From Loxodes magnus (Eukaryota; Ciliophora; Karyorelictea; Loxodida; Loxodidae), in assembly GCA_946699065.1 (NCBI GenBank), contig CAMPDV010000294.1:1-64000 (forward strand): 64,000 bases of DNA, given 5' to 3'. A model generated the notes under the pieces. The model was not told the DNA's origin. It saw nothing but the letters and a program-made list of their open reading frames with translations, and did not search any database. Made by a program: the position numbers and the translations under genes. Below, one piece after another: positions 1 to 64,000 of the stretch (position 1 is its first letter; every line of letters begins with the position of its first letter).

Positions 1-690
1 TACTAAATTTGTTAAATGTAGCCTTTCTAATACTAACCTTACTAGCATCATTACTAAGTAGCCTTATATCATCACTGGTCATTCCAACTACATTACCTCC
101 CTAGCTATCTCCCCAACATTTTTTTGTATTGTATCTGCATCTGGTGACGAAACAAAAAAATCTGGAATTACCACAATCGTACTCTCCTAAGAACTTTAAC
201 TGGACGTACTTCTGACATTAACTCGTAGTTATCTCCCTAGAATCTAACTATATTGAATCAGCATACTTTGACTACTCATAAAGATCTGGAATTTCTACAA
301 TGGTACTCTCCTAAGAACTTTGACTGGTCAATCATCTTTAGTTTTCTCGATTGATATCTCCCTAGACTCTGACTATATTGTATCCGCATCTGGTGACTCT
401 TCTATAAAGATCTGCTCTTTCTCAACTGGTTAGCTAATTCGTACTCTTAAGGTCACAAAGGGATATGTAGAATCGGTAATACTATCATCGGACAATAAGT
501 ATTTAATATCGGGTTCTGAAGATGAAACAATTAAGATATGAAAGTTCTCAACTGGGGAATGTATCTTAACTTTACAGGATCATACGGATCCTGTAGGTAA
601 TTTGTCATTAAGTGTTGACAATTGTTGGTTGATATCAGGAAATGGAAGTAAATTATATAATAATAAAAGTGAAGATTACCATATGAGAAG
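1..690 (+). pseudogene. WD40 repeat protein, 3' part, cut by window edge
   Basis: Four or five WD40 blades can be read on the plus strand, each with the pattern GH...SP(D)S.YI.SASGD..IKIW. The best stretch (about 380-620) reads SSDNKYLISGSEDETIKIW, where the final W is encoded by TGA at 539-541, and TAA/TAG are read as Gln. WD40 proteins form beta-propellers that act as protein-interaction scaffolds; the partner is unknown. The earlier blades (70-370) fall in different frames, so at least two small indels are present; these are either decay or assembly errors. It closely resembles the WD40 gene at 37412-38319, so the two are paralogs. No clear stop: reading runs on into the structured element that starts near 725. 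The 5' end lies outside the window. Confidence 0.8.
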
Positions 691-724
691 ATAGAATATA
701 TAGAGGGTGCTTCATTAAGACATT

Positions 725-880
725 GGGTACCAGGAAGTACCCGTGTAAAGACCTGAACAAGAATCTTGGCAGGAGTCAAGGATGTCAAGACCGAGGTATC
801 AAGTAACAATATGTTGAACGAATGCCTAAGAATAAGGTCTCTTTAGGGAAGTACTCCGACATTGGTTCTATAGGAGACAA
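725..880 (+). ncRNA. Structured RNA-like element, family copy A
   Basis: A GC-richer block in AT-rich surroundings, homologous to 27098-27256. The best conserved part is 751-780 (GAACAAGAATCTTGG and the following bases). Visible helices are GGGTAC/GTACCC (725-730 with 737-742), CTTGG/TCAAG (765-769 with 776-780) and GGTAT/ATGCC (795-799 with 822-826). The last two are also possible in the other copy with changed base pairs, which argues for selection on RNA folding. It directly follows a WD40 gene and could be its 3' UTR or an independent RNA. No known RNA family was recognised. The assignment of a strand rests on the G-U pairs working on this strand. Confidence 0.5.
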
Positions 881-955
881 AGAATTTCCAAGGGATGCTA
901 GCACAGGGAAGAATGTAATATAAAACGTTTTTAAACTTTTAAGAACTTTAATTAA

Positions 956-993
956 AGAGCTGCGCGTTATTGTAGTGCTACGCGCTCTATAAT
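956..993 (+). repeat. GTGCTAC hairpin, copy 1
   Basis: The arms AGAGC (956-960) and GCTCT (984-988), extended by GCG/CGC, close a loop containing AGTGCTA. A closely matching hairpin with the same flank (CTCTATAAT followed by T-rich DNA) lies at 45512-45549, and a looser one at 36752-36775. All three lie near CCHC-protein ORFs. The T-tract that follows would suit an RNA polymerase III terminator, but that is inference. Confidence 0.6.
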
Positions 994-1224
994 ATTTGTT
1001 TTTTTTTTAAATATTATTATTATTTTTATTATCTTTTTACATGTTTAATTTATAAAGATTATTTCTGATAAGTTCAAAAATATTATCTTATTTTTAAACA
1101 TACTTTTTTAAAATTTTAGAGATTTTCTTATTTTTTTATAAATTAAAAATAAAATAATAGACGACATAAATTTATTAGATAAAAAAAAATTAATGTTTTA
1201 AATATCTTTTTAATATAAAAATAC

Positions 1225-2113
1225 AAAAATAAATGTTTGACGCTCTTATAGGTATTCAATCTCTTTCCCACCAACCTCTAGACTGGTCTAGAGGCTAAAT
1301 ATAAAAGTTTATATGTCTCTACAAATATTCATCTTGTTATTCATACTGTCACTGAGGTATCTTTCGTCTAGATAATGATTGGTAGCTTAAGTCTTTTATA
1401 TTTTTCCAAATTTGATGCAATGTAATCTTTCTCTTTCTCTTTCTCTTTATCTTTTTAATTTTAGTTTTTGTTGTATCTTCTTTTTATTTCCAACTTCTTC
1501 TTGTAGTTTCAATATTCTTATTTAAAGTTTTGAAATTTCTAGCATCTTTTCCATAGATACGTTCGAGAGTTACAATAATAGTATCTTTTAGATTCTCTTT
1601 TAGGTTTAAATTTTGAGTTATTTTCTCTTTCAATTATTATACAGGTCATTTCCTTATTCTTTTAGGTCAATTTAACGCTGTAATTTTTGCTGGCTATCTT
1701 CGATTTTTTCTATTTTGTTGATAAATTCTTTCTGTTTCTATTATTAGTGTTATGATTAATTGTCCCGGTTTTGTGAACATTGCGAAATGCATTAAGGCCT
1801 CTTTTTTAGATTATGAGTCTCAATTATATTTTGTCTGCAATTATAATTTTTTCCATTTTTCTCTTTTTATCTTTCTTCAATTTTTTACCTCTTCTGGAGG
1901 TGTTAACACCACTTTTATCGGGTAATCATGTCTTATTTACTATTCTGTGATGGATTGGAGACTTCCGAGTGCATATATCTTTTAGTATAATTCCTAGAAT
2001 TTTCCTCAAAAATGGGTGGTTCGATTTGATGTTGACCTTTTTGATTCCTTTTTTGGTCCTAACTTCTCTAGGGTGTCGTTACTCCTACCTTTTGGAGCCG
2101 CGAAAAATCCTGA
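1225..2113 (-). pseudogene. Decayed copy of a coiled-coil CCHC zinc-knuckle protein (copy 1)
   Basis: The minus strand aligns along its whole length with the plus strand of 44179-45050, at roughly three quarters identity by eye. Homology begins just after the start codon of that copy and ends after a shared GGTTGGTGGGAAAGAG block. The encoded protein family has a Lys/Glu-rich coiled-coil region followed by a zinc-knuckle-like segment (NSRT.LWKRC). Such a layout is typical of nucleic-acid-binding proteins of retroelements (ORF1 or Gag type), but no reverse transcriptase was seen, so the element class is open. This copy is more worn than the one at 44 kb and is best treated as a fossil. Confidence 0.6.
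1275..1294. repeat. 20-bp near-perfect palindrome
   Basis: CCTCTAGAC and GTCTAGAGG are separated by two bases. The matching site in the 44 kb copy (near 44990) keeps only one arm. It lies inside the 3' part of the CCHC-protein repeat and may be an RNA hairpin. Confidence 0.7.
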
Positions 2114-3530
2114 TTTGAATCCTAACATATATAGCATCTTTATAATTAAACTATTTTTTGGGTTCAGAGTATTTACTTAAAATAACAAAAAGAATTATGA
2201 TAAAAACTTTTAATTATTAAATAGTTTAAAACTTAGTACTTTTTATAAAAAATCTATCATTAGTTTCAATAAGTATAAATCTTTTTCTATAAAATATTAA
2301 AAATTTTGTTTCAAATTATAAAACTTTAATCAAAAACATTAATTAAATAGTCAAAATATTTAAATATTCTAAATAAAGGATTTATTTTAGAAATTTTTGA
2401 TTCAAATATTAAAAAAGGAAATAATTTATTGATTATGCATCACTTAAAAAAAAATTTAATTTTCACATCAAATATCTGAAATTTATTTTTTTAATCAATT
2501 ATACATCTTTAAAAGATTCAGAAAAAAAATTGTTTCTATCCAGATAGTTAAATATAATTAAAGTTATCTCAAAAAGAATAAATACTAGAAAAGTTATTTG
2601 TAATTGATAATAAATAATAAATTAACTAAAATAAATGCAACAAAAATGAGATAGAAAAAAGAATGTAAGTAAATTAAATGTAATAAAACTTGAAAGAAAA
2701 AATTTTTCAACCAAAATTAAAATATTCAAATTTTTTCATATTTTATCTATCTTTGTCTTTTTTCATATATTTCTATTTTATTTTGATTCTCTTTTTATCT
2801 TATTTTCTTTCTTTTTATTAGATAAAGTTTTTGGCGTGTTCTTTACTTTACTTTCAGATTTTTATATTTATCTATTTTTTTCTATTTATTTAAAAAAAAA
2901 AAAATTTTTTTTATATTTTTTTGAAAATGTTAATTTTAGTCTTTATAATTTACTTTTATTAAGATTTTTATCTTAATAATTTAAAGTTTTGCATAAATTA
3001 ATCTTTTAATTGTTTTTTTAGTTATAGTGTGTAGTATTTCTTTGATTATTAAAGGAATTTTAGATTTTTATAACCAAAATTTTAATTTTATATTTCAGAT
3101 TATCTGTATTTAAATTTTACCTCAATTTTTTTTGCTTATAATTTTTTTAATTTTTGGATCAAGTTGCAATTTTTTCTTTTCGTATTCCTTTTAATATTTT
3201 TTTGAATTTTTTATGCTTTTTTAATTTGGCTCTTAATCAAAAACATGATATTTTTTTTTTCTGTTTATCTATATTTTTTTGCTTTTTATAATAATTTTTG
3301 ATAAAATAATTTCTGATATAAAATTTTTTATTTTTAATAATATCAACTATTATTTATTACTAAATATTATTTTTTAAATGACTTGAGGTTAAGTAAATTA
3401 TCGTTTTTTATATATTATAAGTATACGAAAATTTACCTATATTTTTAACTCTAAAATATTTTTTTAATATAAATAATAACAAAAAATAAATAATAATGGC
3501 ACTATGCTTCTAAGGTTTACCTCTTTAAAT
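2114..3530. other. AT-rich stretch without recognised gene
   Basis: Long A and T runs and no recognisable domain, tRNA or repeat in any frame under the reassigned code. Probably intergenic. Confidence 0.4.
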
Positions 3531-4250
3531 TCACTTGTATTTACTCTTATAAATTTCTGCTACCTCCTGCGGAAGTCGTTCATAGATTTCTTGATCTTCC
3601 TTTATCTTCGGTTCAATTTTCATCTTGAAAATAATTTCTTTTTCCTCTTCTAGTTCTATATATTCTATAGCTCCTTTATATTTTTCCTCATTATTTTATT
3701 GTTCGTATCCATTATTGATTCATTAATTCCAATCCTTGATAGCTTTATCATAAAAAGTTTAATCATCTTGCGTATAATGTTTTAACTCAGTTTTCTTCAA
3801 ATTTTAAAACTTATAGTATTTACTTAATTTTTAAACTATTAACATATCATTATTAGATATGCTTTTGTCTTGCAGAATCATCGTCATAATATTCTTATCT
3901 GCTAAATAATTTATTTATTTTAGATTTTTCTCAATATCCATAGGATCTGCAATTACTTTAATTTTTCTAGATTATTAGATTGTTAATATAATTTAATTAT
4001 TGATTCTATCTTCTATTTACTTAGTTAGAAGTTTACCTTTTGCATTTCCGATTTTTAGTGATTTACTTTTTTAATTTCTTATTTCTTACTTTATCTTCAC
4101 AACGATTTGTAAAAATGTTATTATTTTTCGTTTAAATCCGAAACTTAAAATTTTAGGAGTTTGATTTTGTTATTTTTTGATATATATATCTTTTCGTAAT
4201 TGATAGTTAAATTAGTAAGTCTTTTGCTTGATAAGAGGTTTATTGGATAA
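3531..4250 (-). CDS. Lys/Glu/Gln-rich protein, C-terminal part; function unknown
   Basis: A minus-strand frame runs without interruption for about 240 codons to a TGA at 3531-3533. It reads charged, soluble sequence (for example YERLPQEVAEIYKSKYK at the end) with TAA/TAG as Gln. The composition is far less hydrophobic and less Ile/Phe-rich than the alternative frames, which supports coding. No ATG clearly marks a start; the frame can be followed up to about 4250 and beyond. It lies downstream, on the same strand, of the micro-exon gene at 5540-12776 and could be its last large exon; that link is inferred from strand and order only. Confidence 0.5.
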
Positions 4251-5539
4251 TATAAACAATGTTTAGGTTGATACTAAGTTTTTGATCTATGACTGACTAG
4301 TTGAGTTTGAAAAATAAGATTTTGATGAATTGAATAGTAATATAAAATTGAGACTATTAGATAGAATGTTTTTGAGTGATAATGTTGTTAGGATATATTA
4401 AGCAAATGATAGTGTTTTGAATTGAATTAAGGATATGTTTTGTGTTATTATATTTATAAAGGCTAAGCTAGATTATTAGTTATTTATATTGTTTATAATA
4501 TTTACTTTTATATTATGCTATATTATACTTTTAAAATCAAATACCATTTTCTAGTTGTCCTTATCAATTACACTTGTTGGTAACTGATTTGATTGATGTC
4601 TAGTAATAATTTAGTATATAATATAATTTTAGAGTGTACTTAAGATTTGAAATGATATAGAAATAAATAACTCTGATTATAGACATAAATTAGAAGTTAA
4701 TAATAAAATATGTAAATAAAGTAGTTTAAGAGTACACTACATCTTAATAGTATTAACTAGAGAAATCTTACTAATATATTAGTAGATTAAATAAAATAGA
4801 AGATATAGATAGAGGATATTAATAAATAGCTAAAAATAAGTAGTTAATATATTAATTAGAAATATAAAATAGGGTTATAAAGTATAGACTGTGTGGTATA
4901 ATATTAGTAATTCAAATTAATCATATTCAAGTAGTAGTTTATAATAACAATCATTATATAAGCTAAATTCTTACATCTGCTTAATCATATTATTACATAG
5001 ATTATAAATTAAATACTTATCTATTCAAATTTTTAAAAATACCAGCAACAATATCTCAGTAACACTTTAACACTTTATTACACCACCATAACTAAATCAA
5101 CTAACTAACTACATCCTTATTTACTATTATTTAAACTAACTATTTTATAATTCATAAACACACCATTTTGTAGAGACTATATTAGATCATTACATATTAT
5201 CTTTAAAATTACTAAACCTATTTTAAACATTATAGAAAGGATATCAAATTAACACTTCTAGACATTATTTCAAATCAAACAACTACTATCAACAAATCTA
5301 ATACATCAGCTAAAATATATACCTATTATCAAAATATTACCTTAATTACTAATTCCAACATCTCCTTAATTGGAATCAATTTTCATCATAAAATGAAAAA
5401 AGCAAGAAAGTTAGCAAAGATCTTAAAATAAAGGCTAATATGTTTAGTATTCTTTAAAATAGCTAAAGTATCTAAATTAGAAAATTAATTAATAATTAAG
5501 TATTAATTTAAGATAAATATTTAAAGTTGTTAAATGTTT
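4251..5539. other. AT-rich stretch, possible further intron-rich part of the minus-strand gene
   Basis: Some GT...AG-like segments separated by a few bases can be read on the minus strand near 5040-5400, but they are less clean than from 5540 on. No domain recognised on either strand. Confidence 0.3.
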
Positions 5540-5980
5540 TTTCCATCTCTGCTTATATCAAAAATTACCCTCTATAATCAAAACTTACTTAATCATTAAA
5601 TTATTTACATCCTAAAATAGAAAATAACTACCTAGTATAAATAATCTAATATTAATCATTACTATAAACATTCTTTAATCAATTATATTAGGCATTACTT
5701 TCTTTTCAAATCAATCATTACCCCCTAGTAAATAATTAATAATATTACATTCTATATCATTTTATTAGTAACTAAGGTTAAATAATACAAGCTCGTATAA
5801 GCAAATACTAGCTCAATAAAATCAAAACCATCTTATAATGATTTCTTACAATCAAAAATTAAAAAGGTACCTGAAGTAGATTATTACCGCCTGAGGTAAT
5901 TTAGTACCCTCGGTATAATAATAAAAAATACCAGCTATAATAGTTTGTAAATACAAACTGTCTATAAAAAATATTTACAT
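5540..5980 (-). other. Micro-exon zone on the 3' side of the satellite
   Basis: On the minus strand, short segments beginning GT and ending AG, mostly 17-24 nt, are separated by three bases. Examples of the exon triplets in minus orientation are AGG, GAT, GTA, AAA, GGG, AAT, ATG, CTA, CTT, GCG, CTG, ACA and AAT. The introns differ from each other in sequence, so this is not simply the satellite running out. A few positions do not fit (one apparent one-base gap and some longer segments). A larger exon beginning ATGGAAAAAACATTT lies at the 3' side, about 5515-5545. Confidence 0.55.
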
Positions 5981-8900
5981 TCTATAAATTTTAAAATAAC
6001 TTACTCACTATAAATATTTAAAATATCTCACTCACTATAAATATTTAAAATATCTCACTCACTATAAATATTTAAAATATCTTACAATCTATAAATATTT
6101 AAAATATCTTACAATCTATAAATATTTAAAATATCTTACCAACTATAAATATTTAAAATATCTTACAACTATAAATATTTAAAATATCTTACAATCTATA
6201 AATATTTAAAATGTCTTACTCCTATAAATATTTAAAATATCTTACTCCCTAAAATATTTAAAATATCTTACATTCTATAAATATTTAAAATATCTTACCA
6301 TCTATAAATATTTAAAATATCTTACAATCTATAAATATTTAAAATATCTTACATTCTATAAATATTTAAAATATCTTACATTCTATAAATATTTAAAATA
6401 TCTTACATTCTATAAATATTTAAATATCTTACATTCTATAAATAGTTTAAAATATCTTACCAACTATAAATATTTAAAATATCTTACATTCTATAACTAT
6501 TTAAAATATCTTACATTCTATAAATATTTAAAATATCTTACCAACTATAAATATTTAAAATATCTTACATTCTATAAATATTTAAAATATCTTACATTCT
6601 ATAAATATTTAAAATATCTTACCAACTATAAATATTTAAAATATCTACATTCTATAAATATTTAAAATATCTTGCAATCTATAAAAATTTAAAATATCTT
6701 ACAATCTATAAATATTTAAAATATCTTACATTCTATAAATATTTAAAATATCTTACCAACTATAAATATTGTAAAATATCTTACAATCTATAAATATTTT
6801 AAAATATCTTACAATTCTATAAATATTTAAAATTATCTTACATTCTATAAAATATTTAAAATATCTTACATTCTATTAATATTTAAAATATCTTACCAAC
6901 TATAAATATTTATAAATATCTTACATTCTATAAATATTTAAAATATCTTACATTCTATAAATATTTGAAAATATCTTACCAACTATAAATATTTAAAATA
7001 TCTTACATTCTATAAATATTTAAAATATCTTACATTCTATAATATTTAAAATATCTTACTCACTATAAATATTTAAAATATCTTACCAACTATAAATATT
7101 TAAAATATCTTACCATCTATAAATATTTAAAATATCTTACTCACTAATAAATATTTAAAATAACTTACCATCTATAAATATTTAAAATATCTTACATTCT
7201 ATAAATATTTAAAATATCTTACCAACTATAAATATTTAAAATATCTTACAATCTATAAATATTTAAAATATCTTACCAACTATAAATATTTAAATATCTT
7301 ACATTCTATAAATATTTAAATATCTTACCAACTATAAATATTTAAAATATCTTACCAACTATAAATATTTAAAATATCTTACAATCTAAATATTTAAAAG
7401 TCTTACTCCCTATAAATATTTAAAATATCTTACTCCTATAAATATTTAAATAACTTACCATCTATAAATATTTAAAATATCTTACATTCTATAAATATTT
7501 AAAATATCTTACCAACTATAAATATTTAAAATATCTTACAATCTATAAATATTTAAAATATCTTACAATCTATAAATATTTAAAATATCTTACAATCTAT
7601 AAAATATTTAAAATATCTTACCAACTATAAATATTTAAAATATCTTACCAACTATAAATATTTAAAATATCTTACAATCTATAAATATTTAAAATGTTCT
7701 TTACTCCCTATAAATAGTTAAAATATCTTACTCCCTATAAATATTTAAAATATCTTACATTCTTAAATATTTAAAATATCTTACATTCTATAAATATTTA
7801 AAATATCTTACCAACTATAATATATTAAAATATCTTACATTCTATAAATATTTAAAATATCTTACATTCTATAAATATTTAAAACATCTTACCACTATAA
7901 ATATTTAAAATATCTTACATTCTATAAATTATTTAAAATATCTTACATTCTATAAATATTTAAAATATCTTACATTCTATAGAATATTTAAAATATCTTA
8001 CATTCTATAAATATTTAAAACATCTTACCAGACTATAAATATTTAAAATATCTTACATTCTATAAATATTTAAATATCTTACATTCTATAAATATTTAAA
8101 AGTATCTTACCAACTATAAATATTTAAAATATCTTACATTCTATAAATATTTAAAATATCTTGCAATCTATAAAAATTTAAAATATCTTACAATCTATAA
8201 ATATTTAAAATATCTTACATTCTATAAAATATTTAAAATATCTTACCAACTATAATATTTAAAATATCTTACAATCTATAAATATTAAAATATCTTACAA
8301 TCTATAAAATATTTAAAATATCTTACATTCTATAAATATTTAAAATATCTTACATTCTATAATATTTAAAATATCTTACATTCTATAAATATTTAAAATA
8401 TCTTACCAACTATAAATATTTAAAATATCTTTACATTCTACTAAATATTTAAAATATCTTACATTCTATAAATATTTAAAATATCTTACTCACTATAAAT
8501 ATTTAAAATATCTTACATTCTATAAATATTTAAAATATCTTACATTCTATAAATATTTAAAATATCTTACCAACTATAAATATTTAAAATATCTTACATT
8601 CTATAAATATTTAAAATATCTTACATTCTATAAATATTTAAAATATCTTACTCACTAAAATATTTAAAATATCTTACCAACTATAATATTTAAAATATCT
8701 TACCAACTATAAATATTTAAAATATCTTACTCACTATAAATATTTAAAATAACTTACCATCTATAAATATTTAAAATATCTTACATTCTATAAATATTTA
8801 AAAATATCTTACCAAACTATAAATATTTAAAATATCTTACAATCTATAAATATTTAAAATATCTTACCAACTATAAATAATTTAAAATATCTTACATTCT

Positions 8901-11727
8901 ATAAATATTTAAAATATCTTAGCAACTATAAATATTTAAAATATCTTACTCACTATAAATATTTAAAATATCTTACATTCTATAAATATTTAAAATATCT
9001 TACATTCTATAAATATTTAAAATAACTTACCATCTATAAATATTTAAAATATCTTACATTCTATAAATATTTAAAATATCTTACTCACTATAAATATTTA
9101 AAATATCTTACAATCTATAAATATTTAAAATATCTTACATTCTATAAATATTTAAAATATCTTGCAATCTATAAAAATTTAAAATATCTTACAATCTATA
9201 AATATTTAAAATATCTTACAATCTATAAATATTAAAATATCTTACCAACTATAAATATTTAAAATATCTTACATTCTATAAATATTTAAAATATCTTACC
9301 AACTATAAATATTTAAAATATCTTACTCACTATTAAAATATTTAAAATATCTTACCAACTATAAATATCTTAAAATATCTTACCAACTATAAATATTTAA
9401 AATATCTTACTCACTATAAATATTTAAAATAACTTACCATCTATAATATTTTAAAATATCTTACATTCTATAATATTTAAAATATCTTACCAACTATAAA
9501 TATTTAAAATATCTTACAATCTATAAATATTTAAAATATCTTACCAACTATAAATATTTAAAATATCTTACATCTATAAATATTTAAAAATATCTTACCA
9601 ACTATAAATATTTAAAATATCTTACTCACTATAAATATTTAAAATATCTTACCAACTATAAATATTTAAAATATCTTACCAACTATAAATATTTAAAATA
9701 TCTTACTCACTATAAATATTTAAAATAACTTACCATCTATAAATATTTAAAATATCTTACATTCTATAAATATTTAAAATATCTTATTCACTATAAATAT
9801 TTAAAATATCTTACAATCTATAAATATTTAAAATATCTTACATTCTATAAATATTAAAATATCTTACTCACTATAAATATTTAAAATAACTTACCATCTA
9901 TAAATATTTAAAATATCTTACATTCTATAAATATTTAAAATATCTTACTCACTATAAATATTTAAAATATCTTACAATCTATAAATATTTAAAATATCTT
10001 ACATTCTATAAATATTTAAAATATCTTACCAACTATAAATATTTAAATATCTTACAATCTATAAATATTTAAAATATCTTACCAACTATAAATATTTAAA
10101 ATATCTTACATTCTATAAATATTTAAAATATCTTACTCACTATAAATATTTAAAATATCTTACAATCTATAATATTTAAAATATCTTACATTCTATAAAT
10201 ATTTAAAATATCTTACCAACTATAAATATTTAAAATATCTTACAATCTATAAATATTTAAAATATCTTACCAACTATAAATATTTAAAATATCTTACTCA
10301 CTATAAATATTTAAAATATCTTACCAACTATAAATATTTAAAATATCTTACATTCTATAAATATTTAAAATATCTTACCAACTATAAATATTTAAAATAT
10401 CTTACATTCTATAAATATTTAAAATATCTTACATTCTATAAATATTTAAAATATCTTACCAACTATAAATATTTAAAATATCTTACATTCTATAAATATT
10501 TAAAATATCTTACCAACTATAAATATTTAAAATATCTTACTCACTATAAATATTTAAAATATCTTACCAACTATAAATATTTAAAATATCTTACATTCTA
10601 TAAATATTTAAAATATCTTGCAATCTATAAAAATTTAAAATATCTTACAATCTATAAATATTTAAATATCTTACCAACTATAAATATTTAAAATATCTTA
10701 CCAACTATAAATATTTAAAATATCTTACAATCTATAAATATTTAAAATATCTTACCAACTATAAATATTTAAAATAACTTACTCACTATAAATATTAAAA
10801 TATCTCACTCACTATAAATATTTAAAATATCTCACTCACTATAAATATTTAAAATATCTTACAATCTATAAATATTTAAAATATCTTACAATCTATAAAT
10901 ATTTAAAATATCTTACCAACTATAAATATTTAAAATATCTTACCAACTATAAATATTTAAAATATCTTACAATCTATAAATATTTAAAATGTCTTACTCC
11001 CTATAAATATTTAAAATATCTTACTCCCTATAAATATTTAAAATATCTTACCAACTATAAATATTTAAAATATCTTACAATCTATAAATATTTAAAATAT
11101 CTTACAATCTATAAATATTTAAAATATCTTACATTCTATAAATATTTAAAATATCTTACATTCTATAAATATTTAAAATATCTTACATTCTATAAATATT
11201 TAAAATATCTTACATTCTATAAATATTTAAAATATCTTACCAACTATAAATATTTAAAATATCTTACATTCTATAAATATTTAAAATATCTTACATTCTA
11301 TAAATATTTAAAATATCTTACCAACTATAAATATTTTAAAATATCTTACCAACTATAAATATTTAAAATATCTTACTCACTATAAATATTTAAAATATCT
11401 TACCACTATAAATATTTAAAATATCTTACATGCTATAAAAATTTAAAATAACTTACCATCTATAAATATTTAAAATATCTTACATTCTATAAATATTAAA
11501 ATAACTTACCATCTATAAATATTTAAAATATCTTACATTCTATAAATATTTAAAATATCTTACATTCTATAAATATTTAAAATATCTTACATTCTATAAA
11601 TATTTAAAATATCTTACATTCTATAAATATTTAAAATAACTTACCATCTATAAATATTTAAAATATCTTACTCACTATAAATATTTAAAATATCTTACTC
11701 ACTATAAATAATTAAATATCTTACATT
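5981..11727 (-). repeat. 27-bp satellite whose unit is a 24-nt intron plus one codon
   Basis: About 200 tandem units of 27 bp. In minus orientation each unit is a 24-nt segment starting GTAAG and ending TATAG, followed by three bases. The 24 nt are nearly constant. The three bases are almost always one of six triplets: AAT and TTG most often, then ATT, TGA, ATG and GGA. Changes in the first bases remain usable splice-donor forms (GTAAG, GTGAG, and GCAAG near 6672, 8160, 9162 and 10618). Higher-order structure is present: a run with GTGAG variants at 6001-6250 recurs at about 10785-11040, and the GCAAG unit recurs in the same context four times. Many units have one-base gains or losses in A/T runs. 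The array is embedded in a gene of the same architecture, so it looks like tandem amplification of an intron-codon module. Confidence 0.95.
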
Positions 11728-12265
11728 CTATTTTAAATAGAAATACCATCTTATTTTAAGTTTTACCTCCTTTATTTGTTTTTTTTACTTGCTATATATT
11801 AAATAATTTACTTTCTGGATTTGTTAAATTACCAACTTAACATAATTATTTTACAATCTTTTTTATTATATACATTCTATATTTAATTATTACTCCCTTT
11901 CTTAGTATTCTTACAATCTTATTTATTTTATTACATTCTTAAATTTTATTTATTACTTTCTAGTTTTTAAAGTATTACTCACTTTTGTTAAATATATTAC
12001 ACACTTTTTTAAAATTTACCTCCTATACATTTATTTCTAACTTTTTTCGAAGTCATTTTAGCCTTTTTTAAATTTTCTTACTTTCTCCTATTTTTGATTA
12101 TTTAATGCTTTCTAATTTTTATTATTATTTACATTCTATTATTATTATATTTACCATATTATTTTCTCATTATCTCGAAAACTAATTTTTTATTAATTAC
12201 TTTCTATCTTTATTTTTTACCTCCTAAATCTAATTTTCTCACCTCCTTAAATTTATATTAATTAC
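11728..12265 (-). other. Single-codon exons separated by 16-20 nt introns (unique sequence)
   Basis: Reading the minus strand, introns of 16-20 nt (GT...AG) alternate with exons of exactly three bases. At least fifteen occur in a row between 12030 and 11727: GAG, TGT, TGA, AAA, AAT, ATT, GGA, AAT, ATT, TTG, AAA, CAA, GAG, ATG, AAT. The introns are all different in sequence. Closer to the RING exon are exons GAG, GAG, AAA, one of 27 nt and one of about 21 nt, so all exons are multiples of three. Joined after the RING/UBL exon, they give a charged, protein-like reading in either possible phase. One intron may be GC-AG. It continues directly into the 27-bp satellite. Confidence 0.75.
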
Positions 12266-12776
12266 AAGCCTTCAATTTTAATTCTAGCTAAACCTCATCT
12301 CTATTCTCCATTTTATTTATTTTATGCTAACTATCTAATTTTTCTTATCCTTTATAAAGTTCATAAAAATCAGCGTAAATTCCTTCTAGTCTTTCTACTT
12401 TTTATTTCAGTTATTCAATTGTTTCTCCTTCCTCTACTGTTAAGTTTATCTCTTCTTTATTTTTACTTAAAATCTTGACTTTTATTAGTTTTGGTTTCTG
12501 CTAATAAGATAGTTCAATTTTAGTTTCTTCAAGATGAAGTTATTTATATTCTTATTTACTTTCGCTTGATTAGCCCTTTTAGCTTATTAAACTTTTTGGA
12601 TCATTAAATGAAACTTTTCTACAATTTCTTTTTGGGCACTGATTTGAACCCTCTTTTAAGTATTCTTCAAGAATACAAATTTGGCACACTTGATGTCCAC
12701 AAGGAAGGGTTACGGGAATTCGTATTTAAGAGTCGAAATGAACTAAGCATGAGCTGCACCTGTTAGATTCAGCCAT
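12266..12776 (-). CDS. RING-finger plus ubiquitin-like domain protein, first large exon
   Basis: ATG at 12774-12776 opens about 169 codons. Residues 7-52 form a C3HC4 RING: C7, C10, C26, H28, C31, C34, C47 and C52, including PCGHQVCQIC. RING domains bind an E2 enzyme, so this is a likely E3 ubiquitin ligase. Residues about 97-168 resemble ubiquitin: a beta-strand LIKVKIL, then LTVEEGETIEQLKQKVERLEG and LYKGQEKL, as in UBL domains. Gln is encoded by CAA, TAA and TAG. The exon ends near 12266-12270 at a GT or GC donor, depending on which AG-flanked codon follows. The rest of the protein would come from the micro-exons and satellite to the left. It is divergent from the REJ-like gene on the other strand; the 440 bp between them holds the only plausible promoter region. 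Confidence 0.85.
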
Positions 12777-13483
12777 ATTGATTATAATGAAAGTGAATTA
12801 AATAGTTTAAATCTATTTATGTTTAATTCTAAAGCTTAAGAAAATAATAAGTTATTAATAATTAGATAGTTACTATACTAGTCTAAAGCTAAGAAGCTTT
12901 TCTAAATTAAGAATTCATATATTAACTTAATTAAACATTTAGCTATTAGTTAATTCATTTTAATCCATATCATATTAACACTATCTATCTATACTCATGT
13001 AGTCTATCATTTAGAACTTTAATGCAATCAATATTGCTACTATCATAGCTTTTGTATACTAATAATAGTTATCTATTTATAATGCTTTTACTTATAATAG
13101 GAAGGATATACTTTTAGTATAATTAGTAGCTTTCTAAAGGATTATTTTGCTACTTAATTATTTTATTAAGTCTACTAAGCTAGCCTTTTTAATTTCTTTT
13201 TCTATTTACAACATTTATATATAATGTCCAAACCTATACCTAAGAGATGAGAGACCAAATGAAAAGATAAGATAATTTAAAGTTAATAGATTAAAGAGAG
13301 AGGTTGATTTATTTAGAAGCTGATATAAAAAGTTAGCTCATTATTCTAACTAGAAGAAAGACTTTTAGGAATAATAAATGGCACATCTTATATCTTAAGA
13401 TAATAAATAGTAGATAATTTAAGCAGAAGTAAGTGTAGAATCTATTTTATATTTTTATTTATTTCTTTAAAATAAAAGCCATT
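12777..13483. other. Intergenic region between divergent genes, possibly a short ORF
   Basis: AT-rich. From 13224 an ATG opens a plus-strand stretch that is lysine- and glutamine-rich in all three frames (one gives RDERPNEKIRQFKVNRLKRE). This could be the N-terminus of the downstream gene or a small gene. Nothing else recognised. Confidence 0.35.
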
Positions 13484-16400
13484 ATGCAATCAATCTGGAA
13501 ACAACCATGCAAGGTAATGTCGAAACTTCACCTATTAGCATACAAAGCATCATTTTTCTTCTTGCAATTCGAAGCTTGCATCTCTTTAGTTTGTCAATTC
13601 TTATTATCAAGCGTGAAGCAGATCTTTTTGCTTTATTTTTGCTACATCAGCTTTGTATTATACCTCAAAGCCTTATGGAAATTGAAGCCTTCCTAATTAA
13701 GCATAAATTTTGCTGAAGGAAAAAAATCGAATAATCTATTCTAAAGCCAGTAATTTAGCTGAAGCTTCCGAAGGTAGAAATCTTTCCAAAAATATTTTGG
13801 AAGGGTTTACTTCTTCCTACTACAGGGGGAAAAGGAAGAGATTGCTTTTGCTTTTTATTTACCCTACTACTATCTAGCACTTGATGAAAATGTTGTCATG
13901 CTAGTCTTTATCCTTAATGCTATTATCGTTAACTTCCATGCTTCTAACCAAATTTTCTAATTCTCTCGCTTTAACTCTTCAATAATTTCAGATCCACATT
14001 AACATATCTAAACTGATCTCATATTTTAAATGATATCAAACTTCAAAGACATTACAAAAATATATCTCAGAGACAAAATTAGTAGACTTTAATGACACTG
14101 ATATTTCTATTAAGGATTTACTTAAAAGCTTTAGAAAAACAGAATATTACTAACTAATAGAATCTCTAACTCATCAAAAAGACATTAAGTAAAATAGTTT
14201 TAGACTTAAAGATTCAAATTAAGATACTTAGATAGCATTATGAAGGCCTAATTTGTAATTTTCTTATTTTAAATTTCTGGTAAAATGAAAATTTTAATCT
14301 TCTTATACTTTAGTTTAACTAAGATGATGAAGGTTTATATCTCTGGTAATGAGTATAGAGAGATGATTTTTTAGGATAACTGCACATTTTTTAAAAAGTG
14401 ATTGATATTCCGAGTGAAGAATTAAGATTTGAATGAAATTGTTAAGCTATAGACTAAAAATAGACTTCATATAATGAGGCAATCAAAAAAGAAGTAGAAG
14501 AAAAGTGTAATTTCTTTACATCTTCCATTACGTTATAAGGATAGTAATTTCTAGTATGTGCATTCTTAGAACTTGATGTACGTATCTATTTCAACAAACA
14601 AAAATAAACCTCTGATAAAGTGTACTTAAATATAACCAATAATAAGGTATCTCCAGTGGCTATAATGATACAGAATAATGAATATAGCAAAATAAATCCA
14701 TCTAATTTTTTATAATGTATAGAGTTGCTTCTAATTCAAGTGTAGATATAAAGACAGTTTCTTGATACCAAAGTTCTGGTAGATTTTGATAATCTGCTAC
14801 CTTCTTTGTCACTAAATTGTTTATATAAATTAAGGCATAAGAACTTGAGTAAGGAAATTACCATACATTTATTTTTGAAGTATAAGGAGTGATCAAGTGT
14901 ACTAGCCAAAAATAATCTATATTTACAGAGCTCCTCAAGTTGAAAATTTTATAGTGAGCTCTCAAAAAGGAAAAGCATGAGATATCTTATTTAGTCTAAA
15001 GTGTGATGATGCTACTGATTTAGATGAAGATTATCCCTTAAGATACCAGTTCTTTTGCATGGGATCATTCTATAATGAATTTCATTTAAATTAGATGAAG
15101 AAATTAGCACTAAAAGCTTTAAGTTATTTAAATACTCTTAGTTTTTCTCCTATAGATATGAAACAGTTCTTATGATATCTATCCTAAAAAATAGAGAAGC
15201 AAGAATAGATGGCAATAGCAGTTTCAAGTTACTAAGAAGTAAGACTAAACGTAGCACCTGAAAGCCTGCAGAGTTATATAGACAGTATCTACCAATGTCT
15301 TAACTAGCAAACAAAGTACCAGATATCCTTAAATTAGACGTCTTTGCTTACGTAGATAATTAAACAGTTCTAATATATAAAATTTAACATTGAACAAGAA
15401 GTATAACCTAGTCTAATAACTAGGTGAAGTACCTTTAACTATATAAATAATCATACTTTTACATATAAAACTTCTAAAATCTAAATTTGATAAATCTTGT
15501 AAATAATTCTTCTATTCTATGAAAGGAGAAAGAAATTCCTACTAAAGAAAAGAGTTACGAGACTAGAGTCTTTTCTTTTTTATGATCTCAATCGTTGAAA
15601 CTATAAAGGAGAAATAATGATAGTAATGGGAATTTCTCTGCCTAATTCCTAAGTTATTCAGTGATATTAAAGGATGCTTTGTTGTAATCTTTTAATTTGA
15701 AGAAACAATTAATGTGAAATGGATGATTTTAGTTATATCCATTATTTAAATCTTCTGATTACTAAATATCTGAAATGATAGATTCTATATAAGAAGGATA
15801 ATTTGAAGAAATTTAAAATCTGAGTCGAATATATTCTAAGCTATAACCAAACTTAAACACCTTCAAATTTAGTGTGCCAATCGTGAGATATCAACGAAAA
15901 AAAATGAGAAAATGGAACTTCATGCTCAATAGAAAAAATCCAACTAGCTAACTATTATAGGTGTAAATTGTAGTTAGTCAGGACTTATTATACTCACTTC
16001 AGTTTTATAAGAGGTAGAAGAATAAGAAAATGAGGATAAAATGAAGAAAAGCAAGAATAAGAGAATCAAACTTAGGAATAGAGAAACGAAGAAATGTAAA
16101 ATTATGAAGAATCAAACTTAGGACTGGACTTAAATGAAAAAAGAGAGGATAATGGAAATTAGTCAAGTTATAAGTATCCAATTCCTGCTTAATCATTAGT
16201 AATCTTATGTTTAATATTTTTCAATTTATATATTTATAACTCTGAATGTAATGTCAAAGAAAAAGGAAAATTTAGATAGAGCTTTATATTTTAGTTCTTT
16301 AAATCTGCCAAAATTATCCCAATGAACAATTAATGTTTTCATGACAGTTCCTTGATTAAAGATTCAATCCTAAGCTCTAAAAAAAATTTCATTTTGTATA

Positions 16401-19085
16401 TAGATTTTGCTATTGCTTCGTGATGCTTTCTGGTAACCTTATAATTGTTACTTAATAGAAAAGTTTAGGCTAAGATTTTGGATTTACGGTTTTAGTAGGT
16501 TTAGGAATGTCTGTAATTTCATTTCATACATTTTCACGTTTTTTAACACTGAAGAAACTATTCTTAACTATCTTGTCTCTTTATCAGCTACATTTTCTAT
16601 TATCTCTATTTGATCCATTATAGTCTTTTATTGCAATATAATGCTCAAAAAGATGCTTAGACTGTAAATGAATAAAACTATATCCTAAATATCATAAGCA
16701 GTTCATCCTCCTTAAGATGGTAATTAGATGGAGGAAGGCTAAAATGAGAAAAGGAATTGACTTAGCTAACCTAAAAGTAACTTCTAGATTTATTTTATGG
16801 TTGAAGATAGTCCAACTTACTTTAATAAAGATACTTTATAGCATAAATAATACATAACTTGATGTTTATGAATCTTATATGCTTCAGAAAACTAAAGACC
16901 AATATATGAGTAATGACTATATATCTCTTACCTTTGATTTATTAACTAATCAGACTCTTTCAAATAATCAAATCAAACCCTGTTTTAAAATAAGGCAGAT
17001 TAGGAGAATTTCTACTCTCTTTGATTAAGAGATAAAAAGACTTTAGAGCTTAAACCTTCTAATAAAGCTTCAAAGCTTAGTTTTTTATATAAGTCTAAAG
17101 ATCTTAAAGTAATTAAAATCTCGAAGCATGAACAGCAGTTCTCCACCCTTCATTGGCAGTAAAAGTACAAAATATCTCATTTAATGGTATGAAATTGATC
17201 TTCATAGATCTCTATAGAAACGCTAAACATATACATTACTTTAAATAGTCAAAGGTAATCTGGATTTCAGTTAATGATAGTAATATATAAAAGATCAAGA
17301 AGGTTAGGCATAAGTTGTAATTTAAGCATGAAAGTGAAAGAATAAAAAGAGACTGAAAAAAGATTTAGCCTTAGTTTGTACTTAAAGAAGGAAATAGACT
17401 GAAAAAGTAATTTAAGCCAAACAATATTACACAGGTTAAGCCTTAAAGCGCTAAACTTCACTAATAGAACAGTAAAATCTAAATGCAGGAAGGTATAAAA
17501 TGCACTCAGCTGAAACTAAAAGAAATGAGTAAAGCGCTAAGGATCAAGCAAAGGAGAAAAACCTCTTTGAAGATAGAACTATAAGCTTAAAGTACCAAAG
17601 TGAAGCTAAATATTCTATACTTGCATCAAAAACACTAAAGTAGGTAAGTTTTATCTTTACCCAAGACTAAGGTAGATAAAATAAATTATATAAGGATATT
17701 AATTTGCTAACTAAGCTAAGCTTAAAATATTCTAAGGAATAAAGATTAATTATCTCTTTTAAGGCAAAAAACATTGAGTGTCTAATTTCAAACCCAGTAT
17801 AAATAAGAGAAAGCAAACTCTTCAGCTAGTATATAAGACAAGCTAATTTTAGATAAAGCTTGCCAGTCACAGATAAAAGCTGATCTACACGAACTACTCC
17901 AAGATGCACTACTTATCTACAGTAAAAGTCTAAAATTAAGAGTTGCTCCTTGATTGAAATCATATAAGAATAACCCGTGGGATTACAAGGCTCAATTTCA
18001 GTTTTCTAAGAAGTTTTGACTCACTAAACTTCAAATTATCAGCTCTTCATTACTCAGTCAAATGGATTTAAGATTACATGACCTAATATCGTCAGAAAAT
18101 GAAATGAAATAAGGAAATATAAGCATAAGGTTGATAATTAAAAAGGAAATAACCCAATTAAATGTAGCTTATCTATTAAGTTAATTTAGCTTCAGCAGAA
18201 GGCTTCAAGTGTTTTTTTCTCTTTTAGCTAAAATCTAGAGCACATTAATAAATAGTTAAAACAAGCCAAAGCTAAAAATCTTGATTATTCTTTCTTGCCA
18301 AGTAACTAAATGAAAAGCTAAAAGAGAACTTGTGTGTGATTAAAATAGTAGAAATACTTGAAGCTAAGAAAGTGAGTGAGTATGATAGAGGAATAGAAAG
18401 TGAGATTGGAATTGATAACCAAGAAGATCAAGCAGTTAGAATAAGATGCCAGTAGATCAACATTATTACTTTTAATTAAAGGGTGCAAAGAAAGGATTGG
18501 GCATTTAATTAGACATACTTAAAGTTTAGATATTTAGTTACAAGTTATCAAATATCTTTAGATAAGAGTCTTGGATATGTCCAAGAGTAATTAATCAAGA
18601 AAAAAAAATTTAGATACCTCCATACCTATTTTATTAGATTGAGAGAGCAAAGAAACCTTTTTAAAATGCTATCACATTTAGTTTCAGTGATATTCATCTT
18701 TAATTATCATTAAGAAATTTTAAATATCTTCTTGTTATTTGCTAAAATTTATGCCACTGCTATATTAAGCTTTAGATATAAATAGTAATCCTATGAATAT
18801 AGTATCCATTCAAAGGGCTAGTCTTATGATAAACGATTATAGAACAAAAATGATTTAATATATTAAAAAAGTTCACTTTTATTTGGCTGTTCGTGTAAAG
18901 AAATTAGAAGAATGCAAGTTCTGGAATTTGCTCAGTAGATTATAAGAAGAATTCTAACGAAACTTATTTATAAAATACATTACAGACTTTCTCTTAGAGT
19001 AAGATTACATATCTCTCACTATATAAAAGGGAGTAAATTCATAATTCTGATAATTTAGTTTAAACTATTACTTATGCAGCTTTTG
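13484..19085 (+). CDS. Large REJ/polycystin-like multi-pass membrane protein (several frames)
   Basis: Coding-like sequence persists along the plus strand, but the best frame changes several times, by short introns or indels, so the limits are approximate. The clearest family signal is at 14930-15400: a segment with an AP-rich strand, then FSLKCDDATDLDEDYPLRYQF, which matches the conserved core of REJ-type repeats in ciliate polycystin-related and adhesion proteins, followed by helical sequence. Hydrophobic helices occur at about 13500-13680, 16195-16240 (LVILCLIFFNLYIY) and 16480-16640 (GFTVLVGLGMSVISF and several more), then a long charged tail to about 18600. This suggests an extracellular part, several membrane spans and a cytoplasmic tail. 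No catalytic motif. No single frame covers it, and no stop can be chosen with confidence. Confidence 0.45.
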
Positions 19086-19433
19086 CTGGATCATTATTAA
19101 CCGTGCTTTTTTAATTTACTTCTGTTAGTTTTATTCTGGTGGCTAAGCTCACATCCTTCTATTATTCTTACTAAAAATTTCATTTTATTCAAGGCTTTTG
19201 CAAAAGTTAAAACAACGGAAAAAATGGTTAAATTATATGAACTTTTGAAGAAAATTTGTATTAAATTAGAAAAAAATACTATTAGTATACTAATTAAACT
19301 TAATAGCTTTAAAAATTGTTTAAGTGGAATAAATGATAAGAATATCAAAATTAAGATAAAAAAATTAATAGAAAATAAGTATAAAATAATTATTAATTAA
19401 TTATATAAAATTATATAAAAAAATGAATAACAG

Positions 19434-19700
19434 ATGGAAATTGAATGTGGACCCCGTTGTTCGCAATTGTGTAAGCAGAGATACGTAGTTAATACTGAAC
19501 ATTAGCACTGTTTGGAAGCTTTCAGCTTTAAGGGCAAAATATTATATTCTGATATCATCCTTTCTTGCCTTTTTTAAGGAAAGGTAAGTATTATTTAGGT
19601 GGTATCGTAGAGAGAAACAAGAAATTAAACCGTTTTGTAGATATAATAAAGCAGAAAGGAGAATCTAATTAAATTTAAATTAATTTAATTTAATTTAAAA
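19434..19700 (+). CDS. Small cysteine-containing protein with a 15-nt intron; unknown
   Basis: ATG at 19434-19436 starts MEIECGPRCSQLCKQRYVVN, then a soluble sequence with further Cys. A segment GTAAGTATTATTTAG (19584-19598) is exactly 15 nt with canonical ends, the size known for introns of heterotrich ciliates; as it is a multiple of three, the frame is unchanged with or without it. The block is GC-richer than its surroundings. An RNA gene instead of a protein cannot be excluded. Confidence 0.35.
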
Positions 19701-20603
19701 CTTTTCTAAAATAAATAAATTATAAGTTTAAAAAGAAACAAAAATATAAAAGGCTCAAACTTAAAAAAAAGAATTTAAATAATTAAATTTATTAATTTAT
19801 ATTAAATACTAAGAAATTAAAAAATCTTGTAGATGTTATAAAAAAATTAAGTTTAAATTATTAATATCTCTTAAGTTAATTTTAATAATAGAAGTAGGGA
19901 GTGAAACATGCTAGATCATTATACAATTTTGATATTTAATGATAAATTAAAATTTATAAATTTGAATACTCTTTTTCATAATCTTTATGAAATGATGATT
20001 ATTTTATGATTAAAAAATATTTAGTTATACTAATTATATTAGCATAATAATATATTCTAATTTAAAATTTTTTTGTTAACATTTGAACATAAATTTATCA
20101 ACTTTAATTTTTTAATTTTGTTTAAATCACCATAAAGATCCAAATCGTAAGAAAAACCAAAGATAGTCAAAATTTTGTATGCAATATTAATAAAATAAAT
20201 AGAACATTGTATAAAATTTTAGTTCTTAAGGAGGTAATTTCTTAAATCACTAATATAAAAAATAATTTATTTATTTGCAAAAGTAAATTCGGAGACTTTC
20301 TCTGGTTTACATATAAATATAAGGACTTATTTAAGATAATTAGTTTTACACGTTAGATTTGTATTTTTTTAATAATAATTTAATCTAAAAAAACTAACTT
20401 TAATAGAATAATTTAGTATAATATCATAATGTTATAATTAAATATTGCAAAAAGGGGAATGGTACAAGCAGTTAAATTCAACTAATTATTTTGGTTAATT
20501 GTAACCTTTAATTGGTGTATGAGGTGGTGTGCTTTCTTAACTATTTTGGGAATATGAGATTTAGATAAGGAGGATTTGAGTCTAATATTCCTCAATGTTT
20601 ACA
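19701..20603. other. AT-rich spacer
   Basis: No recognised gene. A slightly GC-richer patch at about 20450-20590 has G-rich segments but no identifiable feature. Confidence 0.3.
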
Positions 20604-20772
20604 ATGGATTACAGATTCGATGATGACGGCATTATCTACAAATTAGGCGTAGAAAATCAATTCTCAAACATAGATTCTAGTGAGGTTATTATGTGTTGTA
20701 TTTAATGCTTTCTTGATTCCGAAATTGGGCTCTTAAGCAAAATTAAAATTTTTATATTAATTTTAATATAAA
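20604..20772 (+). CDS. Small ORF, unknown protein
   Basis: ATG at 20604-20606 begins MDYRFDDDGIIYKLGVENQF, an acidic, balanced composition rare in this DNA, and runs about 50 codons before turning AT-rich. It may be one exon of a longer gene. No family recognised. Confidence 0.3.
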
Positions 20773-21451
20773 ATCTATAAAGATTATATTAAATTTAAAT
20801 AAAAATTTTATTAAAATTATTAATGCTTCAAGGGTAATTTCATTAATTAAATCCACTTCAAGACCCTAAACCTTTCATAAGCATTCCCTCCAAGATCTTT
20901 AATCCTACTAATGACCTCTCTTAGATTAGAAATAAAATCAGATAATTCAAAATCTTACTCTCGCTGTTCTTTAATCGTTCAAAAATATTATATTTTAGTA
21001 ATTATATAATCAACTTTAGATTTTGATTAAATTTTTTTTTCTTAACTTTAATAGACATTTTATTCAATAAATATTAAGCTAGAATGCTGGATTCCAGATT
21101 TTTTTTATTTACTAAAAACAAAAAATATTTATAATTTTTATTTAAGTAACATGAAATATAATCTTTTTGCTTTTAACAAAAATAATAAAATTATAAAAAA
21201 GCTATCATTTTTGCTCCTTTCAATTATAAATAGTTTAGTTTTATTATTTTCCTGTTCGCCATTTGTAATTTTTTAGCATACTTTGCTTATTTTTACTTCA
21301 ACTAAAGCAGTTATTTCATTTATGGCTACATAAAAAATTTAGCAATCTTTCTTTCAGATTTCAAAATTTAGCATAACTACCATACCAAAAAAATTAAAAA
21401 TAAGAAAGAAAGCTTAAGAGAATTATTTAATTATATAATATAATTTAAAAG

Positions 21452-21725
21452 ATGGTGGGAGCTGTGATTGACCTTCTTGACTAAACTTTTCTTGCTTGGA
21501 AAAAGTTCCTACCCTGTCGCTGAGAAAGTCCCTGTTCAGAATCATTTTCTCAAGGGAACTCTGTCTTCTAGATTATCCGCTCTTGGTATGGGCTTTAAGC
21601 CTTGCTGCTCATAGCGATGGAATTTCCTGGTAGCTGTTTCTGGACACAATAGGATATCCCCAGTATTCCTAAAAAAAGAGCATCGGGTCGTATAACTGGA
21701 AAGGAGTTTCAGTTCCAAAAATTCT
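21452..21725. ncRNA. GC-rich island with several hairpins, RNA gene candidate
   Basis: About 270 bp of nearly 45% GC inside 80%+ AT DNA. Several potential helices: GGAA/TTCC around 21500, AGTCCCT with AGGGAACT across 21526-21563, TGAGAAA/TTTCTCA, and the palindrome GGCTTTAAGCC. The frames do not give convincing protein. A stretch GAGAAAGTCCC is reminiscent of RNase P RNA conserved region I, but I find no matching second region, so I do not name it. The strand is not resolved. Confidence 0.35.
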
Positions 21726-22689
21726 TTTAGTTAAAATTATTAATTTAATTATATAGTATAAAGTTCATCAAAACACTTCAGAGTTTTCCGTTAGATGATC
21801 AATATATCTCAAGCATATTATGCAAAAACTTTTTCCTATTTACGTTTTTTTTTAGAGAAATTAAAAGCATTATCTTACCATATGCCCTTTACATTTGCAG
21901 TATCAACACCTCATTATATTTTTACTAAATTTTAAAATTTCGGTGAAAAGATATTAATCAATTATATTGGATTATTTTCTTCACTTAGTTAGGTTTACTA
22001 TAATTCAAAATATCTTTAAATTTGCATCATCTTTAGGCTATTTTAAATTGCATTAATTTACAGCAATATTTATTAAGATAAAGTAATCCAGTTTATTTAT
22101 TGTCTTATAATTTTATTTTCATTTATAAATAGATTAATGGATGTCATCAAATTCTCAGTTTATTGGCTTAGATTACTTACTGTTTTTTGTAAGTTTTTTG
22201 TTCTCTAACTACAAAAAGTATAGTTCATCTGTAGTATCTAGCTAAGATATTCTGGACTTTATGGAAGAAATCTAATTCTTAGGTGCCATTTTTAAATTAT
22301 CATAATATTTTTTTATTTAATCAAAATATTATTTTTAACGTTAATTGTTGCTTTGTAAAATTATATCGTGGTTAAAGTCCTAAAGCTATTAAACATAAAA
22401 TTAATACATTTATAGCTCTAATCTAAGACTCTTAATTAAAGATTATTACTCACTCCATTTTGAGAATTTAACGATATTTTATCGAAAAAATTTGCAAAGA
22501 AGAAGAAAATTAGAAATTTAATTGATTGATAAAAGATTAAGATTCTCATAAATTGACGTAGATATAATAATTAATTATAATAATTCGACAGGAAGTTTCA
22601 TTTCTAAAATCTCAAGTGAATGAAATTACAAATTGTGTTGAAGTGATAATAATACGCAAGAGCTTTTATTATTTGAATTTTAAGACTAG

Positions 22690-23420
22690 AACTAATCAAG
22701 AGAAACAGTTTGAATACCCATGCTTTTTTCCTTATCATCTTTAAACTTCTCTCTTAAGGTACGGTTTAAAGTCATATCTTTAATTATTCAAATCTTCTTT
22801 CCTTCAATGAAAAAATTCAATCTTTACTTAGATATTCATATTTCTGATCTACCTCTTACTTTTTAAATATCTTTAAACTAAGGTCTATCCTTCAAATCTT
22901 TTAGTTTCTTTCTGTAATCAAATGAATCCAATTTACCTTATCTATACTTTTCCACATCTTGTTAAAACTTCTCTCTAAAGCACTTCTGAAAAGTCACATC
23001 TTCCAATATTCATATCTTCTTTCCTTCAATGAAAAAATTCAATTTTTACTTAATTATGTTTTTTTCTGTCTTGCTCCAAATTTCTTTCTTAAGCTTTTTT
23101 TAAGTAATCTATTCGCTTATTCTAATTTCTATCTGTCGATTTATTCATTCAGTTTTACTTAGTTAAACCTGATCTCTTTTTTATTTCAGAATTAACTCTT
23201 AAGCTTATTATTAAAGTCACATCTTAAAGTATTTGAAAATTCTGTCTTTCGATATTTTCATTAAATTTTTCTTAATTATGCTTTTTCTTTTTCTTTGTCT
23301 ATTTCTTACTTCTCTCATAAACTTATTATTATAATCTGATATTCAAGAATTCTGTTTGAAATACTTGAATCATAAGTGATTCATTTCTAGATTATTTCTT
23401 AACTTAATTTTCTTCTTTTT
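22690..23420 (-). CDS. Protein with about 73-residue internal repeats, unknown
   Basis: On the minus strand a frame with TGA as Trp reads repeated units of about 220 nt. Each contains LNFFIEGKKIWI followed by (E/K)D(V/M)T and REKF. Two units are clear (about 23055-22965 and 22840-22745) and a third, more diverged, lies near 23190-23260. The plus strand shows the same periodicity as repeated CTTCTTTCCTTCAATGAAAA. The repeats are hydrophilic with a conserved aromatic core, so a repeated small fold is likely. Ends not found; no family recognised. Confidence 0.5.
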
Positions 23421-24572
23421 ATTGCTTGCTTTTAATTTTACAAGTTTTCTATCTAGATTTTTCAATACCTTTTTAGATTTTTTTAATTAAAATTTTAAAG
23501 TTTTTTTGGCATTTTTATTTTAAAATTAGATTGTTTAATATTTAATATTTTTGGCTATTATTATCTAATAATATTTTTAATTTATTTAATTTATTTTCTT
23601 TATTAAATTATAATATAAAAAGGCTTCGCGTTTTAAGCTCAGCGTTTAACAGTTTTAATATTTTGAAAGGCTTTTTAGCGAAATATGATTTTAGAGTTGG
23701 CTATATTAGTTTTGGTTTAATTAAATATAAGTAATATTTAATCCCTTATTGCTTTAAACTCTTATCTTCAATTTAATTTGAATATAATAATCCTTTTTTA
23801 TCTATTTGAATATAACTTTGATATTAAAATAAATGATTTGAAGAATGTCTATAATTCTGAAGAAGTGATATATAAATAATAGTTAAAGTAAATGGGTATT
23901 TAAGGATGTATAAGTTATATAATAACTATAGATTAAAAAGAATAAATATAATAAATTAATTTCCTATTAAATACTTATAAATCTATCATAAAGTGTTTAT
24001 CATACTCTTAATTGTCTATTAATTAAGTGAGTATCAAATTATTTATATCAATAAACCTCTAGTTTCATAATCAAAAAAATAAAGAATAATGAACTTTAAA
24101 GTTATGTCTAAATAAAAAAGTAGTTTTCTTAATAAAATTATTAACCTTGATATGTATCTAGTTATCTCTAAAATAAGGTTTAAAGTATTACTGTTACAAA
24201 TTAAACAAATTATATATAAAGCTTAGGATTTATATATATAGAGAAACTAAGATAAAATGCTTTAAATAATTTATTTAAATTTACAATATTTCCTATATAT
24301 CTAGAATATTATTTCTTCATAAACTTTAATAATAATTATTATTATTTAAATCCTAAGTTTACTTACTATATCATATATAAGTAAGAAATACAGAGAATAT
24401 ATTTATAAGTTATATTTTTATTTAATCTCCCACTTTTAATTATAATCCATAAATTTTGTAGTTGTATTTATGATTTTTATATTTTTCTTAGTTCTGTAGA
24501 TTAAACATCAAATATGAAAGCCTTTTATTCATATTTAGCCTATTCAATCATTTTCGTTCCTCTTAAATTAAA
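23421..24572. other. AT-rich spacer before the tRNA pair
   Basis: No convincing gene. A short GC-richer patch near 23625-23690 has no recognised identity. Confidence 0.3.
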
Positions 24573-24644
24573 TCCCCTTTAGTCTAGTGCTTAGGATATT
24601 CGGCTCTCACCCGAAATATCGGGGTTCAAGCCCCGGATACGGAA
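24573..24644 (+). tRNA. tRNA-Glu (anticodon CTC), imperfect acceptor stem
   Basis: The D-arm region AGTCTAGTGCTTAGGAT, an intact five-pair anticodon stem TTCGG/CCGAA with loop CTCTCAC, and the T-arm GGTTCAAGCC match eukaryotic tRNA-Glu. The acceptor arms TCCCCTT and ATACGGA pair at only four of seven positions, and the T stem has one mismatch. Either this copy has decayed, or the sequence contains errors. Internal promoter boxes A and B are recognisable. Confidence 0.75.
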
Positions 24645-24682
24645 TTATTTTGTTACGCCTACTAAATATATAAAATTAAAAA

Positions 24683-24755
24683 CGCCCAACGTGGGGCTCG
24701 AACCCACGACCACCAGATTAAGAGTCTGACGCTCTACCGACTGAGCTAGCCGGGC
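24683..24755 (-). tRNA. tRNA-Lys (anticodon CTT)
   Basis: On the minus strand GCCCGGCTAGCTCAGTCGG begins a complete 73-nt cloverleaf: acceptor GCCCGGC with GTTGGGC, anticodon loop CTCTTAA, and T-arm GTGGGTTCGAGCCCCAC. It ends with discriminator G, and no CCA is encoded. It decodes AAG lysine. It faces the tRNA-Glu with about 40 bp between them. Confidence 0.96.
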
Positions 24756-25879
24756 TTGTTTTTATAAAACTGAAGTTGCTTAAATATTAGAAATCCTATC
24801 TTAGCTTTAATAATTATAAGTTAACTAAGCTTTTTGTTTAAACTCCCAAAAGTTATTTTATTACACTAACAAAACTTTAACTAATATTTAGGTACTTAAA
24901 TAAATTTTATTTAAGCCTTAGCTATTACTCTGAATTTATATTTCAGTTTAGGATTTTTTGATTTAAAATATTAAAAAACTTGATAATTAAAAATTGATTA
25001 AAAGGCACTTTTATTATTTCCCTTTATACTTAAAATTAATTTTAGATTAATAAGACAAGATACTTGGCAAACACATTTTTACAAAATTCCATTTATTAAA
25101 TATTTCTAAGAGCTTTATTATGTAGTAGAATATGAAATTTAAAACTGTTGTAATCAGCATTTTGCAACTGTTTGTTTTAATATTAAAAATAAATTATTAA
25201 GCTCTACCTTTGTTCAGTCTTCATTTTTTGCTAGTTAGTTTAGCAAGAAATTCTGAGATATCTATATTTGGATATTAGACGTAACTACATGGTCCTGAAA
25301 TTGACTTGGTAATTAAATTTCAGTATGATAAATAATGCTTAATTCTGAATTGATTGGTAAAGGTAAATTTTTAAAATCTACTAAGCAAGGAGTAATTTTC
25401 AAGTTTCTTATTATAAACCTCATTAGATCTGATAACTTCTTCTTTAATTAACTAACTAAGATTTTATCATCAAATATAGTTCCTGATCATTTCTATTAAA
25501 TTTGGTAATAAGATCCTGAACTTAAAGCAAATCAGAAGCTCATTGAAGTATATTTAATCTGTTTAAAGGTTAATGTTCCCCTGCAGATAAAATTGAGATG
25601 GTATCTCTTATTTATGTGAGTATTGTGAAAGTTTGTACTGTAAATATTTGAAACTGTTGTATTTACTAATTGACATTTGAAGATAAAATACTTTAGTCTA
25701 ATAATATGGTTGAGGACAGTTAGAGTTATCAGAAATAGTAAAAAATTTCATACTTGTTAATCGTAAAAGGATTTATAATATAGAATTTTCCAGTTTAATT
25801 ACTTTTGTTCTAATACTCACTAATTTTCCTAAGAATTAGCAACTTTATTATTAATTCTTATCTTCAGCATATTCCCATT
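24756..25879. other. Stretch without recognised gene
   Basis: AT-rich, no domain, tRNA or clear repeat seen on either strand under the reassigned code. Confidence 0.3.
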
Positions 25880-26125
25880 TTAGTTTAAAAAAGAAGGAAG
25901 TAAGGATATAACAAAAGAGGAAAAAGAAATAAAAATTACTACCTAGGACTAAGATATTAAGAAATTAAGAAAAAACTGACACAAGTTAGGATACCTAACT
26001 GCTTAATTTACTTAGGAGTAATTGATGGAGCAAGGGCTGATATAAACAAAATTTAGAGATTAAAAGAACATTTATTTAATGAGATTCAGGATATGAGGAA
26101 TTCATTAACTTGTTTTTAAGTATGT
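25880..26125 (+). CDS. Short coding-like segment, unknown
   Basis: A plus-strand frame reads a balanced, protein-like sequence with LIYLGVIDGARADINKIQRL followed by a charged helix. It lacks a clear ATG and stop and is probably one exon. No family recognised. Confidence 0.3.
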
Positions 26126-27097
26126 ATAAAAGCAAAAATATCTAAACTATAACAGATATAAAAGATAAGGATTAACTAATAAAAAGAAAACTATAAACAA
26201 TAATATCTATAAAATTTCAAAAAGTGAGCTTCAAAATTAGATTTTATTAAATTGTATAGCTTAGAAAGAGGTAACAAATTGAAAACTAAAAACTACTTTT
26301 AATGACATAAGCACATCTTGGTAAACTATTTAGCATATTTAAAAAACGTTAATCAATTAATTAATAACAATAAGAAATTGTTATAATAGAAGTAAGTTTT
26401 AAACAAATTGAAGGAGATAAAGATAAAAATTATGCTGAATTAAAAATTAAAAAAAGGTTTGAATTTGAAATAAAATAATAAATAAAATCTAAAATTTCTA
26501 TAAAAATGATTGAAAAATAAAAAAGTATAGCTTGATAAATGTATTTCATTTTTTAATTAAATATACATTAGAACTATGAAAAGCTTTAAAACTAATTTCT
26601 TTTTTAATATTCCTATAATTTTTTATAATGTATATATATTAAAATTTCTTTAAAACCTATTTTTTAACTACTTTCATAAATTAAGTTTGAGAATAATTTA
26701 GATCCTTACAAATAATGACATGTCATTTAATAAGCTGCATGTAAAAATTTAAGTTTCTCAGTTATTTCCAAATATCTATTAACAACTTAATGCTATCAAG
26801 TAAAATAGATTTAATCTAATTTACATCTATGAAATTAAATTCCTTTTTTAACATTAATCACAAACATACTAGATTTAAAGAATGAGCACATATAGCAAAT
26901 AATATTAGGAAATTTAAAATTATTAAGTTACTACAAAAAGTAAAAAACAAGTATAAGCTAAATAGCTAAAATTATTTATTTTCAATCAATAAAAAATATT
27001 AATTTACCTCTAAGATTAAAGTATACAACATTTTCCATATTTTCATATTTTTATAAATAAATACGAGAAATACTCCAACTCACATTGACTTAAGATC
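26126..27097. other. AT-rich spacer
   Basis: Nothing recognised apart from A-rich tracts. Confidence 0.3.
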
Positions 27098-27256
27098 TCC
27101 TACCAGCAAGTATCCATGGACGAAGAACTGAACAAGAATCTTGGTAGAAGCCAAGAGAGAAGACAAAGACTAAAGAGGCATCAATTAACGTTATTGATGA
27201 AAGATGTCAGATACTAAGATGGGAGCTATCCGATCAAGCCCTATAGAAGACGAGAC
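27098..27256 (+). ncRNA. Structured RNA-like element, family copy B
   Basis: Homologous to 725-880 along about 155 nt. The conserved block at 27126-27155 differs from copy A at only a few bases. The helix CTTGG/CCAAG (27140-27144 with 27151-27155) replaces a G-U pair of copy A by G-C. The helix GGCAT/ATGTC (27177-27181 with 27204-27208) replaces T-G by C-G and G-C by G-U, while staying paired. Unlike copy A it does not follow a WD40 gene, so the element is independent of that gene. Downstream GAGGTGCTGACA (about 27290) faintly recalls the GTGCTAC hairpin. Confidence 0.55.
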
Positions 27257-28781
27257 TCACATTCTAACAACGGAATTTCTTATTACTTTTGAGGTGCTGA
27301 CATTCTCTTCCTCGGTTTTGATGTTTCTGCTTTTTCTCTTTAGATTCTTATTAATTTTTAGCTTTGTAATTTAATTTGGTAAAAATGGCGGGCTTAATTT
27401 TGAACTGAGGTATAATGATGAGTATAATAAATTAGATTTGAATGTTATAATTTTGGCAATAATTTTCAAGATGGTTATAAATATATTAATGATTTCTTTT
27501 GTAAGAAATTTTAAATATTGAAGATAAATAAAAATGCATATAATATTCTAATATTAGACTATTGCATTTCCACTATTTTTACATATGACTTAAGATGTCT
27601 AATACTATATTACAGACATTATATGAACTAACTGTAATATTTAGAATTATACAAATTACTTCTCCAAATATGTATATTAAGAGAAATTGAGAGGTTTATA
27701 ATTAAAAAGGCGTAAAAGAAGAGTTAAAAATAAGGAGGAAAGAATAATGAAGAACTCTTCATAATATTTAAAAAAGTTTTTGTCATTAAAGGAAATAATT
27801 CCGATAATTAGCAAAGTTAAAGGTATGTAGTTTAAATATAATTTAAGCTTATATGGTATTCTAATTTTAATTAATCTTTTCAATTAATTTATTAAAACTA
27901 AAATATTTTTTTTAATAATTCTATAATGAAAATAATGGTTAACTTTGAGTATTTAAAGCAGCATAACTTCACTTTCTGTTTATTCTTAAGTGAGTGTCTT
28001 TGTACATAACAGTGATATTCTGCTGATTATTTTCTACAATCAGGGACTAAATACTCCATATCATAAGATTTAAGCTTTACAGACAGGCACTGAGATACTT
28101 TCTCTTAAAGATCTCGAATCCAACTAGCAATCTCCGAAATTTGATTGATATATTAAGATCTAAATGTTACTGATGGCATTTTTGATTAAGTAAAGAATAG
28201 TAAAATATATATGGTTGTAAAAAAAGTAGGATGATTTGCTTAAATGGGATAGTTTTGTTAATATCTGACTATGAATATTATTTAATTTTGATATCCAAAA
28301 ACATCACTAAAATAATTATAAAATGAATCTAAAAATATTTCTAATTTTCTGAGTTAATCAATTAAAAAGATTATTTTTGTACCTTAAAATGTGAAAACTA
28401 TTAGTATATTTTAAAATGATTTTAATTAATAATGATGATATCACTTTAATTATCTTATCTTTATCTTATATATTTTTAAACAAAATCTTTCTCAATCTAT
28501 TTAAAACGGAATAGATTAAAAAATATTTTCTATTTAATTATAAATTTCAAAGGCAGTTTATATTAAATCAGAAAAATAAAGACTTAAATAAACTTATTTA
28601 GGTTAACAACAAATATTAGCTTCATTTATTTAAATAGAAAATTACTGAGAATCATGTCAGATTTTACTAATTTAACTGATAGTATCATAATCAAATAAAT
28701 ATCTAAGCAAAAAGATCTAGTCAAATCATAAATTAAAGCCCAAAAGGTGATACAAAGATTTATATATACAAAATGTCTAAA
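27257..28781. other. AT-rich spacer
   Basis: No recognised gene; short hydrophobic ORFs here are not supported by composition or family. Confidence 0.3.
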
Positions 28782-29313
28782 ATGGGATAATCTTTTGGTA
28801 AGATATGGAAAAGATTAATTGGGAAGATAGAATAGAAAATATCATAGGCTTAGATGCAGCTCATTAAACTACAATTTTATATAATCTGAAATTAGGTGAA
28901 GTAAAAGCCAATATTCCAATAATAGGGTTTAATTTGAAACAGTCGAATATAAAAATATAATAATGAGATGTAGGTGGAGCTGATAGAATAGATGCTTTAA
29001 TATATTAACAAATGGATTAATTTTTGTAGTAGATTCTAATGATAGAGAAAGGAAAATGCTAAAGAAGAATTATTTAAAATATTAAAAGAAGATGAATTAA
29101 GAAACACTTGCATTTTAGTATTTACAAATAAATAAGACTACACTAATGCAATGGATATTGAAGAGTTAAAGGAAAAATTACAATTGAATGCAATAATGAA
29201 AATTACATATTCCAGGATTATGTGCAATAAATGGTGATGGTTTGTATGAAGGATTTGACTGGTTGACAAAAGCAATGTGTGGAAATGAAGATTATTTTAA
29301 AATATTTGATTAA
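28782..29313 (+). pseudogene. ARF-family small GTPase, degenerate copy
   Basis: The N-terminus MGQSFGKIWKRL has the Gly-2 myristoylation context of ARFs. Then come GLDAA followed by a damaged P-loop (HQTT in place of GKTT), LGEVKANIPIIGFNL, WDVGG with W encoded by TGA (28964-28966), GLIFVVDSNDRER, LVFTNKQD (NKxD guanine-specificity motif) and [13 protein letters not shown]. These are in ARF order, about 177 codons, but in at least three frames with a missing segment after switch II. ARFs recruit coats and act in membrane traffic; with the P-loop Gly-Lys lost, this copy is unlikely to bind nucleotide. It ends at TAA where ARFs normally end. A paralog lies at 46862-47335. Confidence 0.8.
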
Positions 29314-29943
29314 TGTAAGGTTATAAATTAATAAATATAAAGGCTAAAATTTTAATATTTAAATCCATTGCTACTTAAATTATTTTAGTCTAAAAACATT
29401 TTACTAATAAAATTTCTATTTAAAGTCATAAATATAACTATTAAAAATTGATTTTTTATCTATATTTTTCCAAATATTGAAACAAATGAATGTTAGAAAA
29501 AATAAAATTATACTATCTATCTTTGATATTTATTAAGATTAATAAGATATCAAAATTAGGAAATGTTCTAAAGTTAACTCTTTTATTCATCCTAATAAAC
29601 ATGTATGCTAAACTATAGCTGTAATAAAAATTATAAATTTAGAGTAAGTAATTTAAACATAGCAAAGATATTCTAGATAATAGAATATTAATAGATAAAA
29701 CATTAAACTTTTCCTAATAAAATTATTATTTACTATAGGAAAAATAGCTATTATGAGCATAAGAATAAACATTTGGTAAACTTAAATATGATCAATAAAT
29801 TAATAAAGTGATACCATACTTTTATTTAAGATTAAATTAAATCAAAATTAAACATATTTTAACATCAAAATAAACGCTTAATTTGAAAAATTAACAATTA
29901 CTGATAAGTTATAGTAAATAAATAATCTTGCTAAGTTTTAGAT
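29314..29943. other. AT-rich spacer
   Basis: Nothing recognised. Confidence 0.3.
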
Positions 29944-30510
29944 ATGAAACTTAATAATAGTATCGAAGTTAGAAAAATGTTTCAAATGCTCATAAATTAA
30001 TAATATGTCATTTATATAGTTCTCTTAGCATAGTAAAGTATCATACATTGATTCTCATTTATGTATAAAAAATAAGAATATAAAAACTCATAAAGAAGGA
30101 GATTGTTTATAAATTACTTCAAAACAAGTAAAAATTTAGAATGCTTTGAAAGGGTTATCTAGATAATTGAAAATCGAAAAACTTAAACCAATTAAGTGTT
30201 TTATTTGAAATCTTTGAAATATCCGGAAAAAACAATTGAAAATTAAAGGCAATAATTAAGTTTTAATTTGATATCAAGTTAGAAAGGAAAAATTGTTTCT
30301 ATAATTTAAAAATAAAGAGAAAAATGAATGTACTACTGAAGTTTCTTATTTAGAGATCATAAGGATGAAAAAGCCTTAAAAATTTAAGAAGGGTTATTAT
30401 AACTAAGATAATTCGCTAAGTAGCTGAAAGATTTATCAAATGAATAAATTATTTTAATTAAAGGACTGATTGTTGATATAACTATGCTTGAATATCTTAA
30501 AGTTAAATTA
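29944..30510 (+). CDS. Coding-like region, unknown protein
   Basis: ATG at 29944-29946 starts a frame that is charged and helix-like over most of 190 codons, for example TSKNLECFERVIQIIENRK and RDHKDEKALKIQEGLLQL. One frame change is needed near 30330. No domain recognised. Since every frame is open in this genome, the call rests on composition alone. Confidence 0.35.
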
Positions 30511-33500
30511 TAATTATTTATTATTTGATAAATCTTAATCCTCTTAAGGTATCTATTTTAACTATATGGTTTTTAAGTAAAATATTATATTACATGGTTT
30601 ATTATTAGGATAATTAAGTGAATATATGAGAATACTATTATTTCTCTTTTTTATAATTATTTTACCTAAGATATTATAAACTCTAATGTTAATAGCTTAC
30701 TTTATAAAGTGTTAAATTAATTTTATAGACTTTAGTATATATTGTTTTGATAATTTCCTATTTAGAACTAGTTATCTAGTCCCAAAAAGTTATTCTTGAT
30801 GCCTTAATTTAAGCCTGGCTTATTATTATATTGGTTCAACTTATGTAAGATTAATGGTAATAGAAAATAAATGAAAAGTATGATAGATTGAGTATAATTA
30901 TATGGTTTACTAATAATAACTACAAGTATTATTATTATATCATACAGTTACTTATTATAATCTATTTAACATTAATTTTAATTATTATATCCTTTTATAA
31001 ACTAAATACTATTTATATTTTTAATTCCTCTATCATTTAACATTTGTAACAGCATTCTAAAATTATTTAGTTAAAAGTATTAGGGATTTCAATAGCTCTA
31101 AGTTTCATTATAACTTAGATTATTAAAAAGAATATTCAATTACAAAGAAAATTAAAAAAAGTGCTTAAGTATAAAATAAAAAGTCTGTAGGAGTATTATT
31201 ATGTGCTCTAAGAGAGATTCTTAATATGATTTTCTTGAGGTCTGTAGCTATGCTTATTTTATGCTTTAATGAAACTTACTCAAAGCTAATATAGTAACTT
31301 AAAGCAAGACTTATAATGGAATATTTATTGTACTGTGGATACTAATGAGATTGGCAATTATCTTTTCGAATTAAATTTATTTGGCAATAAATTAAAAATT
31401 AATCCTTATATCTAATCTATTATATCCTTAATAGGTTATTTCCTTTCTTATCTAGCAAAGTTTAAGGTTTTAAAGTATTGTAATTTAATAATAGTTTAAA
31501 AGGAATAAATTATAGAAGCTATTCTATTAGTTTTAGCTTTAATAAATGAGATTTATTTTATTTAAGTAATTTAGTTTAGAAAAATATCTAGATTATGTAA
31601 AAAGGGATATATAATAAATTAAGTAGCAGTTAGTAAAATATCAAAACTAGTTACTTTAATAGAGAATTATAGGGAACTTTCTCTTCACTAAATTATAATG
31701 AAGATTAATTTAGATTTGAATTATAAGTATAAAGCATATATTACATAATACATTTTATATCATTAATCATATTAATTATATATAAGTATAAACAGCAACA
31801 TTAGAGAATTCTACTTTAATTTTAGCTAAAATAAAACATCATTATTGGTGTTAAAAAATTAAATTAATCAAACTAATTAGAATTATAATTAATATCATTT
31901 TACACTAATGCAGCTAACATTAAATAAAAACTAAATAAACCAACAAATTAAAAAGGAAAGTCGATAAAAATAGCAAAAGAACTAAACCGCAAATTAAGAT
32001 TATATGTTAAGATATAAAAAATTGACTTTTTTATTAAAAGGCAATTATAAAATCCTGACGAAATGATAAATTTATATTGCCATTCATGAAACCTTAACTT
32101 CAATTATGAATAACCAATTAGGATGCTTAGCTTGTATTAGATATTAATAATGTACTAAAGTATAAAACCAAAAAAATAGCAAAAAGTAAAGCTAAAAATA
32201 ATGGATTGTAAGGAATTTTGGAAATAGATATTTATTAAAACTCTTATAACGTAGAATAGTAAATTAAAATATATTTGAATTAATCCTTTTTTGAGAAATA
32301 CAAAATTTTACAAATTTTGAGAAGTTTGGAAAGTAGAATAATTTGTAAATGTTCTCATTAGATGTAAAACTAAGTCGAGATAAATAACGAAAACCTAAAT
32401 TTAATAAAAATTAATATAATCTAATATCTAATAATATTTATTAATTTGAAAGATATAAATAATAAGCATTACTTTTTGAAGATAAATTATGAGATTTATT
32501 GCATATGAATCAAATAATTTTACTCCAAATCGTTTATTTGAGAGTAGTAGCAAAGAATTAAAAAAATATAGCTTGTTATGAATTGATTCTATTATTTAGT
32601 ATAGAAAAAAAAGCAATTACTATAAGAACTAAAAATTAAAAAAAGAATAATTTAATAAGTTACTTTTTTAGATTCTAAAAATATAAACAAAAATCTTTTA
32701 CCTAAAATTGCTAAAATTAACTAATTTTTATATAAACCTGTGACATTAAGAAGATACTGACTTCATATTAAAATAAATAATTCTACGGAAAGTTACAATG
32801 AAGATGCGTTTTAAATATTTGATACAGAATTAATAAGCAATAAACATTATCCAACAAAATTAGCTTATAAATTCAGAAAAAAGACTAGAAAATGAAAAAT
32901 AAAAAAATAAAGTTAAACTTAAAATATTAGAAATTATAGATATTCAACTATAAATAAATTAAAAGTTAGCAATTTAATTTATTTAATTTTGCAAAGCAAA
33001 ATATATAATACATACTTTTTCCATTAGGATCAACTGGAATAGGAAAATTTAAACTATTAAAAATATTTAACAATATGATAATACTAATTAAGTAAATCCT
33101 GGAAATTACAAGAAATTAGCTAAATTTTTAAACATACTAACATCTTATTCATTAGAAAATTTACCAGTTTTTAGTAATTGATTAACTCTTTCAAAATAAA
33201 AAAAAAAAAGAGTGAAAATAATTAAAATGAGGTAGATTATTAATAGTAGACTAAATAAATAAGCTAGCATCATATATTTGAAAATTTATAGATATAAGAT
33301 TAAAAGAAATTGTTAATAAATAGGTACCAATCGGAAATTACAATATAATATATGTTGGTGCCTTAGGATGAATACTACCTATAAATGAAATTCAATTATA
33401 TTGATTTAAAACAGTTAAAGATTGTTCAGATTTAATAGTTGGATTGTTATGCTCCAATTTAATAAATATAATAATTTACTTACGATAAGAAATAAGGTAA

Positions 33501-34289
33501 TAAATTAAGAATTTTATTAGTTCATATGATTGCTGAAAAACTAGAAATTAACAGAGATTCATTCGTTAATAAACGCATTGATAGATAATCTTAGATCTAT
33601 TGTCAGCAATACATTAAGTAAAGTAAATTTGAATGGAGTTTGATTAAATAACTTTTGATGCGAAAGATGATTGTATATGCTTCCAAAATATCAGATAAGA
33701 TAAATGAAATCATAAAGTAAGTTAGATTATGCATAGCGTACTTTTGGACATTCATATCTTTCTTGTACTTTTAAATATTTAATCTTATAAATGAATCTAT
33801 ATAAAAATTAATATTCTAGTCTACCTCTTTAATGTCTTCTATAAAAGCTAATATTTGTATCTAAGAAGGGATATAAAATCCTTACTCTATATATATTATA
33901 GCCTTTCTATTACTTTTATATATATCCTAGACTATATCTCTTATAGTCTTTAAATTAAAGCTACTAAATATATAATACTAATAAGCTGGTTTGTTAAAAT
34001 AAAGGGTTGCTAATAGTCTTATTAACTGTAATATATTAATGCTAGGCTATTAAAATTAGGATATAGTGATTAGTTAATTAAAGCTAGATTGCTAATCTTA
34101 TATCCTTGCTACTGTAATATCTAATTATTTGACTATTTAGGTTAAAATAAATTGCTATTAATATAAGAAGATTTTACTTCTTTTAAGTATGTTAAGGTTT
34201 AGCATTATTTGTAGTTATAGTGAGTGAGGTTTAATTAGGTTACTACGTTTGAATAGCAACCAGTTGAGTAGACTCAAGATAGTGAGATA
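30511..34289. other. Long AT-rich region without a secure gene
   Basis: No confirmed gene. Near 33030 a plus-strand frame reads LGSTGIGKFKLL, which fits the GxxxxGK P-loop pattern, and short protein-like pieces lie around 32490-32870 and 33400-33470. They do not form a coherent family match and may be remnants of a nucleotide-binding protein. Confidence 0.3.
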
Positions 34290-35836
34290 TAATAAAAGCT
34301 TAGTCTAGATTAGTAATATGGGAAGCTTAAAAACTTACTTGAAGTCGTTGATTGGAATTTCTCAGATCTTAGTATAGTGATAAAGGAACTATAATTGAAA
34401 AGTCTGCAAGATAAAAAGTTAATTCTATCTTAATAAGAAACAGTGCTCTAAAAGACAGAGTCAGATATCAATTTCTATAGACAAAATTTTAGTAAAAAGT
34501 AGAGAATGTTGAATGAAGCAAATAATAGACACTAAGAATGTGCTTAGAATTAAGATAAAGCGAGGTTTCGAATAATCTCATATTTGTCATTAGTTGCTTG
34601 CCTGGTTGTGTCTATGAATTTATCTAAGAAATATTTGAAAGCCTCAAATACTTCCAAACGGGAGGTTCTTATTAGTGATGTTAATTTCTCTAAGGATTGC
34701 TAAAAATTTTGAATTCTTTGATGAAGGCTGCGGAGAACATTAAATTGCTGTCTGATTTTACTTAACTTCATTGCTAGAATTGCGATATGTTTGTAGTTAG
34801 AAATGCTTGATAAACAGAAAAATAAAATATATAGAGAACTAATCAAGCTTTGGAAGTTTTTTCGCTATATTTTGATATATATAATATTAAGCCTGATACC
34901 TAGATAAAAATCAAAGAAACAGAAAAAGATTAAATACCAAAAACAAAACATTCCCAGTATGAAACTTTATCTTTAAAATAAAGTAAAATCTTCAAAGATA
35001 GAAACGAAATTGACGGTTAGCTTTTAATCCAGATCTCATTGGATATAAACTGGTAGATTTGAAAAGAAGTTAAATATAATTTAAAGATTATCTGATAAAA
35101 CCATCAGAGGTTTAGAAGAATTATTACTATGAAAGAATAGTTTGAGCTAAAGGAATTAAGAAAAGAAAAAACTATAGGAATGTCCCATCAACGCAAGAAA
35201 ATCGATCTCCTATTGCTTTTAACATGCTGAATATAACTACCAAGTAAAGCTGACTAGTATAAAAAATTTAACCTGCCTGATTTCAATTTTATATATCACA
35301 AGTTTAGTCTAAGAGCTATGATACAATGAGGAGTTGTATCTAGCAATATAAAGATACTAAGCAACTTTCTTTAAAAGGGAAGAAAAAAGCAAAAAGATTA
35401 TCAATCTAAACTATAAGATTTAAGGATTAAGGAACATGTATATCATTTACTTACCTAATAAGTAGAATCTGGAGCTTAAAACGAAAAGCATTTGATAGAT
35501 TTATTTTAAAGCATTTCATAAAAGAAAATAAACAACTTCATATTATTCTTTTTTAGAAGATTTATAATGTTGATGCTAGGAAGTAGATTTACCTTCAAAG
35601 TTGCTGCTTTTACATGAATCAATTAAGATAGTTAAGTCGTTTGTTCAATTTCTTTCAGTTTATCTTCTTAAAAAAATTATGTTAAAGAAAAACAAACTAA
35701 GTGTATGAACGAGGAATTACTTATCAATGAGCAGTAAAGTGAAATGATTAGAGAAGAAAGCAAGTTCAAACTGACCAAAAAGCAACTTTAAATTATTAGC
35801 CTCAGAGTTAATAAATTAATTAAAGTATTTAATTGA
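34290..35836 (+). CDS. Long coding-like region, unknown protein
   Basis: The composition turns clearly coding-like on the plus strand (more G, fewer T runs). One frame can be read to a TGA at 35834-35836 with sequence such as SCLPGCVYEFIQEIFESLKY and NEELLINEQQSEMIREESKF, but the other two frames are also acceptable in parts (for example SFLEDLQCWCQEVDLPSKLL near 35540). Therefore the exact frame is unsettled and short introns are possible. No domain recognised. Confidence 0.4.
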
Positions 35837-36110
35837 TTATTTATTATATTGGAGCATTACTAGTTAAATTAATAAATTATTAAGATTACTAGACTCAGTA
35901 TCTTTAATTAAAGATAGCCTAATTCTGTATAATACTTCTTGTTTATGTATCTTAGTAAACTAACAAGATACATTAAACCTTTAAATATACGATATATTTC
36001 ATTCTAAGCTTTTATTTACATAAAAAAATGGCTTCTAAGAAATAACAGAACTTTGAACAAAACATTTAAACAGGAAAATTCTCTAAAAATAAAAAAACGA
36101 AATAATTACA

Positions 36111-36764
36111 ATGAGTGAAAGTGAGAAATATGATTGATATGACGAACATTAACCACTTGGAAATCCAGAACTAAAAAAACTTCCAACGCAAACTCAAATA
36201 GAAATATTATCTAAGTCATTAAAAGAGTTTATGTTTAAAAATAGATACCTCACTGATAAAGTAGAAAAATTAGAAAAACTAATAACATCTTTACTTGAGA
36301 AACAATATTAATAATCATAAGAAATAGAAGACAAACTGGAACAAAGAATTCTTTAAATTTAATAATAAATTCAGGTTACGCCATTTTCGATTTAACAGAA
36401 TTAATCAGATCCTATGGAAATAGAAAATGAAACCTCAAATTAAAATAAACAGTAAACGTTTATTTAAAATAAGTAGTAAATTTAAATTAAATAAGTGTTA
36501 CAGGAATAATAGTTTAAAAGAAGAATAAAATGCTACGTGTGCAATAAATAACACCAATGAAAATACTGCTACTAACTAAGCGAAATTTAAAGAAAGAATA
36601 AATAAGATATTTTTAGAAAACTATTTAGGATATATCCAACATAAAGCGGAAAAATTTATAGAAAAAAATTCTTTAATTCAAATCTTAATCCTTGGAGAAA
36701 TAATTAGGAACGCTACATGCAAGATGAAAACTATTCAGAATATTAAAGGATGGTGCGCTAATGA
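36111..36764 (+). CDS. Coiled-coil CCHC zinc-knuckle protein, intact frame
   Basis: ATG at 36111-36113 begins MSESEKYDWYDEHQPLGNPE, and the frame runs without a break for 217 codons to TAA TGA at 36759-36764. Residues about 28-90 are a Leu/Glu/Lys/Gln coiled coil. C141, C144, H148 and C153 form a C-X2-C-X3-H-X4-C zinc knuckle (CYVCNKQHQW), followed by a basic tail. Two TGA codons are read as Trp (residues 9 and 150). This layout is known from nucleic-acid-binding ORF1/Gag-type proteins of retroelements and some host RNA-binding proteins. No polymerase ORF was seen next to it. It is a different family from the copies at 1225-2113 and 44179-45050 but of the same build. A GTGCTAC hairpin overlaps its end. 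Confidence 0.7.
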
Positions 36765-36775
36765 AGTGCTACACC
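36752..36775 (+). repeat. GTGCTAC hairpin, copy 3 (looser)
   Basis: GGTG (36752-36755) pairs with CACC (36772-36775), and the loop contains AGTGCTA as in the hairpins at 956-993 and 45512-45549. It overlaps the stop codons of the CCHC ORF. Confidence 0.45.
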
Positions 36776-36889
36776 GCCTAACTAAGCCTAGTAGAAATTC
36801 AAGACAAACTAATGGAGATAAGCTGATAGAATAGGTCAGATGGCTGAATACTAAGGCTTTAACAAAGCTTTTTAACTTTTTAACTTTAA

Positions 36890-36960
36890 CTTTATAAATA
36901 CTAATAAATACTAATAAATAATAATAAATACTAATAAATTTAATTTAATTTAAAATAAAA
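36890..36960. repeat. Low-complexity TAATAAATAC tract
   Basis: Short tandem runs of TAATAAATAC and TTTAATTTAA lie about 120 bp downstream of the CCHC ORF. Such tracts often mark the 3' ends of non-LTR retroelements, but can also be ordinary microsatellite. Confidence 0.5.
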
Positions 36961-37411
36961 TAAAACATTTAATTTAATTTTTCAATTAACAATCAAAACT
37001 ATGCACTAACTTTGCATGTACAAATAATATTTTAACTACTTCACAAAAAAATTAAAACTTTAACTTAACTTGAAATTTTTACAAAACCATAATTAAATAA
37101 ATCAATAAAAATTTTATGAAATAAAAACAACTTAAGTTTATTATTTGTCTACGATTACTAAAAGATATATTTAAAATATTTTTAAGCATAACCACTTTAA
37201 ATCACATACTATCACTAATTTCCTATAACCTATTTTTATTTACTCAACTTTTTTTAAGTTAAGAATATAAAAACTTTTAAGAAATTAAATAAATATAATG
37301 AAAACATTTCATAAACAACAAACATAATTACCATTAAACATTCATTTAAATGAATAACCAATATCTTATATCTTTAATCGTAAAATTTAATTAAGTCAAA
37401 TAATAAGTTAC
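36961..37411. other. AT-rich spacer
   Basis: Nothing recognised. Confidence 0.3.
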
Positions 37412-38319
37412 TCAACTCGAAACCCTCCACTTTCTAATCGTATTGTCTCCTCCCGATACCAACCATTTATTATCAATACTCAACGCTATAGAATTATTAA
37501 TCCTACATGCCCTTATAAAGTCTATATACACTCACCCTTATCAAAGTTCCATATTTTGATTGTTTTATCGTAAGATCCAGAAAATATAACACTTGAATCA
37601 ACACTTTACAGAATACTACGTACAGTGCTCGTGTGATCTTAAAGAGTACGAATATACTAACCAGAAGAGAAGTCCCATATATTAATAGTACTGTTACCAG
37701 AACCAGATATTATATACTTATTATCCTTAGACACTATTACCGATCAAACATAACCTGAATTCCCTGATAGAGTTCGCACAAGCTGACTAGTCTAGAAATC
37801 CCAGATCTTTATAGTTGTATCTCCAGATCCTGATATAACATATCTAGAATCAAGGGAGATTACTACCGAGAAAACATAATGAGTATGCCCCGTTATAGTT
37901 CTTTAGAGAGCAGTGTGGAAATTTCAGATCTTTATAGTTGTATCTCTAGATCCCGACACGATATAGCTAGAGTTAGGAGAGATTACTACCGATGAAACTG
38001 CAGAAGTATGTCCCGACAAAGTTCTTACGAGAGAACCATTTTTGAAATTTCAAATCTTTATGGTGTTGTCACCAGATGCTGATACAATATAGCTAGAGTC
38101 CGGGGAGATTATTATCGAGTTAACATCATAAGTATGTCCTGTTATAGTTCTTCGGAGGGCGCCTGTCTAGAAATTTCAGATATTTATCGAATTTTCAGGA
38201 TCTCCTGAACTCCATACAATTCATTTTAGGTCACTTGATATGGCTACCGAGTAAACGTATGAAGAGTCAGTAATGATTTAGTTTAAAAAATATTAAAGAA
38301 ATACCTTTACTTTGGTCAT
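37412..38319 (-). CDS. WD40 repeat protein
   Basis: From MTKVKVFLQYFLNQIITDSS (ATG at 38317-38319) the minus strand reads seven WD40 blades, each about 41-43 residues, for example SPDSSYIVSASGDNTIKIW and SKDNKYIISGSGNSTINIW, enough for a closed seven-blade propeller. Trp of the WD signature is encoded by TGA in several blades and by TGG in others, a direct internal test of the code. It ends RKWRVSS then TGA at 37412-37414. One frame break lies in the last blade (about 37490). An upstream ATG at 38471-38473 opens another frame and could be a 5' exon. It is a paralog of the gene at 1-690. Likely a scaffold protein; target unknown. Confidence 0.85.
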
Positions 38320-38473
38320 AACTGATCTTATTTATTTGTTTTTAGTAGCATAAGTTGGGCAGAATTTCATACTTTAAATGAAGAAGAGATACTTTCCCTA
38401 GGATGTGGTTTCTCGCTCTTAAGAGTTTTCTTAAAAAAATACTTTTAGTAAATTGTTTTTCTTTTTTCTCCAT

Positions 38474-39655
38474 TTTAATTTTTATAACTTAATTTAATAA
38501 CCATTTAATTAAAATAACTAATTCAATTTTACTGATTTCAATACAATTAAACAATTAAATTATTTCTTTATTAAACATATTTATAAATATTTTATTTCTA
38601 AAACATTTATTTAAAAATTCTATTTTTGTCTTAAAACAAGACAAGATATAAAACTAATAGTGTACAAACTTTTATATTTTTAATTATTTTATATCTTTTT
38701 ACTTTTAAATAAAAAGATAAACTACTATATCAAAAGTTTTATAACGAAGAATTATATCCTTATTATAATAAATTTAATATGTATTTGTTAAGTATAATTT
38801 ATTTGAGTTTTAATCCAAGAATTTTAATAAGAAACTCTTATTTCTTTATAGACCCTTTTAAATAAAAAATAAAGCATTACCATTTTTTAAAGCTACTGTT
38901 ATTAATTATTGTTTTTCACTTACATTTAATAAAAAAATGAGTTCTTTAAGCGTTTTACTAATTAAAAAATTTAAATAAAATAAGTTACTTATTAACTAAT
39001 TTGAATAGAGATTAAAAAGCATCAAATTATTTAAAGCAAAGCATTTAAATTTCGACTTTGTAAGATAAACTCTTTTAATTGCCCACTTTCTTACTACTAT
39101 TTCATTAAAACTTTTTATTTATAAAGGTCTTCCTTAAAATAATAAACTAATATAATTTATTACTTATAATGTTGAAAAATAGGTAATATAAATGTAATAA
39201 ATAGAAGTAGTAGAAAGTAAATATTTAAAACTAACTAGAAATGATTTATCACTAATTTATCTTACAATTATTAAATAGTAATATTTAGTTTTATTATTAA
39301 AGTAAGCTTTAATATGTTTAATTATGTCTATTAAAATACTTAAAATTTTATCCTTTTAGCTTTATTAGTTATTAATTTAAATTACATTTCTCTTTAATTT
39401 ATAAAGATATTAGATTAGTTATAATAAATACATATGGATTACTTTCTCTTTTTATAACAAAGTAATATTATATTTATTATGTATCTTATTTTTGGAACTA
39501 TCATTTAAAATTAATAATATCTAAATTATTTTACTTTATATTACACTTTATTCTTTTCTATTATTCTATACAAATATTGTTGCCACTATTAACACTCTCT
39601 TTATTAAAATAAGTTGCTTGCTATTAAGAAAATTATAAGCTTTTTAGAAAGAAAA
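38474..39655. other. AT-rich spacer
   Basis: No recognised gene on either strand. Confidence 0.3.
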
Positions 39656-40041
39656 CATATTTTTAATATGTTATATTGTTATTTTCTGAATTAGAAGATT
39701 TAAGCTTTATAACCTTAATAAAATCAAAAAATCTAGAGTAATTAAAATATCTAAGTTTCCTAATCTTAATCAACAAAGGTCATAAATAAAGAAATCTAAA
39801 TATTGATAGTATCACCGTAAAATAATTCTGAGAATCTCACAGTCAAATAAGATACTACTATCGAAAAAATAAAATAAATGATATAAGAATAAACTAAGTT
39901 ATACTGATGGTCATTGGAAATCTTTAAGAATAAAAAAGAGTTAGGCCACAAAAAGACGATACAATATTATAAGATTGTGGATTGGGAAAAGCTCTAAATG
40001 AGATGGAGTGATCTAAATTTTAAAATAATAATGTGTAGATG
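39656..40041 (+). CDS. Basic protein exon leading into a second micro-exon array
   Basis: A plus-strand frame from about 39690 reads a Lys/Arg/Ile-rich sequence, for example KLSYTDGHWKSLRIKKSQAT and RYNIIRLWIGKSSKWDG, with TGA as Trp, then meets a run of introns starting at 40042. No domain recognised. The start is not defined. Confidence 0.4.
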
Positions 40042-40702
40042 GTAAATGAAAATAATCTTATTATAGGAAGTATGTCACATTGCTAAACTTTCATTTTTAA
40101 TACAGGTAAGTTTAACATTAAATATTCTTAAAAATATAGCAAGTAAGTTAAACATGAAATATTCTTAAAACTATAGTTGGTAAGCTAAACATTTAATATT
40201 CTTAAAACTATAGATGGTAAGTATAAAATTTAATATTCTAAAAACTATAGCACATAAGTAAATATTTAATATTCTTAAAAATATAGCAAGTAATTAAACA
40301 TTTAATATTCCTAAAACTATAGATGGTAAATATAAAATTTAATATTATTAAAACAATAGAATATAAGCATTTATTAATCATTTTAGATGGTAATTAAAAA
40401 TTGATATATGCTTTAAAGTTGGTAATAGTTATTTATTAACAATATTAGATAAATGTATTTTAGCATAAATTTTTTTTCTTATATAGAGAGTAAATTTGGA
40501 CCTTAATTAATTTAGAATGTAAGGGGTATTTATAGTATATTTTATTTATTTAATAGATTGTATCTGTTTTATGACAATTTTTTTAGGAAGTAACATATAT
40601 TGTTAGCATGGTAGAATGTATGCTTTAATGTAAAAATTAATAAGGGGGTAATTTGATCACTAATGCAAAAGGTTGTAAGAATAAATTTAATTATAATAGT
40701 GA
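40039..40702 (+). repeat. Second single-codon exon array, introns about 17-37 nt
   Basis: On the plus strand, segments starting GTAA or GTA and ending TAG or AAG are separated by three bases. The exon triplets in order include ATG, GAA, CAA, TTG, ATG, CAC, CAA, ATG, AAT, ATG, TTG, AGA, AAT, ATT, GAA, GGG, GTT and TGA. The first eight or so introns are diverged tandem copies of a roughly 30-nt unit, and the later ones are unrelated in sequence. The units differ from the 27-bp satellite in sequence and length, and lie on the opposite strand 28 kb away. Two introns begin ATAAG, one exon seems to be four bases and one junction has no exon, so the array is not perfect. Confidence 0.6.
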
Positions 40703-43700
40703 TGAATATGTTTGGTAACGCAATCTTAGAGTGAATTACTTTCATACTTAATAATAACTCTTATTAATTAAAAAAATTATAAAAAAATAGTTTATAATTT
40801 ATATATTTATTTTGTATTTTAGTTTGGTTTAGTTTAAAGAATCATTTAGACAATTAATATTTTTATAGTTAATAATTATTTTGTTTAATTATGCAATTTT
40901 TTTAATTTTAATTTTTGTGTTAGTATTAGATATTTAAATTACTTTAGCTTAAATTTTGTGTATAGATTCTTAATAAAAATAGTATTTTACATGAGGATTT
41001 TATTAATTAATTACTTAGTATGTTTTTACTATATTTACATGAGGATTTTATTAATCTTATTTTTTTCAGTTTAATTTTTATGTTTAATCCATTTTTTATG
41101 AAGGAGCTTACGAATTTTGATTTTTTTTAATTTTTATAAAAAATTCTTAAACGATATTTTTTTATTGAATCTTATAAATGTTATTTATTTTTTTTGTGGT
41201 TAAAGTTTTTATTATAAAATAGTTTGTAATTTTTAGTTCTTTGAAAAGAGTGTATTTATATTTTTAAGAATCGATATAAGAAAATTTAGATATAAATTTT
41301 CTTATATAATAGATGTCATGAGTGGGTGTTAATTATATGTGTTGGATGGCTTGCTTAGTGTTGTTAATAAAAGATTAGTATTAAGTGTTTTCAAAGTATT
41401 AAAAGTTTTAAAGTAATTTAGATTTATGTAATTTAATAATTTTTTTGCTCAGTTTTTTACACTATTGGAAATTATTGCGACAGAATAAATAAGTGAAAGG
41501 CAAGATAAAAAATTAGAAAAGGAATAAAAAAAGTTAAAAAGGGTAAAGGGTTTGGAATATTGATAGAATTTTAAAGAGTGAAAATTTTTAAATTAAGCAT
41601 ATAAAGATTTAGAATGGATTTTTTAAAGGAAAAATGGATTTTATGAAAAATAAAAAAGATTTTTGGGAAATAAAAAAATTTAGAGAAGTGGCTTATTGAA
41701 TTGGATTCGGAAAAATTAAATTTAAAAAAATTAAAAATTTTGATTTGTTTGAACTGCAAGAAATAAAAAAATATTTTAAGAATTTTTAATTTCAAGCAAA
41801 TCAAAAAATCAAAAAATTTTGAGATAAGGTATGGTAAAAATTGTATTTTTCAATACAAAGTAATGCTTTTATTTAAGAATTCGAATCTTTTTTAAGAGTA
41901 ATATGTAAAAAAGTTGTTGGAAAATTAAAATGGTTTAAGAGAGTCTAAAAAAGCCAAATTTTATTTTTGTTTTTTCTCAGTGTTTTACACTTCATGAGAT
42001 TTTCGGACGGAATTAAAATTTTAAAAATTTTATTGCTAAGGCTGAAAAATATTCTTATAAAGATAAAATAATTAGAAGTAAAAAATGTAGATAAAACGTA
42101 TTAAAGAAATTATTATATTTATAAATATTTTTAAAATTTTCTTATTTACTTTTCTAAGAATTTTAATTACAAAAAATTTTAAAGATGGAAAAAAAGAACG
42201 CTTTAAGGAGATTTATATTAAAAGGAGTAAATATTTTTAGATATATTGTAATAATTTTAATAATTTTAATTCTACATAAATTTTTTAATTATATCTCTCA
42301 AATTTCAAATTAAAATATTTGTAATTTAGACTGATTTTATAAAATTTTTAGCTTTTTAAAATAAGAATTTATTAATTTTGTTATTTTTAATATTTGTTAT
42401 AGATAAAGATGATAAATTTAATAAAAATACAATTTGAAAAAATTTAATTTTTTCATGTATATTTATGAATTCAGAAATGCTAAAAACAATTTATAAATAA
42501 CATTTTTTTTCTTTTCATAAATAAATTAAATATAAATGATTAACAAATAGATGAGAGTAAAAACATATTAAATAGTAAAGAAATTAAAATTAAAAAAAAA
42601 GAATTTTTGAATGTCTTTTGATCCACTTATACAAGCTTAAAAGGTTAACTTTTTAATTTAAGAAAACAATTTAATTTTTTAATTGAAGATATGAAAATTT
42701 TTTATTTTGATATTCATTTATTCTAAAAAATCTTAATATAGTAAATTAATATCTACTTATTAAAAAATTTAAAGCTTTCACAATAAATGACTTTAAATTT
42801 ATGTTTAGTGCACGTTAATAATAGCTATAAAACTTATAATTAAGACAAAAATAATTTGAACAATTATTTTCAAGTCATACGATTTTAGAAATCAGATTAA
42901 AAATTCTATATTTTCTAATCTTACTAAAAAGTTACTTTTTTTAATCTACAAGACAAATTTTTTAAATAACGTTGATTTTCTTATGTTCGAACTATTCTGC
43001 GTAGATTTAATCTCATAGCATAATAAAATTTACTTAATATTTTAAATTTAGATTTTTGAACTAAAAGAGTTTTTTTATATCTAGTATCTTTTTACCAATA
43101 GATGCTTGTAAATTTTTAACCAATTAAGTATTAACTTTAATATTTGTGAAAAATAGTTCTCATCATGCTGTTTTTTCTGAATGAAATTTTAAATAGTTAT
43201 AACAGGAATTCTACTAATCAGTTTTTGTAAATAGATAATACATTAAGTAATAAATACAAATTAGAAAATCTCAAAATTCAATCCATTAGTAAAACCAGAT
43301 AATCTTCAGACATATTCCCTTCAAAATAATAGATTTAACCAGAGACCTCTTGTAGATTCGAGCTAAAATCACAATTCCGCTTTTTTATTATGCTTATTTT
43401 TCTAATTATGCCTTATATCTCATTATTAATCAATCAATCTATCTTGCTTTCTTCTCTTCTTCTATTTCTTTCTTTTAAGTTTTCTCCGTTTCAGTATTTA
43501 AACTCTTGTAGATTTTATAATCCTGTGAAGTATTTTTATTTGTAGACAATAGATATTAAATTAATTATTAATAGTAAATAAATATAATTATGTCTTTATT
43601 AATACAAATTTTCAAAAAAACTTATATTTGTTGATTTTACATAAGAATAAGTAATTTTATAGTATAAATATACAAATTAAAAGCAAAAAAAGAAAATTTT

Positions 43701-44178
43701 AGGATAAAACTACAGCATAAGGTAACTTCCCTTCCTCCCCAACACAATTAAGATAGAGAAAAAATAAAAAGATGGAATTTTATTGCTTAAAGTGATTAAA
43801 ACACATATTAAATAATGTTGGAGGCTTAATCATTAAATAATTGACTTTCGTAAAATCTCGATCATTGAAATATTAATTAATTTGACACAACAAGATTTAT
43901 TAATTATATTGATGCGTATATTTTTGGCTTTCTATCTTCGACAAATCTTTAATGGATTCTTAAGAGTCGCTATCTCACCATTTGCCCAAATAAACTTACA
44001 GGCTTTAAAAATGCTTATTACTGACTTAAAATGCTACTTTTCATATCTTTTTAGCAAATATTTTCTTATTTATTTTTTCTTCAATTTTTTTATAAATAAT
44101 CGCAATTTAAAAGAATACAGAAGAAGGTAAGATAAGAAAAAAAAGTTTTTAAATATTTATACTTAATTAAATTTTTTA
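40703..44178. other. AT-rich region without a secure gene
   Basis: Very A/T-biased, with long T and A runs. A protein-like piece lies at about 43880-44140 on the plus strand (YLTICPNKLTGFKNAYYWLK in one frame), but no family is recognised. Near 43330-43390 a minus-strand stretch has a faint tRNA 3'-half look, which I do not accept. Confidence 0.3.
40986..41055. repeat. 22-bp direct repeat
   Basis: The sequence TTTACATGAGGATTTTATTA with two more bases occurs at 40986-41007 and again at 41034-41055. Function unknown. Confidence 0.8.
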
Positions 44179-45050
44179 ATGTCAGGATTTTTCGGTTCCA
44201 AAGAGGCAGGAGTCAACAAAATCTCAAAGAGGCTAAGGCCATGAAAAGGGAATCAAAAAAAGTCCTTCATCAAATCGAATCTCTCACATCTGAAGAAAAA
44301 TCTAGGAAATAGGATAAAAGTATTATGCGCTTGGAAGTATTCAATCTCACCACAAAGTAAATAATCAATGATAAGCTGGTAAAAGTGATGCTGGACCTCC
44401 AGGAGGAGGCCTAAAAGCTGAAGAAAGATTAAAAGAGACTGATGGAAAACTTTAAATTGTAAAATAAATAGAATCGAGACTTATGACCTAAGAAAGAGGC
44501 CTTAACTCATTTTAAAATATTTCAAAAGACCAGAGCAATTAATCGAAACATTAACAATAGAATCAGAAAGAAATGGTCAACAAAATAGAAAAAATAGAAG
44601 AAAACCAGCTAAAATTGCAGCGTTAAATTGGTATAAAAGAATAAGAAAACGACCAAATGATAATCGAAGGAGAAAAGAACTCAAGATTTAAACCTAAACG
44701 AGAAGCAAAAATGATGTTATTATTGTAACTCTCGAACGCATCTATGGAAAAGATGCTAGAAATTTTGAAACTTTAAATAAGAATACAGAAATTACTAGAA
44801 GAATTTGGAGAATTAAAAGAAGATGTAACAACAACTAAAACTAAAAAAGAGAAATGTTATATTGCAACAAATTTAGAAAAGTATACAAGATTAAATATGT
44901 CAATCATTATCTTTGCGAAAGTATACCTTAGTGAAAATATGCATAGAAAGAAGAAGTGTTGTAGAGATATTTTAACTTTAATATTTAGCCTCTAGAGATT
45001 GGTGGGAAAGAGGTTAAAATACCTCCAAGAAAGTCAAGCATTTAATTTTT
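44179..45050 (+). CDS. Coiled-coil CCHC zinc-knuckle protein (copy 2)
   Basis: ATG at 44179-44181, MSGFFGSKEAGVNKISKRLR, then a Lys/Glu/Gln-rich coiled coil (about 44240-44470) and a CCHC zinc knuckle CYYCNSRTHLWKRC near 44715-44756, spacing C-X2-C-X4-H-X4-C. It is homologous along its whole length to the worn copy at 1225-2113. The build resembles nucleic-acid-binding ORF1/Gag-type proteins, but no polymerase, terminal repeats or target duplication were seen, so the element class is undecided. Not fully intact in one frame. A pseudoknotted RNA candidate and a GTGCTAC hairpin follow on the same strand. Confidence 0.6.
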
Positions 45051-45165
45051 TATTTTTATTTATAAAATTTTTAAGGTTTATTTGAGATAAAGAAAGAAAA
45101 GCTTCTGAAGTCTTTAGTTCTGGAATATATTATTATATATATTATATAAAATGGATATCGGCAGC

Positions 45166-45319
45166 GTCAGTCAAACTAGTAGGTAATCTGGTGCAGTGTA
45201 TACTGCATTGCGAGTAATCTCGCACTAGATGCCACCACGGGGAAAGGTGGATAAGCTCCGTTGAGACATACCTAACTTACCCCGAGGGTTCTCTCTAGCA
45301 GTATGAAAGTTTGACTGAC
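45166..45319 (+). ncRNA. Compact structured RNA with a predicted pseudoknot
   Basis: A 154-nt GC-rich block closed by a perfect 12-bp helix (45166-45177 with 45308-45319). Inside: TAGGTA/TACCTA (45180-45185 with 45269-45274), ATCT/AGAT (45186-45189 with 45227-45230) enclosing two hairpins TGCAGT/ACTGCA (45192-45207) and TGCGAG/CTCGCA (45209-45224), then CCACC/GGTGG (45232-45236 with 45246-45250). The loop of this last hairpin holds CGGGG (45238-45242), which can pair with CCCCG (45280-45284): a pseudoknot. The nesting is what one sees in ribozymes and other folded RNAs. I recognise no known family. The sequence is in no convincing protein frame. Confidence 0.65.
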
Positions 45320-45511
45320 TGACCTTCTAATTGCCAACTTAATAACTATCTCTTATTTGGACCTTATTCAAGAAGACTGAAGCATTTGACTCAAGATTTT
45401 AGAATAATCTTTAATTAGAAGATTCCCCATTTGGAGAAGTTGACACATCGGACCTCTAGAATTTAACAAGAAATATGAGAAAATTTTTAAATATTAAATA
45501 TTAATATTGGA

Positions 45512-45549
45512 AGAGCCGCGCGCCATCGAGGTGCTACGCACTCTATAAT
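45512..45549 (+). repeat. GTGCTAC hairpin, copy 2
   Basis: AGAG/CTCT (45512-45515 with 45541-45544) and GCG/CGC (45518-45520 with 45537-45539) close a loop containing AGGTGCTA. Near-identical to 956-993 in stem ends and 3' flank CTCTATAAT. It lies about 190 bp after the structured RNA. Confidence 0.6.
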
Positions 45550-45849
45550 CCTTTTTATTTATTTATATATATAAAAATTAAATAATGAGAACTAAAACTT
45601 TAATAATGATATAACACTAAAGCTTAAAAGATTAACTAACTCTAATTGTAACTTATTATTTTAATTAGTATTAAACTTATTACTTATACAGGTATTTAGT
45701 CACTTACTTAATATTAGTATAACTTTATTTTTAGTAAAGATGAAAAACTATTGGCTGAATATTGAATAAATTAGAGAAAGATCATAATGAGATCTTTCTC
45801 TATAATTTTAAATTTTAACTCTCGTTTGCTTATAAAAAAGGTAGAAAGA

Positions 45850-46850
45850 AAAGTATCATTAAATTAGTTTGATAAAAAGGAAGAATTCTAATTTATCCAT
45901 TTTAGGATAAATTTCTTTTGGAATTCTTAAAAGCATTTGATCAATATAGAGCTTTAGATAATTAAAATAACTATATTGACATAGAAGAGCTCTCAAAATA
46001 AATACCTAACTTTAGCAAGTGAAAAATAAGTTATAAATATTCGTTTCTTCTACTTATAAAGCAAAAAAATAAATGATTTCAGAATAAATAGTTTAGAGAC
46101 AACTCCTTATATAGTACATAAAAAATTATACTACTCTAAATCTTTCAAAAAGTAATTTTGATTTTAAAAGATATATAAAAGATAAGAAAAACAAGGTAAA
46201 AAGAAAAAATTATAAAAAAAGTGTAGAAAAGAATAATTAAATGGAAAAAATAAGAATAATGGCATTGTAACTTAATCCTTAAATTAATTCATATAAAAAA
46301 TTAGACTCAGATAGAATATAAAAACTCTCCTTCAAATTAATTTTAGAATTAAATTGAAAATCATTTATAATAAAGATTAAATAATTATAAATTCTGAGTA
46401 AATCAAAGTATAATATTATTAAATTTAATCAAATGGATACAAATTCATTAAATGGAAAGTATATTTATATTTTGAAAATTAAAACGAAAATAAAGTAAAA
46501 AGTTCTAGTTTTTGAATATTATATCAAGAGTAATCTTATTATAGATTTTAAAAAAATAATTTAGATTTTTTAATTAAAGCTAAAAAAGAATTGTATGTAG
46601 TTGAAGAACATCAAATAAGTAAATCTTCATAATAAAAAAGAAAAGTTAAAATTAATGAATTTTTGGATATATGGTAAAAGTAAAAGCTAGAATTTTAAAA
46701 GGCAAAGCACTAGAAATTAAAATTAAATAAAAAAAAATTTAATAATTTATTTTAACTTAAAAAAAGTTGTTTATCAAATTTCAATAAATAAGTGAAATTA
46801 AAAATAAAACTAAAAAATTAATAAAATAATTAGAAAAAAGTAATAATAAA
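45850..46850 (+). CDS. EF-hand-like N-terminus, Lys/Gln-rich protein
   Basis: Around 45905-46010 the frame reads LLEFLKAFDQYRALDNQNNY then IDIEEL, which resembles an EF-hand: hydrophobic helix, a loop with acidic/Asn ligands and I-D-x-E-E-L, but with extra residues in the loop, so calcium binding is uncertain. After a frame change the rest (46230-46850) is one long charged frame, for example YKFIKWKVYLYFENQNENK and QQKRKVKINEFLDIWQKQKL. It runs to within a few bases of the ARF gene that ends at 46862 on the other strand; the two genes are tail to tail. Confidence 0.45.
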
Positions 46851-46861
46851 AATGGACATTG

Positions 46862-47335
46862 TTATTTCTCCTTATCTATTAGGAATTTTGCCAAATAATC
46901 CAAACCTTCATATAAACCATCACCATTAATAGCACATGTTGCTTGAATATAGTAACTTCTTCCTTTCAATTGATGTAATTGTAACTTATCTGTCAATTCA
47001 GTTACAGCATGATATTCGGTAAGTCTTATTTATTCGCAAATACTAAAATGCAGGCATCTCTTAATACATCTTCTTATAAATTCCTAAACAACTTATCTTT
47101 TGCATCTTCTACACTTTTTCTATCATTAGAATATAATAAAAATATCAATCCATTCGTATTATTATAATAATGTCTCCATAATGGTCTTATTTTATCCTAT
47201 CCACCTATATTCCATACTGTAAATGATATATTCTTATATTCTACCATCTTTACATTAAATCCTATCGTTGGAATCATAGTTACCACCTCACTTAATTTCT
47301 ACTTTATAAATCGTCATTTTTCCTGCCGCAAAGTT
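46862..47335 (-). CDS. ARF-family small GTPase, frame-broken
   Basis: The minus strand reads the ARF core: AAGK with a following T (P-loop end), [13 protein letters not shown] (switch I with its Thr), [20 protein letters not shown] (switch II, usual Gln kept), [21 protein letters not shown] (NKxD), then [20 protein letters not shown]. ARFs cycle between GDP and GTP and recruit vesicle coats. Gln is encoded by TAG and TAA, and the usual C-terminus is followed by TAA (46862-46864), which suggests that TAA can also terminate. One frame break after NKQDLP and one or two near the P-loop; the first 20 or so residues are not found, so it may be a pseudogene or the sequence carries indels. Confidence 0.85.
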
Positions 47336-50300
47336 TTTTCTGTTTCTTTTTAAGTTTTTTAGGTCTTTTAGATTTCTTTTCAGTTTTTTTTACTTTTTTC
47401 ATATCTTAAACATTTATTGTTATGTTCTTTTTTTAAGATTTTTCATTTTTTACTATCTTCTTAATCTTGTTTTTTATATATTTTTTTATAATAAAAACTC
47501 GTTTATTTGAACGTCTTTTTTTAGTATTTTTTACTTTTTTTACTTTCTTTTTTTTTAGATTAATATAATTTTTATTCATATTTCAATTTATAATTTTGAT
47601 TTCTTTTAAGATTTGATTTTTTTCATTTCATCACTTGATTATTCTCAATTTACAATAGGTATTTTGCGACATGTTTATTTCAATATTTTTTTTAGAACTT
47701 TTATATTTTTCATTTCTATTTCTTAGGTATTTTTATATTATTATTTTAGATTTTATAATCTTTTGAAAAATTTCTTTTTTTTTCTTTTTCTTACTTTTAG
47801 TTTTCCTTTTGACTCTAAGATTATTTATTTCGATTCTTTTTTTAAATACAATTTTTCTATGTCATTTAGCTTTTTTTGATACTTTCTTATTAAATTATTT
47901 TTCAGCCTTTGATTACTTTGAATTTGTTCTAAATATTGTAAAAATAAATTCTTTTTATATAATTAGTTCTTAATTAGTAAATTTTTGATTACTATACACT
48001 CTTTAATGACAAAACCTGAATTTATTTATCTAATTTACTGATTTTTTCGAACTTTTTCAGTTTATTTCATAATTTACAATTCCCTTTTTTTATCCACTTT
48101 TTTCTACCTAAACATATGTTTTGATGCTTTTAATGTAAGTCAAATATATTTAAAAACTTATTTTTGTTTTTCGGCTGCACATCTTTAAAAGTTTAATCAA
48201 ACTTATTTTTAACTGGACTACTTTCAATCTATCCCTTTTAGAGCTCTACATCAAGTACAATACGACTATCAGATACTACTTGTAATTATTTCTTTTTCAA
48301 AATTTAGATAAAGAAAGTTCTTTTAATTACTTCGAGTAAATATTATATATTTTAATGATACCAAAATTTTCTTCTGTCTTGCTAAAGCGTTTTATAGTAA
48401 ATGGAAGGTATATCTATACATTATTTTAAAAGTTTATTTATGGAATCTTCTTTTTATGTATTTGCTCTAGTTTCTTAATTCAGAAATTTTGGTCGAGAAA
48501 TATTGAAAATTAAAAAAATGTTCTCACAGGATTTGAAGAGAAAGTTGTTAAATTGTAAGAGTATTGCTATTTTAAATTTCAAGCTATTTCAAGTTTTTTA
48601 TTAAGCTAAATTTTCTTCTATCGTTCTATTATATCTTTAACTTTTCTTATCGACTAAATGACTAGTTAATTGTATTAATGCTTCAAACCAATTAAGTTGC
48701 ACTAAATATTTAATCAAAAATTATTAAATCAATACCAATGGACGAATCTTAAGTCAAAACTTCTATTTAAAATTTTTTAATTACTTTGCTAAACTTCAAC
48801 CGATATTTGCTCATTCAATAACTAGTAAATGTTTGTTTATCTAAATGGATTTTTAATTAATTTAACATGCTTGCTTTAGGTAAATTAGTTTCCTGTAATA
48901 AATAAAAATAATTATTTAGAATAGGTAATATTAAGACTTATGCTAGTAGCAAGCAATTACTAGTTAATGTAATTTTAAATTTATTTGATCTATTTAATCC
49001 AATATATGGAAATATTCCCTGTTCAGATTTCAGCTATAAGTTTCCTTCTCTTTAAAATGCTTTTGTTGCTCATTAGTCTCAAGAATATATGTGTACTTTT
49101 TCATGCATTGGTAAATTAAAGAAACCAAGTTATTAAAGCTAGAATGAGTTTCTTACCTTGTTTCAAATATTATTCATTAAAAAGCCTAAAGGATTACTTG
49201 ATGCTTATTAACTTATTCCGATTTACAACTTTCTCTTCAGAGATTGTTAATAGAACTAAGTATGTAAGTAGATGACTCTAAGTCTACATGCTTTAATTTT
49301 ATGTAACTGAATAATTAGGAAACATTCTATTTATTACTAGTATTATAAATTTTTAGTTAATGCGTCTTGATCATGTCAAAGTTTCGCTTACTGAGGTTTC
49401 TTAATTTTTTAAAATTTGCTTCAGATTTAAAACTTCTTTGTCTATGAAAAATAGTTTATTAGTTTATACGATTATACTATTAGATAGGAAGAAGTATGGT
49501 TTAACTTATGAGCAAAACAGAAAAGATATTTAATCAACTCCACTAAAGCGAAATCTTAATAGCTCTAGGGAATATAAAATAGCACAAAGAAAGATGAAAA
49601 GTCATTTAATTATGGAAAATATTTAAAAAATAACTACAATTTCAAGGTATTTAGTTAATATATAACATTATCTCTACGATATTAGATCTTCAGCAGAATA
49701 TACTTTTGATAATCTAAGTTTCTCACTTTACCACATTTTAGGAATTTAGTATCATATTCAATTTAGATATTAAAGAAAGATACAAGTACTTAAGGTGAGA
49801 AAAGGGATCATAAATGAGATAATAAATAAATTGTATTGGCTTGTTTTTCAACTTAATGCTGCTTTCAGAAAAATACTATCAAGCCTGTATTCCTTAATTA
49901 GAACTTATCTATATTTTTAAATTGATAGTAGCTATGCTGCAATATTTCCTTAAAGATATCTTTACTATAATATACCTAAAATAGAATAATGAGTATGAGG
50001 TTTATAATATAGCTAAATTTAGATTAAAAAGCAAATATCAGATCATCAGATATAAGTCTAGTATTCAAACTTCATACTTTCATTCTATAAAAATCTGAAA
50101 GGAATTTAATTAAGTAGAAGCAAAATTGCAAGCATAAGCTATAGAAAAAATGAATGAAATACTTGTTTTCTATAACTCTAAATCACATAAAATTAATGTA
50201 TTAAAACTTTAATTTTGTCTATTAAAAGCTATTAGTTGTATGATACTCAATAAAAACTATCCATAAATATAACATTCTTAAAGAGAATATAATTAAGAGT

Positions 50301-50941
50301 TCTACTTAATTTTTTGCTTTTAAAATAAAGCAAAATTTAAGGAAAAAGATGAGCTAAATTTAGATGTGAAAGAATTTTTATTACTCTCTTATAAAACATA
50401 AGATGAGCAAAAATATAAAAGAAGCTAATAGAAAATACTAGTATATATAAAGAAAAAAAACTAAACTTGCTAAATAAATAATCAAACATAGCATTAAAAT
50501 TCTAGTTATACAAATTTTAGAGATTATTCAAATACATATGAAATTGATAATCTTTTATCTGATTTAAATAATAAAATTAGATATGCATTACTATAGAATA
50601 AAGTGAATATTAGAAAAATGAAACAAATCGTAAACATAAAATTCCTTAGTGAGATATAAATCTAATTTTATCTTTAATAAACTTATTATTTAATTATAAG
50701 TATCATATTAAAATATTAAAACCTTTATATTCATAGGCTTTAGATGAATAAATTATTATTCGATTTTTGAAGTTCTTAATTAATATAAAGTCTATGTAAT
50801 CTAAGGGCTGTTCTTAAATTTTGATTCTGTTTTCTTTTTATCAATTGAAAGATAGAATACTTTAATCAGTTTTATAGGATTTATTTAATCCATTCAGTAT
50901 AAAATCATATTTCTATGATTAATTTATATTTAAAAGTTAAA
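47336..50941. other. Region without a secure gene
   Basis: 47336-48100 is T-rich on the plus strand and gives Lys-rich repeats on the minus strand (KKVKKTEKKSKRPKKLKKK), possibly a basic protein tail. 48200-50900 has mixed composition with pieces that could be coding, but no domain was recognised and no frame is convincing. Confidence 0.3.
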
Positions 50942-53900
50942 TCATTTTTGATAAAAATGTTACAGTTTTTTCTCCTTGCTTATATTTTCTTAGCAAATAG
51001 ATAATTTGTTACTTGACTTCGAACGTGGATTTTATTCTTCACTTTTGTAGTTTTAAACTTCATGACTAGTCATTACATCTTCTTATCATACTCCTTCACA
51101 AAAATCTCCATTTGAGTATTAAAAATATCCTTTACCATGCTTTTTGTCATTCACTCATTATCCTTCATACTTTTCGTTGTTTAAGCAAAAATAAATGCCA
51201 ATACCATTCTTCTACCCTTAATACCAATCTCCTTAATATTTTTCTCCATTTAATAAATATAATTCTCCCTTTCCCTACTGCTTATCCTCTACCCAATATC
51301 CTTCGTATTTATTCCCATTTTTCCAGTTATAAATTCCATATCCATGTCTTAATCCATTTTTCCATTCTCCATTATACTCTTCTCCATTCTAATAATATTA
51401 TTTTCCTTAGCCTTTTTTCATATTTTTTTTCCATTAACCTTCATATCAATCTTCATTAGAATACTTATAAACACCTTTTCCATGTTTGAATCCATCTTTC
51501 CATTCTCCTTAGTAAAAATCTCCGTTCACATAGTAAAATTATCCTATTCCTTCTTTTTTATTATTTCTCCAGTTTCCTTCATATTTACCTTTATTTTACT
51601 TATAAAAACTACCTATTCCTTATTTTTATCCTTAAAATAAATCTCCTTAATATCAATCTCCATTTTAGTACTACATCTTACCCTTTCCTTAAAGTTAATT
51701 TTCTGTTCACTAACCTTTGTATATACTTCCATTACTAAAATTTTAAAATCCTTTTCCATGCCTTTTATCATCAAATCAATCTCCTGAATAAGCATCACCA
51801 TTTTTATAAATTTGATTTCCTTTTCCTTGTCTTTTATCATTTTGTCATTGTCCTTAGTATTCTTCATCATTCTTAAAATTAAATTTCCCATAATCCGATT
51901 TTTAATCATTTAATCAATTTCCTTCATAATAATCTCCATTCGTGTATCTTTATTTTCCCTATCCTTATTTTTTATCTTTATCCCATTATCCTTCATAACT
52001 ATTCCCCAATCACTGAAATTATCCGTATCCTTATCTTAAATTTTCTTTTCAATATCCATCATATATATCTCCATTAACATATCATAATTTACCTTTACCA
52101 TGCTTTTTGTTTTTTTCCATTTATCCTTAATATTTTCCTTAGTTAGAATAAAAAGTTACTATACCATATTTTTCGTTTTCCTTTCAATTTCCCTCATATC
52201 AATCACCGTTGGAATAAAATAATTTTCCTTGTCCATCTCTCTCTCCTTTTTTTCAATAGCCTTCATATTTATTTCCATTACTATAATATTAAATGCCAAA
52301 TCCATGCTCTTTTCCCTCAAAAAATTCTCCTTCATACTTATTTCCTTTTGAATAACTTAAAATTCCTTTGCCTTGTGGCAAATTAAATTCTCATTATCCT
52401 GAATATGTATTTCCATTCTTATATTTATAAGTTCCTATCCCATATAATTAATCATTCATTCATTCTCCTTCATATATATCTCCATTGTTATAAACACTAA
52501 TTCCTTTTCCTTATCTTTTATTCTCGTAGAATGATCCTTCATATCTATCCCCATTTCTAAATAAATAGCATCCATATCCTTATTTTTACGAATTTATTCA
52601 TTCTCCTTCATAAATTCCTTTCTCTTTGTAATAAGCTATTCCAAGTCCCTGTATTACTCCATTTAGATATTATCCTATGAATATATTTTCACTCTAAAAT
52701 TTACAAAACCCTCAGCCATTCTACGAACCTCTTAAAAATTAACCAAAATAGATTTCTTTTTTTGGAAGATTGGACTTTCCTATTCCTTATTGAGTATCTT
52801 CTTCAAAACTCCCCTTATAGTTTTTTCCATTTTTAAATTTTCATTAACCATATCCATGTTTTCAACTATTTAATCATTCTCCTTTGTATATACTTCAAAT
52901 CTTTTTTTAGTCACTTTCTTAATTTTTTGAAAGTATTTCATCTAACTTCACTTTTCATTTTTCTTTAATTTATATTAGTAACTAGTTTATTTCATAAGAG
53001 TTCCCATTTTAAGTTTTTTTCGCGTAGAAATAAGTTCCATATCCTCATAGTTTATTTTCAATTCACTATCCTTCATATTTATCTCCATTCTTGAATCTAT
53101 AAGTACCATTTCCGCATATTTAACTATTAAAAACATCTCCTTCATATTTATCACCATTTTTATATTATATTATACCGTTTCCATATTATTTATCTCCTAA
53201 AAATTACCCTTTATGTATGTCTCCATTTTTAAACTTATAAACTCCAAATCTGAATTTCTAGTTTTCTAGCTGTTAGCCTTCATAGGAATCTTCATTTTTA
53301 TGATGTGGACTTGTCTTCACCACATCCGTTTAGTCTCGCTTCATTCTTTAACTGATTATTTTATCTGAGTTATTTTTGAGTGTGTATGTCAGTAAGTCAT
53401 ATGAAGTTAAGACTTAGTTAAAGAAGAGAATCTATTATTTCTAGATCTTAATAATGTCATGGATTTATCTCCTCAGATTTAAGTATATTTCTTTAACTTC
53501 TTTCTAGCTTTAAATGCTTTATTATTGTTTTTACATGTTTTCTTATGTAAAGCATGCTATTTGCCTTATCTTTTTTACTTTATCGAATAAAAAAAGGTTT
53601 AGCTTCTGACATACTATGTACTTAATTTTCTGTTCCTAAGTTTAAAAGCAAGTTTTATTCTCTATCTTACAACTATTTCAAAATCCTATTCACTTGATAT
53701 CTTCCTCTATATCTTTAACTAGAATTTTTATATAGTCTTACAAGTCTAGCTCATAGATATTATTCTGTCCTTCAAATTATGATAAGTCGCTTATTTCTGA
53801 GATTCTGAATTACGTTCTGAAGTTTATTAAGAATTCAGATATTTTATTGTTTCAGTGCTTTAATATCTCTATTTAGTCTTGGTTATCATAATCCAGTATT

Positions 53901-56900
53901 TCTTGAAATACCATTTTATCATAGGTAAACTCTATGAATCCTGTGCTATATAATTCTAGATCTATAATAAGCCCATTTCCATGCTTTTTACCATGTTTGA
54001 AAAATCCACAATAGAACCATTTGTTTTGGCTATCGTATATTTATCCAAACCCATGAGGATTTCTTTATTCATTGACTTATCCTTCAAACTCCAAGCAGTC
54101 AATATTTTTATAAACTTGATGTATTTACTCCTTATTGATAGTCATCTAAGTTAATGCTGCTTCTTACATCTGTGATATAATTGTGCTTATAAGAGAGTTT
54201 TATATTTATATACTAGGAAATCAATTTGCAGTACTTAAATATTAGCTAATTTCATCAGTTTCATATCCCTTTATAACTTATGACTTTACCTATTTGGCTA
54301 GATTATGCACTACTTTCTCTATAGTTTATTTCAAGAGGTTAACTATTATACCATTTCCATGCTTTAGTCCATTTTTAAATTCTCCTTCATAATAGATCTC
54401 TTCATTCAGCATTCTTCCCATTCCTTCAGGTTAATAGAATTCGTTTATTTATCCTACATAAGTTTAATTATGAAATGATACTTGATCTGAAATATAGTAC
54501 TTAGAATACTATTTGGTGTATAGATCTTGCTATATTAGCTTGATCAAATAAAACCTTTATGACTACTTTTGCTATACTTCTTTAAGTTTTAAAAAAGGAA
54601 TCCTTTCCTTCTTCCTGAGCTCTTTTAAGTAGTTTAAATTATGCTAGTTCTTTAGATCTCATTGGCTATTAGCATACTATTAACATGGTTGCATTACTTC
54701 TCTTTAAGAGTTTTAGTTACTAGTTTCTTGGCCTTAATACTCTAAACCACTAGAACTCTATTAGAAATATACTTCGTTAAGTTTATCTAAACTCTCTTAG
54801 TCAACTTAGTACTGATTATAATTCTCTTCTTGAAGTTTTTGAAAAGTTGACTAGTTGGATTAAATTCTACTAACCGTGAAGTTACTATCTTAGACTTAGT
54901 AAACCTAAAAGCTTCTTCGAACTTCTTTTCGTTTCAATTCTTTAAAATCAAATCTCTAGTGTTCCTCTCATTGAAGTAAATTAAGCAAGAGTACCTATAA
55001 ATCTTCATAATTCTAATCCTATTGATAATGTCAAAGTATTTTGTCAATTAAACTTCTTAATTCTTCCTCGTTCCTTTTTATTTAGTTTAGCTAGAGTCGA
55101 AAGCAATCTTTAAGCGAAGCTATTTCTAATAAAGTAATACCTAACGAAAAAACGTCAGATTTAAAAAGGTTTATTTACTGCTTCAATACTATTTATGGAG
55201 ACTGGTACTGATCATATTATTTTATTGTATCTTGATATCTTATAGATAGCAAAGGATTTGCCTGATCAAAATGTCCTAGTTTATATGTTTGCTTTTACTG
55301 AACTTAGTTAAATTACTACTTTTCTATCCAAATATTTTTAGGCTTTATGCCTTAATGGTATATCCCTATTTCTTGAAGGAAAGCAAGAGCTTCCACCATT
55401 TAATTAAAAACATCGAATATTTCTTTAACCTTAAAAGGTTATTTTTTCTATATAGCTTGCTATAAGTTTCCTGATTCACAATATTGCATTTCCATCCAGT
55501 AAGTATGAGTAAGCTAATTAAAGGAATAGTTATAGATTTGGATGCAGTGCTTTTCATATCTCTCTTTATTAGCTTATAGTTTATGGATAACTTATTCTAG
55601 CTATTTAGTCTAATCTCCATTTTTTAGGATTTTTATAGCTCTTAATTAACCGTTACAATTCTTTGCTTATAGTAATATCGCTTTATCATGGTTGTAAATA
55701 GCTTTAATTAAGGTGTATCCTGGAAAAGTTGTTTGATAGTTGCTTGTAATTGTACCATTCAGATTCAAAGAGTTAAAATATACTTGAGGATCTATTTTTA
55801 AGTAATGCTCTATAAACTTGCTTTCATAGAAATAATTTTTAGGCTTATCGTAGAATGATATGACTATATTATCTCACTATAGCTAGTTAAGTAGATCGAA
55901 TAAAATTGAAGGATTGTTTTGTCCTAAGTAATAAGGACATTGAATGATCCTCCTTTATTAGTCTAGAATTATCCAGTAAAGAAACTTTTCTTTGTTTATG
56001 AAGAACAAAAATTGAGGATTAGCCGTGTGATAATCCTCTAGACATGCTTCTATTAGCTTATAAAACTCTTCCATTTAACCTTGTTCAAGTAATTCTAACA
56101 CTTGATGTTTATCAATTTTCACTTAGTTCTAGTCAATTTAATTTATTACTTACATCAGTGTTGTGAAGTTCTTTAGATTTTAAAAAATTTTGATTCAAAT
56201 CAATTCTAAAACTCCCTATTATTGAAGCTACTAAACAAACTATTTTACTTAGCTTTCACTTTTGATATTTTCCCTACAGTACCTAACAATTTATTAGTTA
56301 GGATATTTAGTAAAATGACGCCAATCATTTTCCTATTCTACTTCTTCAAATACTATAAAACTTAAATAATCTTAATTTCTAGGTTTAAAAAGCTGAGAAA
56401 TAAATAAAGCAACTACGTTGTTATTAATTTAATGCACTTTCAAATCTTTAATTTCATTTTCTTAAAATTAGTTCCTCTAACTTTCTACTTCATTTTAGAT
56501 TATTCAATTTCATACTTACTAGATCTTTAATATATACTAAGCCCAACTTTCGTTACCTGATACTCTTCCAAAAGTTTGCTTTAAGAATTTATTTATTTTC
56601 CTATGGATAAAATAAAACTCTTAAGTAAGCTATGGTTATTACTCTTTTAACTGCTTATTCTTTCCTTATGCAGATAGATTATCTATGATAGTGCTAAATA
56701 TGATATTATATAAGCTACTAGTGCTATCATTTGCGTATTTTTATATTGCCTAGTTTATTGATTCTTGAACAATACCTTCGTTTTGCATATGCACTTTCAG
56801 TCTTTCTACCAATACTTCTTTCTAAGTTTATACTCATTCATCTTCAGAGTAAATTTCTATTCTCTACTAGTCTTCATTATGGTATCAATTTTTCTACACA

Positions 56901-59032
56901 GAGTTGCATATTTGTTAGCATTGAAGCAAGAGAACTTTATTTTATATCTAGTCTTATCAAATTTCTTTACTTTCTATAAGCTTGCCTCTCAAGTATTCAG
57001 GATACTCTATCTATTCAACATTCATATCTTCTTAACTAGACATGTAAGCATAAAGCAACTTAGCATCCTATCCATATAACTATAAATAGTTCATATCATT
57101 TTAAACTATTATCCTATCCACTCTTTCTATCCTAAAGTTAGTCTATACTTTATCAAGTTTCTCTTATAGTTTATACCTTCGATGGTTGCTATCTTTACTA
57201 AAAGATATTACAAGAAACCCCCAAAGCTATATCTCTAAGATACTTTACTAGTTTTAAAAAATTAAGACATTATGTCATATATTATCTCCTTAAGTCTCTA
57301 AGTCTTAGTCTTCTAAATGCTACTCCAAGTTTTAGACTTAGTTGTTTTCTAGTTGAAGTATTATTAGTTCCGTATCTTAATCTTATGCTATTTAGTATCT
57401 TTATAAAACTTATAGAGCTGTTATGAAATTAATCCCTATCCAGTCTTAGATTATCCAAGCGTATAAAATCTTCGTAAGTTCTATCCCATCCCTTAGAAAC
57501 GCTATGAGTTATAATTTCTGCTATTCATCTTAGCAGATTTACGATAGCTTTATTACTACTTGCTACCTCTATATTTTAATGAATTCTTAGCAGTTTTCAC
57601 AATTAGCTTCGTTATGCTTATTCAATACATAAACTGAGTATTATTATCTAGTAGTGCTATCTTATTACTCCAAATACTCTAAAACTACGTTATTTTTGTC
57701 TCTATTGATATCTATTTACAATAGCTACTCATAGCTAAATAGTCATTTGTTGAAGCAATCATAAAGCTTTTCTATTATTTGATAGCTTGATAATTTCTCT
57801 TCTAATGCCCCTCTATAGTCATTCACTTTAGGCTAAGCTTACTTAATTTATTGTTCTCTATAAAATAAATTAAGTTCCTAGGCTTTATCCTAGCAGCATA
57901 GTTTAACCATTAACTTACTTTGAGTTTAGATTGAAATTTCCTTTATTTCTAGATCAGTCTCTTACAGCTCTTCCTTTCTTTCTAGTTTGATAAGCTTTAA
58001 AAAATTGTTCTTCTCCTTGCTGAAGAAGGACTCAATATCTAGCTTATTGAAAGAGATTTAGAATAAGACTTATTTATTTCCATATAGAAAGGCAATTTAT
58101 CTATCTTCTCTCCTTGATAATAAACTAACCAACTAACTCTAGATTTAGTCCAGCTACTCTGAATCCTTTTACTAAAGCATCTATTTAACCTACCTATAGT
58201 CAAAACTTTCCTTCTAGTCAATCTTTCCTCACTAATCTAAAACTTACTTCCACTCCATGCCAACCTACTCCTGAAGCACCAGCGAATACAAGATTTGAAC
58301 TAACCCGAATTTTTACTTAAGCATACAAACTAACTCTTTTTAAAGCTCTTAAGAAGTCTTCACTTGTTATCATTTCTATATTACTAGTTCTCAGTTTAAT
58401 TAAACAAAGTTCAATTTATTATTTGACTAAATTTAATTTTAAGTTTATAAAATAAAAACCTTGAGTCTATTATTATTTATCAGAATTCTATTTTCTACTC
58501 TTTTGCTTTCTAATAAATTCTTATCTATATTCAACTGCCTTTCTCTTATACTCTCTTCATTGCTTTGAGTGTTGAGGGCTTAAATGTATTCTATTTGTTT
58601 GCTTTTTTTTAATTAATTTTCGTTTGTTTCTAGGTTTGTAGTAGTGAACGTTTAGTCTTCAACAGAGTAGATTGGAGAGTTTTAGGTGTATTGCTAGAAA
58701 GATTGTTGATCTACTTCTAATCCTTCATCGATAGGTTAATTGCCAGAGTTTTATTCCTTTAAATCCCTATAACCGTTTGAGTTTCTCATCTAGCTGATTT
58801 CCTAAGAAAGTATTAATTTTGAGTACTAAAGCTATTTACTCTCTAAATAGCTAACTACTATCCTTTCACCAAAAAGCTTATCAGTCATATACCCTTCTCC
58901 TATCAAAAGATCTAGCACCTAATATTCCTTTCTCTTTTGACTGCCTTCATTTTCTTCCAGTCTTAAAGTCTAAGATTCTTATTACTTAGTTATTTAAACT
59001 AGCCTTTTTATGAAGCTATCACTTTGATCCAT
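50942..59032 (-). CDS. Giant coiled-coil/pseudokinase/MORN-repeat protein (2,696 residues)
   Basis: A single frame runs from ATG at 59030-59032 ([20 protein letters not shown]) to a TGA at 50942-50944 with no frame change, if TAA/TAG are Gln and internal TGA are Trp. Residues 1 to about 1090 are hydrophilic, Gln/Glu-rich and coiled-coil-like. Residues about 1100-1390 are a protein-kinase fold: AIKIL with the beta-3 Lys, then [11 protein letters not shown] (hinge) and YHQGIKPKNI in place of the HRDxKxxN loop. It continues with GHFDQA in place of [16 protein letters not shown] and a C-lobe. Both catalytic Asp are missing, so this is a pseudokinase. After a linker with scattered MORN units, residues about 1900-2650 hold some 30 MORN repeats (YEGxWxxxKxHGKGxY), which bind membranes or act as spacers. 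Likely cytoskeleton- or cortex-associated; inferred. Confidence 0.9.
51080..53310 (-). repeat. Array of about 30 MORN repeats (coding)
   Basis: A period of about 69 nt, visible on the plus strand as recurring CCTTCATA and CTCCATT. Minus-strand units read [19 protein letters not shown] and similar. TGA encodes the conserved Trp in units at 51446-51448 and 51155-51157. Part of the gene at 50942-59032; more scattered units occur up to about 54420. Confidence 0.9.
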
Positions 59033-59507
59033 TTTATAGTAATAAAAATTACCAAAAAGACCATAAATAAAAAACCTAGAGAATGTGAATTAGCATATCT
59101 AGTAACATCCACATAGTACTAAAACTAAGTGTATGCATGTCTATATCTGCTAGGATAAACTAGGTTATTTAATATAGATAGATAACAGTAATAACAGATA
59201 AGAGTAATGTTAATAAAACTAAATCTACTAAATAGCAAGTTAGAGTCTTTTAATAAAGCTTAAGCATCTTACAATCAGCATCTGATATTTACATATAAAA
59301 GCTTATTAAATATTATAGCTTTGCTTCTAATATAGGCTTGTATAATTATATAGCTATCAAATGGTTTAAATAAATTACCTTTAACTAAATTAAAAAGTAA
59401 TAGGAGTATAAATAAATAGACAGTTAAGTAAAATAAGAATAAATGTAAAAGAGACACTCATACTTTAAATTACTTAGATACAAGGGATTAAAAATATATC
59501 ATTACCT
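59033..59507. other. Intergenic region of divergent genes
   Basis: AT-rich; must hold the 5' ends of the minus-strand giant gene and the plus-strand gene that follows. No motif recognised. Confidence 0.4.
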
Positions 59508-60430
59508 TTAGTTAATAGTGTGGAATGGAACTAGATATGTTTGGCCTATCTAAATCATTTAATGTATTAAGTAAGGATAATTTCCTAAAATTATCATACT
59601 AAGCAGATGTTTTATTTATAGGATATTACTAGATAAAATAACTAAGTATCTTTAATTAGGTTCAATTAAGAATCCTATCAAAATTAAGTCTCTATATGAG
59701 TAGATATATCAAAGCGTTCTTAAATTTGATAGACAAACACTATAAGGATGCTACTAAATGTACTAGTAACTTTATTTCTAGGATACTAGAAAAAATGAAT
59801 AAATTTAGAGATTCGAATCTTAAATTAATTAGATATACAAAGGCAAGAACAATGCTAGATAGCAATTTTTTTAATTTTACTTAGAACTGTGAAATATATC
59901 ATTAAACTTAAGCTTGATTCCTTTATGAACTTCTCCCTTATTCAAAGGAAAAGTTTATAGGTTTAAGAAGAGATGAAAAACAATTTTAAAGTAGATAGGA
60001 TAATTCAGCCATTTAACTTAGTGGTATCTACCTGTTTCTTTATAACTTGAACTTGAAATATATTCCATTGGTCAGATATTTTTATTAGATAAAGGCATTT
60101 TTTTATTCTTGAGCTTATCTTCTGAAGGTTGAATGAAATGAGGAGATGAAAAATAAAATGCAGTAACAAACGTAAAAGTCTACACCTTATATTGCTAGCT
60201 GCGTAAATTATCCGCGATTTGTGGAATATAACGAAAGAAAAGCTCTTGATCTTTAATCTCAGATTTAAGAAAAGAGCTAAAATACACCAATATCAAAATG
60301 CTATTTAGATTTTCTCACAAAGCATTATAGAGTATATTTCACAATAAATTCCCTAGCTAGACTAGCAAACAATCATCATTATTATAGTGTTTATTATACA
60401 AAATAGAAAGGTTAAAAAATAACGAAAAGC
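59508..60430 (+). CDS. Unknown protein of about 300 residues
   Basis: One plus-strand frame stays protein-like throughout, from ELDMFGLSKSFNVLSKDNFL through MSRYIKAFLNLIDKHYKDAT (59697), LYELLPYSKEKFIGLRRDEK and TPYIASCVNYPRFVEYNERK to LDFLTKHYRVYFTINSLAR near 60360. TAA/TAG are Gln and TGA is Trp. It is mostly soluble and helical, with an aromatic-rich middle. The start is uncertain; the internal ATG at 59697 is in frame. I do not recognise the family. Divergent from the giant gene. Confidence 0.6.
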
Positions 60431-61084
60431 ATCTTACCAAATAAAATTAATGAAGTACTAATTCCAAGATAAACTAAACATAAAGTGATCTTTAGCAAAA
60501 TTTTATCTTTTAATTAAACTTACTGTTTCATACTTATCTCTAGCCTTCTCCAAAAGTAGAGGATGATTTAATAGTAGATAGAAGATAATTATATAATTAG
60601 CTTTCTCTAATTAATTAAATATAAGCCATTAGTTTTTAAGTTTAACTAATATTTACATTAAATACATAACTAAATATCTATATAAGTAAAAAATTTAAAT
60701 CCTAAAAAAGAGCAAAACGGTCTAAAATATAATTACTTCTATCTTTGATGATTAAGTGCTTTACTATATAATTAAAGTTTAGAGTCTCATTATGCATTTG
60801 CTTTATTTAATTACTTAAGTTATTTTATAAGCTTGCATTGCTAAAAAGAATGATTTACTCTTCTCATTCTATATTATCACTTAAAAGATAAATCTGGTTA
60901 TTCATTCTCACTTACTTACTCTGATTAGTTTTTATCAATAGAATACTTAACTATGCTTAAAGATAAATATAACAAGATTAATTACATATCTCTCTTCTAT
61001 TTTATTATCTTGCATGGTGATTCTTAAGTTATAAGATTAAAGTGCAAAACATAGCTATAAAGCAGCTTTTAGAAAGTATAGATA
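60431..61084. other. AT-rich spacer
   Basis: No recognised gene. Confidence 0.3.
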
Positions 61085-61905
61085 CAAATTTAATTATTAA
61101 TCGTCAAACTAAAAGTAATTTTCATCTATTTACTCTTTTTTTCCTTCTTTGGGGCTTTCTATCTGGTGGATTTAACTTTACAGTATTTTCCTTCTTCATA
61201 TGCATTTAATACTTGTGGGATAATCCCTTTATCAGATCTTTATTTATAGCACTTTTATACAGTCGCTTTGCTATATATCTTAGCCGGTTATATGATTTCT
61301 TAACTTAAGATAAATATTAATTTTATTCCTGATCTTTTAGCTGAGATTTGAGTTATATCTTATTATTTATCTTGTCTAGTTCATGTTTTCATTGTATATA
61401 AAATCCAACTTTTAAATTATAGAAACTTACCTGTGTTCTGATTTCAGATGGTTAAAATTTATAATTCATATTCCTCTTTAGAAATAATCGAGAATTATTG
61501 TGTTAGACTTGAAACGACTCCTCATTACTAAAATCATTCTGATGCTTGTAATTATTTGGATCTTAAGGAAATTAAATATTGCACTCTTAAATCCCTTAGC
61601 CTTAGTTAGGCTTTGTCTCTAATAAATTTCTAGCCAGTGATTTTAAAACTCTTGCTTCTTTTTCCCTATTTTCCTTATATACTTTCTCAGATCTTTTATC
61701 ATTGAAAAGAAACAGTAAACTAAGCAAATAAATGAGATGCTATCTTACACTAGCACTATCACTTTCCCAATTATCTTAGCTCTATCAGAATTTATTGTCT
61801 CTAGATTTCTTGTTATTTGCTACTGTCTTAGGCTAAGAAATAGAAATTAAAAAAATATAGAAAGAACATTCATATCTCTTAGAATATTTAAGCTTTGCTA
61901 ACCAT
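61085..61905 (-). CDS. Lys/Glu/Asn-rich protein with a 22-nt intron, unknown
   Basis: The minus strand reads charged sequence, for example DKRSEKVYKENREKEARVLK and FQPSEIRTQ, up to a canonical donor. A 22-nt segment GTAAG...AAAAG (61409-61430) fits an intron, after which LDFIYNENMNQTR follows. A later piece reads DKGIIPQVLNAYEEGKYCKV and a basic tail in another frame, so another intron or an indel lies between. No domain recognised. Confidence 0.45.
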
Positions 61906-62689
61906 GTGTAACTCGAAAGGCTAACATGCAAGTAAAAAAAAGCTTAAATAGAATCTAAACTTAACATAGAGTCGTTTAGAGTGAAGAGTTATATCTAAGC
62001 CCTTTCAAAAAGTAAGTTAACAAGAGCATTTGGATCAAAAATAAAGGTTAAAACAGCAAAGCCAATTTTTCAGTTTTAAGTTCATCAAATACTTCATTTG
62101 ATATCACAAAAGTAGTATTTCTGGTTCTAGTTCTCAGGGTTTGTTTTATTCTTAATCTTCAAGAGCTTAATAATTACCCAAAACAAGTAAAAGATGACTG
62201 ATATTTGCAAAACCTAAAATTAAGCTTACTAAGCTTAAGCAGGCTGATATTAAGTTTACATAAGTTCATGAGTTTTCTAGGCTAAAATCTTTAGCTTATA
62301 AGCAGGAAAGTAACCTATCTTTAAGCTAAATACGAAATAAAGAGTAAAAACCAATCTGTAATGTAAGTACTTGAGTCTAAAATTACTTAATTTTTTGCTT
62401 TAAGTGTATTTAAATCGAGTTATAATAACAATTCACATTTAATAACTACAAGTATTACAATAAAGTTTGCTGAGATGTTTGGTAAGAAAGAATTTTCTCC
62501 TCATTTACTTATTTCAAATAAGCCATTTTAGAGTGAATTCAAATAAATATCTTGATTTAGTTATTTTGATGGCTCTTTCAACATACTCTGATTCACCTGT
62601 TAGAAGTATGCTAATAATATTGCAGACTTTTTCAACATTTATTAAACTATTTTATAAAAAAATAGTTTGCTAATATGAATGTAAAGATA
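61906..62689 (-). other. Coding-like tail or spacer of the cysteine-rich gene
   Basis: The minus strand at 62380-62690 contains pieces such as ESEYVERAIKITKSRYLFEF and a hydrophobic stretch (FIVILVVIKCELLL), possibly a membrane segment after the cysteine-rich domain. Frames are not secure. Confidence 0.3.
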
Positions 62690-63603
62690 TTTCCAGTTGA
62701 TCCACTCGAAGAAAGAAAAGACTAATTGCTGTCGCTGAACCAACTTCCACATTATAGTAATATCCTACATCCGTGAAGTTTTCTTAATAGCTTCTTTTTC
62801 TGAAGTTGCTATATTAAATATGTTAATAATTCGTTACTTATCCTCAACCTTCTATTGATTATATTATTCTTCTTATGTCTTATTTGAATCGCAACTGATG
62901 CTTTCAGTTAAACTATACAGAAAGAAGTAGGAGAAGCATAAGCTTTCATCTTTAGAACACTCTGAACAATTATCTATTGTTTAGCTGCAAGAACTACAAG
63001 CACCTGACTTTGATTAATCCTATTCTGTCGAAAACCATTGTTCGACACAATTTCCATTAGATAACTTTTAATCTGAGTATAATGTGCATTCAGTTGACTT
63101 TGAGCACTAATGCAATTCGGATTAATTACTGAACAAAAATAGCATTAATTGTTGTTATCTAGGAAAAATCCTCTTTAGCACTCAAAGCATTATTTATTTT
63201 GCTTTTTACACTTATTACAGTTTTAAAGCTACTAGATACAAAGTAGATTAATTTAGTCATAATCATTATCTTGCTCTATATCACCACACTAAATTTTGCA
63301 TGTTCTATTAGAAAGTATAAGAGTCCTATTTTGCAGAAAAAAGCCTTTCTATTTACATTTGAAACAATCTTAGTGTATTTCACTGCATAAAAAGCACTCA
63401 TTTTCTCCTAGTCTGTAGTTAGTAAAGCAATCATCGCATATCACCGTTTCATTAGCCTTATGACATTTCTAACAATTGTCTATCATTAGATTCCAAGACA
63501 GGCAAATATTATCTTTGTCTATGTCTTACTCAAACTATGAGAATTAGTCTTTGAATTTATTTTAAGTAAACTTTTTAGTATAGAACAAAGATATTTTAAA
63601 CAT
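62690..63603 (-). CDS. Cysteine-rich furin/growth-factor-receptor-type surface protein
   Basis: The minus strand reads repeated Cys pairs in the pattern NC.KC......C..C....FL....C, for example NCQKCHKANETVICDDCF, CFLCSEIHQDCFKCKQKGFF and NCNKCKKQNKQCFECQRGFF. A further set follows, with CSSCSQTIDNCSECSKD after one frame break near 63110. This is the furin-like or GFR Cys-rich fold found in large families of ciliate secreted and surface proteins. ATG at 63601-63603 (MFKISLFYTKKF) is in frame but gives no clear signal peptide; upstream sequence with another Cys pair suggests that the gene begins further right, possibly beyond the window. Confidence 0.7.
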
Positions 63604-64000
63604 CTTAATTATATTTCTTGCAATTATAAATGTTCGAGAGCATATCTCACATTAATTCATAATTTAAATTTGGCGGTTTCAGAGTAGTGCTTCGTCTACA
63701 ATTAGTTACAGGTCACTAGCATGAATGTAGCATCCTGATTCAATGTAAAATTGGATTATCCGATTTACCATTAATAAGGACTTGACGATAGACAGTTTAT
63801 AGTGATGAAGTTCCCTGACTGCAGATATCCAAATATCAACTACCTATCCTCGCTCATATCACTTGAAATATTAGTATTAAAGACCGTATATTAGGAGTTA
63901 TGTCTGAGCAAGATGCAGAACTTTTGATCATAATAGATTCAGCAATTTCAGTCTAATAAATAATCACCTTTTTATAATTAAATTTATTTTATAAATTAAA
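63604..64000. other. Edge region, possible 5' part of the cysteine-rich gene
   Basis: Less AT-rich than spacers; a minus-strand CEICSR segment at about 63640 would continue the Cys pattern. Not resolved before the window ends. Confidence 0.3.

Follow-up and report, generated by a model that had tools for sequence, protein, structure and literature searches.

Predicted tandem tiny introns three bases apart behind two ubiquitin-like domains in Loxodes magnus

Introduction

The locus described here raises the question of how short exons can become, how many of them can stand in a row, and whether such a series would still encode protein. It lies in a window of 64,000 nucleotides, the whole stretch of Loxodes magnus DNA that was analysed. 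An earlier note on this DNA had described, behind an exon with a RING finger and a ubiquitin-like (UBL) domain, at least fifteen consecutive exons of three bases separated by introns of 16-20 nt, had read each exon as a single codon, and had held that a simple satellite cannot explain the arrangement. The species provides a suitable background, as the accessible part of its genome account reports from RNA-seq that introns have a mean length of 19.3 and a mode of 17 nt, with 93% of them at most 25 nt and lengths divisible by three depleted, that translation follows table 27, and that UGA stops occur only near the poly-A tail (PMC11441545). The same text lists 231-359 Mbp of low-complexity tandem repeats, of which those of at least 1 kb were masked, so that a core like that of tract 1 (Table 1) would have been masked there (PMC11441545, in part).

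Table 1. Positions of the two intron tracts and of the domains that precede them in the window.
Feature	Position	Strand	Description
First exon: RING finger, then ubiquitin-like domain	12266..12776	minus	ATG at 12776
Tract 1, 5' edge	11715..12265	minus	22 introns (to 11728), 19 three-base exons, exons of 27, 30 and 21 nt
Tract 1, core	5995..11714	minus	212 units of 27 bp = 24-nt intron GTAAGATATTTTAAATATTTATAG + variable triplet
Tract 1, 3' edge	5560..5994	minus	mostly 17-nt introns, diverged and set apart by triplets; wear heavier than at the 5' edge
UBL directly upstream of tract 2	39815..40000	plus	Pfam ubiquitin E 0.0048, below cut-off
Tract 2	40008..40699	plus	20 introns up to GTT (40674), one more to 40699

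Results

The 5' edge of tract 1

The coding exon ahead of tract 1 is a good one and ends at 12266, as the earlier note had it: it is open from its ATG if TAA and TAG are read as glutamine, runs for 170 codons plus one base (phase 1), and carries domain matches. If its first intron is left unused, the exon extends to 12243 in phase 0. In a 178-residue version the protein matches Pfam zf-C3HC4 with an E of 5.6e-06, above the cut-off, and ubiquitin with an E of 1.5e-04, below the cut-off, the RING finger beginning at residue 7; as homologues of this RING/UBL protein, 0 of 56 candidates scored. Behind this exon the minus strand of 11728-12265 is filled with predicted introns, 22 in number if the first exon ends at 12266; each of them starts with GT, ends with AG and measures 16-21 nt, the lengths peaking at 19 nt, which upholds their description as tiny GT..AG introns and slightly widens the range once given for them. 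The exons between them begin with GAG (12245), GAG, AAA, a 27-nt exon (12181-12155) and AAT, followed by an exon of 30 nt (12111-12082; 26 nt with the next AG, as in the frame-blind parse described below) and one of 21 nt (12062-12042). Then come fifteen consecutive three-base exons from 12022 to 11725, namely GAG TGT TGA AAA AAT ATT GGA AAT and ATT TTG AAA CAA GAG ATG AAT. The 27- and 21-nt exons had both been noted as multiples of three, and to them the exon of 30 (or 26) nt has to be added. On the 30-nt reading each of the 22 exons has a length divisible by three, as opposed to 3 of the 22 introns, and this fits a spliced reading as well as the published depletion of such introns.

Chance does not account for this spacing. 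The pattern AG-N3-GT is present 20 times in the 556 bases of 11715-12270, whereas 500 dinucleotide shuffles average 2.45 and never yield more than 8; each of the other spacings between 0 and 12 is seen 0-4 times. The longest chain of GT..AG introns (15-36 nt) spaced exactly three bases apart in this region numbers 15, where shuffles give at most 4, and the claim of at least fifteen consecutive three-base exons flanked by AG and GT is therefore borne out far beyond shuffles. Seven more introns that a parse rewarding three-base exons put into the RING/UBL exon were discarded, given the open frame and the domain matches of that exon. Interiors of 5' edge introns of the same length resemble one another no more than composition predicts (likeness 0.49 vs 0.48 expected; 63 pairs from 21 introns), and the view that the introns are not copies of one another holds for the edges, where the interiors are unrelated.

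The core and the 3' edge

The run of three-base exons is larger than had been claimed, as it continues through the satellite of the core down to about 5560 and is matched by a second tract. TRF reports a 27-bp array of 213.7 copies at 5968-11731, and a wraparound alignment of the 5.7 kb of the core yields the 212 units of Table 1. Diversity in these units averages 0.014 over the 24 intron columns and 0.575 over the three triplet columns, making the triplet 41x more variable per site than the intron, with the step falling at the borders AG/NNN/GT. The triplets themselves (n = 212) are AAT (72), TTG (51), ATT (36), TGA (26), ATG (12) and GGA (6), the remainder being six with a deletion and three other words. 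Indels number 9 in the 636 triplet sites (six deletions and three insertions) and 54 in the 5088 intron sites. Per site, the core triplets are thus hit by indels as often as the introns and, unless the indels are errors of the assembly, the frame of the core is unprotected. The variant GTAAGT of the intron is preceded by the triplet ATG in 10 of 12 cases, as if the triplet types were old, separate lineages of units; despite this pairing the core introns of all triplet types are nearly identical.

At the 3' edge, AG-N3-GT occurs 16 times in 5540-5994 (mean 1.5, maximum 6 in 500 shuffles), intron lengths peak at 17 nt, and same-length interiors have a likeness of 0.42 against 0.38 expected from composition (37 pairs among 15 of the 17 introns, two of 37-38 nt being left out). 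A frame-blind parse starting from 12244 finds 250 introns between 12242 and 5560, with 244 GT, 4 GC, 1 AT and 1 CT as donors. The share of three-base exons in this parse is highest in the core (203 of 212), followed by the 5' edge (18 of 21) and the 3' edge (10 of 16), the last 16 including exons of 1, 7, 10, 14 and 23 nt. The earlier argument against a simple satellite accordingly stands for the edges, where unrelated introns have kept AG-3 nt-GT, but excluding a satellite altogether went too far, since a 27-bp repeat of intron and triplet makes up 212 of the about 250 units.

A second tract behind a second UBL

Tract 2 has the same design as tract 1 in different sequences. Its exons are three bases long in 18 of 20 cases, the other two measuring 39 and 6 nt; the 39-nt exon (40067-40105) can alternatively be parsed as GAA, a 36-nt intron and a 4-nt exon. 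Introns measure 33-34 nt in its core (40106-40359) and mostly 24-32 nt later on, 17-34 nt overall, and 3 of 20 donors are AT. AG-N3-GT occurs 18 times in 40030-40735, compared with a mean of 2.2 and a maximum of 7 in 500 shuffles. The UBL domain before it shares 20 of 75 residues with that of tract 1 (single-comparison E 2e-07), and both tracts sit behind the only two UBL domains found in the window, a third not being found in a six-frame scan of the window with a profile from both UBLs and ubiquitin, which could miss distant ones. The flanks scanned around both tracts gave no other Pfam domains, the UBL alone, and their DNA shows short, weak matches at most between tracts 1 and 2. Downstream of the tracts, at 40700-42700 (plus) and 4760-5560 (minus), the gene strand is C-poor (about 4-8%), and the stretches scanned in these regions gave 0 Pfam matches.

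Controls across the window

In the whole window and on both strands, chains of at least six introns occur at spacing 3 only (spacings 0-9 tried), and a chance origin of the AG-N3-GT series is rejected by the shuffles together with these other spacings. An unspliced coding repeat is likewise rejected for the 5' edge, where the lengths of only 3 of 22 introns are divisible by three, and for the core it is weakened by the presence of pieces of 26 nt (24 of 201) and 28 nt (19). With the core masked, AG-N3-GT occurs 138 times on the plus and 167 times on the minus strand of the window, the other spacings giving 108-132 and 117-145, respectively; once the tracts' own 18 (plus) and 36 (minus) are subtracted by hand there is no excess, and three-base exons elsewhere in the window were rejected. 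Among candidate relatives from contigs of viruses and prokaryotes (11, 3 and 8 loci), spacing-3 chains go no further than 7 in L022 and 6 in L014, the latter being a short simple repeat, and spacing-0 chains of 7-10 occur in L002, L009 and L018; from these chain tests we take the candidates to be chance or simple repeats. The joined string GAGTGTTGAAAAAATATTGGAAATATTTTGAAACAAGAGATGAAT, predicted from 12022-11725, is absent from the window even with 3 mismatches.

Genetic code, intron class and reading phase

Six tryptophan positions in WD repeats, spaced 123-126 nt, are written three times as TGA (38178, 38052, 37926) and three times as TGG, and UGA stands for tryptophan at 539 as well; the code found in the window is that of karyorelicts (table 27), with UAA and UAG as Q and UGA as W within coding regions. 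Taken with AT-rich DNA and introns of 16-21 nt, this code matches what has been published for Loxodes magnus (PMC11441545). The 5' edge falls within the tiny-intron class of this organism, as its introns run GT..AG, are 16-21 nt long and in 3 of 22 cases divisible by three, and the 3' edge has its peak at 17 nt. Tract 2 fits that class less well, with lengths of 17-34 nt against a published mode of 17 and three AT donors.

The first introns of both tracts (12265-12246 and 40008-40038) split a codon after its first base, which is phase 1, and it is also at this offset that the 5' edge, the 3' edge, tract 2 and the core each agree best with codon usage in the window's genes. Over the two edges and tract 2 its lead amounts to 12.1 log units in 103 codons, a value reached by 8 of 2000 base shuffles and by 699 of 2000 shuffles of triplet order, so the codon signal sits in the set of triplets and not in their order. 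Splice-site preferences around the triplet could also produce such a fit, whose basis in the core is a set of about six words. At the phase-1 offset UGA appears in 0 of 44 codons at the 5' edge, 0 of 27 at the 3' edge, 1 of 32 in tract 2 and 0 of 199 in the core, compared with 26 of 206 and 39 of 199 at the other two offsets of the core; one further UGA lies in phase 1 at the exon 1 junction (codon 170) and would have to be tryptophan. Taken as whole codons the triplets fit badly, AAT accounting for 10 of 56 vs 3.7% and ATG for 7 of 56 vs 0.6% in a reference of 842 codons from the kinase, RING and WD-repeat regions. A phase 0 reading, with the first exon running to 12243 and the triplets as whole codons, was set aside as the offset tests favour phase 1.

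The idea of single-codon exons is disfavoured by these comparisons: with phase 1 fitting best in all four segments, the exons are probably not whole codons, and each would instead contribute two bases of one codon and one of the next. In phase 1 the 5' edge reads GEIFEIMRKQYEQSIKQSKIGESQNDFEKRVLKKYWKYFETRDE, and the predicted tail behind the UBL domain begins GEIFEIMRKQYEQ... Translation of the edges is plausible, with codon usage in its favour, and that of the core is doubtful because its triplets are not spared indels.

Discussion

Taken as a whole, our analysis leaves the anatomy of the two tracts certain: both consist of tandem tiny introns with a spacing of three bases. The gradient from core to edge and the presence of a UBL domain before both tracts are established at the level of the sequence comparisons made here, and serial splicing of the tract appears likely. 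The interiors of the edge introns are saturated while GT, AG and the spacing have been kept, so that common descent or drift alone would be insufficient, and we infer selection for splicing of the series. We consider it fairly probable that each tract represents an ageing array of intron plus 3-nt units at the 3' end of karyorelict-type UBL genes. In such an array splicing would pair sites about 16-35 nt apart, and a long insertion could be removed from the RNA only piecewise; a unit of intron plus 3 nt could duplicate without shifting the frame and would be free to grow by unequal exchange. Young copies would lie mid-array with uniform introns of 24 or 33-34 nt and old copies at the edges, where interiors would have drifted to saturation and introns would shrink towards the length preferred by splicing (16-21 nt in tract 1) with GT, AG and the 3-nt spacing retained. 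The transcript would presumably be spliced intron by intron, because skipping even one core exon needs an intron of 51 nt. Roughly nine tenths of the core would be lost on splicing, with three bases of each unit joined into a tail that would follow the UBL domain and be read in phase 1.

Uniform introns beside triplets that vary at all three positions are unaccounted for by duplication of whole units, and either splicing constrains the core intron very tightly or introns were copied without their exons. A bolder version, which we put forward tentatively, would make tract 1 a minisatellite spliced throughout, with about 250 introns, its joined bases translated in phase 1 and its intron homogenised or copied independently of the triplet. 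It is also possible, though we would not expect it, that the series is spliced yet mostly noncoding, the protein ending at an early UGA or somewhere inside the 5' edge, with the remainder of the tract forming a spliced 3' UTR or noncoding tail that is tolerated because it is mostly removed. Core triplets that are not spared indels, a triplet order without codon signal, and a UGA as the first tract codon in phase 1 are all in keeping with such a tail. It would however place several hundred joined bases behind the stop, where the available text on this species has UGA stops only near the poly-A tail (PMC11441545), and the two edges and tract 2 all favour one and the same phase. That we are dealing with a plain satellite, a repeat of 27 bp (elsewhere 37 bp) derived from an intron-like piece and not serially spliced, is unlikely. 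The 27-bp array that TRF finds in the core agrees with it, and some multi-unit triplet blocks recur, the longest exact repeat (9) being also reached in 200 order shuffles; but variation is not spread evenly over the unit and jumps 41-fold at the exon borders, and a satellite leaves unexplained the saturated intron interiors with AG-3-GT retained, the equal spacing of a different repeat in tract 2, and the UBL domain before both tracts.

Two further accounts would change what the pieces are for. Host genes release snoRNAs from tandem introns, and here too the introns might be the product, as 24-nt RNAs from debranched lariats, with the exons serving as spacers. A core intron nearly invariant over 212 copies next to a free triplet would suit this role, and SNHG14 offers a precedent with 48 tandem introns carrying SNORD115 (PMC11608373, in part). 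Nevertheless, the introns of the edges and of tract 2 differ from the core intron and no Rfam family reaches threshold in the tract, and we regard the proposal as quite improbable. Ciliates are also known for programmed DNA elimination, which lends some background to the thought that the pieces are tiny internally eliminated sequences, lost from the somatic nucleus and not from RNA. Their GT...AG borders and intron-like lengths speak against it, as does the reported absence of canonical eliminated sequences in Loxodes magnus (PMC11441545, as far as its accessible text goes), and it deserves very little credence.

Of the systems with which an ageing array of introns can be compared, the leucine-rich repeat (LRR) genes of Tetrahymena are among the closest. 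In the accessible part of that study, tandem 90-bp exons encode the repeats, are separated by phase 2 introns and have expanded clonally; in T. thermophila a gene has 1 to 51 such exons, and intron lengths peak at about 122-257 bp; young arrays have long uniform introns and old ones have introns near the genome's usual length (PMC6564038). On that account both cases involve a ciliate, a tandem exon/intron unit, a fixed exon length divisible by three and a single intron phase, but here the exons have 3 nt, the introns 16-34 nt, about 250 of them stand in a row, and phase 1 is favoured. By analogy, then, the tract would work like the Tetrahymena arrays but is not one of them. Schistosome micro-exon genes, as described in the available text, have 10-20 exons of mostly 15 bp (range 6-81 bp in the main text, 3-81 in the abstract), introns of 0.1-5 kb, a signal peptide and verified proteins (PMC10526429). 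What they share with our tracts is a succession of very short exons whose lengths are mostly divisible by three; they differ in exon length and in their long introns, the ones here being 16-34 nt. In size the introns resemble those published for Loxodes magnus (16-25 nt, PMC11441545) and Stentor (15-16 nt, PMC9505925), two accounts whose accessible portions mention no series of three-base exons. Spliced exons of 3 nt and 1 nt are described from Drosophila homothorax (PMC7392893) and Arabidopsis (PMC4674806), where the texts, as far as available, concern isolated exons and not series. Our literature search, with subscription papers and preprints mostly outside its reach, found no gene with a series of 3-nt exons.

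If the tracts are spliced, they would present a limit case for the spliceosome, with hundreds of introns three bases apart that are probably removed strictly in turn, and would show how a long insertion survives in a gene of an organism with short introns only, namely by being tiled with introns. Some masked satellite DNA would then be genic, and if the reading as a spliced minisatellite is true, such arrays could form part of the low-complexity tandem DNA of karyorelicts that has been masked so far. Ordinary read mapping across several 3-nt exons is expected to miss splicing of this kind, and should RNA confirm it, the locus would count as an extreme of gene fragmentation. Moreover, a free triplet beside a near-invariant intron poses a clean question on how introns multiply.

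Other features of the window

WD-repeat genes lie at 37400-38315 (minus) and 1-800 (plus). By eye, the plus-strand gene is seemingly one base short in a run of A, which suggests either a pseudogene or a homopolymer assembly error; assembly errors are thus possible in this contig, and this bears on the indels of the core triplets. A protein kinase domain at 54926-55660 (minus, E 8.1e-23) is contained in a single stretch and a single frame, so that ordinary genes in this DNA can have few introns. Elsewhere in 50500-64000, where two of the three minus-strand frames were scanned, the kinase's frame has seven MORN stretches. Finally, 24573-24755 has one tRNA match on each strand, the two being separated by fewer than 50 bases; of these, ARAGORN reports just the tRNA-Lys(ctt) of the minus strand.
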